From: Saprospiraceae bacterium
Lineage (GTDB): Bacteria; Bacteroidota; Bacteroidia; Chitinophagales; Saprospiraceae
Length of the DNA: 40,800 nt
Direction of reading: 5' to 3'
Assembly: GCA_026989035.1 (NCBI GenBank)
Contig: JALSKB010000197.1
Coordinates: 1 to 40,800, forward strand
Below the pieces are notes generated by a model. The model had not been told where the DNA came from, searched no databases, and was given only the letters and a program-made list of their open reading frames with translations. Position numbers and translations under genes: made by a program. The first letter of the stretch is position 1, and every line of letters begins with the position of its first letter. Of this stretch, positions 1 through 40,800 are shown one piece after another.

Positions 1-631
1 AGCGCACCAATAGCCACAACACCAGCAGCAAAGGAATCAACATCCAGGGCTTGAGCACATCGCTCCAATAAGAAGGCTCTCGTTCAATAGAGCGTATGGG
101 CTTCAGCTCCTCTCCTTCTTCAAGCGGAGGGAAGCCAATCTTTAAAGCCAATGGCCTGCTTTGCAAAACCTGCACCGTAGTATCTTGCGGCAAACGATAC
201 GCCAACACCACGGGCGGAATCTGCAGTTGCACACTGTCCCAAGCTATCAAGACAAAATCTCGTTGCAACATTAAAAAACCGCCTTGTCGCTCCAAAGTGT
301 CCCAGGAAGTCGAACGCAACAGTTCAAAAGCGGAAAAACCTGGCGGCAAGCTCAAATGGGGCTCGACAAGCATGGCGCCCTCAGGTAGCTTGGCCGTAAG
401 ACGCAAAACCAAGCTGTCACCCGTCATTGCTTCCGACTTGGAAAGTCTTGCATCTAAATAGGTCTGCGCTTCTATCGCAAAAGCAAAGAGCAAAAACGGT
501 AAAATAGCAAAAACTGAAAAAAAACGACTCAAACGCAGCTCTTTACACCAAACGCCAATAAAGCCCAAGGTAGCCTCCCTACTGGCATCAAGCAAAACGC
601 TTCGACATGAATACGCAAAGCAAAATCGCAT
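1..631 (-). CDS. BatD-like secreted/membrane protein, 3' end cut by window
   Basis: The reading frame runs without a stop from an ATG at 631 down to the window edge (210 codons seen). The start lies 6 bases after the DUF58 stop, so the two are probably co-transcribed. The first 55 residues contain a hydrophobic stretch ending in AIEAQ that looks like a signal peptide, which leaves open a start further in, such as the TTG before LSRFFSVF. A beta-rich extracellular part follows, and a second hydrophobic segment (WMLIPLLLVLWLLVR) sits near residues 195-210. In Bacteroidota aerotolerance (Bat) clusters a protein of this build commonly follows the DUF58 gene; the assignment rests on position and architecture, not on a diagnostic motif. 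Confidence 0.7.
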   Translation of the reverse strand, partial: MRFCFAYSCRSVLLDASREATLGFIGVWCKELRLSRFFSVFAILPFLLFAFAIEAQTYLDARLSKSEAMTGDSLVLRLTAKLPEGAMLVEPHLSLPPGFSAFELLRSTSWDTLERQGGFLMLQRDFVLIAWDSVQLQIPPVVLAYRLPQDTTVQVLQSRPLALKIGFPPLEEGEELKPIRSIEREPSYWSDVLKPWMLIPLLLVLWLLVR

Positions 632-637
632 AACCTC

Positions 638-1507
638 TCAACTCCTTTTTTTAAAAAACCGCAACAAGGCTTTCTCGTAAGACTCCTCTGTACTCAATGA
701 AAGCCGATCAGCCCCGGCTTTACTAAAAATGCGATCAAACTGCTTTTCTTGCTGCTCAAAATGTTTGGCGAAAGCCTGACGAACCGAATCCAAATCGGTA
801 TCTAACCAGGCATATTGGCCTGTTTCCGCATGTTTTACGCGCAGTAAACCAGCCTCGGGTAAGCTCTGTTCAAAAACATCGTACATTCGCAAGCCAATAA
901 GGTCGTGTTTGCGGGCAACAATGCGTAAAGGGTGTTCATAGTCTTTTTCACAGATAAAATCCGACATCAGAAAAGCGATACTCCGCTTTTTAAGCACGCG
1001 ATGGAGAAACTCCAAAGCGGCCCCGATATCCGTGCCACGCCCCTGCGGCTGCAAGCCCAACATCTCTCGAATGATGAGCAAAATATGTGCACGCCCTTTT
1101 TTCGGTGGAATGAATTTTTCAATCCGGTCGGAGAAGAAAATCACGCCGACCTTGTCGTTGTTCTGAATGGCCGAAAAAGCCAAGGTAGCTCCGATTTCCG
1201 TAAACAACTCTCGGCGCAAACCCTGCCCCGTGCCGAAAAATGCCGAGCCGCTCACATCCATCAACAGCATCAGGGTCAGTTCTCGTTCTTCCTCAAAAAG
1301 CTTGACATGGGGCGTTCCGGTACGAGCTGTAACGTTCCAGTCAATGTCGCGCACATCATCGCCGTATTGATAGGCCCGCACCTCGCTAAAGGACATCCCT
1401 TTGCCTTTGAAAGCACTGTGGTACTCTCCGGAGAACAGATGCTGGCTCAGACCCCGCGTCTTGATTTCGATTTTGCGTACCTTTTTGAGGAGTTCCCGGG
1501 TGTTCAT
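638..1507 (-). CDS. DUF58 domain protein (vWA-like), Bat/MoxR-type cluster
   Basis: A 289-residue cytoplasmic protein. It carries the family signature GMSFSEVRAYQYGDDVRDID followed by WNVTAR and VKLFEEERE, and then a vWA-like core with DVSGS, the MIDAS-type motif. I chose the ATG giving MNTRELLKK; a longer frame begins at 1534 but adds a non-conserved stretch. DUF58 proteins are normally encoded between a MoxR AAA ATPase and BatA/B/C/D proteins and are thought to help assemble or activate envelope complexes. No MoxR gene lies upstream here: a divergent gene starts at 1544, so DUF58 seems to be the first gene of its transcript. Confidence 0.9.
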   Translation of the reverse strand: MNTRELLKKVRKIEIKTRGLSQHLFSGEYHSAFKGKGMSFSEVRAYQYGDDVRDIDWNVTARTGTPHVKLFEEERELTLMLLMDVSGSAFFGTGQGLRRELFTEIGATLAFSAIQNNDKVGVIFFSDRIEKFIPPKKGRAHILLIIREMLGLQPQGRGTDIGAALEFLHRVLKKRSIAFLMSDFICEKDYEHPLRIVARKHDLIGLRMYDVFEQSLPEAGLLRVKHAETGQYAWLDTDLDSVRQAFAKHFEQQEKQFDRIFSKAGADRLSLSTEESYEKALLRFFKKRS

Positions 1508-1543
1508 ATAAAAAAACTGAGCTGAAAACCTCAAGCCTCGAGC

Positions 1544-2557
1544 TTGTTTTCCTTAACTTACCGCACAAAAGTAGAGATTTTGTCGAAGACAATCAGGTGG
1601 TTGCTGGTTTTCATTTTACTCTGGGCCATTTACCGGCGACTGGAGGGGGAAGCTTTTCGCCTTTTTTTCGAGCAGCTGCCCATGGCCTGGACAGCGCGGA
1701 AGACCTGGCTCGCCGTAGCAGTGCTGCTGATGCCGGCAAACTGGCTGCTGGAAACGGCCAAATGGCAAACACTCATGGTGGTGCAAAATCGACAGCCGGG
1801 CTTCCGACAGGCCTTCAGAGCTGTCATGACAGGCCTGGCTCTTTCCTTGTTCACTCCGGCTCGATTGGGCGATTACCTGGGGCGCAGTTTGCAGGCAGGG
1901 CCTTTCGGCAAATGGAGAGCAGCAGGGGCAACGTTGCTGGGGCACATCGCTCAATGGCTGCTGCTGTTAGCTACCGGCCTGCCGGCTCTACTCCTGCTCA
2001 AAACACCAAACCACCTCCCCACCAATGCGCCTTTAATGCTCTTTGCCTTAACGGCTTTAGCCGGCACTTTTTTCTACCTCTCACTACCCCGATGGATACC
2101 CAAAGCCCGTTTCCTGAAAAAATACAAAGGATTGCACCGCCTAACTAAGCACCTACCCCAAACTGCAGCTTTTCCCTCCCAAACGCATTTGGCGAAAGCC
2201 CTCATCCTGGGCAGCCTGCGCTATGGTGTATTTAGCCTGCAACTCTACGCCCTGCTCCTCTTTTTCGGACTGCCGCTAAGCCCAAAAGAAGGCTTGGCAG
2301 GCATTTGGTGCATCTTCCTGCTGCAAAGCGGCCTGCCCCTGCCCTTCATCGGCAATGTGCTGCTGCGCACCGAACTGGCAGCTTGGATCTGGCCCCACAG
2401 CCCGACAACCGCTATTTTGGCCGGCATGAGCGCCCTTTTTGCACTAAATCTGGCTCTGCCGGCGTTACTTGGTGCGAGCTTCCTTGTCCAAATCAATGAA
2501 CAGCATCATGAATCCTATGAAAGCCATCAAACCGAAAATCACCCTGCTACTCCTTAG
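1544..2557 (+). CDS. Lysylphosphatidylglycerol synthase TM-domain / flippase-like membrane protein
   Basis: A 337-residue inner-membrane protein with about eight hydrophobic segments. The stretch with LALSLFTPARLGDYLGRS matches the conserved core of the LPG_synthase_TM (flippase-like, PF03706) superfamily, in which a (T/P)P-GR-GE-like motif follows a hydrophobic helix. It lacks the soluble GNAT-like domain of MprF, so a lipid-linked substrate is possible but unknown. The frame opens with TTG at 1544; another TTG at 1580 is equally possible. It is the first gene of a plus-strand run with DUF3108, DUF4230 and the symporter; its 3' end overlaps the DUF3108 start. Confidence 0.8.
   Translation: MFSLTYRTKVEILSKTIRWLLVFILLWAIYRRLEGEAFRLFFEQLPMAWTARKTWLAVAVLLMPANWLLETAKWQTLMVVQNRQPGFRQAFRAVMTGLALSLFTPARLGDYLGRSLQAGPFGKWRAAGATLLGHIAQWLLLLATGLPALLLLKTPNHLPTNAPLMLFALTALAGTFFYLSLPRWIPKARFLKKYKGLHRLTKHLPQTAAFPSQTHLAKALILGSLRYGVFSLQLYALLLFFGLPLSPKEGLAGIWCIFLLQSGLPLPFIGNVLLRTELAAWIWPHSPTTAILAGMSALFALNLALPALLGASFLVQINEQHHESYESHQTENHPATP
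1566..1573 (-). promoter_or_regulatory. Bacteroidota -7 element (TACTTTTG) for the DUF58 operon
   Basis: On the minus strand the sequence reads TACTTTTG, an exact match to TAnnTTTG, 59 bases before the DUF58 start. It overlaps the first codons of the divergent flippase frame, so the two transcripts would overlap or the flippase starts further in. No clear -33 TTTG was found. Confidence 0.4.
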
Positions 2558-3380
2558 CACCAGCCTGCTGATCTCGCTCTCCTTTTCCCCTTTCCTACCC
2601 ACTCCTCCCCAAACCGATGCCGAAACAATCCGCTACAACAGCTGCTCCATAGAAAACAACAGCTTCCGGGGAGGAGAAAAACTGGTCTATAAGATTTACT
2701 ACAACATGAATTTCGTGTGGATACCCGCCGGAGAAGTGGTCTTTACCGTAGAAGACAAAGGGGATGTCTTTCGCCTTTCGGCAAATGGAAAAACGTATCC
2801 CTCCTATGAATGGTTTTTCAAAGTGGACGACAAATACGAGTGCTATGTCGATAAAAGCACTTTGCTTCCCCGCCTCTCCATACGCGATGTACACGAAGGC
2901 AACTACACGGTTTTTGATCAGATGACTTTCGATCAGGAAAACTACATCATCCAATCCGATAGGGGGCCATCCCGTACCGACATCCGCCAACGCAACACCT
3001 ATGAACTGGATCGCTGCATCCACGACATCCTTTCCATCCTCTACTACATGCGCAACTTGGATTTTGCCAGCTACAGAAACGGCCAAAAGCTGGCCATAGA
3101 AATCTTCATGGACGGCGAAGCATGGCCCCTGAACGTGCAGTTCCTCGGCAAACGCCCCAACAAAAAAATCCACGGCCTGGGGCGCTTCGATGCCATTCAC
3201 TTCCGCCCGGAAACCATCGCCGGTGAGGTCTTCGACGAAGGCGCCCACATGAACATCTGGGTATCCGACGACGCCAACAAGGTGCCACTCATGATCGAAT
3301 CTCCGGTCTCCGTAGGCTCCATCAAAGCCGTGCTAAAAACCTATAAGGGCCTGCGCTACCCCCTTACCTCTAAAAAGTAA
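2517..3380 (+). CDS. DUF3108 domain secreted protein
   Basis: About 287 residues from the ATG giving MKAIKPKITLLLL, which starts a clear signal peptide. Two in-frame ATGs at 2496 and 2508 would lengthen the N-terminus. The mature part (FRGGEKLVYKIYYNMNFVWI, then AGEVVFTVED) is the typical DUF3108 opening, followed by a beta-rich body ending in KAVLKTYKGLRYPL. It is probably exported to the periplasm or outer membrane. The function of the family is not established. The start lies about 40 bases inside the end of the flippase gene, which points to translational coupling. Confidence 0.88.
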   Translation: MKAIKPKITLLLLSTSLLISLSFSPFLPTPPQTDAETIRYNSCSIENNSFRGGEKLVYKIYYNMNFVWIPAGEVVFTVEDKGDVFRLSANGKTYPSYEWFFKVDDKYECYVDKSTLLPRLSIRDVHEGNYTVFDQMTFDQENYIIQSDRGPSRTDIRQRNTYELDRCIHDILSILYYMRNLDFASYRNGQKLAIEIFMDGEAWPLNVQFLGKRPNKKIHGLGRFDAIHFRPETIAGEVFDEGAHMNIWVSDDANKVPLMIESPVSVGSIKAVLKTYKGLRYPLTSKK

Positions 3381-3421
3381 AGGAGCAAAAACTCAGCCAT
3401 CAAACTCACAAGCCTTAAACT

Positions 3422-4117
3422 TTGGCGAAAACACGTAACATCCTCTTCATAGGCTTACTGCTCACTGCCTTCCTGACCGGCCTGTGGGTCATGAAACGCT
3501 GGCTTACACCCCCACCAAAACCAACAGAACGAGCCACCGTGCTGGTCGAAAAAATCCAAAAAGTAGCCAAGCTCATCACGGTCGAAGGTTATTTCGTGGA
3601 GCACTACGACTACGGAGACCCCGATCCGGGGCCGTATTTCATCGGCCCCATTCCCAACTTACAAGCTTTTCTTCCCCGCAAAGAGGCCCATGTGCGCATC
3701 AAAGCCCGCGTAGCCATCGGCTACGATCTGGAAAGCATGAAAATAGAAGCCTATCCGGAACAAAAGCTCATCCGACTCAGCCAACTGCCCGAACCCGAAA
3801 TCCTCTCCATAGATTCTGAAATAGATCTCTTCGACGATCAATCCAGCATCTTCCGCCCCCTGACCGAAGAAGACCACATCCAGATTTATCGCGGTGCGCG
3901 AAAGAAAATCGAAGAAGCAGCCCGAAACAGTCGCCTACTCCCGGCTGCGCGCGAGCAGGGCAATGAAATGATCGACATCATGCGCTTCATGGCCGAACAA
4001 GCCGGTTGGCAGCTCCTGCTCGACAGCTTGTCAGCTCCAGCCGGCAACCCCTTGCCGGAGCAAACTCCCTCGCCGCCGGATACCCCTAAACAGCTCTGGG
4101 AAGGAGAAAACTACTAA
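3422..4117 (+). CDS. DUF4230 domain protein
   Basis: 231 residues with an N-terminal membrane anchor (ILFIGLLLTAFLTGLWVM), then a soluble domain. The pattern KLITVEGYFVEHYDYGD, followed by RIKARVAIGYDLESM and a late helix with ARKKIEEAA, fits the DUF4230 family. The start is a TTG at 3422 with the frame MAKTRNILF; the first ATG lies 69 bases further on and would cut the anchor. It sits 41 bases behind DUF3108 and belongs to the same run. Function unknown; an anchored, periplasm-facing protein is the likely topology. Confidence 0.82.
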   Translation: MAKTRNILFIGLLLTAFLTGLWVMKRWLTPPPKPTERATVLVEKIQKVAKLITVEGYFVEHYDYGDPDPGPYFIGPIPNLQAFLPRKEAHVRIKARVAIGYDLESMKIEAYPEQKLIRLSQLPEPEILSIDSEIDLFDDQSSIFRPLTEEDHIQIYRGARKKIEEAARNSRLLPAAREQGNEMIDIMRFMAEQAGWQLLLDSLSAPAGNPLPEQTPSPPDTPKQLWEGENY

Positions 4118-4195
4118 GCGTAGCACCGGCTGCCCTTGCCCCATCGCCATTCTTTTCGTTTCTTTGCAAGCAGCTCAGCAACAAAACAGCTCGCC

Positions 4196-6007
4196 ATGCA
4201 TCTATCCCAACTCGACTGGGGCATCATCCTCGCCTTCTTCACTCTTTCCCTACTCATTGGCCTGCTGACCAGCCGCCAAGCCGGCAAAGGATATGCCGAA
4301 TACTTCCTCTCCGGACGCAAGATGCCCTGGTGGTTGTTGGGGGTGTCTATGGTAGCCACCACCTTCTCCGCCGATACACCCAACCTGGTTACCGACATTG
4401 TCAGGCAAAACGGACTGGCCGGCAACTGGGTGTGGTGGGCCTTCCTGCTCACCGGCATGCTGACGGTCTTTGTCTATGCCCGCCTGTGGCGCCGCTCGGG
4501 CATCCTGACCGACCTGGAATTTTACGAACTGCGCTATAGCGGCCCCGAGGCGACCTTCCTGCGCGCTTTTCGGGCTTTCTATCTGGGTGTCTTCTTCAAT
4601 GCGATGATCATGGCCACAGTGATTTTGGCAGCCATCAAAATCTCCGCTGTCATGTTACCGGACTTGGATCCCTGGCGGGTTACGCTTTTTGTGCTGGCCA
4701 TTACAGCCATTTATACCAGTTTGGGAGGGCTGCGGGGCGTGCTACTTACCGACCTGCTGCAATTCGTCATCGCCATGGGCGGCACCATCTGGGCTGCTTA
4801 TGTCTTGGTTAATAAGGCGGAAATTGGTGGCTTGCAGGTCCTGCTTCAACAGCCCGCCGTAGAGGGAAAACTCCATTTTCTGCCCGACTTCAATGATTTT
4901 TCAGCCCTGTGGCCCCTGTTCATCATTCCCCTGGCCGTACAGTGGTGGAGCGTCTGGTATCCCGGAGCCGAACCCGGCGGCGGAGGCTACATCGTGCAGC
5001 GCATGCTGGCCGCTAAAGACGAGAAAAACGCCATGGGTGCGACGCTCTTTTTCAACATCGCCCACTACGCCCTGCGCCCCTGGCCCTGGGTCATCATCGC
5101 CCTCTGCTCTTTGGTCCTTTACCCCGATTTGGCGGCTTTAAAAGAGGCTTTCCCCAATATGCCTTCCGGCAAAATCGGGCACGATATGGCTTATCCGGCC
5201 ATGCTCACCCATTTGCCGAAAGGCCTCATAGGGCTGGTAGTAGCCTCCCTGCTGGCAGCCTTTATGTCCACCATTTCCACCCACCTGAATTGGGGCTCTT
5301 CCTACATCGCCCATGACCTGTGGCACCGCTTCATCGACCCCCGGGCCACCAACCGTCGCCTGGTACTCGTCGGCCGCCTCAGCACCTTATTGCTGCTGCT
5401 GCTCTCTGCACTGATAGCCCATTATGCCTTGCGCAATGCTCTGGATGCCTTCAACCTCATTCTGCAAATCGGTGCCGGCACCGGACTGCTGTTCATTCTA
5501 CGCTGGTTTTGGTGGCGCATCAACGCCTATAGCGAACTGACCGCCATGATCGTCTCTTTTCTGGTAGCTGTCTATTTTAAAAAGTGGGGCCCGGAAAACC
5601 TGGCCGACCACTGGCAACTCCTCATCGGCGTGGGCATCACCACCCTGGCCTGGGTAATGGTCAGCCTGCTGACCCCGCCCAGTTCGGAAAAACGCCTGCT
5701 GCACTTCTTTAAATTGGTCAGACCCCACGCCTACGGCTGGAAACCCCTCGTACAACGGGGCTTGCAAAACGGATATCTCCAAGAACAAGACTTGCAAACC
5801 GGCAGCTTCGCCCTCGAACTCAGCGGCATGTTCGTCGCTTGCTTCACCGTCTATGCTGCCCTCTTCGGCACCGGATACTGGATCTATGGTCAAACCGGCC
5901 AAGCCCTGGCCGCCACTGCCATTACTGCCCTGGGCTGCTTCCTGCTGTTCCGCATCTGGAAAAAGCTCCACAGCGCAGAAACAAAACTTGCTGAAAAAGG
6001 AGGATAG
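4196..6007 (+). CDS. Sodium:solute symporter family transporter
   Basis: 603 residues with 13 or more hydrophobic helices. Family marks include YFLSGRKMPWWLLGVSM near the N-terminus, SADTPN in the first unwound helix region, and YTSLGGLRGVLLTDLLQF, typical of SSS (PF00474) transporters that couple substrate import to sodium. I prefer the ATG at 4196 (MHLSQLDWG) because the TTG-initiated extension from 4136 is Ser/Phe-rich and not membrane-like. Substrate cannot be read from sequence. It is the last gene of the plus-strand run and faces the restriction module tail to tail with 27 bases between. Confidence 0.92.
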   Translation: MHLSQLDWGIILAFFTLSLLIGLLTSRQAGKGYAEYFLSGRKMPWWLLGVSMVATTFSADTPNLVTDIVRQNGLAGNWVWWAFLLTGMLTVFVYARLWRRSGILTDLEFYELRYSGPEATFLRAFRAFYLGVFFNAMIMATVILAAIKISAVMLPDLDPWRVTLFVLAITAIYTSLGGLRGVLLTDLLQFVIAMGGTIWAAYVLVNKAEIGGLQVLLQQPAVEGKLHFLPDFNDFSALWPLFIIPLAVQWWSVWYPGAEPGGGGYIVQRMLAAKDEKNAMGATLFFNIAHYALRPWPWVIIALCSLVLYPDLAALKEAFPNMPSGKIGHDMAYPAMLTHLPKGLIGLVVASLLAAFMSTISTHLNWGSSYIAHDLWHRFIDPRATNRRLVLVGRLSTLLLLLLSALIAHYALRNALDAFNLILQIGAGTGLLFILRWFWWRINAYSELTAMIVSFLVAVYFKKWGPENLADHWQLLIGVGITTLAWVMVSLLTPPSSEKRLLHFFKLVRPHAYGWKPLVQRGLQNGYLQEQDLQTGSFALELSGMFVACFTVYAALFGTGYWIYGQTGQALAATAITALGCFLLFRIWKKLHSAETKLAEKGG

Positions 6008-6034
6008 GGACTGGGCCAATCTTGCCCCCATTCA

Positions 6035-8548
6035 CTATTCCTCCACCGATTCAATGATGTAATCATCTGAGCTGATAACCGTGTCAAATAAGCCCACATC
6101 TTCACCTTCATGCCGGTTAATGCCAATGTACCTCAAACTGGCATCTTCATACCTCTTAAATTTGTACACGGCATCGTTCATCAAAGCGGCATTGAAAACA
6201 CCAAGGCTTACCAAAAGCTCAAAGTCCTTGACCTCCAGCCCTGTGACTTTTTTAAACAGGCCTTGCTCGAGCTGCGTGATGACATCTTTGAGGCTGCGCT
6301 CCCGATAATCGGTCAAATACATGAACACCGGAATTCTGGTTGCAAACTTGATGAGCTTTTCCTGAATTTTTTTCCTCAGACTTTTGATTTCTCTTTCTTC
6401 TTTGCTCAACTCCCTTTTCTGCTCTTTGGTTAGTTTTTCATCCGTGGCTTCTCGCTTCACCTTCTTTATAGCTTCCGACTTGTTGATGATGGTCTCAAGG
6501 TCTTGATTCAGGCTTCTGAATCCTTCAATGTTCATCAAGGCTTTCATGGCCGCCTCGTTGTTCATTAGGCGAGCCAGGGTAGCATTATCTACGTTCACGA
6601 GCAATGCACTTTCCCAACGCCTCGCCAACAGAGTTGCGGTGGTGCCGCTCATAGCCATATCCAGAACGCCTGCCGCATCAATGGGGCGCATGGAGCTACC
6701 ATCGTAAGCAAGAACAGGTAAAAAGTGAATGAACTCTGCTACACTCTTCTCGGGATTCGACTCATTGACGTTCAGGCGGCAAGCGTAATCGGCAATTTGA
6801 CTCAGCGCTCTGTTGGGCGCAAAATCAAACACATAGCATTCCTCTTTGATGATTTCCGTTTTGTTCGGCGACTTGCTATCCGGATTCTTTATTGTCCAGG
6901 GTGATTGCACCCGGAATGCTGCCTGAAAATAGGTTTCGGGGCTTGAGGAATTGCGCAACATGAGTATGCCCGTCCAGGGTCTTACCGTTACGCCCGTGGT
7001 CAATTTGCCGCAAGAGAGGGTAATGGTCTTGGTCTCCAGGGGGTTGTCCATGGCCTCCAACACGGGCGGCAAAGCCTGAACACCAATTCCTGCCTGGGTG
7101 CCTGCTGCCACCACAATCTTGTAATCGTGCCAAAAGGTGTTGTGTCGCTGCTGCATCAGGTTCCTCATGGCATAACAGGATGCCACACTGGGCAAAAACC
7201 AAAAGGTGTGGGTTAAAATCCTTTTTAAACGCACATCGGAAAAGGGCATGGGCGGTTTTTTTGCCCCCATTTTCAAGTTATCAAGTGTGGTTTCCCTGTG
7301 GCTGCCGCGAATCAGATCCAGCCATTTTTGCACTTCGCTTTCCAGCTTGAAACGGGCATTTTCACCTCGGCCTTCCGCAGCAAAGAAAACGTTCAAATCA
7401 AACTCGTTGAATTCGCCGCCAAGGGCAATTTCCCGAATGTCATCCGGCATGCGATAAGTGAGCATAACCATACGGGGAAGAGCTGCATAGGGGTTTTCTC
7501 CTTTCGACTCATCCCACTCCTCTTTGGCTTTTTGCTCGTCGGAATACGTCCAGTTAAAAATTTGCTCTTCGATAAATTCTCCGGAGGTGATGGCCCTAAA
7601 AGGCGTTCCGGACAGATAGAGAAAGTGATCGGTGGTGATGGGCAGAATGTCTTCTTCAAATTCTTTGACATCGCCGGTTTCCAAAATGCTCTCCTTCTCT
7701 TCGCTTTCAAAGAGGTCTTTGGCATTTTCCCGCCAGGCGCCGTAGTGGTATTCGTCGAAGATGACGCAATCCCAATGGGTATTATGCACCCATTGATTTT
7801 TGACTTTGATGCCTCCGGTATGGGGGTTTCTGCCCAGAAAGTCCTGAAAAGAACCAAAACAAACAAAGGGCCTGCTCTTGTCTGCCTCCTCATAAGACAG
7901 CCCCTGTCGGGAAATAAATTGCCAACCCTCAAAATCGACATGCGTCATCAAATCTTCTTCCCAGGCACTTTGCACCGCGGGCTTGAAAGTGAGCACCAAA
8001 ACCTTTTTCCAGCCCTGTTTTTTAGCCAGTTGGTAAGCGGCAAAGGTCTTGCCGAAACGCATTTTGGCATTCCACAAAAAACGGGGTGTTTTTCCCTCGT
8101 TTTCCGGCTCTGCTTTAAAGCTCTCAAAATACTGAACAGTTTTGTGAATGGCTCGCTCCTGCTCCGGCCGCATCTTGAAAGTGCGCGTGCGGTTTTCGAT
8201 GTTTTCTCTACGCTCCTTAATAGCCAGAATAGCCGCTTCCACATCCTCTACCTCACAGACAAACCACTCTCCATCAGTGTTTTTAAAACCCCTTTTCCTC
8301 AGGTAATGGTGTATGTCGTGATCGGAAAAGACAGAACCGTCGTTTCGGACAGCAGGTTCTTCCAGTAAAATCTCGAATTTTGCCCGGGTTGCTCCGACTT
8401 GTTCCTCTATGCGCTTGCGTGCATCTCTCGTCGTATAGCCGATCTTCAACTGCCCCTTCCGCGAAATGTCGTTGGGAAGGGTGTAAGCATATACTGTCGG
8501 TTTCAGCTCCGGTCGCTGTGGAAAAAAATCTTTTTTACGCATCGTCAT
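6035..8548 (-). CDS. GIY-YIG (T5orf172-like) nuclease fused to SF2 helicase; restriction subunit
   Basis: 837 residues. Residues about 18-105 form a GIY-YIG-type domain: VYAYTLP, LKIGYTTRDARKRI, a following IHHYLRKRGF and the acidic GEWF, most like T5orf172/MUG113. An SF2 helicase core follows: Walker A-like AKMRFGKT, the Walker B box DEYHYG, motif III SGTPF, and late motifs CGKLTTGVTVR and QAAFRVQSPW. A charged coiled-coil stretch lies near residues 690-740. The ATG at 8548 overlaps the stop of the upstream gene by one base (TGATG), implying coupled translation. With the two methylase-like genes it most likely forms the ATP-dependent restriction component of an R-M system. Confidence 0.85.
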   Translation of the reverse strand: MTMRKKDFFPQRPELKPTVYAYTLPNDISRKGQLKIGYTTRDARKRIEEQVGATRAKFEILLEEPAVRNDGSVFSDHDIHHYLRKRGFKNTDGEWFVCEVEDVEAAILAIKERRENIENRTRTFKMRPEQERAIHKTVQYFESFKAEPENEGKTPRFLWNAKMRFGKTFAAYQLAKKQGWKKVLVLTFKPAVQSAWEEDLMTHVDFEGWQFISRQGLSYEEADKSRPFVCFGSFQDFLGRNPHTGGIKVKNQWVHNTHWDCVIFDEYHYGAWRENAKDLFESEEKESILETGDVKEFEEDILPITTDHFLYLSGTPFRAITSGEFIEEQIFNWTYSDEQKAKEEWDESKGENPYAALPRMVMLTYRMPDDIREIALGGEFNEFDLNVFFAAEGRGENARFKLESEVQKWLDLIRGSHRETTLDNLKMGAKKPPMPFSDVRLKRILTHTFWFLPSVASCYAMRNLMQQRHNTFWHDYKIVVAAGTQAGIGVQALPPVLEAMDNPLETKTITLSCGKLTTGVTVRPWTGILMLRNSSSPETYFQAAFRVQSPWTIKNPDSKSPNKTEIIKEECYVFDFAPNRALSQIADYACRLNVNESNPEKSVAEFIHFLPVLAYDGSSMRPIDAAGVLDMAMSGTTATLLARRWESALLVNVDNATLARLMNNEAAMKALMNIEGFRSLNQDLETIINKSEAIKKVKREATDEKLTKEQKRELSKEEREIKSLRKKIQEKLIKFATRIPVFMYLTDYRERSLKDVITQLEQGLFKKVTGLEVKDFELLVSLGVFNAALMNDAVYKFKRYEDASLRYIGINRHEGEDVGLFDTVISSDDYIIESVEE

Positions 8549-8928
8549 CACTTTTCGTTAATCACTTCCCAATATCCGCCTCTATCGGGGCCTATTCGTT
8601 TTAGTTTGTTTTGTTCTTTCAATTTAGCTATCTGCCATTCTACGCCCCTTCTTGTCAAACCTGTTATTTTGGAGAGTTGATTTATGGTTATTTCGGGATT
8701 CTCTTTTATTGCCTTGATAATTTTCTCCACAGTTTTCTCCACAGTTTTCTCCACAGTTTTCTCCGAACCTTCTAAAGGAAAAACCATTCTGGTAAAACTG
8801 TCACCGAACACAAAGCACTCTTTGGAATAAACCCTCAAAATCCGGGGCACACCGGAACCGAGCTGTTCCACCATGTCCAAATCCTTAGGCATGCTTTGTT
8901 TGTATTCTATGCAGTTGGTCTCGGTCAT
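8548..8928 (-). CDS. Internally deleted AlbA_2/RecG-like regulator remnant with winged helix
   Basis: 126 residues. The first eleven (MTETNCIEYKQ) match the usual beginning of a Schlafen AlbA_2 regulator; the next part (DLDMVEQLGSGVPRILRVY) is the far C-terminal ATPase-like part of the same protein family, which normally lies some 300 residues later. A tandem EKTV linker and a C-terminal winged helix (ITINQLSKITGLTRRGVEWQ) follow. The simplest reading is an in-frame internal deletion that kept both ends. The frame stays open and its stop overlaps the helicase start, so it may persist as a translation-coupling leader or a small DNA-binding protein. Confidence 0.7.
   Translation of the reverse strand: MTETNCIEYKQSMPKDLDMVEQLGSGVPRILRVYSKECFVFGDSFTRMVFPLEGSEKTVEKTVEKTVEKIIKAIKENPEITINQLSKITGLTRRGVEWQIAKLKEQNKLKRIGPDRGGYWEVINEK
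8721..8764. repeat. 12-bp in-frame tandem repeat (EKTV linker)
   Basis: Three perfect copies of TTTTCTCCACAG plus eight bases of a fourth. On the coding (minus) strand they encode EKTVEKTVEKTVEK between the ATPase-like remnant and the winged helix. The unit is a multiple of three, so slippage would change linker length without a frameshift. Confidence 0.95.
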
Positions 8929-8976
8929 AGTCTATTCCATCGGGCGGATCATGGATTCGATCATGCCGTGGTGGTG

Positions 8977-9004
8977 GTAGAGACGCAATGCATTGCGTCT
9001 CTAC
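8977..9004. repeat. Perfect 28-bp palindrome between restriction genes
   Basis: The arm GTAGAGACGCAATG (8977-8990) is followed directly by its exact reverse complement (8991-9004), with no spacer. It begins 11 bases after the stop of the adenine methylase gene. I recall palindromes with the GTAGAGACGC arm as dispersed repeats in cyanobacteria and some Bacteroidota; this is memory, not a search. In RNA it would form a strong hairpin and could lower expression of the downstream remnant and helicase. Confidence 0.9.
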
Positions 9005-9015
9005 ATGGCGTCGTT

Positions 9016-10515
9016 TCATTCCACAGATTTAATTTTTGAATCTATAAATGCCCATTCTTCATCGGTTATCCCCCAACGTTCCCGCAAAATCTCATCGGTG
9101 AATTCTATTTCGTATTTTTCTAAATATGGAACAAAAATAAATTTCTCACGAGTTACATCTTGAGACACTACTGTCTGCAAAAGCAAAAAACGGGTGATTT
9201 TAGTAAACAGGTAAGACTTAAAGGATAACACCTCTTTTTTTGTGTCAAAAGCACAGGCCACCAACCAGGATTCTGTACAAACTTCCCCGGGCTTTGCGAT
9301 TTTCACATTTCCACTGTAATAAAACCCTATGGGTTTTGAAAAGTCGGTTTGGCCGGCGATAGGAGCACGAGGAATCAACAACTTCCATTTATCTTTGAGT
9401 TCATTGGGGTCCTTCACGTCATTGGGGTCGGCATACCGCAAACCCAATTTTTGAGTAAAATGACAAGGTACACCTGTTTTGACAGGTTTGTAGTGACCTC
9501 TTATACCAAAAGGCTTCGATGGAGAAATCACATTATTTAAAAACACCTTCTCCCGCCGAACCACTTTTCTAATAATTGGGACCGCTTGGCTATGTCTAAT
9601 AAATATAGAGAACTCATTTAATGCTCTTTCAGATGTAACTTTTTTATCATCATATTTATTTGTTACCTCACACAATCCTTTGTGGTCTCTATCCCATAAA
9701 AAATAGCATACCCCACCTGCAATATCTACTCCCGGAAAAACATTTGAAGAATTTTCAAAATCAACCAATTTCCTAATTCTATTGTCGTTAAGCATCTCAT
9801 TTCTATAATCGTCTAATCCTTTCCCCCCCGCATACCACCTTGCCGGAGTAATCATAACCAAATATCTTGGGCTCAGTTTTTTAGCTTGATTTACAAATTT
9901 ATGATAAACAGGGCTTGCACTTCTTCCATGCCCCCCATCGCTCAGCTGATAAGGCGGGTTGCCAATAATGACGTCGAATTTCATGTTAAAGATTTTTTCC
10001 GGTTCGTCGGTATGGATAAATTGATAGGCGTAGGTTTCCAGGCCATCGGCTCTATCGTACACCTCCTGATTGGCTCGGCAAAAGGTACATTTCCCGTTTT
10101 GCCAGGTATGTTGAACGTTGTCGAAGATGATGTTGCCCTGTTCGTTTTCGAACTCCGTGCAGAAGGAGTACTTGCCATTGGCCTTTTTGCTGCCATAGAC
10201 CGTTCGGCGCGAGAGCAGGGAGGTCAGTTCGGTAATGGCGATGCCGAACAGCTGGTTTTTGAAGATGTGGTTGGCCCGTTCTTGGAGATCGGGGATTTGC
10301 TTTTCCAGCCCTTTCATCAGGCGTTTGGCAATTTCCCGCAGGAAGACGCCCGATTTGCATACGGGGTCGAGGAAAGTGGTTGTTTTGCTTTCAAACAGCT
10401 CCTGAGGCAGGATGTCCAGCATTTCATTGACCAATTTGGGCGGGGTAAACACCTCGTCGTTGCTCAAATTGGCAATGGCGTCTAAGACATCGGGGTTGTA
10501 ATTTACCTCAATCAT
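9016..10515 (-). CDS. Eco57I-like N6-adenine DNA methyltransferase subunit
   Basis: 499 residues. The N-terminus has EVFTPPKLVNEMLDIL, then motif I as FLDPVCKSGVFL (residues 48-59), where the usual reading is DPACGSG. The catalytic motif IV is intact: DVIIGNPPYQLSDG with NPPY at 186-189. A CTFC pair near residue 143 may be part of a small metal site. The C-terminal half is the likely target-recognition region (RAPIAGQTDFSKPIGFYYSG). The start overlaps the end of the 218-residue upstream gene by eight bases, so the pair should be made together. It most likely methylates adenine in the recognition site, probably with the small partner. Confidence 0.88.
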   Translation of the reverse strand: MIEVNYNPDVLDAIANLSNDEVFTPPKLVNEMLDILPQELFESKTTTFLDPVCKSGVFLREIAKRLMKGLEKQIPDLQERANHIFKNQLFGIAITELTSLLSRRTVYGSKKANGKYSFCTEFENEQGNIIFDNVQHTWQNGKCTFCRANQEVYDRADGLETYAYQFIHTDEPEKIFNMKFDVIIGNPPYQLSDGGHGRSASPVYHKFVNQAKKLSPRYLVMITPARWYAGGKGLDDYRNEMLNDNRIRKLVDFENSSNVFPGVDIAGGVCYFLWDRDHKGLCEVTNKYDDKKVTSERALNEFSIFIRHSQAVPIIRKVVRREKVFLNNVISPSKPFGIRGHYKPVKTGVPCHFTQKLGLRYADPNDVKDPNELKDKWKLLIPRAPIAGQTDFSKPIGFYYSGNVKIAKPGEVCTESWLVACAFDTKKEVLSFKSYLFTKITRFLLLQTVVSQDVTREKFIFVPYLEKYEIEFTDEILRERWGITDEEWAFIDSKIKSVE

Positions 10516-11164
10516 TTTCTGCCAGCTTTAAAAAATGAGACAACGGATATTCTTTTACGGGTGTAGGTAAAAATGCAAGGTCGGTATCATACACAGACTC
10601 AAAAAGCCCTCCCGGCACTTTGGAGGCTTCGGCTTTGAGCAAATTGTCCAAAGTAAAATCCCTTCTTTTGATCATGCTTCCCTGTACCAACGACCATTCG
10701 GAAAACACAATCGGCTCCTCTTTATCCGTTAAAAGGGTCAAGGCATCTCCCCGTAAGATGTTGCGCTTGAGGATAAATTTCACGCTGTTTCTGCATTCTT
10801 CCTTGCAGGAATCTTTGTACTTGCCGGAGTACTGCTCGTCAAAAAGTTCGAAAAGGCGCTGCCTGGCTTCTTCCACATTGTCCTGCAGGAGGTCAATGCC
10901 GTAAACACTCGAAACGGCCAAGACGGCATACCGCTCATACTCCGGCTGGCTCTTGCCATATCGCTGCATGACGACCTGCAATTTTCTGCGCAAGATTTCT
11001 ACGAGAAAGTTGCCTGTACCGCAAGCCGGTTCCAAAAAGCGTGAATCAATCCTCTCGGTTTCCTGTTTGACCAAATCGAGCATGTCCTTAACCAGCCACT
11101 CGGGCGTAAACACCTCGCCGTGGTCAATCACTCTCTTCCTGGATTTTATCTGTTTTTCCGCCAT
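10508..11164 (-). CDS. Small SAM-binding methyltransferase-like subunit lacking NPPY
   Basis: 218 residues from the ATG at 11164 (a GTG at 11176 adds four). It opens like its neighbour (EVFTPEWLVKDMLDLV) and has a canonical motif I, FLEPACGTGNFL, at about 44-55, followed by GIDLLQDNVEEARQRL, the acidic loop of motif II. Where motif IV would be, after ILRGDAL, it reads PIVFSEWSL, so no NPPY. It therefore looks able to bind SAM but not to methylate adenine alone. First gene of the restriction operon; probably a structural or cofactor-binding partner of the 499-residue methylase. Confidence 0.82.
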   Translation of the reverse strand: MAEKQIKSRKRVIDHGEVFTPEWLVKDMLDLVKQETERIDSRFLEPACGTGNFLVEILRRKLQVVMQRYGKSQPEYERYAVLAVSSVYGIDLLQDNVEEARQRLFELFDEQYSGKYKDSCKEECRNSVKFILKRNILRGDALTLLTDKEEPIVFSEWSLVQGSMIKRRDFTLDNLLKAEASKVPGGLFESVYDTDLAFLPTPVKEYPLSHFLKLAEND

Positions 11165-11197
11165 TAGATCGAACACCTTATATCACCCGATCACAGT

Positions 11198-11217
11198 AAA
11201 GCGCTACAAGGCGCTTT
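11198..11217 (-). promoter_or_regulatory. Leader hairpin of the restriction operon
   Basis: AAAGCGC and GCGCTTT form a perfect 7-bp stem around a 6-base loop, between the candidate -7 element and the first start codon. It has no U-tract on the minus strand, so an operator or leader structure is likelier than a terminator. Confidence 0.4.
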
Positions 11218-11248
11218 CACACCTCGGGCTTAAAAGATTGCTGCCTCC

Positions 11249-11256
11249 CAAAGATA
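11249..11256 (-). promoter_or_regulatory. -7 element (TATCTTTG) for the restriction operon
   Basis: The minus strand reads TATCTTTG, an exact TAnnTTTG match, 85 bases before the first start codon of the restriction operon. No convincing -33 box. Confidence 0.5.
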
Positions 11257-11298
11257 CAATCTCTTTTTCTTTTACAGACTTTTCCCGTTTGGCTTCTT

Positions 11299-14200
11299 TT
11301 AAAAGTTGAGCCTGTCGAGCAAGGAGCGCAGGTTCTGCGGCTTCATCAGATCCGTTTTAAAAGAAAAGGTAATGCGGGAAAAAAAGCTTGACTTGCCATC
11401 TTGCTTGTAGAGGCTGACGAGGTTTTCCGAAGAGAGCACGGGCAGGTAAACGCCAAAATCTTCCCCTATTTTAAAGACAAAACCACCGCTCCACCACAGT
11501 TGATCCGCAAAGGTCTTTCCCGCAGCAATGGGACGCGCATCGGACACATAGGCTAAGTCAAAATAAGGTTTAAGCGGAAAAGCTCGAGGAGCAGGCTGCG
11601 GCAGGGAAGCTTCAAAGTTGAACGACAGCATAAAGTCATTGCTATTACCTGCTTCACCCAGATAAGGTCGGCTGAAGGCGTTTTTAAAACCGCCGTCTCG
11701 AATGTCGATCTGCCTGGCCCAAAACTCTCCGTTGTTGTTGCGGCCCAGATACAAACCGTCGTATTTGTAGTCGTCGTGATCGGAGTACCCCTGGCCGGTA
11801 AGGTTAAAAGCTCCCGGATAGATGCCTCCTCGATTGCGGGCATCGTTTTGCAAAAACCACCCCAGAAAAACGCGCAATTTAATGCGGCGCTTGACATCGT
11901 ACTCGTATCGCTGAACCCAATTTGCCGAAAGGCGAACATAAGACCAGCGCTCAGGCTCATCTCCTCCCAGAGGCACATCGTAAGCGTGATACTCCAAAGC
12001 TACATCCCCCTCAAAGGGCATCAACAAAGCGTCGTTGCGCAGACCGTAGCGCAGCTCGTGATACAGCTTGGGGCGATAACGCGTCTCCACAAGCTCGTAG
12101 TCCGGCCCCTCGCCGAAATAACCGTATTCCTCTAAAATGGTCGGCATGCGATACTGCACATAACTGCTTTTGCGAGAGCCCAGTTCCTTTTTAAATTCCC
12201 AACGCAGATAAGGCTCCAAGCGATAATAGTCGGTGTAATAGTTCCAAGTCCAGTTGTAGTTGTAAGTGAAATGCCTGAAATTCAGGCCATATCGAAAAGC
12301 GCGCAAGTTTTTTTCTCTTTTCGGATGGTAGTTCACTTGCAGAGAAGCCATGCCGTTGAGCTGTTTTGTAACAAAGGAGTACAGGGCTAACACGCCAAAT
12401 TCTACGGGTTTTTCAGCCAGGGCATAATTGTGCAAACCGGCACCCAACATGAATTTGTCGTAATCGTTCCAGGCCAGCAAAGGCAGGTAGTATAAATCCC
12501 GATGCTCCTCTTTGTCTATGCCTGACAAAAGGCGAAAATGGAAAGGCCTTCCCCTGCCGGCTTTGTCAAATTGCAACTGATTGTCCTTTCGATACAAATC
12601 GGGCGTGAGGTGTAGAGGGTCTATGACCAGATGAGAGGGCTGAGCTGTTCCTCTGGGAATCAGGCAAAGCACGGTATCCGTTTCCAGCGTTCCATCCCGC
12701 CAAAGAGCCAGCAGGGTAGAATCTCCCTGCATCATGAACAGGGGATAGGGCGCTGCCACATCACCTCTGTTTTCAATGACTGCCCGATAGACATCGACAG
12801 CAGGAGGAGCATGGGCAGCCGCATCTGTCGAATCCAGTTTTTCCATCTTCACCAGTTTGTAGTCCATGCGAGGTGTACCTTCGAGGAAACCATCGAAAAA
12901 CCAGGAAAGATCCTTGCCTGTACTGCGCTCCAAGCTGGCCTGCATGTCTTCGGGATAGGGGTGTTTAAACTTCCATTCGGCAAAGTAGTCGTGCATAGCG
13001 CGGTCAAAAACACCTCTTCCCAGATAGTGTTCCAGATAGCGGAAGAGATGGGCCGGAAATTCGTAAGCTGACAACAAGTAATTGATCATGCTGAGGCTGT
13101 CGGAATGCGTATCCGGCGCCTGATGGTAATTGCGCCTGCGCTGGAGGTCGTAGAGCACTTCCGAAACAGAAACCAAACTATCCTCCAACAAAAACCTGAG
13201 CTGAGAGTCTTCGCTTTCGTAATACTCCCTCATATAGCTGTGGTCGTAATAGGAATTGCAGCCTTCGTCCATCCAGGCACGACGGCGCTCGTTGGTGCCG
13301 AATATACCGTAAAACCAATTGTGCCCCACTTCATGGGTGATCACAGCATCTAAGCCTTTAGCACCGTTCCACGAACTGATGATGGTAACCATGGGATATT
13401 CCATGCCGCCCCCTGCACCCATGGGGCCGGAGACTGCTGTTGCTTGCGGCCAGGGATATTCTCCCACCCGATCGGAGTAATACTCCAGTGCACGAGCCAC
13501 GAAAAAAGCCGCCTGATCCCAAGGATCTAAATGCGTTTTTCGAAAAAAGGCCCAGGTCGGTATTTTTTTGCCGGAAGGCAAAACCGCATGGCTGCTGTCC
13601 ACCAAGTAGCGCTTATCGGCAAACCAAGCAAAATCGTGCACATTTTCAGCCTTGTAGTGCAAGGTCTTTTTTTCCGGGGAAGAAGGCGGGAAGGGGTCTT
13701 CCGTTGCGTTCACCACTGCCGAGTCCGTTTTAAGCAAAAGACGTGTTTCCCCGACCAATCCGGCCAGCCAGGCCTTTTCCTCTTCATTTTGAAGCTCTCC
13801 TGTGGCGGCTACGCGATAATTGGCCGGCAAAGTGATGAAGACTTCAAAAGAGCCGAATTCCGAGTAAAACTCTCCCATGTCGAGATAAGGCATGGGATGC
13901 CAGCCTTCCTTATCGTAAACCGCCGGCTTGGGATACCACTGGCTCATTTGGTAGGACTGCCCGCTGTGCCCAAAGCGCGAAACCGTTTTCGGAATTTTCT
14001 CTTCAAACTCAATTTCCAGATGAACTTCTTCGCCCGGCAACAGAGTATGTGCCAGCTCCACTTTGACAATATCCGGCTCTCCCTGCCAGGAAGAGAAGCT
14101 CAGCTCCTGCCGACTGTCGGAAACGGGATAAGCCGAGGCAAAAAAACGGATTTGCTCATATCCTCCGAGCTCTTCCTCCGGAGCATAGTAAAAATTCGAA

Positions 14201-14460
14201 TGCCCCAAGCGCAATTGCTGACGGGAAAAGGCCGAATTGCGATCGCCAAAGGCATTGCCCCAGAGGTGAAAAATCAAATAGTCCAGTGTATCCGGTGAGT
14301 TGTTTGTATAGACAATTTTTTCAATGCCACTGATGCGATGCGCCTCGTCGTCCAATTCGACCTCTATGCGGTAATCCACGCGCTGCTGAAAGTAATTTCC
14401 CTGCGCACTCAACAGAACGTTTACAGAAAAGAAAAGGAATAGCGTTGAAATCGTTCTCAT
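11299..14460 (-). CDS. M1-family metallopeptidase with C-terminal predicted outer-membrane beta-barrel
   Basis: 1053 residues with a signal peptide ending near LLSAQG. The peptidase half has the substrate-binding GGGMEYP (350-356) and zinc site HEVGH (376-380) with the third ligand Glu at 399 in AWMDEG, spaced 18 residues as in M1 aminopeptidases. From about residue 640 the sequence becomes alternating and aromatic-rich, with many Tyr/Trp turns, and ends in LDRLNF with a terminal Phe, as in outer-membrane barrels. Soluble M1 enzymes are usually 600-900 residues. I infer a surface- or periplasm-displayed aminopeptidase carried on its own barrel. It stands alone on the minus strand. Confidence 0.88.
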   Translation of the reverse strand: MRTISTLFLFFSVNVLLSAQGNYFQQRVDYRIEVELDDEAHRISGIEKIVYTNNSPDTLDYLIFHLWGNAFGDRNSAFSRQQLRLGHSNFYYAPEEELGGYEQIRFFASAYPVSDSRQELSFSSWQGEPDIVKVELAHTLLPGEEVHLEIEFEEKIPKTVSRFGHSGQSYQMSQWYPKPAVYDKEGWHPMPYLDMGEFYSEFGSFEVFITLPANYRVAATGELQNEEEKAWLAGLVGETRLLLKTDSAVVNATEDPFPPSSPEKKTLHYKAENVHDFAWFADKRYLVDSSHAVLPSGKKIPTWAFFRKTHLDPWDQAAFFVARALEYYSDRVGEYPWPQATAVSGPMGAGGGMEYPMVTIISSWNGAKGLDAVITHEVGHNWFYGIFGTNERRRAWMDEGCNSYYDHSYMREYYESEDSQLRFLLEDSLVSVSEVLYDLQRRRNYHQAPDTHSDSLSMINYLLSAYEFPAHLFRYLEHYLGRGVFDRAMHDYFAEWKFKHPYPEDMQASLERSTGKDLSWFFDGFLEGTPRMDYKLVKMEKLDSTDAAAHAPPAVDVYRAVIENRGDVAAPYPLFMMQGDSTLLALWRDGTLETDTVLCLIPRGTAQPSHLVIDPLHLTPDLYRKDNQLQFDKAGRGRPFHFRLLSGIDKEEHRDLYYLPLLAWNDYDKFMLGAGLHNYALAEKPVEFGVLALYSFVTKQLNGMASLQVNYHPKREKNLRAFRYGLNFRHFTYNYNWTWNYYTDYYRLEPYLRWEFKKELGSRKSSYVQYRMPTILEEYGYFGEGPDYELVETRYRPKLYHELRYGLRNDALLMPFEGDVALEYHAYDVPLGGDEPERWSYVRLSANWVQRYEYDVKRRIKLRVFLGWFLQNDARNRGGIYPGAFNLTGQGYSDHDDYKYDGLYLGRNNNGEFWARQIDIRDGGFKNAFSRPYLGEAGNSNDFMLSFNFEASLPQPAPRAFPLKPYFDLAYVSDARPIAAGKTFADQLWWSGGFVFKIGEDFGVYLPVLSSENLVSLYKQDGKSSFFSRITFSFKTDLMKPQNLRSLLDRLNF

Positions 14461-14466
14461 GGCAAG

Positions 14467-14474
14467 TAATTTTG
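14467..14474 (+). promoter_or_regulatory. -7 element (TAATTTTG) for the asparagine-synthase-like gene
   Basis: An exact TAnnTTTG match 20 bases before the ATG at 14494. A purine-rich AGGAG, unusual for this window, lies at the right distance before that start codon and supports it. Confidence 0.5.
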
Positions 14475-14493
14475 AACGCTAAGATAGGAGCAA

Positions 14494-16188
14494 ATGGCAG
14501 AACGACCTTTTTTTTTAGCTTACAGCCCAAATTTACCCGACCAAAGCATGCTCAGCCTATTCAAAAACGGTCGATTTTCTTTTTACCCCGATCAGGAGCC
14601 AGCCGGCCTGCTCAGCAACTGTTCGCTCTGGCAAACGCCTTCGGGAGACAGGCTCTGGCTATGGGGTGAAGCTTACGGCGATTTTCCGGGCCTTTCGGCA
14701 AAAACATACGCCTGCGAGCATGCTCCTTTGCCTGCGGGAAACGAACGGGCAGCTGTCTTTGCCTCCGCTTTTTTCTCTGCCTTTCGGCAAAATCGGGCCG
14801 AAGCCCTGCTACGCCAAACCAACGGAGCTTTTGCCCTGGCTCTGTGGGATGCCCAAGGCAGGGAACTGCACTTTTTTACCGACCCCGCAGGTTTCCAACG
14901 AATCTACCTGTACGCCTCGGAGCACGAACTGGCCTGGTCGGATCGCTTGCGGGACTTTAAGGTACTACCCACAAGCTGGTCGCTGGACCAAGCCGCCTTA
15001 AACGGCTTTCTGCAAAAGGGATATCTCAGCGGGGAGACCACCTGGCTGCAGGGCGTGCGCTTACTCAAAGCAGCCATACACGAAACCTTTGCATGGAAAG
15101 ACGGACGCATAGAACGAACCGCACAAAAGCGCTATTGGCAGTGGCCGGCTCCACTTCCGCCCGACGAAGCTCCCGATTTTGACGAAGCCGTAGAGGAGGC
15201 TGAATACCTGCTGCGGGGATCCGTGCGCAGAACCCTGCAAGCAGGAAAACACTGTGGCATCTTGCTCAGCGGAGGCTTGGATTCTCGTTTGATACTGGCT
15301 ATGGCCCTGAAAGAGGGCTTTAAGCCCGATGGCCTTACCCTTGGCGCGGCAGAGAGCAAGGATCTGCAAACCGCAGCACAAGTGGCCCGCCTGGCCGGAA
15401 TAGCCTTCAAACCGGCCGTCCTCACACCGGAAAACTGGCTGCAAAAACACCGGCAAGCCTGCCTGCTCACCGACGGCATGGTCAATGTATTACACCTGCA
15501 CGAAGCACCCTTCCTACCCGAATGGGTATCCGAGTACGAGCTGCTCATTGACGGCATAGCCATAGAGGTTGTGCTCGGAGGACTCTGGCATGGTCACCTG
15601 GATAAACAACCTCTGCTCACCAAACTCCGAGGCCAAGCCCTCCCGAAGTCCTTTGCATCTGACGAAGCATACTATTACAACAACACCCGGATCGGCTTCC
15701 TCATGGACCGACGCATTCGACACTTCACCCTCATCGCCAATCAGCTGCTCGTGCATTACACCCGAAGGTTGATGCCCTTTGCCGACATAAACTTTTTTCG
15801 GTTTATGCTGCAGCTACCCGATAGCTATCGCAAGCATTACCGCTTGTTTTTCCATCTAGCCCTGCGTTACTATCCCGCATTCTTTCGGGACATCCCTTGG
15901 GCCAAAACCGGCTTGCCCATAAGCCATCCCCTCACCCGCCCACTGCTGCACCTGCACTGGCCGGGCATACGCACCCTCCTCTTCGGTACCCGCGACGCCA
16001 TAGCTCCATACGACCAATGGCTGAGGCAGGAGCCGGCACACAGCTTTATCCGCAACGAACTCCAGCTCTCGAAAAGTCGCTTGGCCGCACATATCGGCAG
16101 CAATCCATTTGGCGAAAGCCCCAAAAGAGCGGAAAACCTCTTTCGAACTTTGACAGCCGAATGGATTTTGCGCTTTTTCCACCTGTAA
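14494..16188 (+). CDS. Asparagine synthase-like protein with degenerate glutaminase domain
   Basis: 564 residues in two parts. The N-terminal part has the glutaminase-fold layout (ALLRQTNGAFALALWD, then FFTDPAGFQRIYLY), but the chain begins MAERPF: the nucleophile Cys2 required for glutamine hydrolysis is missing. The C-terminal part has an intact PP-loop, LLSGGLDSRLILAM, with SGGLDS at 259-264, for ATP-driven adenylation. It would form an amide with free ammonia or another amine, as some asparagine synthase relatives in natural-product and polysaccharide pathways do. The AGGAG before the ATG supports the start. No neighbour reveals the substrate. Two copies of the 13-base mini-hairpin motif lie in its first 300 bases. 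Confidence 0.85.
   Translation: MAERPFFLAYSPNLPDQSMLSLFKNGRFSFYPDQEPAGLLSNCSLWQTPSGDRLWLWGEAYGDFPGLSAKTYACEHAPLPAGNERAAVFASAFFSAFRQNRAEALLRQTNGAFALALWDAQGRELHFFTDPAGFQRIYLYASEHELAWSDRLRDFKVLPTSWSLDQAALNGFLQKGYLSGETTWLQGVRLLKAAIHETFAWKDGRIERTAQKRYWQWPAPLPPDEAPDFDEAVEEAEYLLRGSVRRTLQAGKHCGILLSGGLDSRLILAMALKEGFKPDGLTLGAAESKDLQTAAQVARLAGIAFKPAVLTPENWLQKHRQACLLTDGMVNVLHLHEAPFLPEWVSEYELLIDGIAIEVVLGGLWHGHLDKQPLLTKLRGQALPKSFASDEAYYYNNTRIGFLMDRRIRHFTLIANQLLVHYTRRLMPFADINFFRFMLQLPDSYRKHYRLFFHLALRYYPAFFRDIPWAKTGLPISHPLTRPLLHLHWPGIRTLLFGTRDAIAPYDQWLRQEPAHSFIRNELQLSKSRLAAHIGSNPFGESPKRAENLFRTLTAEWILRFFHL
14528..14535 (-). promoter_or_regulatory. Possible -7 element (TAAATTTG) for the M1 peptidase
   Basis: The minus strand reads TAAATTTG, 68 bases before the peptidase start and inside the divergent gene. 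It is the only exact match found close upstream. Confidence 0.3.
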
Positions 16189-16224
16189 AATGCTCCAAGC
16201 AAGCGCCAAAAACACCCTTTTGTG

Positions 16225-16232
16225 TATCTTTG
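16225..16232 (+). promoter_or_regulatory. -7 element (TATCTTTG) for the small-protein/mutL transcript
   Basis: Exact TAnnTTTG match, 17 bases before the ATG of the 107-residue gene that precedes mutL. Confidence 0.5.
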
Positions 16233-16248
16233 TTGAAAACGCATTGCC

Positions 16249-16572
16249 ATGAAATGGTTACTCAAACCCCATCAGCGCCCCCGCCACCTGCGCTTTCAGT
16301 ATAAACCGCGCTTTTGGGACCCTCAAAAAGAACGCATCGAAGAGCTAAAAGCCCAAATAAAACAACGCCAGGAACAAGAAGCCCAAAGAGAAATCGACAA
16401 AGCCATCCTCAAAGAACGCGTGCGTAAAGGCCTGCGCCACGGCCGCCCCACCAACAAATTTGAACGCCGCAACCTGGTTCAAAGGGAAAACCGCAAGGCC
16501 AACCTCAGGCTTTTCCTGATTTTAATTGCACTTTTGTGGCTGACTTATAAACTCTTGCTCGTATATTTGTGA
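16249..16572 (+). CDS. Small basic protein with C-terminal membrane anchor
   Basis: 107 residues. The N-terminal part is very basic (KPHQRPRHLRFQYKPRFWDP), the middle is a charged helix likely to form a coiled coil (residues 25-65), and the end is a single hydrophobic helix (LRLFLILIALLWLTYKLLLVYL). I recall small proteins with a similar N-terminal KPRF/Y motif next to mutL in other Bacteroidota, but no function is established. It has its own -7 element and precedes mutL by 87 bases, so it may be in the same transcript. Confidence 0.75.
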   Translation: MKWLLKPHQRPRHLRFQYKPRFWDPQKERIEELKAQIKQRQEQEAQREIDKAILKERVRKGLRHGRPTNKFERRNLVQRENRKANLRLFLILIALLWLTYKLLLVYL

Positions 16573-16601
16573 TTTAGGCCCGAGAGGCCGTGAGTCGGTA
16601 A

Positions 16602-16614
16602 GGCTTTCGCCAAA
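16602..16614 (+). repeat. Dispersed 13-base mini-hairpin motif (intergenic copy of a family of 19)
   Basis: GGCTTTCGCCAAA between the small-protein gene and mutL. Exact copies of GCCTTTCGGCAAA on the plus strand start at 1900, 2773, 14690, 14779, 18195, 23374, 34148 and 38835, and on the minus strand cover 5212-5224, 11921-11933, 26715-26727 and 34794-34806. Exact copies of GGCTTTCGCCAAA start at 16602, 25974 and 30013 (plus) and cover 764-776, 2188-2200 and 16108-16120 (minus). One copy with a swapped pair, GTCTTTCGACAAA, is at 33964-33976. The near-copy CGCTTTCGCCAAA is at 26927-26939. Nearly all copies are followed by A or T. Confidence 0.9.
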
Positions 16615-16659
16615 TGTTTTAGGCCGCGGCTCTCTCATGCTGTTATTGCGAGCAACGAC

Positions 16660-18513
16660 ATGTCAGACCTCATACAACTCTTGCCCGAAGCCATTGCCAA
16701 CCAAATAGCTGCCGGCGAAGTCGTGCAGCGACCGGCTTCTGTTGTCAAAGAACTGCTGGAAAATGCTGTAGATGCCGGAGCCGATGACATCCAGCTCATC
16801 GTCAAAGAAGCCGGCCGAAGCCTCATCCAGGTTATCGACAACGGCTGCGGCATGTCCGAAACCGACGCCCGCCTGTCTTTTGAGCGACACGCAACATCCA
16901 AAATTCGCTCCTCCGAGGATTTGTTCTCCATACGCACCAAGGGCTTTCGGGGCGAGGCGCTGGCTTCCATTGCCGCTGTAGCCCAGGTGGAGATGAAAAC
17001 CCGCTTGCACAGCGAAGAAATCGGAACGCGCATCCTCATCAACGGCAGCAAATTCGAACTGCAGGAAAGCTGCTCCTGCCCTCCCGGCACCAGCATAGCC
17101 GTCAAAAATCTCTTTCACAACGTACCGGCCAGGCGGAATTTCCTCAAGTCTAATGCCGTAGAAATGCGACACATCATTGAGGAGTTCCAACGCATAGCCC
17201 TGGCTCATCCGGATATCGCCTTCAGCCTGGCTCATAATGACCAATACCTCCATCAACTGCCGGCCGGCAAACTGCGCAAGCGCATCGTCAACCTGCTGGG
17301 CGGGCAAACCAACAAGAAACTGATTCCGGTACACGACCTGGAAACCGAAGTCATTCAAATAAGCGGTTTCGTGGGCAAGCCCGAAATGGCCAGAAAAACG
17401 CGGGGCGAGCAGTTTTTCTTCGTCAACAAACGCTTCATCAAATCGGGCTACCTGCATCACGCGGTCATGAGTGCCTATGAAGAGCTTTTGCCGCAAGGCA
17501 GCTACCCCCTCTACATCATCTTCCTGGAGATAGACCCTGCCCGCATAGATGTCAACATCCACCCCACTAAGCAGGAAATCAAGTTTGAAGACGAGCGCCT
17601 GGTGTACAAATACCTCAGTGTGGCCGTGCGCCACGCGTTGGGCAGCATAGCCCAAACCATGGATTTTGAACAAGAAATGGGTATCCTGCGAGCTACGCAG
17701 GCCAGTTCTCCCCCCTCGTCAACCAAACCTATTTCAAGCGGAAAAACAGCAGGCGGAACCTTCTCCTCTCCCGGGAAAACGGCAAGTGCCGACGCATGGC
17801 GCAAGCTATACGAAGGGCTGCAACAGACTGCGGAAAAGCTGCCTCCCCTTGAAAAGGCCGAAACCGAAGAAGAACCACTCACCCTGGAAAGCAAATTGTC
17901 GAACAACGACAGCTCCACCGCCTCACAAGGACAGGTAGCCTCTAAAACCGGCAAACAGCCGCACCAAATTCACGATCGCTACATCATCAGCTCCATCAAA
18001 TCCGGCTTTTTGCTCATCGATCAACAAGCCGCCCACCAGCGCATCCTCTATGAGGAGTTTCTCGCCAAACTCCAGGCACAAAAACAAAGCACCCAAAAGG
18101 CCCTCTTTCCTCAAACCCTGGAATGCCAAGCCGCTGATGCAGAACTGCTGGCCGAAATGCTTCCGCAAATCAACAAACTGGGCTTTGAGATTGAGCCTTT
18201 CGGCAAAAATACTTTCATCATCAACGGCTTGCCGGCAGCCTTAAAACCCGATAAGAACCCGCTGGAACTCATCGAGAGCCTACTGGAAAATTACAAACAC
18301 CAGGCCGAGCCGGAACTCCCCATTCAAGACAAACTGGCCCGTTCTCTGGCCCAAAGTGCCGCCATACGCCCGGGGCAAAACCTGAGCACGGAAGAAATGC
18401 AGTTGCTGATAGACAAACTCTTTGCCTGCAGCAATCCCTACCACAGCCCTTCCGGAAAACGCTGTTTTATCACCTTCTCCCTGGAGGAACTGAGCAAACG
18501 CTTTAGCTCCTAA
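16660..18513 (+). CDS. mutL: DNA mismatch repair protein MutL
   Basis: 617 residues. The N-terminal GHKL ATPase is complete: ELLENAVDAGADDIQLIV, DNGCGM, RHATSKI and FRGEALASIAAVAQ. A Ser/Glu-rich linker (about 340-425) joins it to the C-terminal dimerisation domain. MutL couples mismatch recognition by MutS to strand removal. In MutL proteins of organisms without MutH the C-terminal domain carries DQHA(x)2E(x)4E; here the equivalent is DQQAAHQRILYE, with Gln for both His and the first Glu, so the nicking activity is uncertain. The rhomboid gene follows 42 bases later. Confidence 0.97.
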   Translation: MSDLIQLLPEAIANQIAAGEVVQRPASVVKELLENAVDAGADDIQLIVKEAGRSLIQVIDNGCGMSETDARLSFERHATSKIRSSEDLFSIRTKGFRGEALASIAAVAQVEMKTRLHSEEIGTRILINGSKFELQESCSCPPGTSIAVKNLFHNVPARRNFLKSNAVEMRHIIEEFQRIALAHPDIAFSLAHNDQYLHQLPAGKLRKRIVNLLGGQTNKKLIPVHDLETEVIQISGFVGKPEMARKTRGEQFFFVNKRFIKSGYLHHAVMSAYEELLPQGSYPLYIIFLEIDPARIDVNIHPTKQEIKFEDERLVYKYLSVAVRHALGSIAQTMDFEQEMGILRATQASSPPSSTKPISSGKTAGGTFSSPGKTASADAWRKLYEGLQQTAEKLPPLEKAETEEEPLTLESKLSNNDSSTASQGQVASKTGKQPHQIHDRYIISSIKSGFLLIDQQAAHQRILYEEFLAKLQAQKQSTQKALFPQTLECQAADAELLAEMLPQINKLGFEIEPFGKNTFIINGLPAALKPDKNPLELIESLLENYKHQAEPELPIQDKLARSLAQSAAIRPGQNLSTEEMQLLIDKLFACSNPYHSPSGKRCFITFSLEELSKRFSS

Positions 18514-18555
18514 ATCCATCAAAACAATTGTCCGGAGGACCAAACTTTTTTGTGC

Positions 18556-19224
18556 ATGAACCGCTTAACCGATGTCGTCAAAAACCTGCTCATCATCAAT
18601 GTATTGATGTTCCTGGCCAGCATGGCCCTGTTGGGCGACCCCTCGCCCAACACCACCTACGCTCTCATCAACCAAGACATCATCGATTTCAACCTCTGGG
18701 GACGCTACCGCCTGGCACTCTTCCTACCCGACTCCCCCTACTTTGCTCCCTACCAGTTGGTAACGCACATGTTCATGCACGCCAACCTCACCCATCTGTT
18801 TTTCAACATGTTTGCCCTTTACATGTTTGGCCCTCCCATTGAAATGGCTTTTGGCTCCAAGCGCTTTTTATTTTATTATCTCTTCGCCGGCTTTGGTGCC
18901 ATGTTTCTGCAGCTGACCGTTACCTATGTGGAAATCCGCTATTTCGGTGCTCCCGGCTATTTGGCTAACATCCCCATGCTGGGTGCCTCGGGAGCTGTTT
19001 TCGGGCTGCTGGCAGCTTTCGGCTACCTCTTTCCCAATGCGCAAATCATGCTCATCATCCCCCCAATCCCCATGCGCGCCAAGTATTTCGTCCTACTCTA
19101 TGCCGGGGCTGAGCTGATGTTCGGACTCAACAGCATGAGCGGCTCCTCCGGCGTAGCTCACTTCGCCCACGTGGGTGGAGCACTCTTCGGCTTCTTGCTG
19201 CTGCTCTACTGGAAAAAGAGGTAA
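18556..19224 (+). CDS. Rhomboid family intramembrane serine protease
   Basis: 222 residues with six predicted membrane helices. The catalytic serine is in LGASGAVFG and the histidine in AHFAHVGGALFG; the Leu-loop region has HANLTHLFFNMFALYMFG, close to the usual HxxxxHxxxN motif. I chose the ATG at 18556; a TTG two codons earlier adds Met-Cys. It cleaves transmembrane segments of unknown substrates. It follows mutL in the same direction, an order I recall as common in Bacteroidota, where a second rhomboid normally follows at once; here the second copy is 13 kb away. Confidence 0.93.
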   Translation: MNRLTDVVKNLLIINVLMFLASMALLGDPSPNTTYALINQDIIDFNLWGRYRLALFLPDSPYFAPYQLVTHMFMHANLTHLFFNMFALYMFGPPIEMAFGSKRFLFYYLFAGFGAMFLQLTVTYVEIRYFGAPGYLANIPMLGASGAVFGLLAAFGYLFPNAQIMLIIPPIPMRAKYFVLLYAGAELMFGLNSMSGSSGVAHFAHVGGALFGFLLLLYWKKR

Positions 19225-19229
19225 AAACA

Positions 19230-19258
19230 GAACCGGTGTAAAAACATTTTTCCGGTTC
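19230..19258 (+). terminator. Possible terminator after the mutL-rhomboid genes
   Basis: GAACCGG (19230-19236) pairs with CCGGTTC (19252-19258); inside it AAAAA pairs with TTTTT, leaving a small bulge. No U-tract follows directly; T-rich sequence begins about 8 bases later. It lies 6 bases after the rhomboid stop. Confidence 0.4.
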
Positions 19259-19374
19259 ACAACCGTTTCTTTCCGTTTTTTCATCATTATATAGGTGCAA
19301 CACCCAAATCGAAAGGGTCTGGGACATTAAAACTTTTGGCCCAATACAAGACAAATTCACAAAAACCATTTAAC

Positions 19375-20133
19375 ATGAAACAGTTCTGCATTAGCCTGAT
19401 TTTCCTGTTTTCCTTTTGGGCTCTACATGCGCAAGAAGATTTTATGGTTCCCGATTACGAGCAAATAGCACAGCTCATCGACGATCCTCAATCTGACTAT
19501 TTTTATCCCAAACTCTTAGCAGCTTTTCAAAACCGAGACACCTCTCTGACCCTCTTAGATTATTACTACCTCTACTACGGCAGAACCTTGCAAGATGATT
19601 GGATCTCTATGACTAGGTTTGATGACGAAGAGACCAGAGCCATCTTAAACAAAGAAGCACCCACTAAAGAGGAGTTGCTAACAGCAAAAAAAGTGCTGTC
19701 AAGCTACCTGAATGAAAATCCCGTTGACCTGGAAAGGCTCTACGACCTCATGATCGTAACAAAAATGCTGGAGGACCCCGACTACGAGAAACTCAGAATT
19801 CAATTGCAAGGCCTGATCGTAGCTATCCTGCAAACGGGCGACGGCCTGAGCCTGGAAACGGCCTTCCACGTCAATAAAATATCCGATGAGTACTTCCTGC
19901 TGGCTATTCTGGGCTTTAACATTGACGGTTCGCAGAGCTTATTTTACCCTTGCGACTACCTGGAAGTGGCGGAAAACGAAGAGGGCATAGAAGGGCTCTA
20001 CTTCAATGCCCAACAACACTTCAACAGCCTGAGTAAAGCCTTGGGAGGAACACTCTCCTCTTCGGCTCACAAAAAGAAGAAAGACAAAAAGCGGAAAAAG
20101 AAGGAGAAGAAAAGGAAGAAAAAGAAGGAGTGA
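19375..20133 (+). CDS. DUF4919 domain secreted protein with Lys-rich tail
   Basis: 252 residues from the ATG giving MKQFCISLIFLF, which begins a signal peptide ending near LHAQ. A longer frame from 19336 has no hydrophobic start. The segment with DYFYPKLLAAF, RDTSLTLLDYYYLYYG and a late YLEVAENEEG fits DUF4919, a family of unknown function found in Bacteroidota. The last 20 residues are almost only Lys, Arg and Glu. It faces the T9SS gene tail to tail. Confidence 0.8.
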   Translation: MKQFCISLIFLFSFWALHAQEDFMVPDYEQIAQLIDDPQSDYFYPKLLAAFQNRDTSLTLLDYYYLYYGRTLQDDWISMTRFDDEETRAILNKEAPTKEELLTAKKVLSSYLNENPVDLERLYDLMIVTKMLEDPDYEKLRIQLQGLIVAILQTGDGLSLETAFHVNKISDEYFLLAILGFNIDGSQSLFYPCDYLEVAENEEGIEGLYFNAQQHFNSLSKALGGTLSSSAHKKKKDKKRKKKEKKRKKKKE

Positions 20134-20221
20134 AAAGCTGCAAGCTAACTACCTTCGCCCTCCTTTGAACACATTAAACCAACAAATAGAAGAGGACAAG
20201 CAGGGCAGGCCGTTTTCCCCT

Positions 20222-21847
20222 TCACAACAGCTTAATCATCTTTTCGATGACTTGTTCCTCATCCACGCTCAGCACACACAGGTAGATGCCGGACGGAAAG
20301 CGGCTGCCCTTAAATTCGACAAAATACCTTCCGGCGCCCTGTTCTTCATCGACCAGTGTAGCGACTTTTTGGCCTTGCCCATCGTAAACCTCCAATTTGA
20401 CTTGGTAGGAACTCCTGCCGTGAAACATCTCGGGAATGGAATAAGTCAGGGTTGTCGTCGTTTCGAACGGATTGGGTGCAAGGGTGAAATCAAATTTCGA
20501 AGGGAGCAACCGGCTGCCGTTAAACCGGTACAACTTCCCTCCCCCTTCCCGCAAATCAACCGTAAAAATCGTTCCTCTTGAATCCGTTTCGAACGAAACG
20601 GCTTTCCAGCTGTTGTCGTTGACATCGAACAGCTGCAAATCGGTTAAAAAGTAACTCATCTTTACTGCTGTGGATAAAGGGTGGCTGTAATCTTTATTCA
20701 TCAACATAAAATAATTTTCTTCTCCATCCTCATCCGCAAAAGTACCCACAATCAGACTGTCTTGCTGCGGGAGCTGCACGACGACATCAGGCGTTTCGCC
20801 GATTCGCTCAATGTGATTACCCCTTACGTGATAGACCTGTTGGGTTTTCAGTTTCAACATAATCTGCTTTAAAGAATCTATTTCGCCATTGATACTCTGC
20901 AAAGAAGGATAGACCAGGTCTTTGTCGGGGTTTTCAATGACTCCCCAATCGGCATAATCCCAATGAAACCAAACCAGGCCGTGCACACCGTAAACCAGAG
21001 AGGTATATACCAGCCACCGGTGTTCCGCTTCATTAGGCGTGCGCCAGTCCAGGTGCTCGCCATCGCCGGGAGAATCCCAGGACACGCTGGTTCCATTGGT
21101 ACCGATGGCCTGAACGATGTTGCAAAAGGGTAAATCGTATTTCACGGCTTTTCTTCTGATGCGTTCAATCTGGTCGAAGTAAGCCTCATTGTCGTCGGAG
21201 AGGTTGTAAAAGTTGTAGCGGTCATAGCTCAACAAGCGTATGTTCGTTTTCTGAATAAAGCTTTCCAGGTAAGCATCATCGCCTTCGGGTGGTGTAAGAT
21301 CTCCCGGTTCATTGGGGAAGTAGGGCCACAAATTGACATAGCAAACCCTGTTCGGGTCTTTGCTGCGTATTCTGTCAACGACCTTAGCGATGTTGTCAAA
21401 AGCACTGGCGAAGGGTTCGTCGCAGAGGTAATAGCCCAGCAAATTCGGATCGTCTTTGTACTTATCCACCAAAGCGTCAATTTCCTGCAACAAGTATTCC
21501 GGTATATCGGGCGGAGCCTCTTCATTCTCCCCTCTCAGCAGAAATTCCACATCATCGTTTTCATCTCCTATAGATTGAACATCTATGAAATATTTGATTC
21601 CGTATTGGTGGATTTTATCGATAAGCGCATCTTCATCTCGCGCCCACAAAAAAATATTCATGTGAGCATTCAGGTAGTCGGTAAACAAGCTGTCGGGATA
21701 AGGCGGTTCCGGATGTGAAGTACAAGGAGGGTTATAAGCACTCAACAAAAATTCCGACTGAGCCCAGGGCATCTCCTGCCCATGTAGCACAGTGCTGAAC
21801 AAAAGGAATACGCAACATACAGGCCATACCGCTGTTTTAAACTTCAT
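20222..21847 (-). CDS. T9SS-sorted protein with glycosidase-like TIM barrel
   Basis: 541 residues from the ATG giving MKFKTAVWPVCCVFLLF, a signal peptide; the frame reaches back to 21946 but that part is not signal-like. The barrel region has LLGYYLCDEPFASAF followed by RVCYVNLWPYFP and later GLVWFHWDYADWG, resembling glycoside hydrolases that place an acid in a DEP motif after strand 4. The last 85 residues (FTLAPNPFETTTTLTYSIP, then VYDGQGQKVATL and YFVEFKG) are a type A T9SS sorting domain. It should be secreted across the outer membrane; substrate unknown. Confidence 0.85.
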   Translation of the reverse strand: MKFKTAVWPVCCVFLLFSTVLHGQEMPWAQSEFLLSAYNPPCTSHPEPPYPDSLFTDYLNAHMNIFLWARDEDALIDKIHQYGIKYFIDVQSIGDENDDVEFLLRGENEEAPPDIPEYLLQEIDALVDKYKDDPNLLGYYLCDEPFASAFDNIAKVVDRIRSKDPNRVCYVNLWPYFPNEPGDLTPPEGDDAYLESFIQKTNIRLLSYDRYNFYNLSDDNEAYFDQIERIRRKAVKYDLPFCNIVQAIGTNGTSVSWDSPGDGEHLDWRTPNEAEHRWLVYTSLVYGVHGLVWFHWDYADWGVIENPDKDLVYPSLQSINGEIDSLKQIMLKLKTQQVYHVRGNHIERIGETPDVVVQLPQQDSLIVGTFADEDGEENYFMLMNKDYSHPLSTAVKMSYFLTDLQLFDVNDNSWKAVSFETDSRGTIFTVDLREGGGKLYRFNGSRLLPSKFDFTLAPNPFETTTTLTYSIPEMFHGRSSYQVKLEVYDGQGQKVATLVDEEQGAGRYFVEFKGSRFPSGIYLCVLSVDEEQVIEKMIKLL

Positions 21848-21921
21848 AGCTATCGATTTTTTTTTAACAAACCGGACAAGAAAATTTTCAACACCAGATT
21901 CTACGGAGTAACAAGAAGAGG

Positions 21922-21929
21922 CAAATATA
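21922..21929 (-). promoter_or_regulatory. -7 element (TATATTTG) for the T9SS gene
   Basis: Minus-strand TATATTTG, an exact consensus match, 75 bases before the ATG at 21847. Confidence 0.45.
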
Positions 21930-21987
21930 TCCAAAGAGCAAAACATGGAAGGCTGAAGCCCTGCACCTCAACATACCCAAATCTCTT

Positions 21988-21995
21988 TACCTTTG
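21988..21995 (+). promoter_or_regulatory. -7 element (TACCTTTG) for uvrA
   Basis: Exact TAnnTTTG. Transcription would begin close to 22000, so the ATG at 22000 would be nearly leaderless and the ATG at 22018 is the better start. Confidence 0.5.
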
Positions 21996-22017
21996 CTTCA
22001 TGCAAAAAAAGCGCAGC

Positions 22018-24864
22018 ATGGGAAAACGCCCCTCCACAGCAGAAGTCATCAGCATACGCGGCGCACGGGCCAACAACCTCAAGAATGTATCTGTGGATAT
22101 CCCCAAGGAGCAACTGGTCGCTGTCTGTGGGGTGTCCGGTTCCGGCAAGTCTTCTCTGACCATGGACACCCTTTTTGCCGAAGGGCAAAGGCGGTATGTG
22201 GAAAGCCTGTCTTCCTATGCGCGTCAGTTTTTGATGCGCATGAAGAAACCGGAGGTCGATTATATCCACGGCATCTGCCCGGCCATCGCCATTGAGCAAA
22301 AAACCGCTTCCCGCAATGCCCGTTCCACCGTAGGTACCCTGACAGAAATCTACGACTACCTGCGACTGCTCTTCGCCAGAGCCGGAAAGACCATCTCGCC
22401 CATATCAGGCAGAGAAGTCAAGCGCTTTCAAATCAGCGATGTCCATGCTTTTGTCCATCATTTGCCGGAAGGCAGCAAAGTACAGCTGCTGGCTCCTCTG
22501 CCCCACAAGTACGGCGACCGCTTACTGAAAAAAGAACTCGAGCTCCTGCTCCAAAAAGGATACAGCCGCATCTTTTTTCAAGGGCAAAGTTTCTTTATCG
22601 AAGAAGTATTGGAAAACCCTCCGGCCGACCTCAAGCTCAAAAAACAACTGGCCGCTTATGTCGAAAAAAATGAAAAACAACTCTTCATCCTCATCGATCG
22701 CTTTGTCGTCAAACACCAAGACGAAGAGAACAAAAAACGCATAGCCGATTCCATCGGCACGGCCTTTTCAGAAGGCGAGGGGCACTGCGCTCTATTCACC
22801 GAAAAGGGGGAAATTCACGAATTCAACAACAAATTCTCCCTCGACGGCATGGACTTCCCCGACCCCACGCCTCAACTCTTCAACTTCAACAACTCCTACG
22901 GCGCCTGCCCCCTCTGCGAAGGCTACGGACGCATCATGGGCATAGATGAAGACCGCGTAATCCCTAACAAAACGCTATCGGTCTATGAGGGTGCCGTTGT
23001 CTGCTGGAGTGGTAAAAAGTACTCCCGCTGGAAGGAAGCCTTTATCGAGCACTCCGCCGAATACGGCTTCCCCATTCACCGCCCTTACAAAGACCTGTCC
23101 CAAAAAGAAAAAAATCTGCTGTGGGAAGGCCCTCCGGAAAAACCCTTCCCCTCCATCTCTGCCTTTTTCCAAAAAATCGAGGCCAAACTCTTCAAAATAC
23201 AAAACCGCGTCATGCTGGCGCGCTACCGCGGCAGAACGACCTGTCCTCAGTGCAAAGGCGCCCGCCTCTGCAAAGAAGCGCTGTACGTGAAAGTCGGAGG
23301 AAAAAACATCCACGAGTTGGTTCAGATGCCGGCCAACAAACTCCTGCTGTTTTTTGAAAACCTGAAACTCGATGCCTTTCGGCAAAAAATAGCCGCCCGC
23401 CTCCTCATCGAAATCAAAAACCGCCTGCGATTCATGCAGGAAGTGGGCCTGGACTACCTTCACCTCGACCGCCTGGCCTCTACGCTCTCCGGAGGAGAAA
23501 CCCAACGCATCAACCTCACCCGCATCCTCGGTAGCAACCTCACCGCCTCGCTCTACCTGCTCGACGAACCCAGCATAGGCCTGCACCCCAGAGACATCCA
23601 ACGCCTCATCCAAGCCCTCAAACGCCTGCGCGACCTGGGCAATACCGTGGTCGTCGTAGAACACGAAGAGGAAGTCTTGCGCCAGGCCGACTACCTCATA
23701 GATATCGGCCCGGAAGCCGGACGACAAGGTGGAGAAATCGTCTTTTCCGGCTCATGGAAGGAACTACCCAAAGCCAAAAACAGCCTGACCGCCGATTACC
23801 TCACAGGCAAAAGAAGCATTTCTCTGCCCGAACGAAAGCCGGAACCCAAACACCAAATCAACATCATCGGAGCCGCCCATCACAACCTCAAAGACATTGA
23901 TGTCAACATCCCTCTGGGGCGCCTGGTCGTCCTCTGTGGTGTCTCCGGCTCGGGGAAAAGCACCTTGGTCAACGAGGTGCTCTACCCCGCTTTGATGAAA
24001 AAAATCGGCCAGCCCGTCAGCCTAAAAGGCGGCAACCTCAAAGAACTTACCGGCGACCTGCAACTCATCCGCCAAGTACAGCTCGTTACCCAAAAATCCA
24101 TCGGGCGCTCCTCGCGCTCCAATCCCGTAACTTACGTCAAAGCCTACGACGCCATCCGAAACCTCATGGCCGGGCGGCCTCTGGCCAAAATCAAGGGATT
24201 CCTCCCCGGGCATTTCTCCTTCAATATCCCGGGAGGTCGCTGCGAAGCTTGCAAAGGGGAAGGCGTCCAAACCATCGAAATGCAGTTCCTGGCCGATATC
24301 ACCCTGGAGTGCGAAGTCTGCCACGGCAAACGCTTCCAGGACGAACTGCTGGAGGTTACTTACCAAGGCAAAAACATCTACGACATCCTCTGTATGACTG
24401 TAGATGAAGCCCTGAACTTTTTTAAAAGACACAGCAACATCACCCAGCGCCTCCAACCCCTACAAGACGTGGGCCTGGGATACCTACAACTCGGCCAACC
24501 CTCCAGTACCCTATCCGGAGGTGAAGCGCAGCGTCTCAAATTGGCCTCCTTCCTGCTGCCCGAACCCGGTAGGCCCCGCCGCGGAGATACCTTTTACCTC
24601 TTCGATGAACCCACCGTCGGATTGCACTTCCACGACATCAGAAAACTCCTCAGTGCCTTCCAAGCACTCGTCCGAAAAGGCCATACCGTCTTCGTCATTG
24701 AGCACAACCTGGAAATCATCAAATCTGCCGACTGGCTCATCGAACTGGGGCCTGAAGGCGGAGAAGAGGGAGGATACCTCCTCTACCAAGGGCAAGTCGA
24801 AGGCCTGCTCAAGGTCAAAAACTCGCCCACAGCAGCTTACCTCAAAGAAAAACTAAAAGCCTAA
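22018..24864 (+). CDS. uvrA: Excinuclease ABC subunit A
   Basis: 948 residues from the ATG at 22018; an ATG at 22000 adds six. UvrA is the damage-sensing ATPase of nucleotide excision repair. Both ABC modules are complete: Walker A GVSGSGKSSLTMDTLF and GVSGSGKSTLVNEVLY; signature motifs LSGGETQRINL and LSGGEAQRLKL; Walker B regions LLDEPSIGLHPRD and LFDEPTVGLHFHD. Zinc-site cysteines appear in CPLCEGYG with CPQCKGARLC, and in CEACKGEG with CEVCHGKRF. The extra CxxC after the first Walker region found in many UvrAs is replaced by SPISGREV, which I recall as usual in Bacteroidota. The aminopeptidase gene follows 11 bases later. Confidence 0.97.
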   Translation: MGKRPSTAEVISIRGARANNLKNVSVDIPKEQLVAVCGVSGSGKSSLTMDTLFAEGQRRYVESLSSYARQFLMRMKKPEVDYIHGICPAIAIEQKTASRNARSTVGTLTEIYDYLRLLFARAGKTISPISGREVKRFQISDVHAFVHHLPEGSKVQLLAPLPHKYGDRLLKKELELLLQKGYSRIFFQGQSFFIEEVLENPPADLKLKKQLAAYVEKNEKQLFILIDRFVVKHQDEENKKRIADSIGTAFSEGEGHCALFTEKGEIHEFNNKFSLDGMDFPDPTPQLFNFNNSYGACPLCEGYGRIMGIDEDRVIPNKTLSVYEGAVVCWSGKKYSRWKEAFIEHSAEYGFPIHRPYKDLSQKEKNLLWEGPPEKPFPSISAFFQKIEAKLFKIQNRVMLARYRGRTTCPQCKGARLCKEALYVKVGGKNIHELVQMPANKLLLFFENLKLDAFRQKIAARLLIEIKNRLRFMQEVGLDYLHLDRLASTLSGGETQRINLTRILGSNLTASLYLLDEPSIGLHPRDIQRLIQALKRLRDLGNTVVVVEHEEEVLRQADYLIDIGPEAGRQGGEIVFSGSWKELPKAKNSLTADYLTGKRSISLPERKPEPKHQINIIGAAHHNLKDIDVNIPLGRLVVLCGVSGSGKSTLVNEVLYPALMKKIGQPVSLKGGNLKELTGDLQLIRQVQLVTQKSIGRSSRSNPVTYVKAYDAIRNLMAGRPLAKIKGFLPGHFSFNIPGGRCEACKGEGVQTIEMQFLADITLECEVCHGKRFQDELLEVTYQGKNIYDILCMTVDEALNFFKRHSNITQRLQPLQDVGLGYLQLGQPSSTLSGGEAQRLKLASFLLPEPGRPRRGDTFYLFDEPTVGLHFHDIRKLLSAFQALVRKGHTVFVIEHNLEIIKSADWLIELGPEGGEEGGYLLYQGQVEGLLKVKNSPTAAYLKEKLKA

Positions 24865-24875
24865 AAGAAAAAAAC

Positions 24876-26645
24876 ATGCCAAACCGCCTTCAAGCCCTGC
24901 GCCAAAAAATGCACCGAGCAGGAATCCAAGCCTGTCTCATCCCCTCAACGGACCCCCACCAAAGCGAATACGTAGCCGAACACTGGCAATTGCGCAGCTA
25001 CTTCTCGGGCTTCACCGGCTCGGCAGGAAAACTCCTGATTACGCTCGACCGGGCCGCTCTCTGGACCGACGGCCGCTACTTCCTACAGGCCGAACAACAA
25101 TTGCCGCCCGATATTCTCCTCATGAAAGAAGGCCTGCCCGAAACGCCCTCTATACCGGCCTGGCTTCAACACAACCTCCAACAAGGTGATACCCTCGGTA
25201 TCGATGGCTGGCAGTTCTCTCACCGGCAATACACCGAACTAAAAAAACAACTCCAAGACAAAAAACTCGACATCCGCATTGACTTCAACCCCTGGGACGA
25301 ACTCTGGCCCGACCGACCCCCTCTGCCCGATGCTCCCATTTTCGACTTTCCCGAAGAGTTTGCCGGTGAAAGCAAAGAGAAAAAATTACAGCGCTTGCGC
25401 AAAAACATGTTCGAGCGAAAAATCGACTACCTGCTCCTCTCCGCTCTCGACGAAATCGCCTGGCTCTTCAACCTTCGGGGCCGCGACGTCCACTGCAATC
25501 CCGTCTTTTACGCCTACACCCTCATCGGCCAAGACGAAGCCCTGCTCTTTCTCCCTTACGCTTCCGCCTCCAAATGTCCCTCCGAACTGCAAGCCCATTT
25601 GGCAAAAGCCGGCATACAAATACGCGAGTACGAGCAGATCACGACCGCTTTAAAGGACAAGCTGCCTTCCCAAGCCAGGCTTCAAGCATCTCGGGAGCAG
25701 GTCAATGAAATGCTATACCGGGCACTTCCTGCTCACCCCTCGGACAAAAGCACAAGCCCTGTACAGCTCATGAAGGCCGTAAAAAACGAAACGGAAATTG
25801 CCCACACGCGGCAAGCTATGGTTACAGACGGCATAGCACTGTTTCATTTTTACCGCTGGCTGGAAGAAACCCTCCAACACAGAAGTGTCAGTGAAGCCGA
25901 AGCAGCGGAAAAGATCAACGAATTTCGAAACGAGCAAGGTGATTTTTTCGGCCCCAGCTTCGACCCCATCGTCGGCTTTCGCCAAAACGGAGCCATCGTT
26001 CACTACAAAGCCGAAGCGGAAAATTGCGCGCAAATCCAAGCCCCCGGCATGCTGCTCATCGACAGCGGTGGCCAATACCCGGAAGGTACCACCGACATCA
26101 CCCGAACCACCTATCTGGGAACGCCCTCTGAAGAGCAGAAAAAACACTTCACTCTCGTCTTAAAAGGACACATCGCCCTGGCCCGCGCCATCTTTCCCAA
26201 AGGAACGACGGGCTGCCAACTCGACATCCTCGCCCGCCACGCCCTCTGGCAGGAAAAACTCAATTACGGGCATGGCACCGGCCATGGGGTGGGCTTTTTT
26301 CTCAACGTACACGAAGGGCCCCAACGCATAGGCCCCACCCGCTCCCAAGCAGTGCTCATGGCCGGCATGATTACCTCCAACGAACCTGGCTATTACCTGC
26401 AGGGCCATTACGGCATACGCATAGAAAACCTCGTCCTCTGCCGGGAAGCAGGAAACGGCTTTCTCGAATTTGAAACCCTCACCCTCTTCCCCATCCAGCT
26501 CAAACTCATCGACAAAGATCTTCTGACCGAAGAGGAAATCAGCTGGCTCAACGCCTACCACCAAAAGGTCTATGAAAAACTCAGCCCTCAGCTGAACGAA
26601 GAAGACCGCAACAGCTTGCGCGAACAAACGCGCCCGCTCAACTAA
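24876..26645 (+). CDS. Xaa-Pro aminopeptidase (aminopeptidase P family, M24B)
   Basis: 589 residues, the length of three-domain aminopeptidase P enzymes, which remove an N-terminal residue before proline. The N-terminal creatinase-like domain starts MPNRLQALRQKMHRAGIQA and includes SEYVAEHWQLRSYFSGFTGS. The metal ligands of the pita-bread domain are visible: Asp in LLIDSGGQY, Asp in GTTDITRTTYLG, His in GHGTGHGVGFFL, Glu in TSNEPGYY and Glu in GIRIENLVL. No signal peptide, so cytoplasmic. Probably co-transcribed with uvrA. Its stop overlaps the convergent psuG stop by a few bases. Confidence 0.95.
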   Translation: MPNRLQALRQKMHRAGIQACLIPSTDPHQSEYVAEHWQLRSYFSGFTGSAGKLLITLDRAALWTDGRYFLQAEQQLPPDILLMKEGLPETPSIPAWLQHNLQQGDTLGIDGWQFSHRQYTELKKQLQDKKLDIRIDFNPWDELWPDRPPLPDAPIFDFPEEFAGESKEKKLQRLRKNMFERKIDYLLLSALDEIAWLFNLRGRDVHCNPVFYAYTLIGQDEALLFLPYASASKCPSELQAHLAKAGIQIREYEQITTALKDKLPSQARLQASREQVNEMLYRALPAHPSDKSTSPVQLMKAVKNETEIAHTRQAMVTDGIALFHFYRWLEETLQHRSVSEAEAAEKINEFRNEQGDFFGPSFDPIVGFRQNGAIVHYKAEAENCAQIQAPGMLLIDSGGQYPEGTTDITRTTYLGTPSEEQKKHFTLVLKGHIALARAIFPKGTTGCQLDILARHALWQEKLNYGHGTGHGVGFFLNVHEGPQRIGPTRSQAVLMAGMITSNEPGYYLQGHYGIRIENLVLCREAGNGFLEFETLTLFPIQLKLIDKDLLTEEEISWLNAYHQKVYEKLSPQLNEEDRNSLREQTRPLN

Positions 26646-27553
26646 GCAGGCAAGCCGGCATACTCCACCGCCAGCCGGGAAGCCAAACGAACGTTGTTCT
26701 CCACCAGCCTGATATTTGCCGAAAGGCTAAGCCCCCCCGTCAACTGCCGTATGCGCTCCAAAAGAAAAGGCGTCAGCTCCTTGCCTCCAAGCCCTTGGGC
26801 AAAAGCCTCTTCCAAAGCCCGCTCAACAGCAGCCTGCAAAGGTGCCGCCTCAGGCTCGTACTCTTTCGGTATGGGGTTCGCTATCAAAACGCCTTGCGGC
26901 AAAGACAGAGACCACTGTTTTTTCAGCGCTTTCGCCAAATCTCGCAGCACATCGTAGCGGTACAAAAGAGGCAAACCGCTGCTGCGGGTATAAAAAGCAG
27001 GAAATTCCTTCGTGCCATATCCAATGACAGGTACGCCCAGCGTTTCCAAATATTCCAAAGTGCGGGCCAAATCCAAAACGGCCTTCGCTCCAGCACTGAC
27101 CAAGGCCACCTGCGAACGCGCCAATTGGGGCAAATCGGCCGACACATCCATGCTGCGTTCCGCACCTCTGTGCACCCCTCCTATGCCTCCCGTGGCAAAA
27201 AAGCGTATGCCCACGGCACCTGCAGCGAAAAGCGTGGCAGCCACCGTCGTCGCCCCCCATTGACCGCGCTGCAAGACCACGGCCAAATCTCGCAGGCTGC
27301 ACTTGACAACCTCCTGCCCCTTCCGAGCCAGACGTTCAATTTCATCAGCTTGTAAACCCACCTTCAGCTGCCCCCCGGTCAGAGCTACCGTAGCCGGCAC
27401 GGCGCCCTGCTCCCGCACCAAGGCCTCCAGGGCAAAAGCCGTTTCGGCATTCTGAGGCCAGGGCATGCCATGAGAAATAATAGTGGATTCCAAAGCCACC
27501 ACAGCCCGGCCCTCAGCCAATGCTTCCCGAACTTCTTCAGAACAATACAACAT
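26642..27553 (-). CDS. psuG: Pseudouridine-5'-phosphate glycosidase
   Basis: 303 residues from the ATG giving MLYCSEEVREAL; the frame extends to 27604 with a basic stretch that is not conserved. PsuG splits pseudouridine 5'-phosphate into uracil and ribose 5-phosphate. Family marks: VALESTIISHGMPWPQN, VALTGGQLKVGL, ATTVAATLFAA, FATGGIGGVHRGAE and a late LLIANPIP-type segment (VLIANPIPKEYE). The partner kinase psuK is not adjacent. It meets the aminopeptidase gene tail to tail with overlapping stop codons. Confidence 0.95.
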   Translation of the reverse strand: MLYCSEEVREALAEGRAVVALESTIISHGMPWPQNAETAFALEALVREQGAVPATVALTGGQLKVGLQADEIERLARKGQEVVKCSLRDLAVVLQRGQWGATTVAATLFAAGAVGIRFFATGGIGGVHRGAERSMDVSADLPQLARSQVALVSAGAKAVLDLARTLEYLETLGVPVIGYGTKEFPAFYTRSSGLPLLYRYDVLRDLAKALKKQWSLSLPQGVLIANPIPKEYEPEAAPLQAAVERALEEAFAQGLGGKELTPFLLERIRQLTGGLSLSANIRLVENNVRLASRLAVEYAGLPA

Positions 27554-27614
27554 ATCGTCTCTCTTTTCTCGCCCCCTGCAAAAGGGCTTTGAATACATCG
27601 TCAAACAGCAACCT

Positions 27615-27622
27615 CAAACTTA
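27615..27622 (-). promoter_or_regulatory. -7 element (TAAGTTTG) for psuG
   Basis: Minus-strand TAAGTTTG 62 bases before the psuG ATG. A TTTG on the same strand (27639-27642) lies 16 bases further upstream and could be the -33 box. Confidence 0.5.
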
Positions 27623-27668
27623 ACGATTTCTTAAACACCAAAAGACGGCCGGCCACAAAGCCCGCTCC

Positions 27669-27676
27669 TACCTTTG
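27669..27676 (+). promoter_or_regulatory. -7 element (TACCTTTG) for the lipoprotein-receptor operon
   Basis: Exact TAnnTTTG, 53 bases before the lipoprotein ATG at 27729. It excludes the earlier ATG at 27681, which would lie at the transcription start. Confidence 0.5.
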
Positions 27677-27728
27677 CAGCATGTTACGAACAACTTTTTT
27701 CCTTTTATCCTTACCAAATCCTACCAAC

Positions 27729-29105
27729 ATGAAACACCAGAGCTCTTTTCCGCTCATTCTGCTTGGACTCTTCTTCCTCTTCAGCAATGGCTGCAAGCCT
27801 GAAGAGATGCCCCCACCCGAAGACCAAACCTCCACCCTCTACGAAGAAAACAGCTACACCAACGACTGCTCCGGCAGCAGCCTGGAATACGCCGTAGTAA
27901 AAGTTACCGACCGCGGAGAAGGTACGGGTACCACGACCTGGACCAAAGACAAAACTTACCTGCTCAATGGCCGCGTTTTTGTCAACGAAGGTCAGACGCT
28001 CACCATCGAAGCCGGCACCATCATCAAAGGAGCCGCCGGATCCGGAGAAAAAGCCTCGGCCCTCATCGTTGCACGCGGAGCCAAAATCATTGCCGAAGGC
28101 AGCCGCGACCTGCCCATCATTTTTACCTCAGAAGCCGATGAAATCGCCCGCGACAAATCCGGGGAGCTTTCCTGCCCGGGCGGAAACCTCGCACCCAATT
28201 ACCGCGGCCTCTGGGGCGGGCTTATCATACTGGGCAAAGCCACCATCAACGCCTCCGAACCCGAGCTGGCCATAGAAGGCATCCCCACCTCCGAAACTCG
28301 AGGCCTTTATGGCGGCACCGACGATGCCGACAACTCGGGTATCATCAAGTACGTCTCCATACGCCACGGCGGAACTTCCATAGGTGCAGATAATGAAATC
28401 AACGGCCTGACGCTGGGTGCCGTGGGAAATGGCACCACCATAGACTACGTGGAAGTCATCGCCAACAAAGACGATGGCGTGGAGTTCTTCGGAGGAACCG
28501 TCAATACCAAACACCTGGTCATGACCAACTGCGGAGACGATTCCTTCGATGCCGATGAGGGCTATCGCGGCAACAACCAATTCTGGCTGGCCTTCCAGGA
28601 CGAAACGGCCGACAATGGAGGAGAGCACGACGGCGGCCCTTCCGACTGCCTGCTCTGTGAACCTTATTCCTCCTTCATCGTCCACAACGCCACCTTCGTC
28701 GGAAACGGCAGCAACCGCGCCTTGCGCTTGCGCGAAAATTGCGCAGCCACATACCGCAACTCCATCTTTGTCCATTACGACCAAGGCCTGGAAATCAAAG
28801 ACGATGAAACCCTGGCGCAATTCCAGGCAGGCTTGCTGCAATTTAGCAACAACCTCTTTTGGGATGTCAATACCCCCTGGGCAGCCAGAGCTGCCGATGT
28901 GGAAACCGACTTACTCAACGCTGAAAATAACACGGCCTTAGACCCCGTGTTCAATGCCGAATTTGTGCCCACAGCCTCCAACCTGGGCAGCATAGCTCCA
29001 CCCGACAACGCCTTCTTCGAAGCCGTCAATTACAAAGGAGCCTTCGACCCTGCTGCCGGTACACGCTGGATTGACGACTGGACATTGACCGCAACCTTTC
29101 AATAA
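27729..29105 (+). CDS. Surface lipoprotein with right-handed beta-helix
   Basis: 458 residues. The signal peptide MKHQSSFPLILLGLFFLFSN ends in a lipobox with GC; the acidic residues right after the Cys (KPEE) fit the Bacteroidota surface-lipoprotein export signal. The mature protein has beta-helix rungs: LTIEAGTIIKG, ALIVARGAKIIAEG, IKYVSIRHGG, DNEINGLTLGAVG, TIDYVEVIANKDDGVEFFGG. I recall this family as a regular neighbour of TonB-dependent receptors in Bacteroidota, and the receptor follows here 64 bases later. Substrate unknown; a binding or scaffold role at the outer surface is inferred. Confidence 0.85.
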   Translation: MKHQSSFPLILLGLFFLFSNGCKPEEMPPPEDQTSTLYEENSYTNDCSGSSLEYAVVKVTDRGEGTGTTTWTKDKTYLLNGRVFVNEGQTLTIEAGTIIKGAAGSGEKASALIVARGAKIIAEGSRDLPIIFTSEADEIARDKSGELSCPGGNLAPNYRGLWGGLIILGKATINASEPELAIEGIPTSETRGLYGGTDDADNSGIIKYVSIRHGGTSIGADNEINGLTLGAVGNGTTIDYVEVIANKDDGVEFFGGTVNTKHLVMTNCGDDSFDADEGYRGNNQFWLAFQDETADNGGEHDGGPSDCLLCEPYSSFIVHNATFVGNGSNRALRLRENCAATYRNSIFVHYDQGLEIKDDETLAQFQAGLLQFSNNLFWDVNTPWAARAADVETDLLNAENNTALDPVFNAEFVPTASNLGSIAPPDNAFFEAVNYKGAFDPAAGTRWIDDWTLTATFQ

Positions 29106-29114
29106 ATCACCTTG

Positions 29115-29149
29115 GAGGATGCCACAAGCTCTCAATTTGTGGCATCCTC
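29115..29149 (+). promoter_or_regulatory. Hairpin between lipoprotein and receptor genes
   Basis: GAGGATGCCACAA (29115-29127) pairs perfectly with TTGTGGCATCCTC (29137-29149) over 13 bp around a 9-base loop. No U-tract follows. Such hairpins in the gap of a surface-lipoprotein/receptor pair may stabilise the upstream message and set a ratio between the two proteins, as partial terminators or RNA 3' end barriers. Confidence 0.6.
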
Positions 29150-29169
29150 TCACCCAATGGAAAATCATC

Positions 29170-31980
29170 ATGAAAAGCATTAGCCACACCCTTTTATTCA
29201 GCTTATTGATAAACTTTTTTCTGGTATCCGGCATAGCTGCCCAACAGGGCAGCATTCGGGGGCAAGTGCTCGAAAGTGATGGCCTACCCGCCATTGGTGC
29301 CAACATCCTTCTCAACGGACAAGCCGGAGTGGGTACCGTTACCGACTTAGACGGCTACTTCGTCCTCGACAAATTGTCGGCAGGGACTTATAGCATTACC
29401 GTATCCTATCTTTCCCATCAAACCCAAACCATCAAAGACATTAAGGTAAACAATCAAGCCACCGACCTAGGCACCATTCATCTGCAACCGGCTTCCGTGG
29501 AAATCACTACCGTCGTCGTAACAGCTAAAGCCCTGCAAAACACAGAAACCGCCATCCAAACTCTCCAGCGCAAAAGCTTGAATCCCATCGATGGCATTTC
29601 CAGCCAAACGTTCTCTGCCACCGGAGACGGCCATGCCGGAGCAGCCATAAAGCGCATTTCCGGCGTATCCGTTCAAAACGGAAAATACGTCTTCGTCCGT
29701 GGTCTGGGAGGTCGCTACAGCCTCACTACACTCAACGGTCTGACCATCCCCGGTCTCGACCCCGACCGCAACACCGTCCAAATGGACATCTTCCCCACCA
29801 ATATCTTGGATAACATCATCGTCTATAAGGCTTTTACCCCCGATTTACCGGCCTCCTTCACCGGTGGCCTGGTGGACATCCGCACCAAGGACTTTCCTTC
29901 CGAGCTAAACATGGCTTTCAGCTTGGGCATGCAATACAATCCTCAAGTACACCTCAACGGCCGCTTCCTCACCCATACGGGAAGCTCCACCGACTGGCTC
30001 GGCTACGACAATGGCTTTCGCCAAATCCCTCAAGCTGTAATCCAAGCCGATGAAAGCCAACTACAAAGCATCTATGCCGCCGTGCACCCCGACGAAGCCG
30101 GCCTCTTAGTTCGCTCTTTTAGCAAAGCGGTAGAACCCTATACCATCTCACGCTCACCGGACTACAGCCTCTCTTTCTCTCTGGGCAACCAGGTAAAATG
30201 GCTGGGCAGACCTCTGGGCTTCATCGCAGCACTCAGCTATAAGCGCAACTCGAGTTTTGACGGAACTAAAAAACAGGGGCGCTTCCTCTACATCTCCCAT
30301 GAAGCCGACAGCCTCATACAAGACGAGAACTTTGACGTACAACACAGCAGAGAAAACACCCTGCTCTCCGCTATTTTCAGCAGCAGCTACAAGCTCAACA
30401 ACCACAACAAACTCAAGCTCACCTTCTTGCACAACCAAGCCGGCAGCAAAGAGACCCGCCTGCAGCAAGGTCCCGTTTACAGTGAAGACCTGGGTTATCA
30501 AGAGCGCTTTCTCGCTTTCCAGCAGCGCAACTTCAGCAGCCTACAACTACATGGCTATCACTCCTTTGGAGCAAAGGAAAATTTCCAACTCAACTGGAGC
30601 AGCAGCTACAGCTTAGCCGAAATGTCTCAACCCGACCTACGCTTCCTCAACAACGCCTACATCCGCCAAGGCGAGGAAATCATCTATTCCATCCAGCCTG
30701 CCATCGGCCTCATCCCAACCAGGTACTGGCGCCAAATGCACGAAAACCTCTCAGCCAACAAAATCGACTTTACCTACGGCTTCAGCAATTGGACCGAACG
30801 CAAGGGACGCCTCAAAGCCGGTGTAGCCTTTAACTACAGAAGCAGAAGCTTCAACGAACGCATCTTTCAGTTTGAATCCCTCAGCAACGAATTTGACGGC
30901 TCCTTTGAACACTATTTCTCCGACGAAAACGCCATATCATCAGAAAACGCCATGGGTGTTTTCCTCACGGAGAACTCCAATCCCAAAAATATCTATCAGG
31001 CGTCTCAGTCCATTTCTGCCGCTTACCTCATGACCGAGCTACCTCTTAGCAAGCGCTTGCGTGCTATAGGCGGCTTGCGCATGGAAAAAGCCCAAATACA
31101 CTTCAACAACCTTTCCATCCAAAACGGCCTCTTACTCGACGACCTGGACCTGCTTCCCGCTCTGGGACTGATCTATGCCCTGCAAGAAGACAAAATGAAT
31201 CTGAGGCTCAACTACAACCACACCATTGCCCGACCCGTGTTCCGCGAAATTGCCGATGTGGCTTTCTTCGAATTCCTCAACAACAACTTCCTGCTGGGCA
31301 ATCCCGATTTGCAGCGCACTCGCATAGCCAACCTCGATCTGCGCTGGGAATACTTCTTCGCCCCCGGAGAGAAGATTCTTATCTCCGCTTTTCACAAAGA
31401 CTTTACCAACCCCATAGAATTGACAAACAACCCGGAAGCAAAAAACGGCGAATGGGTCTATAAAAACGTAGAACAAGCCCGCGTCCTCGGCATCGAAGTC
31501 GAATGGCGCAAACGCCTGAACTTTATCCCCGCCCTGCGCAATTTCATCTTTGGCAGCAACATCTCACTCATCCAATCTCGGGCGTCCATCGCTGCCGAAG
31601 AGCTGGCTAACATCCGTTTCCACCAACCCGATGCTTCGGACACCCGACCGCTCTTTGGCCAATCGCCCTATTTGATCAATGCCTTTCTCGCCTACCAAAA
31701 TGAGCAAGGCACAAACCTCCAAATCAACTACAACGTTCAAGGCCCGCGGCTCTACCTGGTACAGGTAGGTGCTATGCCGGACGTTTACGAACAGCCCTTC
31801 CACCAAATCGACCTCACTGCCCGACAACAGCTGGGTGCATTTACGCTGAGCTTCGGCATCAGCAACCTTCTCAACCAGGCCCGCATACTGGACATCGCCT
31901 TCAAAGACAAGGCCTACATCTTTAGCAGTACTCACCCGGGGCGAACCTTTTCTCTCGGACTGACTTACGAGATTCGATGA
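29170..31980 (+). CDS. TonB-dependent outer-membrane receptor
   Basis: 936 residues with a signal peptide ending near GIAAQQG. An N-terminal carboxypeptidase-regulatory-like domain (SIRGQVLESDGLPAIGANIL, then GTVTDLDGYFVLDKL) is followed by the plug, with AGAAIKRISGVSVQNGKY, VFVRGLGGRYSLTTLNGLTI and ASFTGGLVDIRTKDFP, and by a 22-strand-type barrel ending SLGLTYEIR. It imports a bulky substrate using TonB energy. The start is the ATG at 29170, since the frame from 29119 has no signal peptide and overlaps the hairpin. The preceding beta-helix lipoprotein is probably its partner. Confidence 0.93.
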   Translation: MKSISHTLLFSLLINFFLVSGIAAQQGSIRGQVLESDGLPAIGANILLNGQAGVGTVTDLDGYFVLDKLSAGTYSITVSYLSHQTQTIKDIKVNNQATDLGTIHLQPASVEITTVVVTAKALQNTETAIQTLQRKSLNPIDGISSQTFSATGDGHAGAAIKRISGVSVQNGKYVFVRGLGGRYSLTTLNGLTIPGLDPDRNTVQMDIFPTNILDNIIVYKAFTPDLPASFTGGLVDIRTKDFPSELNMAFSLGMQYNPQVHLNGRFLTHTGSSTDWLGYDNGFRQIPQAVIQADESQLQSIYAAVHPDEAGLLVRSFSKAVEPYTISRSPDYSLSFSLGNQVKWLGRPLGFIAALSYKRNSSFDGTKKQGRFLYISHEADSLIQDENFDVQHSRENTLLSAIFSSSYKLNNHNKLKLTFLHNQAGSKETRLQQGPVYSEDLGYQERFLAFQQRNFSSLQLHGYHSFGAKENFQLNWSSSYSLAEMSQPDLRFLNNAYIRQGEEIIYSIQPAIGLIPTRYWRQMHENLSANKIDFTYGFSNWTERKGRLKAGVAFNYRSRSFNERIFQFESLSNEFDGSFEHYFSDENAISSENAMGVFLTENSNPKNIYQASQSISAAYLMTELPLSKRLRAIGGLRMEKAQIHFNNLSIQNGLLLDDLDLLPALGLIYALQEDKMNLRLNYNHTIARPVFREIADVAFFEFLNNNFLLGNPDLQRTRIANLDLRWEYFFAPGEKILISAFHKDFTNPIELTNNPEAKNGEWVYKNVEQARVLGIEVEWRKRLNFIPALRNFIFGSNISLIQSRASIAAEELANIRFHQPDASDTRPLFGQSPYLINAFLAYQNEQGTNLQINYNVQGPRLYLVQVGAMPDVYEQPFHQIDLTARQQLGAFTLSFGISNLLNQARILDIAFKDKAYIFSSTHPGRTFSLGLTYEIR

Positions 31981-32009
31981 GCTGGATCTAGCACAAAACA
32001 GCTCAGACC

Positions 32010-32040
32010 AAGCTGCCTGCTACCTGTAAGCAGGCAGCTT
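32010..32040 (+). terminator. Hairpin after the TonB-dependent receptor gene
   Basis: AAGCTGCCTGCT (32010-32021) pairs perfectly with AGCAGGCAGCTT (32029-32040) over 12 bp, 7-base loop, 29 bases after the receptor stop. A U-tract is missing, so it may act as a 3' stabiliser as much as a terminator. Confidence 0.6.
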
Positions 32041-32090
32041 GAGTTGTCCCCAAAGCAAAGCGGTTCAAAAAGAGGAACATACCATCGGTG

Positions 32091-32148
32091 GGGTTTCCGG
32101 CAAAACGCAAAACAACGAGGTTTTTGCAAGGCTTATGGCCGGAAATCC
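32091..32148. other. Two-tier stem-loop in the gene-free stretch
   Basis: An outer 11-bp stem with one G-T pair (32091-32101 with 32138-32148; core TTTCCGGC/GCCGGAAA) encloses an inner stem GCAAAAC (32107-32113) with GTTTTTGC (32120-32127). It could be a structured leader or small RNA, or a decayed repeat. No family was recognised. Confidence 0.4.
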
Positions 32149-32255
32149 ATTCCCAAATCATTTCGTCCTAAACGCTGTTGTGCCCTCAGCATCCCACACA
32201 GCTGACTTTACCTAAAAAAGAGTTTGAGCAGGAAGTAAACAACGCAAAAACTTTG

Positions 32256-32263
32256 TATCTTCG
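32256..32263 (+). promoter_or_regulatory. Imperfect -7 element (TATCTTCG) for the second rhomboid
   Basis: One base off TAnnTTTG, 77 bases before the ATG at 32341. Confidence 0.3.
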
Positions 32264-32340
32264 TTCTTTCAATGCTTGCCTCCAAGAGGCTTAGCCCTGC
32301 TGTGTGCAAGCAAAAGAGACAAAAGAACAAGGAAACGGCT

Positions 32341-33267
32341 ATGCTCAATTCGCTTTTAAACGACGTCAAGCAGCAATACCGATACGGAGGCATGATCACG
32401 CGGCTGATCATCATTAACATAGCAGTTTTTGTATTGATAAACATCCTGGCGCTTTTGTTCACCCTATTTAGCGGATTTTCAGGTCCCCGAGGAGTGGAAA
32501 GCGTCATGCGATTTTTCTCCTTAGAACCCGGACTATGGCACCAACTCACACACCCCTGGGTTTTTATCACCAACATGTTTTTGCATATTGGTCTGTGGCA
32601 TCTGCTTTTCAACATGCTCATGCTCTACTGGTTTGGGCGCATTGTGGAAAATCTCTTAGGAAGCAAACACGTCTTAGCCATCTACCTCTTAAGCGGTTTG
32701 GCTGGAGGACTTGTTTACCTCATTGTCGGCAGCTTTATCCCTGAGCTGCATAACACCTATGCCTATGGAGCTTCTGCCGCTGTCATGGGCGTCGTCGTTG
32801 CTGCCGCGACACTGACACCCGACAGTTTCATGCACTTACTTCTCATAGGCCCTGTACGCTTAAAATACATTGCCTCTGCTCTGATCCTGCTCGATTTGTT
32901 CAGTATAGGATGGATGACCAACACAGGAGGTCACTTTGCCCACATAGGAGGAGCTCTATTCGGCTATTCCTACATCCAAGAATTACGCAAGGGGAACGAC
33001 TTTTCCAAGCTAATTGACAAACTGTACGACAATTCACTTATCCTCTTAGAGAAGTTTCTCAACTTCTTGTTGTCAGTTTTTGAAGACTCCGCTGAAAATT
33101 CAAAAACCTCCCATAGGGTCAAAGGGCAACATCAAAGAGATCTCTCTGAAGAAGAAGCTTATGAAGAGCAGTTAAACACCATCCTGGAAAAAATTAAAGA
33201 ACACGGTTATGACAGCCTGAGCCGCGAAGAAAAGGAATTCTTATTCAATGCCAGCAAGAAAAAGTGA
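32341..33267 (+). CDS. Rhomboid family protease with C-terminal DUF6576-like tail
   Basis: 308 residues from the ATG giving MLNSLLNDVKQQ; an upstream frame to 32272 is basic and non-hydrophobic. Six membrane helices carry HIGLWHLLFNMLMLYWFG, the catalytic serine in YGASAAVMG and histidine in GHFAHIGGALFG. The soluble C-terminal part ends in LNTILEKIKEHGYDSLSREE, then KEFLFNASKK, a short helical domain common at the end of Bacteroidota rhomboids. Its end overlaps the next gene by 20 bases. I recall the order mutL, rhomboid, rhomboid, endonuclease-like in Bacteroidota, so this pair looks separated from the mutL pair. Confidence 0.93.
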   Translation: MLNSLLNDVKQQYRYGGMITRLIIINIAVFVLINILALLFTLFSGFSGPRGVESVMRFFSLEPGLWHQLTHPWVFITNMFLHIGLWHLLFNMLMLYWFGRIVENLLGSKHVLAIYLLSGLAGGLVYLIVGSFIPELHNTYAYGASAAVMGVVVAAATLTPDSFMHLLLIGPVRLKYIASALILLDLFSIGWMTNTGGHFAHIGGALFGYSYIQELRKGNDFSKLIDKLYDNSLILLEKFLNFLLSVFEDSAENSKTSHRVKGQHQRDLSEEEAYEEQLNTILEKIKEHGYDSLSREEKEFLFNASKKK

Positions 33268-34312
33268 GCCTTCGGAGGGCTTGCGCAACCGCTTAAAAAA
33301 CCTCTTTCGTTGGGCCAATGTCTTGTTGATTGTGCTCACCCTCTTGATCTATGCTGTTCCCTTTACACCTGCTTCCTTTTGGCCGCTCAGCCTCATTGCC
33401 CCTTTCTATCCTTTAGCTCTACTTCTCAATATACTCTTTGCGCTCTGGTGGATTCTCTGGAGAAAAAAATATGCCTGGCTCAGCCTGCTTTGTATCCTCC
33501 TCGGCTGGAATTATCTCCAAAGCTATTTTGGCTTTCACTTTCTAGCCCGCCCCTCTACAACTGATCTCCAAGTCATGACCTTCAACTTTCACGATCTCAA
33601 GGACTTGCCCTTCAGAAAGGGCCATGTAGGGCATGACCTAACGGGTTTGCTTAATTTCCTGGATGAAATAGGCAAACCACAAGTGCTTTGTCTGCAGGAA
33701 ATACATCAAGGCCCTGCTGCTGAACTAGCCGAAGCCATAGGATATCAACATCTTCACTATCCTGAAAAAGGGACTGCCATCTTATCTGCCCTACCCTTTC
33801 AAGCCAGTGGTTACATTGCTTTTCCGCATTCCGGCAATTCAGCCCTTTGGGCAGACATTAAGTGGAAGGGGCAAACGCTGCGAATTTTCAACCTGCATCT
33901 CCAGTCTAACCGCATAAGTACCCAAACCGAAGAACTCTCCAACCAAAGAGAATTTGACGAAAAGGTCTTTCGACAAATCCGTTCCATCCTGCGCAATTAC
34001 AAAAGAGCTGCTCAACAGCGCATACAACAAGTGGAAATTATCCGCGAAAAAATGGAAAAAACAGCCCAGCCCTACATCGTCTGCGGTGATTTTAACGACA
34101 CACCTTTATCACACACCTACCACCAACTCAGTGAAGGATTGCTGGATGCCTTTCGGCAAAAAGGAGCCGGTCCGGGTACCACCTATGCACGCTTCCCACC
34201 TGCTCTGCGCATAGATTATATCCTCCACACCCCCGACCTGCAAGTCTCTGCCTGTAAAATCCATCGTCAAAAATTCTCCGACCATTACCCCGTTTCCGCT
34301 CATTTCAAATAA
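33248..34312 (+). CDS. Endonuclease/exonuclease/phosphatase family membrane protein
   Basis: 354 residues. Three N-terminal membrane helices (residues about 20-105) are followed by an EEP domain (PF03372): MTFNFHDL, the metal-binding Glu in VLCLQEIHQ, FNLHLQSNR, the Asp and Asn in VCGDFNDTP, RIDYIL and the final KFSDHYPV with the catalytic Asp-His. It would hydrolyse phosphodiester or phosphomonoester bonds on the outer face of the inner membrane; substrate unknown. The start lies inside the rhomboid gene by 20 bases, a sign of coupled translation. Confidence 0.92.
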   Translation: MPARKSEPSEGLRNRLKNLFRWANVLLIVLTLLIYAVPFTPASFWPLSLIAPFYPLALLLNILFALWWILWRKKYAWLSLLCILLGWNYLQSYFGFHFLARPSTTDLQVMTFNFHDLKDLPFRKGHVGHDLTGLLNFLDEIGKPQVLCLQEIHQGPAAELAEAIGYQHLHYPEKGTAILSALPFQASGYIAFPHSGNSALWADIKWKGQTLRIFNLHLQSNRISTQTEELSNQREFDEKVFRQIRSILRNYKRAAQQRIQQVEIIREKMEKTAQPYIVCGDFNDTPLSHTYHQLSEGLLDAFRQKGAGPGTTYARFPPALRIDYILHTPDLQVSACKIHRQKFSDHYPVSAHFK

Positions 34313-34331
34313 AATAAAGCAGCCCTCTGGC

Positions 34332-35123
34332 TCACCAAATGGGCAGATAGTCTAACTGCACACTTTCTCCGTAAAACAAGCGCGTTGCAGCTTCAAAAGA
34401 AGGAGTATAATCGGACACGTAAAAGCGATGGGGAGCACTGAGCTGCGCTGCCAAAAGGTTGTGCTGAATCAACTGTTTTTCCACCACACGGGCAACTACA
34501 TCCGTAGAGTCCAACACTTTCACCCTTCCCTGGTAAAAAGCCTCAATTTGCGGGCGAATCAACGGATAATGCGTGCAGGCCAACAATAAACCATCAATGC
34601 CTTGAAGGCGGGGGTCATTCAAATAATTTTCTAAAATGGCCGTACTGATCTTCCCTTCCACAAAACCCTCCTCTATCATGGGAGCCAGCAAAGGCGTAGC
34701 CAAGGTGTGTAGAGGTAAATCAGGTCTCAGGCGATAAAGCTGTTGTTCATAGACTCCGCTGTTTACCGTGGCTTTGGTTGCAATGAGCCCCAATTTGCCG
34801 AAAGGCTCGGCAGCAGCAGCTTCCACCAAAGGATCTACGACATTGACAAACAAGGCTTGCTCTTTAAAAAACTCCAACAAAACTCCATAAGCCGCCGTAG
34901 AGGCAGAGTTGCAGGCGATGACAATCATCTTGCACTGCTGCTCCAGCAAATACTTGACAATCTTTAGAGCATAGTAACGAATGGCATCGGCAGACTTATC
35001 GCCATAGGGAAGATGAGCCGTATCCCCAAAATAAATGAGCTGCTCATGTGGGAGGCGTCGGGCAATGGCCCGGGCTACGGTCAAGCCTCCAATACCGGAA
35101 TCGAAGATACCTATGGGCCTCAT
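34332..35123 (-). CDS. murI: Glutamate racemase
   Basis: 263 residues. MurI makes D-glutamate for peptidoglycan. Visible marks: IGIFDSGIGGLTVA with Asp8, YFGDTAHLPYG, the first catalytic cysteine in VIACNSASTAAYG (about residue 71) and the second in LLACTHYPLI (about 182). It is the last of the chain ompH, ompH, murI, a usual order in Bacteroidota. The start codon directly follows the U-tract of an intrinsic terminator, so it has no Shine-Dalgarno and little leader of its own. Confidence 0.97.
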   Translation of the reverse strand: MRPIGIFDSGIGGLTVARAIARRLPHEQLIYFGDTAHLPYGDKSADAIRYYALKIVKYLLEQQCKMIVIACNSASTAAYGVLLEFFKEQALFVNVVDPLVEAAAAEPFGKLGLIATKATVNSGVYEQQLYRLRPDLPLHTLATPLLAPMIEEGFVEGKISTAILENYLNDPRLQGIDGLLLACTHYPLIRPQIEAFYQGRVKVLDSTDVVARVVEKQLIQHNLLAAQLSAPHRFYVSDYTPSFEAATRLFYGESVQLDYLPIW

Positions 35124-35156
35124 AAAAAAAGCAGCGCTTCGGGATAGCGCTGCTTT
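35124..35156 (-). terminator. Intrinsic terminator between ompH and murI
   Basis: AAAGCAGCGCT (35128-35138) pairs with AGCGCTGCTTT (35146-35156): 11 bp, 7-base loop. On the minus strand seven T's follow, ending at the murI ATG (35123). It should end most ompH transcripts, so murI would depend on read-through or on a promoter not seen here. Confidence 0.8.
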
Positions 35157-35165
35157 AATTTCGTT

Positions 35166-35684
35166 TTATATGCCGAGTTTGGCCTTGACCTTTTCGGTCA
35201 AATCCAGCGATTCATCAGCATAAAGAATGGCTCCGGTGCTGAGGTCAAAAATATAGGCGTAACCTTCGCTTTGCGCCACTTCCTGAATAGCCGCATTGAT
35301 TTTTTCCAGGATGGGCTTGAGCAGAGTTTGCTCCTTTTCAGCCAACTTTTGTTGCATTTCCGCCTGATAGGCATAAATAGCCTGTTCTTTTTCCTGCAGC
35401 TCTTTGAGCAACTGCTCCTCTTCTACGGGAGAAAGGGTGCCCTGTTGTTTGCGCTGTATGGCATCTTGCTGCTTTTGCTGGTATTCGGAAACCATCTGCT
35501 CACCTTTTTTCTGGAGCTGGGCTTGAAAGCCTTCCAAGTTGGCTTGCATTTGCTTCACTTCAGGCATTTCAGCTAAAATAGCCGCCGAATTGATGTAACC
35601 AAGTTTTTTAGACTGAGCACTTCCCTGCTGAAAGGCCAGCAAAAAAAGGAGGGAAAACATTCCCGCTTTCAAAATAAACTTCAT
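35166..35684 (-). CDS. OmpH/Skp family periplasmic chaperone (downstream copy)
   Basis: 172 residues with a signal peptide (MKFILKAGMFSLLFLLAF) ending near GSAQ. The mature protein has KLGYINSAAILAEMPEVKQM, a long charged coiled coil rich in Gln, Glu and Lys (about 40-130) and a C-terminal AIQEVAQSEGYAYIFDLSTG. Skp/OmpH trimers hold unfolded outer-membrane proteins in the periplasm. An ATG at 35699 is possible, but a -7 element at 35714-35721 would leave almost no leader for it, so I prefer 35684. Confidence 0.92.
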   Translation of the reverse strand: MKFILKAGMFSLLFLLAFQQGSAQSKKLGYINSAAILAEMPEVKQMQANLEGFQAQLQKKGEQMVSEYQQKQQDAIQRKQQGTLSPVEEEQLLKELQEKEQAIYAYQAEMQQKLAEKEQTLLKPILEKINAAIQEVAQSEGYAYIFDLSTGAILYADESLDLTEKVKAKLGI

Positions 35685-35713
35685 GATGTCGTTTTTCATT
35701 TAAAATTTGCGTG

Positions 35714-35721
35714 CAAAGATA
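35714..35721 (-). promoter_or_regulatory. -7 element (TATCTTTG) for the downstream ompH
   Basis: Exact TAnnTTTG on the minus strand in the gap between the two ompH genes, 30 bases before the ATG at 35684. Confidence 0.45.
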
Positions 35722-35732
35722 GGCAAGATGTC

Positions 35733-36266
35733 TTACTTGCCTAGCTTTTTTAAAATCTCCTCAGTCACATCGTACTCCGAGTTGCTGAAGATGAGGCCTA
35801 CGGTAGAGCCTTTGTCAAAGATAAAGTCATAACCACGTTCATTCGCATATTCTTCAATAGCCGCATAAACCCTATCCTGAATGGGCTGCACCAACTCCTT
35901 ACGGCGCTGAAAAAGCTCGCCCTCCGGCCCGAATTTGGCCTTCTGGTATTCGCGCACCTGTCGCTCTTTTTCCATAATCTCATCTTCCCGCTGACGACGC
36001 TCATCATCGCTCAAAAGGACTTGTTCTGCCTGGTAGCGGTTGTACAAGCTTTTGATTTCATCGTACATCTTAGCCACTTCTTGCTGCCAATCAGCTGCGA
36101 GGCGGTCGAGCTCTTTTTGGGCATCCTGATATTCCTGAATGCTTTCCAAAATAGTCGTTATGTCCACAGTAGCTATGCGTTGAGCCTCTGCAGCTGAAGC
36201 AAACAACATGGCTAAAAAGGCAAGGAAAAAAACAAAAGGCCTGCCTGTTTTCCAAAAGTAAATCAT
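35733..36266 (-). CDS. OmpH/Skp family periplasmic chaperone (upstream copy)
   Basis: 177 residues with a signal peptide ending near AAEAQ. The mature part starts RIATVDITTILESIQEYQ and continues with a coiled coil (ELDRLAADWQQEVAKMYDEI and EIMEKERQVREYQ) and AIEEYANERGYDFIFDKGST. It is only distantly like its neighbour in sequence but the same in build; tandem ompH genes are usual in this phylum. The bamA gene that commonly precedes them is not upstream here: hutH lies there on the other strand. Confidence 0.92.
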   Translation of the reverse strand: MIYFWKTGRPFVFFLAFLAMLFASAAEAQRIATVDITTILESIQEYQDAQKELDRLAADWQQEVAKMYDEIKSLYNRYQAEQVLLSDDERRQREDEIMEKERQVREYQKAKFGPEGELFQRRKELVQPIQDRVYAAIEEYANERGYDFIFDKGSTVGLIFSNSEYDVTEEILKKLGK

Positions 36267-36332
36267 GGTTTATTCGGTTTAACAGTGAATAAGGTTTCTT
36301 CGTCTAAAACTCAAAGGTTTACAGCTGTAAGT

Positions 36333-36361
36333 TATACCCACCGCAAAATGGTTTGGGTATA
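36333..36361. promoter_or_regulatory. Inverted repeat upstream of ompH
   Basis: TATACCCA (36333-36340) and TGGGTATA (36354-36361) are exact reverse complements with 13 bases between. It lies 67 bases before the ompH start and next to a minus-strand -7 candidate (36370-36377), so it could be an operator or a leader hairpin. Confidence 0.45.
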
Positions 36362-36369
36362 TCAATCGC

Positions 36370-36377
36370 CAAAAGTA
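36370..36377 (-). promoter_or_regulatory. Possible -7 element (TACTTTTG) for the ompH-ompH chain
   Basis: Exact TAnnTTTG on the minus strand, 104 bases before the upstream ompH start. No -33 box at the expected distance. Confidence 0.35.
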
Positions 36378-36520
36378 TTGCTTTTGAACAAATTTTTTCG
36401 GCACACAACAAAAACGACATAAAAGGCTTTTGCGTTTAAAAGCGGTGCCCGCTTAACTAAGTTTTAACGCTACAGCCCGAATCAAAGAGACCTCCGAGTT
36501 ACCCAAGTCTTTTTTTCTTC

Positions 36521-36528
36521 TATTTTTG
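36521..36528 (+). promoter_or_regulatory. -7 element (TATTTTTG) for hutH
   Basis: Exact TAnnTTTG, 24 bases before the hutH ATG. Confidence 0.5.
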
Positions 36529-36551
36529 CCCACACCAAATCTCTTCGTGTA

Positions 36552-38051
36552 ATGAACCACGCCGCCAGGTATTACACCATTTGCCCGCAAGGGCTAAAGA
36601 TAAAAGACGTACGAGATGTTCTTGCCCAAGGTCTGCTGCTCCGCTTAGGCGATGAAGCGGCAGAAAAAATACAAGGAAGCCGTCACTTCCTAGAACAAAA
36701 ACTTTCCCAAACAGAACGCCCTATATACGGTATCAACACCGGCTTTGGCTCCCTTTGCGATTTGCGTATCTCCGACAGAGAAATGGAGCAATTGCAGCTC
36801 AACCTGGTGCGCTCTCACGCCTGTGGCATGGGAGAAGAAATCCCCTCCGACTTGGTACGCCTCATGTTGTTGCTCAAAATTCAAAGCTTGGCAGAAGGAC
36901 ACTCCGGTGTGCGTCTGCAACTGGTAGAACAACTCATCGCACTATTCAACCATGGGGCCCTGCCCGTAGTGTATGAACAAGGTTCTCTGGGTGCTTCAGG
37001 AGATCTGGCCCCCCTCGCTCACCTGAGTTTACCTCTCATCGGCGAAGGTGAAGTGCGGTATAAAGGCCGGCGCCGGCCCAGCGCGGAAGTGTTGTCGGAA
37101 ATCGGTATCTCGCCCCTTAAACTGGCCAGCAAAGAAGGCCTGGCCCTGCTCAACGGTACCCAGTTTTCTACGGCTTATGCCCTTTGGTGCGTCATCAAAG
37201 GCGAAGAACTACTGGAATGGGCCAACTGCTGTGCCGCACTTTCTATGGATGCCTTCCGCTGTTTGTACAGCCCCCTGGAAGCACCTCTGCAGCGCATACG
37301 AAAACAAGAAGGACAGGCAGCCTGTGCCCAAAGCATACGCGAATATTTGCGCGAAAGCGAAATCGGCAAACAACCCAAAACTCAAGTGCAAGACCCCTAT
37401 GCCTTCCGCTGCGTTCCGCAAGTTCATGGTGCTTCTTGGGGCGTCCTACAGCACCTCCGACAAATCGTACAAAATGAAATGCTGTCCGTAACGGACAACC
37501 CCAGCATTTTTCCGGAAGAAGACAAAATTCTCTCCGGAGGCAATTTCCACGCCCAACCCATTGCCTTGGCCTTGGATTACCTGGGCTTGGCCCTGGCCGA
37601 ACTCGGCAGCATCTCCGAACGACGCCTCTTTCAACTCCTCAGCGGACAACGTGGACTGCCCCCTTTTCTCATCTCCAAACCCGGCCTCAATTCCGGTTTC
37701 ATGATTGTCCAATACACGGCAGCTTCCATAGCCAGCCAAAACAAACAACTCTGCACCCCGGCTTCAGTTGATTCCATCGTCTCCAGCAACGGACAGGAAG
37801 ACCACGTCAGCATGGCAGCCAATGCCGGCACCAAAACCCTGCGCATTCTCAACAACTTAAGACGCCTACTCTCCTTAGAACTGATGGCCGCTTCACAAGC
37901 CCTGTATTTTCGCCTTCCGGCAAATACGGGCAAGCGCCTACGCCCCCTGCTCAAAGCTTTCCAAAAACACATTCCTCCTCTCACCGAAGACCGCATCCTT
38001 GCCCAAGACATGCAACGAGCTGAACAGTTCCTGGCCAAAGAAAAACCTTAA
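36552..38051 (+). CDS. hutH: Histidine ammonia-lyase
   Basis: 499 residues, the usual length. It removes ammonia from histidine to give urocanate. The MIO prosthetic group would form from Ala-Ser-Gly in SLGASGDLAPLAHL (148-150). The loop tyrosine is in PIYGINTGFG (Tyr59). Other family marks: EGLALLNGTQFSTAYAL, QDPYAFRCVPQVHGA, VTDNPSIF and GGNFHAQPIALALD. No other hut genes (hutU, hutI) are in view, so it may serve another route or the rest lies elsewhere. Tail to tail with the Fic gene. Confidence 0.95.
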   Translation: MNHAARYYTICPQGLKIKDVRDVLAQGLLLRLGDEAAEKIQGSRHFLEQKLSQTERPIYGINTGFGSLCDLRISDREMEQLQLNLVRSHACGMGEEIPSDLVRLMLLLKIQSLAEGHSGVRLQLVEQLIALFNHGALPVVYEQGSLGASGDLAPLAHLSLPLIGEGEVRYKGRRRPSAEVLSEIGISPLKLASKEGLALLNGTQFSTAYALWCVIKGEELLEWANCCAALSMDAFRCLYSPLEAPLQRIRKQEGQAACAQSIREYLRESEIGKQPKTQVQDPYAFRCVPQVHGASWGVLQHLRQIVQNEMLSVTDNPSIFPEEDKILSGGNFHAQPIALALDYLGLALAELGSISERRLFQLLSGQRGLPPFLISKPGLNSGFMIVQYTAASIASQNKQLCTPASVDSIVSSNGQEDHVSMAANAGTKTLRILNNLRRLLSLELMAASQALYFRLPANTGKRLRPLLKAFQKHIPPLTEDRILAQDMQRAEQFLAKEKP

Positions 38052-38083
38052 AAAAGCGCCGCAGCAATACCAACTGCGACGCT
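38052..38083 (-). terminator. Terminator for the Fic gene
   Basis: AGCGCCGCAG (38055-38064) pairs with CTGCGACGCT (38074-38083), one mismatch, 9-base loop. On the minus strand it is followed by a short T run, so it ends the Fic transcript; it lacks a T run for hutH. Confidence 0.6.
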
Positions 38084-38090
38084 CTAAAAC

Positions 38091-39164
38091 TTACACCATG
38101 CTGAGGTGCTCTTCCAAAGAGCGTTTAGTAGCTTCCGCTACCAGGCGATAAAAGTGCTCAGGCTCATTGTCCTTCTGAACAGCCTCCAACGCACGGTAAT
38201 AAGCCAATCGGGAGGTATCATCCCCCTTTAAAATGACAATGGGATAGCCGTGCTGCAGCAAAATAAAGTTCATCACCAACCGAGCTGTACGGCCATTGCC
38301 ATCGACAAAAGGGTGAATGCTGACCAAACGCTCGTGCATTTCTGCCGCCTGGAGCACGGGATGCATGTGCACGGCAGTCTCCCGATACCATTTGAAGTAA
38401 TCCTCCATCAGCTTGTCCAACAAATAGGGCTGGGGAGGCCGATGTGAACTACCCGTAATGCGTACCGGCACCTTGCGATAACAGCCCGCATGCTCCGGAG
38501 CAATGCTCTTCAAGATGATGGCGTGCAACTGTAAGACCAAACGCTTGTCTAAAGGCAAACGCTCTGCCACCACGGCATACAGCATGTCCACCGCTTCTGC
38601 ATGATTAACCGCCTCCAGGTGTTCCCGCAAACTCTTACCTGCAATGGTCAAACCCTGGCTCACGACCAATTCTGTTTCCTGCAAAGTGAGGGTGTTCCCC
38701 TCAATGCGGTTGCTGTCATGCGTATAGGCAATCTTAAAGTACTCCCGCATCTTTTGCAAAACAAAAGTATCCAACGGCCGCTTAGCCTGCCACTGACGCT
38801 GCAAAGCTGTGATTTCATCCAAAAGCCGAGCTAAGCCTTTCGGCAAAAAGGAAGGAGCTTCTTCCTTAGCACGAACGAGGTACTCAATGCGCGACTCTGC
38901 AACCGTCAAAACTTCCAAAGCCCGCTCGTCATAGCCGACCAATTGCACCACTTTCTCTGCCAAACGCAAAGTCAAAACCTCTTCCACAGGAAAGTCATAC
39001 AAATTTGCTAAAGCACGGGCTTGCTCCTCCGTGGGCAAACGCCGACCGTGCTCAATCCTGGAAAGCAGAGTCTTGTCTATCCCCAGACGTGCAGCAGCTT
39101 CCTGTAAGCTCAACCCCAAACGCTCGCGACCCGAACGCAGCCATACGTGCAATTGCTTTTTCAT
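38091..39164 (-). CDS. XRE-type HTH/Fic domain protein
   Basis: 357 residues from the ATG giving MKKQLHVWLR. Residues about 11-60 are an XRE helix-turn-helix (LSLQEAAARLGIDKTLLSRI, then EHGRRLPT). The Fic core follows, with the inhibitory helix motif SNRIEGN at 151-157 and the catalytic loop HPFVDGNGRTAR at 284-295, both intact. Fic enzymes usually transfer AMP to a target protein; the N-terminal inhibitory motif marks the class that is self-restrained. The DNA-binding domain and the inverted repeats upstream suggest autorepression. The target is unknown, and no antitoxin gene is adjacent. Confidence 0.92.
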   Translation of the reverse strand: MKKQLHVWLRSGRERLGLSLQEAAARLGIDKTLLSRIEHGRRLPTEEQARALANLYDFPVEEVLTLRLAEKVVQLVGYDERALEVLTVAESRIEYLVRAKEEAPSFLPKGLARLLDEITALQRQWQAKRPLDTFVLQKMREYFKIAYTHDSNRIEGNTLTLQETELVVSQGLTIAGKSLREHLEAVNHAEAVDMLYAVVAERLPLDKRLVLQLHAIILKSIAPEHAGCYRKVPVRITGSSHRPPQPYLLDKLMEDYFKWYRETAVHMHPVLQAAEMHERLVSIHPFVDGNGRTARLVMNFILLQHGYPIVILKGDDTSRLAYYRALEAVQKDNEPEHFYRLVAEATKRSLEEHLSMV

Positions 39165-39196
39165 TTTGACTATTTTTGTCAAAAAATAATGACAAA
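39164..39196. promoter_or_regulatory. Candidate operator: overlapping inverted repeats upstream of the Fic gene
   Basis: TTTTGAC (39164-39170) with GTCAAAA (39178-39184), 7 bases apart, and TTTGTC (39175-39180) with GACAAA (39191-39196), 10 bases apart. They overlap the start codon and the -7 element, the right place for repression by the protein's own HTH. Confidence 0.5.
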
Positions 39197-39200
39197 TATA
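39193..39200 (-). promoter_or_regulatory. -7 element (TATATTTG) for the Fic gene
   Basis: Exact TAnnTTTG on the minus strand, 29 bases before the ATG and overlapping the inverted repeat. Confidence 0.5.
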
Positions 39201-39254
39201 GTAAAAAATAATGAACCACATTCACCTTCTCTAAAAAAAAAATCTTTTTCTATT

Positions 39255-39262
39255 TATCTTTG
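39255..39262 (+). promoter_or_regulatory. -7 element (TATCTTTG) for the adhesin gene
   Basis: Exact TAnnTTTG, leaving a leader of about 140 bases before the ATG at 39404, in which no clear structure was seen. Confidence 0.45.
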
Positions 39263-39403
39263 CTTTATACCGCACCCCACTGCCTGGCAAAGAATCTAAG
39301 CGATCTCTACTCTACTCCCCCCCAAGTGCCGCGCGGAAACCCCACAAAAAACACCAGCCCGCTGCTTTTGAAAACCTAAAAAAAGCAACCAACGAAAATC
39401 CAC

Positions 39404-40800
39404 ATGAAAAAGCTGCTTATCGGTACCTTGGCCGTCTTTTTGCTACCCTTCCAGGCAACAAACTCCTCAAATATTTCAGGCCCACCACTACCTCCTACTC
39501 CAAATCCTCCCTCCTGCAACTGCACCATTTCCAGAGGTAACTTCACCGCCCCTTTACCTTTTTTGTATTCCAATCAAACAGCTACAGCCTTCTACAGTTA
39601 TGGAACTCCCGCAGGAGCATCCGCCAATACGGGAATAGAAGAACCCAATGCCATGCTGGTCATGCTGTATGAAGACTCCAATACCGGAAATACCAGCTTA
39701 ATCACCATTTTGGACCAAGCCGGCGATTCAGATGGAGGAAATGTTAATTTGGAAATCAACTGCCTGCCCGATTCAGCTTACATCGCCGTATCAGATGACT
39801 TAAACGAGCTTACCGGTACACCTCCCACCATAACGGGCAATTTTAACTGGGCCCCTTGCTGCACTGATGGCGGTGTTGTCAGTGGTGTGGGCTGCGGCAA
39901 TACCATCACCATCAATCCCACCATCAACGCAGGCATATCAAACTTTTACTTCGTTTATGGAAACGCAGCAACACCCACTTATGTCATTTTACCTGCCTCA
40001 AACTGTCCCATCGTCATCAATTGTGGTGGAAACAGCTGCTGCGAACAAGCTATCAATGCCACGGCTTCTCAACAAAACCCTTCTTGCCCCCAAAGCACAG
40101 ATGGCTCCATAGATGTTACCCTACCCGATCAATGCGTTCCCACACCTTCCTTTCTCTGGTCCACAGGAGCAACAACGGAAGATTTGAATGGCCTCCCGCC
40201 CGGCAACTACGCTGTCACCATCACAGATGCATCTAATTGCACAGAAGTCCTCACTTTCAACCTCATACCTAATGCCAACACCCCCTCTCCCTCAATTTCA
40301 GGGCCACAAGGCATCTGTCCCGGACAAATCGCTCAGTTAACACTAGATCAATCCTACTCATCATATAACTGGTCAACAGGCCAAAACAACTCATCTATCT
40401 TAGTTAGCAGTCCGGGAACCTACAGTGTAACCGTTACCAACTCCGGAGGTTGTAGCGGAACAGCTTCCATTGAAATTGCTGCTTACCCACCTGCTATACC
40501 GTCAATCTCCGGCCCTATGGAAATTTGTGAAGGTGATACCGTTTTATTGGATGCAGGATCGGGCTTTTCCAACTACCTGTGGTCAACAGGTCAAAACGGA
40601 CAAACTATTGAAGTTACAGAAGCAGGAGGTTATGTTGTTACTGTAACCAATGCTTCAGGCTGCCAAGGTTTTGATTTCACTATCCTAAATCCTCTCCCTA
40701 CCGACACCACCTACCTCACCCTACAAACCTGCGACCCGCAGCAGACCGGAACCTTTACTCAAATTCTCTCCAATCAATCCGGTTGCGACAGCATTGTCAT
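39404..40800 (+). CDS. Large secreted adhesin-like protein with SprB and WSTG repeats, 3' end cut
   Basis: The frame is open from an ATG at 39404 to the window edge (465 codons). A signal peptide (MKKLLIGTLAVFLLPFQA) precedes a Cys-rich N-terminal region. From residue about 216 comes a SprB-like repeat (NPSCPQSTDGSI, then FLWSTGATTE and GNYAVTITDASNC). Two 70-residue repeats begin SISGP at residues 297 and 367 and contain WSTGQ and VTVTN. The final CDPQQTGTFTQILSN opens another repeat type seen in giant Saprospiria surface proteins. It is probably secreted by T9SS for adhesion or gliding; the C-terminal sorting signal lies outside. Confidence 0.85.
   Translation, partial: MKKLLIGTLAVFLLPFQATNSSNISGPPLPPTPNPPSCNCTISRGNFTAPLPFLYSNQTATAFYSYGTPAGASANTGIEEPNAMLVMLYEDSNTGNTSLITILDQAGDSDGGNVNLEINCLPDSAYIAVSDDLNELTGTPPTITGNFNWAPCCTDGGVVSGVGCGNTITINPTINAGISNFYFVYGNAATPTYVILPASNCPIVINCGGNSCCEQAINATASQQNPSCPQSTDGSIDVTLPDQCVPTPSFLWSTGATTEDLNGLPPGNYAVTITDASNCTEVLTFNLIPNANTPSPSISGPQGICPGQIAQLTLDQSYSSYNWSTGQNNSSILVSSPGTYSVTVTNSGGCSGTASIEIAAYPPAIPSISGPMEICEGDTVLLDAGSGFSNYLWSTGQNGQTIEVTEAGGYVVTVTNASGCQGFDFTILNPLPTDTTYLTLQTCDPQQTGTFTQILSNQSGCDSIV
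40292..40690 (+). repeat. Two tandem 210-base adhesin repeats
   Basis: Units start at 40292 and 40502. Both encode SISGP, then a Cys, a YxWSTGQ box, a GxYxVTVTN box and GC. The DNA TGGTCAACAGG recurs in both units, so the duplication is fairly recent or under conversion. Confidence 0.8.

What the first reader, a model, noticed from the sequence alone, without database searches (positions are those of the whole stretch)
8977..9004. Perfect 28-bp palindrome inserted within the restriction operon
An uninterrupted, spacer-free palindrome of 14-base arms is far beyond chance. It sits between the methylase and the nuclease/helicase. It may be a mobile REP-like repeat that landed here, and in RNA it could hold nuclease expression below methylase expression.
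Basis: partly seen in the sequence, partly recalled or inferred. Interest (0 to 1): 0.55.

Follow-up and report, generated by a model that had tools for sequence, protein, structure and literature searches.

The report
Double-foot REP palindrome in restriction operon
A perfect 28-letter DNA palindrome between restriction-modification genes turns out to be one copy of an already published kind of small dispersed repeat (a double-foot REP) linked to a transposase family, so it is a real, probably mobile repeat but not a new kind of element.

Summary
The palindrome is real: GTAGAGACGCAATGCATTGCGTCTCTAC, 14-base arms, no spacer, the longest spacer-free one found in the window. It is not unique. 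The own genome has 4 places within 3 mismatches; the exact 28-mer occurs in at least 115 stretches whose titles name several phyla. The arms stay fixed while the 10-base core varies but stays palindromic. The methylase 3' ends of 11 relatives lack it.

Clustering genes near copies led to a RAYT-like transposase family. Its genes often carry palindromes of this build inside their reading frame and beside it, and it co-occurs with the palindrome (36 of 41 against 93 of 255 genomes). This fits TnpA-REP subclass 2.4 with "double foot" REPs, published by Quentin et al. 2018 (PMC6006769). That transposase was not found in the own genome or two congeners, so this copy looks like an orphan.

It sits at a scar: the stub of a second methylase 3' end follows it. 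An effect on the operon is plausible (strong hairpin 11 nt after the methylase stop) but untested. Verdict: new member of a known kind.

The parts
8977..9004 (.). Perfect 28-bp palindrome, double-foot GTAG...CTAC REP
9016..10515 (-). Eco57I-type N6 adenine methylase gene (M); its stop is 11 nt before the palindrome
10508..11176 (-). Upstream methylase part (MmeI_Mtase / N6_Mtase match)
8934..8976 (-). Stretch after the palindrome whose last part codes MIESMIRPME*, read as the stub of a second methylase 3' end; 25 of 27 nt identical to the 3' end of the G299 methylase gene
8548..8928 (-). 126-aa winged-helix ORF, HTH_24; read as a piece of a larger regulator (inference)
   Evidence: no tblastn match in the loci of 11 relatives
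6035..8551 (-). ResIII helicase with T5orf172 domain, the putative restriction part

Best explanation
The palindrome is an orphan copy of a double-foot GTAG-type REP. Shown: it belongs to a dispersed family with fixed GTAGAGACG arms and a covarying palindromic core, enriched between genes, and this family is physically and statistically tied to genes that fit TnpA-REP/RAYT subclass 2.4, many of which carry such a palindrome in frame and beside the gene. Inferred: the RAYT, an HUH nuclease, recognises the hairpin in single-stranded DNA and copies or moves it, as proposed for other REPs. Inferred: in this genome the transposase has been lost, was missed in the draft, or the copy came in with the restriction-modification genes. 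Inferred and untested: in the methylase mRNA the hairpin just after the stop codon may protect the upstream message from 3' exonucleases and lower what lies downstream.
For: Own genome 4 places within 3 mismatches, reversed-pattern control 0. Copies are depleted inside ORFs (43 of 131, null 109.5; viral 34 of 115, null 96.8) and lie close to gene 3' ends (median 30 and 23 nt, null 97 and 98.5). The largest protein cluster near copies is a RAYT-like transposase, 11 loci; the four family members scanned match NCBIfam NF047646 at E 9e-16 to 3e-6, below its cut-off. Of 30 RAYT loci fetched as best matches 18 have a perfect palindrome inside the ORF and 10 one within 250 bp, with one elsewhere; the loci total 107 kb. 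L441 there has the exact 28-mer on both sides. Of 20 lower-ranked ones 12 have one inside and 7 one near. Co-occurrence 36 of 41 against 93 of 255 genomes, Fisher p 3.7e-10. Motifs NHFH/NHIH, WQ, YIxNNP fit those listed for subclass 2.4, for which double-foot REPs and in-frame REP insertions are published. In a phage pair one relative lacks the repeat after the protease gene.
Against: No family RAYT found in G000, G001, G002 and none in 5 of 41 palindrome-bearing phylum genomes, G000 among them. Copy number in the own genome is low, and the 8-base arm alone is not over-represented there (32 and 30 against 54 and 58 for the control). No flanking direct repeat of 4 nt or more in 122 exact copies, and no clean empty site for this very copy: in two congeners nothing of the operon but the palindrome matched. 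Co-occurrence is not corrected for relatedness, and some palindromes counted lie inside the RAYT gene itself; with the two genomes whose only copy is such (G462, G577) moved, it is 34 of 39 against 95 of 257, p 2.1e-9. The profile was built from palindrome-linked RAYTs (answered in part).
Confidence: 0.85

Rival explanations
1. Operator: the palindrome is the binding site of the winged-helix protein encoded just downstream, which would control the operon like a restriction C protein.
For: A winged-helix ORF starts 48 nt after the palindrome; perfect symmetry suits a dimer.
Against: The same 28-mer occurs at unrelated loci in many genomes and in the congeners, where nothing else of the operon matched. 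Pieces of the ORF match other annotated regulators in separate records, none covering 80% of it.
Confidence: 0.04
2. Transcription terminator or attenuator native to the operon.
For: Copies lie near gene 3' ends and the RNA hairpin is strong: 112-nt region -32 kcal/mol, z -3.5. At the C25 intergene the congeners have a terminator-like hairpin with a T run where G000 has a palindrome copy (read by eye).
Against: No T run follows on the transcribed strand; the scan lists two terminator-like sites, both on the plus strand, one overlapping the palindrome (shuffles: mean 0.8). Long copies in the congeners have T before and A after the hairpin. Absent from relatives' methylase 3' regions.
Confidence: 0.08
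3. Dispersed palindrome that spreads without a RAYT, for example by template switching or gene conversion of hairpins.
For: 12 of 122 exact copies sit in longer perfect palindromes with unrelated outer arms; no family RAYT found in the own genome and two congeners; no target duplication.
Against: RAYT linkage and co-occurrence.
Confidence: 0.1

Closest known systems
Double-foot REP of TnpA-REP subclass 2.4 (RAYT group 4), Quentin et al. 2018, PMC6006769
   Same: GTAG at one end and its complement CTAC at the other; long stem; [quoted passage not shown] Cyanobacteria, Bacteroidetes and other phyla.
   Different: This copy is in a genome where no subclass 2.4 gene was found, at low copy, between restriction-modification genes. 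Their figures were not seen, so whether this exact sequence is among theirs is unknown.
GTAG-tagged REP families, Di Nocera et al. 2013, PMC3733652
   Same: Short palindrome with GTAG, mostly between genes, often close to gene ends; its TAG can serve as stop codon.
   Different: There GTAG is described as an unpaired motif at one end; here it pairs with CTAC and the palindrome is perfect. Their consensus figure was not seen.
Rickettsia palindromic elements (as described in PMC3733652)
   Same: Palindromes found in frame inside genes.
   Different: CGTC-tagged in that paper, and CGTC repeats are not associated with transposase genes there; the window copy is between genes.

Membership tests
Double-foot GTAG REP (subclass 2.4) | 5' GT[AG]G and 3' C[TC]AC at the foot of one hairpin | tested here: met
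   GTAG...CTAC at 8977-9004; definition read
Double-foot GTAG REP (subclass 2.4) | Dispersed repeated copies in the host genome | tested here: met
   4 places within 3 mismatches; 6 places with the arm pattern; low copy
Double-foot GTAG REP (subclass 2.4) | Linked to subclass 2.4 tnpA-REP genes, beside or inside them | tested here: met
   Met in other genomes: exact 28-mer inside or beside RAYT genes
Double-foot GTAG REP (subclass 2.4) | Cognate transposase in the same genome (usual, not required; PMC3733652 says REPtrons may be missing because eliminated) | tested here: not met
   0 matches in G000, G001, G002 (drafts); passage read
Double-foot GTAG REP (subclass 2.4) | Mobilised by the RAYT | not testable with these tools
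   needs an experiment
TnpA-REP subclass 2.4 (the linked transposase) | Motifs NH[IFV]H, WQ, YIxNNP and a variable insert between HuH and Y | tested here: met
   Alignment A1 of 13, (MPNHFH/NHIH, one row MPDHFH; YIxNNP in most rows); motif table read; the paper's own profiles were not run
Intrinsic terminator | G+C-rich hairpin followed by a T run on the transcribed strand | tested here: not met
   sequence after the hairpin
C-protein operator | Site private to the operon and bound by its regulator | tested here: not met
   Privacy not met: copies elsewhere; binding not tested

The most novel reading that the evidence does not exclude
The REP is the joint at which these restriction-modification genes were rebuilt: recombination or TnpA-REP cutting at REP copies joined a complete methylase gene to the 3' stub of another methylase plus a foreign regulator fragment, so that REPs act as exchange points for modules of restriction systems.
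Probability: 0.18. Interest if true: 0.55.

Novelty: new member of a known kind. Interest (0 to 1): 0.33.

Why it matters
It ties a striking palindrome to a published REP/transposase pair and shows how widely one sequence of it reaches: the exact 28-mer in genomes whose titles name several phyla, and the same arms in viral contigs, with a fixed arm and a covarying core. For the operon it marks a likely rearrangement scar and gives a concrete test of whether a REP just after a methylase stop codon changes the methylase to nuclease ratio.

Tried and rejected
Pfam Y1_Tnp (PF01797) as RAYT probe: 17 of 22 palindrome-bearing genomes had a hit. Of the 30 loci fetched there plus L035, two had a full palindrome of this family in the flanks (L195, two copies; L190, one copy about 1 kb away) and two more a single arm (L200, L205). 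I first read this as evidence against a RAYT link; the four members of the relevant family that I scanned match no Pfam model at E 0.001, and the family came up only by clustering neighbouring ORFs.

The first gene-context count counted copies twice; replaced. INPHARED phages with the padded palindrome: no match. Plasmids: 8 records, best places 80-99% identical, E 0.06 to 0.7. Rfam at gathering score: no match in the window. Paper search for six palindrome strings: 0 papers. Search for the 9-base arm: 143 papers, the 20 listed titles looked unrelated and none was opened.

Empty-site search among fetched loci: 13 pairs printed, none a clean exact 28-bp insertion; several are composite repeats or tandem growth. 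The C25 copy of the own genome has no counterpart at the same intergene of G001 and G002, but that intergene does not align well enough to set insertion borders.

Limits of the RAYT counts. In one search, 40 of 55 near-complete ORFs have an internal palindrome (arm 9 or more), but part of these loci were fetched because of the palindrome, and in L036 and L441 it lies only near the start of the open frame, before the likely start codon. The 20 lower-ranked genes were taken as consecutive rows, leaving out one partial match among them (G426 C20). In one search not all first-look candidates were scored for G319, G324, G325 and G330 (117 each), so the miss in G325 is provisional. Several of the 30 genes hold stop codons.

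Papers. Quentin 2018: outline with abstract, passages, sections 12, 23, 31. Di Nocera 2013: outline with abstract, sections 5, 6, 16, passages. Nunvar 2010: passages only. Others: search listings only. Figures and supplements were not seen.

Full report
Observation. The palindrome at 8977-9004 is exact, spacer-free and the first of 12 inverted repeats listed for the window; by chance one would expect about 1.5e-4 such palindromes in 40.8 kb. Around it on the minus strand: methylase part 10508-11176, Eco57I-type methylase 9016-10515, palindrome 11 nt after its stop, a winged-helix ORF 8548-8928, and a ResIII helicase with a T5orf172 domain 6035-8551.

A dispersed family. The own genome (3.12 Mb, 215 contigs, 97.2% complete) has 4 places within 3 mismatches, with 0 for the reversed control. 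With the arm pattern TAGAGACG-N4..16-CGTCTCTA it has 6 places; 12 of the 60 genomes of that search, the own one included, have a match, and the control pattern hits in one (G027). The 8-base arm alone is not over-represented in the own genome. In a phylum sample 41 of 296 genomes have arms with a 10-base core, and the control pattern hits in one (G566). By record titles these are mostly Bacteroidetes and relatives, and also Planctomycetaceae, Candidatus Kuenenia, Desulfamplus, Fibrimonadales, Chitinispirillia, a Wallbacteria and an Anaerolineales bin; many are MAGs, so some assignments may be binning errors. Of 115 distinct copies there, 104 have at most one mismatch in the five core pairs, against 2 of 21 control sites. 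So the arms are fixed and the core varies as a palindrome.

Where copies lie (a simple longest-ORF caller). In the loci fetched for the exact 28-mer, 131 distinct copies (arms with any 10-base core) fall 32 between codirectional, 18 between convergent, 12 between divergent genes, 43 inside ORFs, 3 partly inside, 23 at edges; a random null gives 109.5 inside. Median distance to a gene 3' end is 30 nt (null 97), to a 5' end 136 (null 113). In the viral loci 34 of 115 are inside ORFs (null 96.8), the median 3' distance is 23 nt (null 98.5), and copies are near 5' ends too (39, null 94). Of 122 exact copies none has a flanking direct repeat of 4 nt or more, and 12 extend outward by 8 to 14 more paired bases with differing sequence. 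Of 5 exact places fetched from the congeners, 3 extend by at least 10 to 13 bases (one of them cut by the contig end), one by 3, one not at all.

The linked transposase. Clustering ORFs within 600 bp of copies gave, as largest cluster, 11 loci with one protein family. The four members scanned match the NCBIfam REP-associated tyrosine transposase model at E 9e-16 to 3e-6, below its cut-off, and no Pfam family at E 0.001. In 8 of the 11 the palindrome lies inside the gene and is translated, as RDAMHCVST or VETQCIASL, mostly between the HuH region and NKFGPQSKN; in L036 it lies before the likely start, in L117 and L123 outside the gene. The third frame holds a stop. A profile of 13 members finds the family in 129 of 296 phylum genomes at E 1e-8. 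Genomes with the palindrome have it in 36 of 41 cases, those without in 93 of 255 (Fisher p 3.7e-10). This is not corrected for relatedness, and some palindromes lie in the RAYT gene itself; moving the two genomes whose only copy does so gives 34 of 39 against 95 of 257, p 2.1e-9. Of 30 loci fetched as best matches, 18 have a perfect palindrome of arm 10 or more inside the ORF and 10 one within 250 bp; elsewhere in these loci (107 kb in all) there is one. In L441 the exact 28-mer stands on both sides of the gene. Because the profile was built from palindrome-linked members, I took 20 lower-ranked matches (consecutive rows, one partial match left out): 12 of 20 have an internal palindrome of arm 9 or more, 7 of 20 one nearby, with 6 palindromes in 29 kb of other flank; at arm 10 or more the numbers are 9, 7 and 2. 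There the internal palindromes often have other sequences, which suggests that different lineages have their own. The family also matches in 16 of 21 palindrome-bearing genomes reached through named records, some matches being weak or partial, and in none of G000, G001, G002.

What is known. Quentin et al. 2018 (PMC6006769; abstract, passages and sections 12, 23, 31 read) describe TnpA-REP subclass 2.4, to which RAYT group 4 is assigned, with motifs NH[IFV]H, WQ, YIxNNP, abundant in Cyanobacteria and Bacteroidetes and scattered across phyla, with "double foot" REPs (GT[AG]G and C[TC]AC) and REPs inserted in frame within the transposase gene, generally between HuH and Y. The family found here fits. 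Di Nocera et al. 2013 (PMC3733652) describe GTAG REPs, their place near gene 3' ends, their TAG serving as stop codon, and that the transposase unit can be missing. The window palindrome is therefore a member of a known kind.

The site. In 11 relatives whose methylase 3' end was read, no arm pair of this family lies in the last 300 nt of the gene or the stretch held after it (209 nt in L175, 1437 to 1497 nt in the others); L174 has one GTAGAGAC, 114 nt after the stop and without a partner. In G274, whose methylase is 71% identical, the helicase frame begins at the methylase stop. In the window the palindrome is followed by 43 nt whose last part codes MIESMIRPME*, an ending like that of several related methylases; 25 of 27 nt match the 3' end of the G299 gene (score 44, maximum 22 in 200 shuffles). 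The methylase before the palindrome has its own ending like that of G274. So the palindrome appears to lie at a joint between one whole methylase gene and the stub of another, followed by an ORF whose residues 15-52 and about 70-125 match annotated RNA-binding-domain, ATP-binding or Fic-family proteins in separate plasmid records. In G001 and G002 (drafts; 40 of 74 and 40 of 69 candidates scored) nothing of the operon but the palindrome matched, so the insertion cannot be dated there. GC is 39% in 9001-10000 against 46-58% in the other 19 kilobase steps of 1-20000.

Mechanism. Shown: family, linkage, and difference of site occupancy between relatives. A viral pair shows gain or loss: L476 has a near-perfect copy after the protease gene, with an extra arm before it whose TAG ends that gene; L482 has a plain TAA and no copy. 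At a second site L476 has one double-foot hairpin, L482 an inverted pair with decayed inner feet, L481 a single-foot GTAG hairpin, in keeping with Quentin's remark that a double foot can arise by deletion within an inverted pair. Inferred: the RAYT moves or copies the hairpin as single strand. Inferred and untested: the effect on the operon. The RNA hairpin is strong (112-nt region -32 kcal/mol, z -3.5) and no terminator is called on the transcribed strand. Effects of REPs on mRNA stability and on translation are recalled, with titles seen in the reference list shown.

Verdict. The missing cognate transposase and the scar are the unusual points of this copy.

Noticed in passing
L002, L003, L004, L012, L021, L030 (own genome): A repeated secreted-protein C-terminal stretch (ends EEEVSGQVVLLR or similar) is followed directly by this palindrome or one arm of it; in L003 and L021 the TAG of GTAG is the stop codon. 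That it is a sorting domain is recalled, not tested.
   Followed up: partly
L035 1492-1950 (own genome C69): A Y1 transposase gene with many copies nearby of another repeat, CTGCGGGTTGACACCCGCAGTTACTAG; motifs NHTH and YINRQ recall subclass 1.2 of Quentin 2018.
   Followed up: no
L476, L481, L482 (viral contigs): Related phages have one double-foot hairpin, a single-foot GTAG hairpin, or an inverted pair at the same intergene after the capsid gene.
   Followed up: partly
G048, contigs C66, C81, C118, C128, C154: Palindromes lie in or within about 120 bp of partial matches to the RAYT family, as if decayed transposase genes leave palindromes behind.
   Followed up: no
window 8548-8928: The winged-helix ORF may be an internal deletion product of a larger regulator.
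   Followed up: partly
L037, L058, L065, L071 (Planctomycetaceae bin): Composite repeat in which this palindrome takes the place of part of another hairpin.
   Followed up: no
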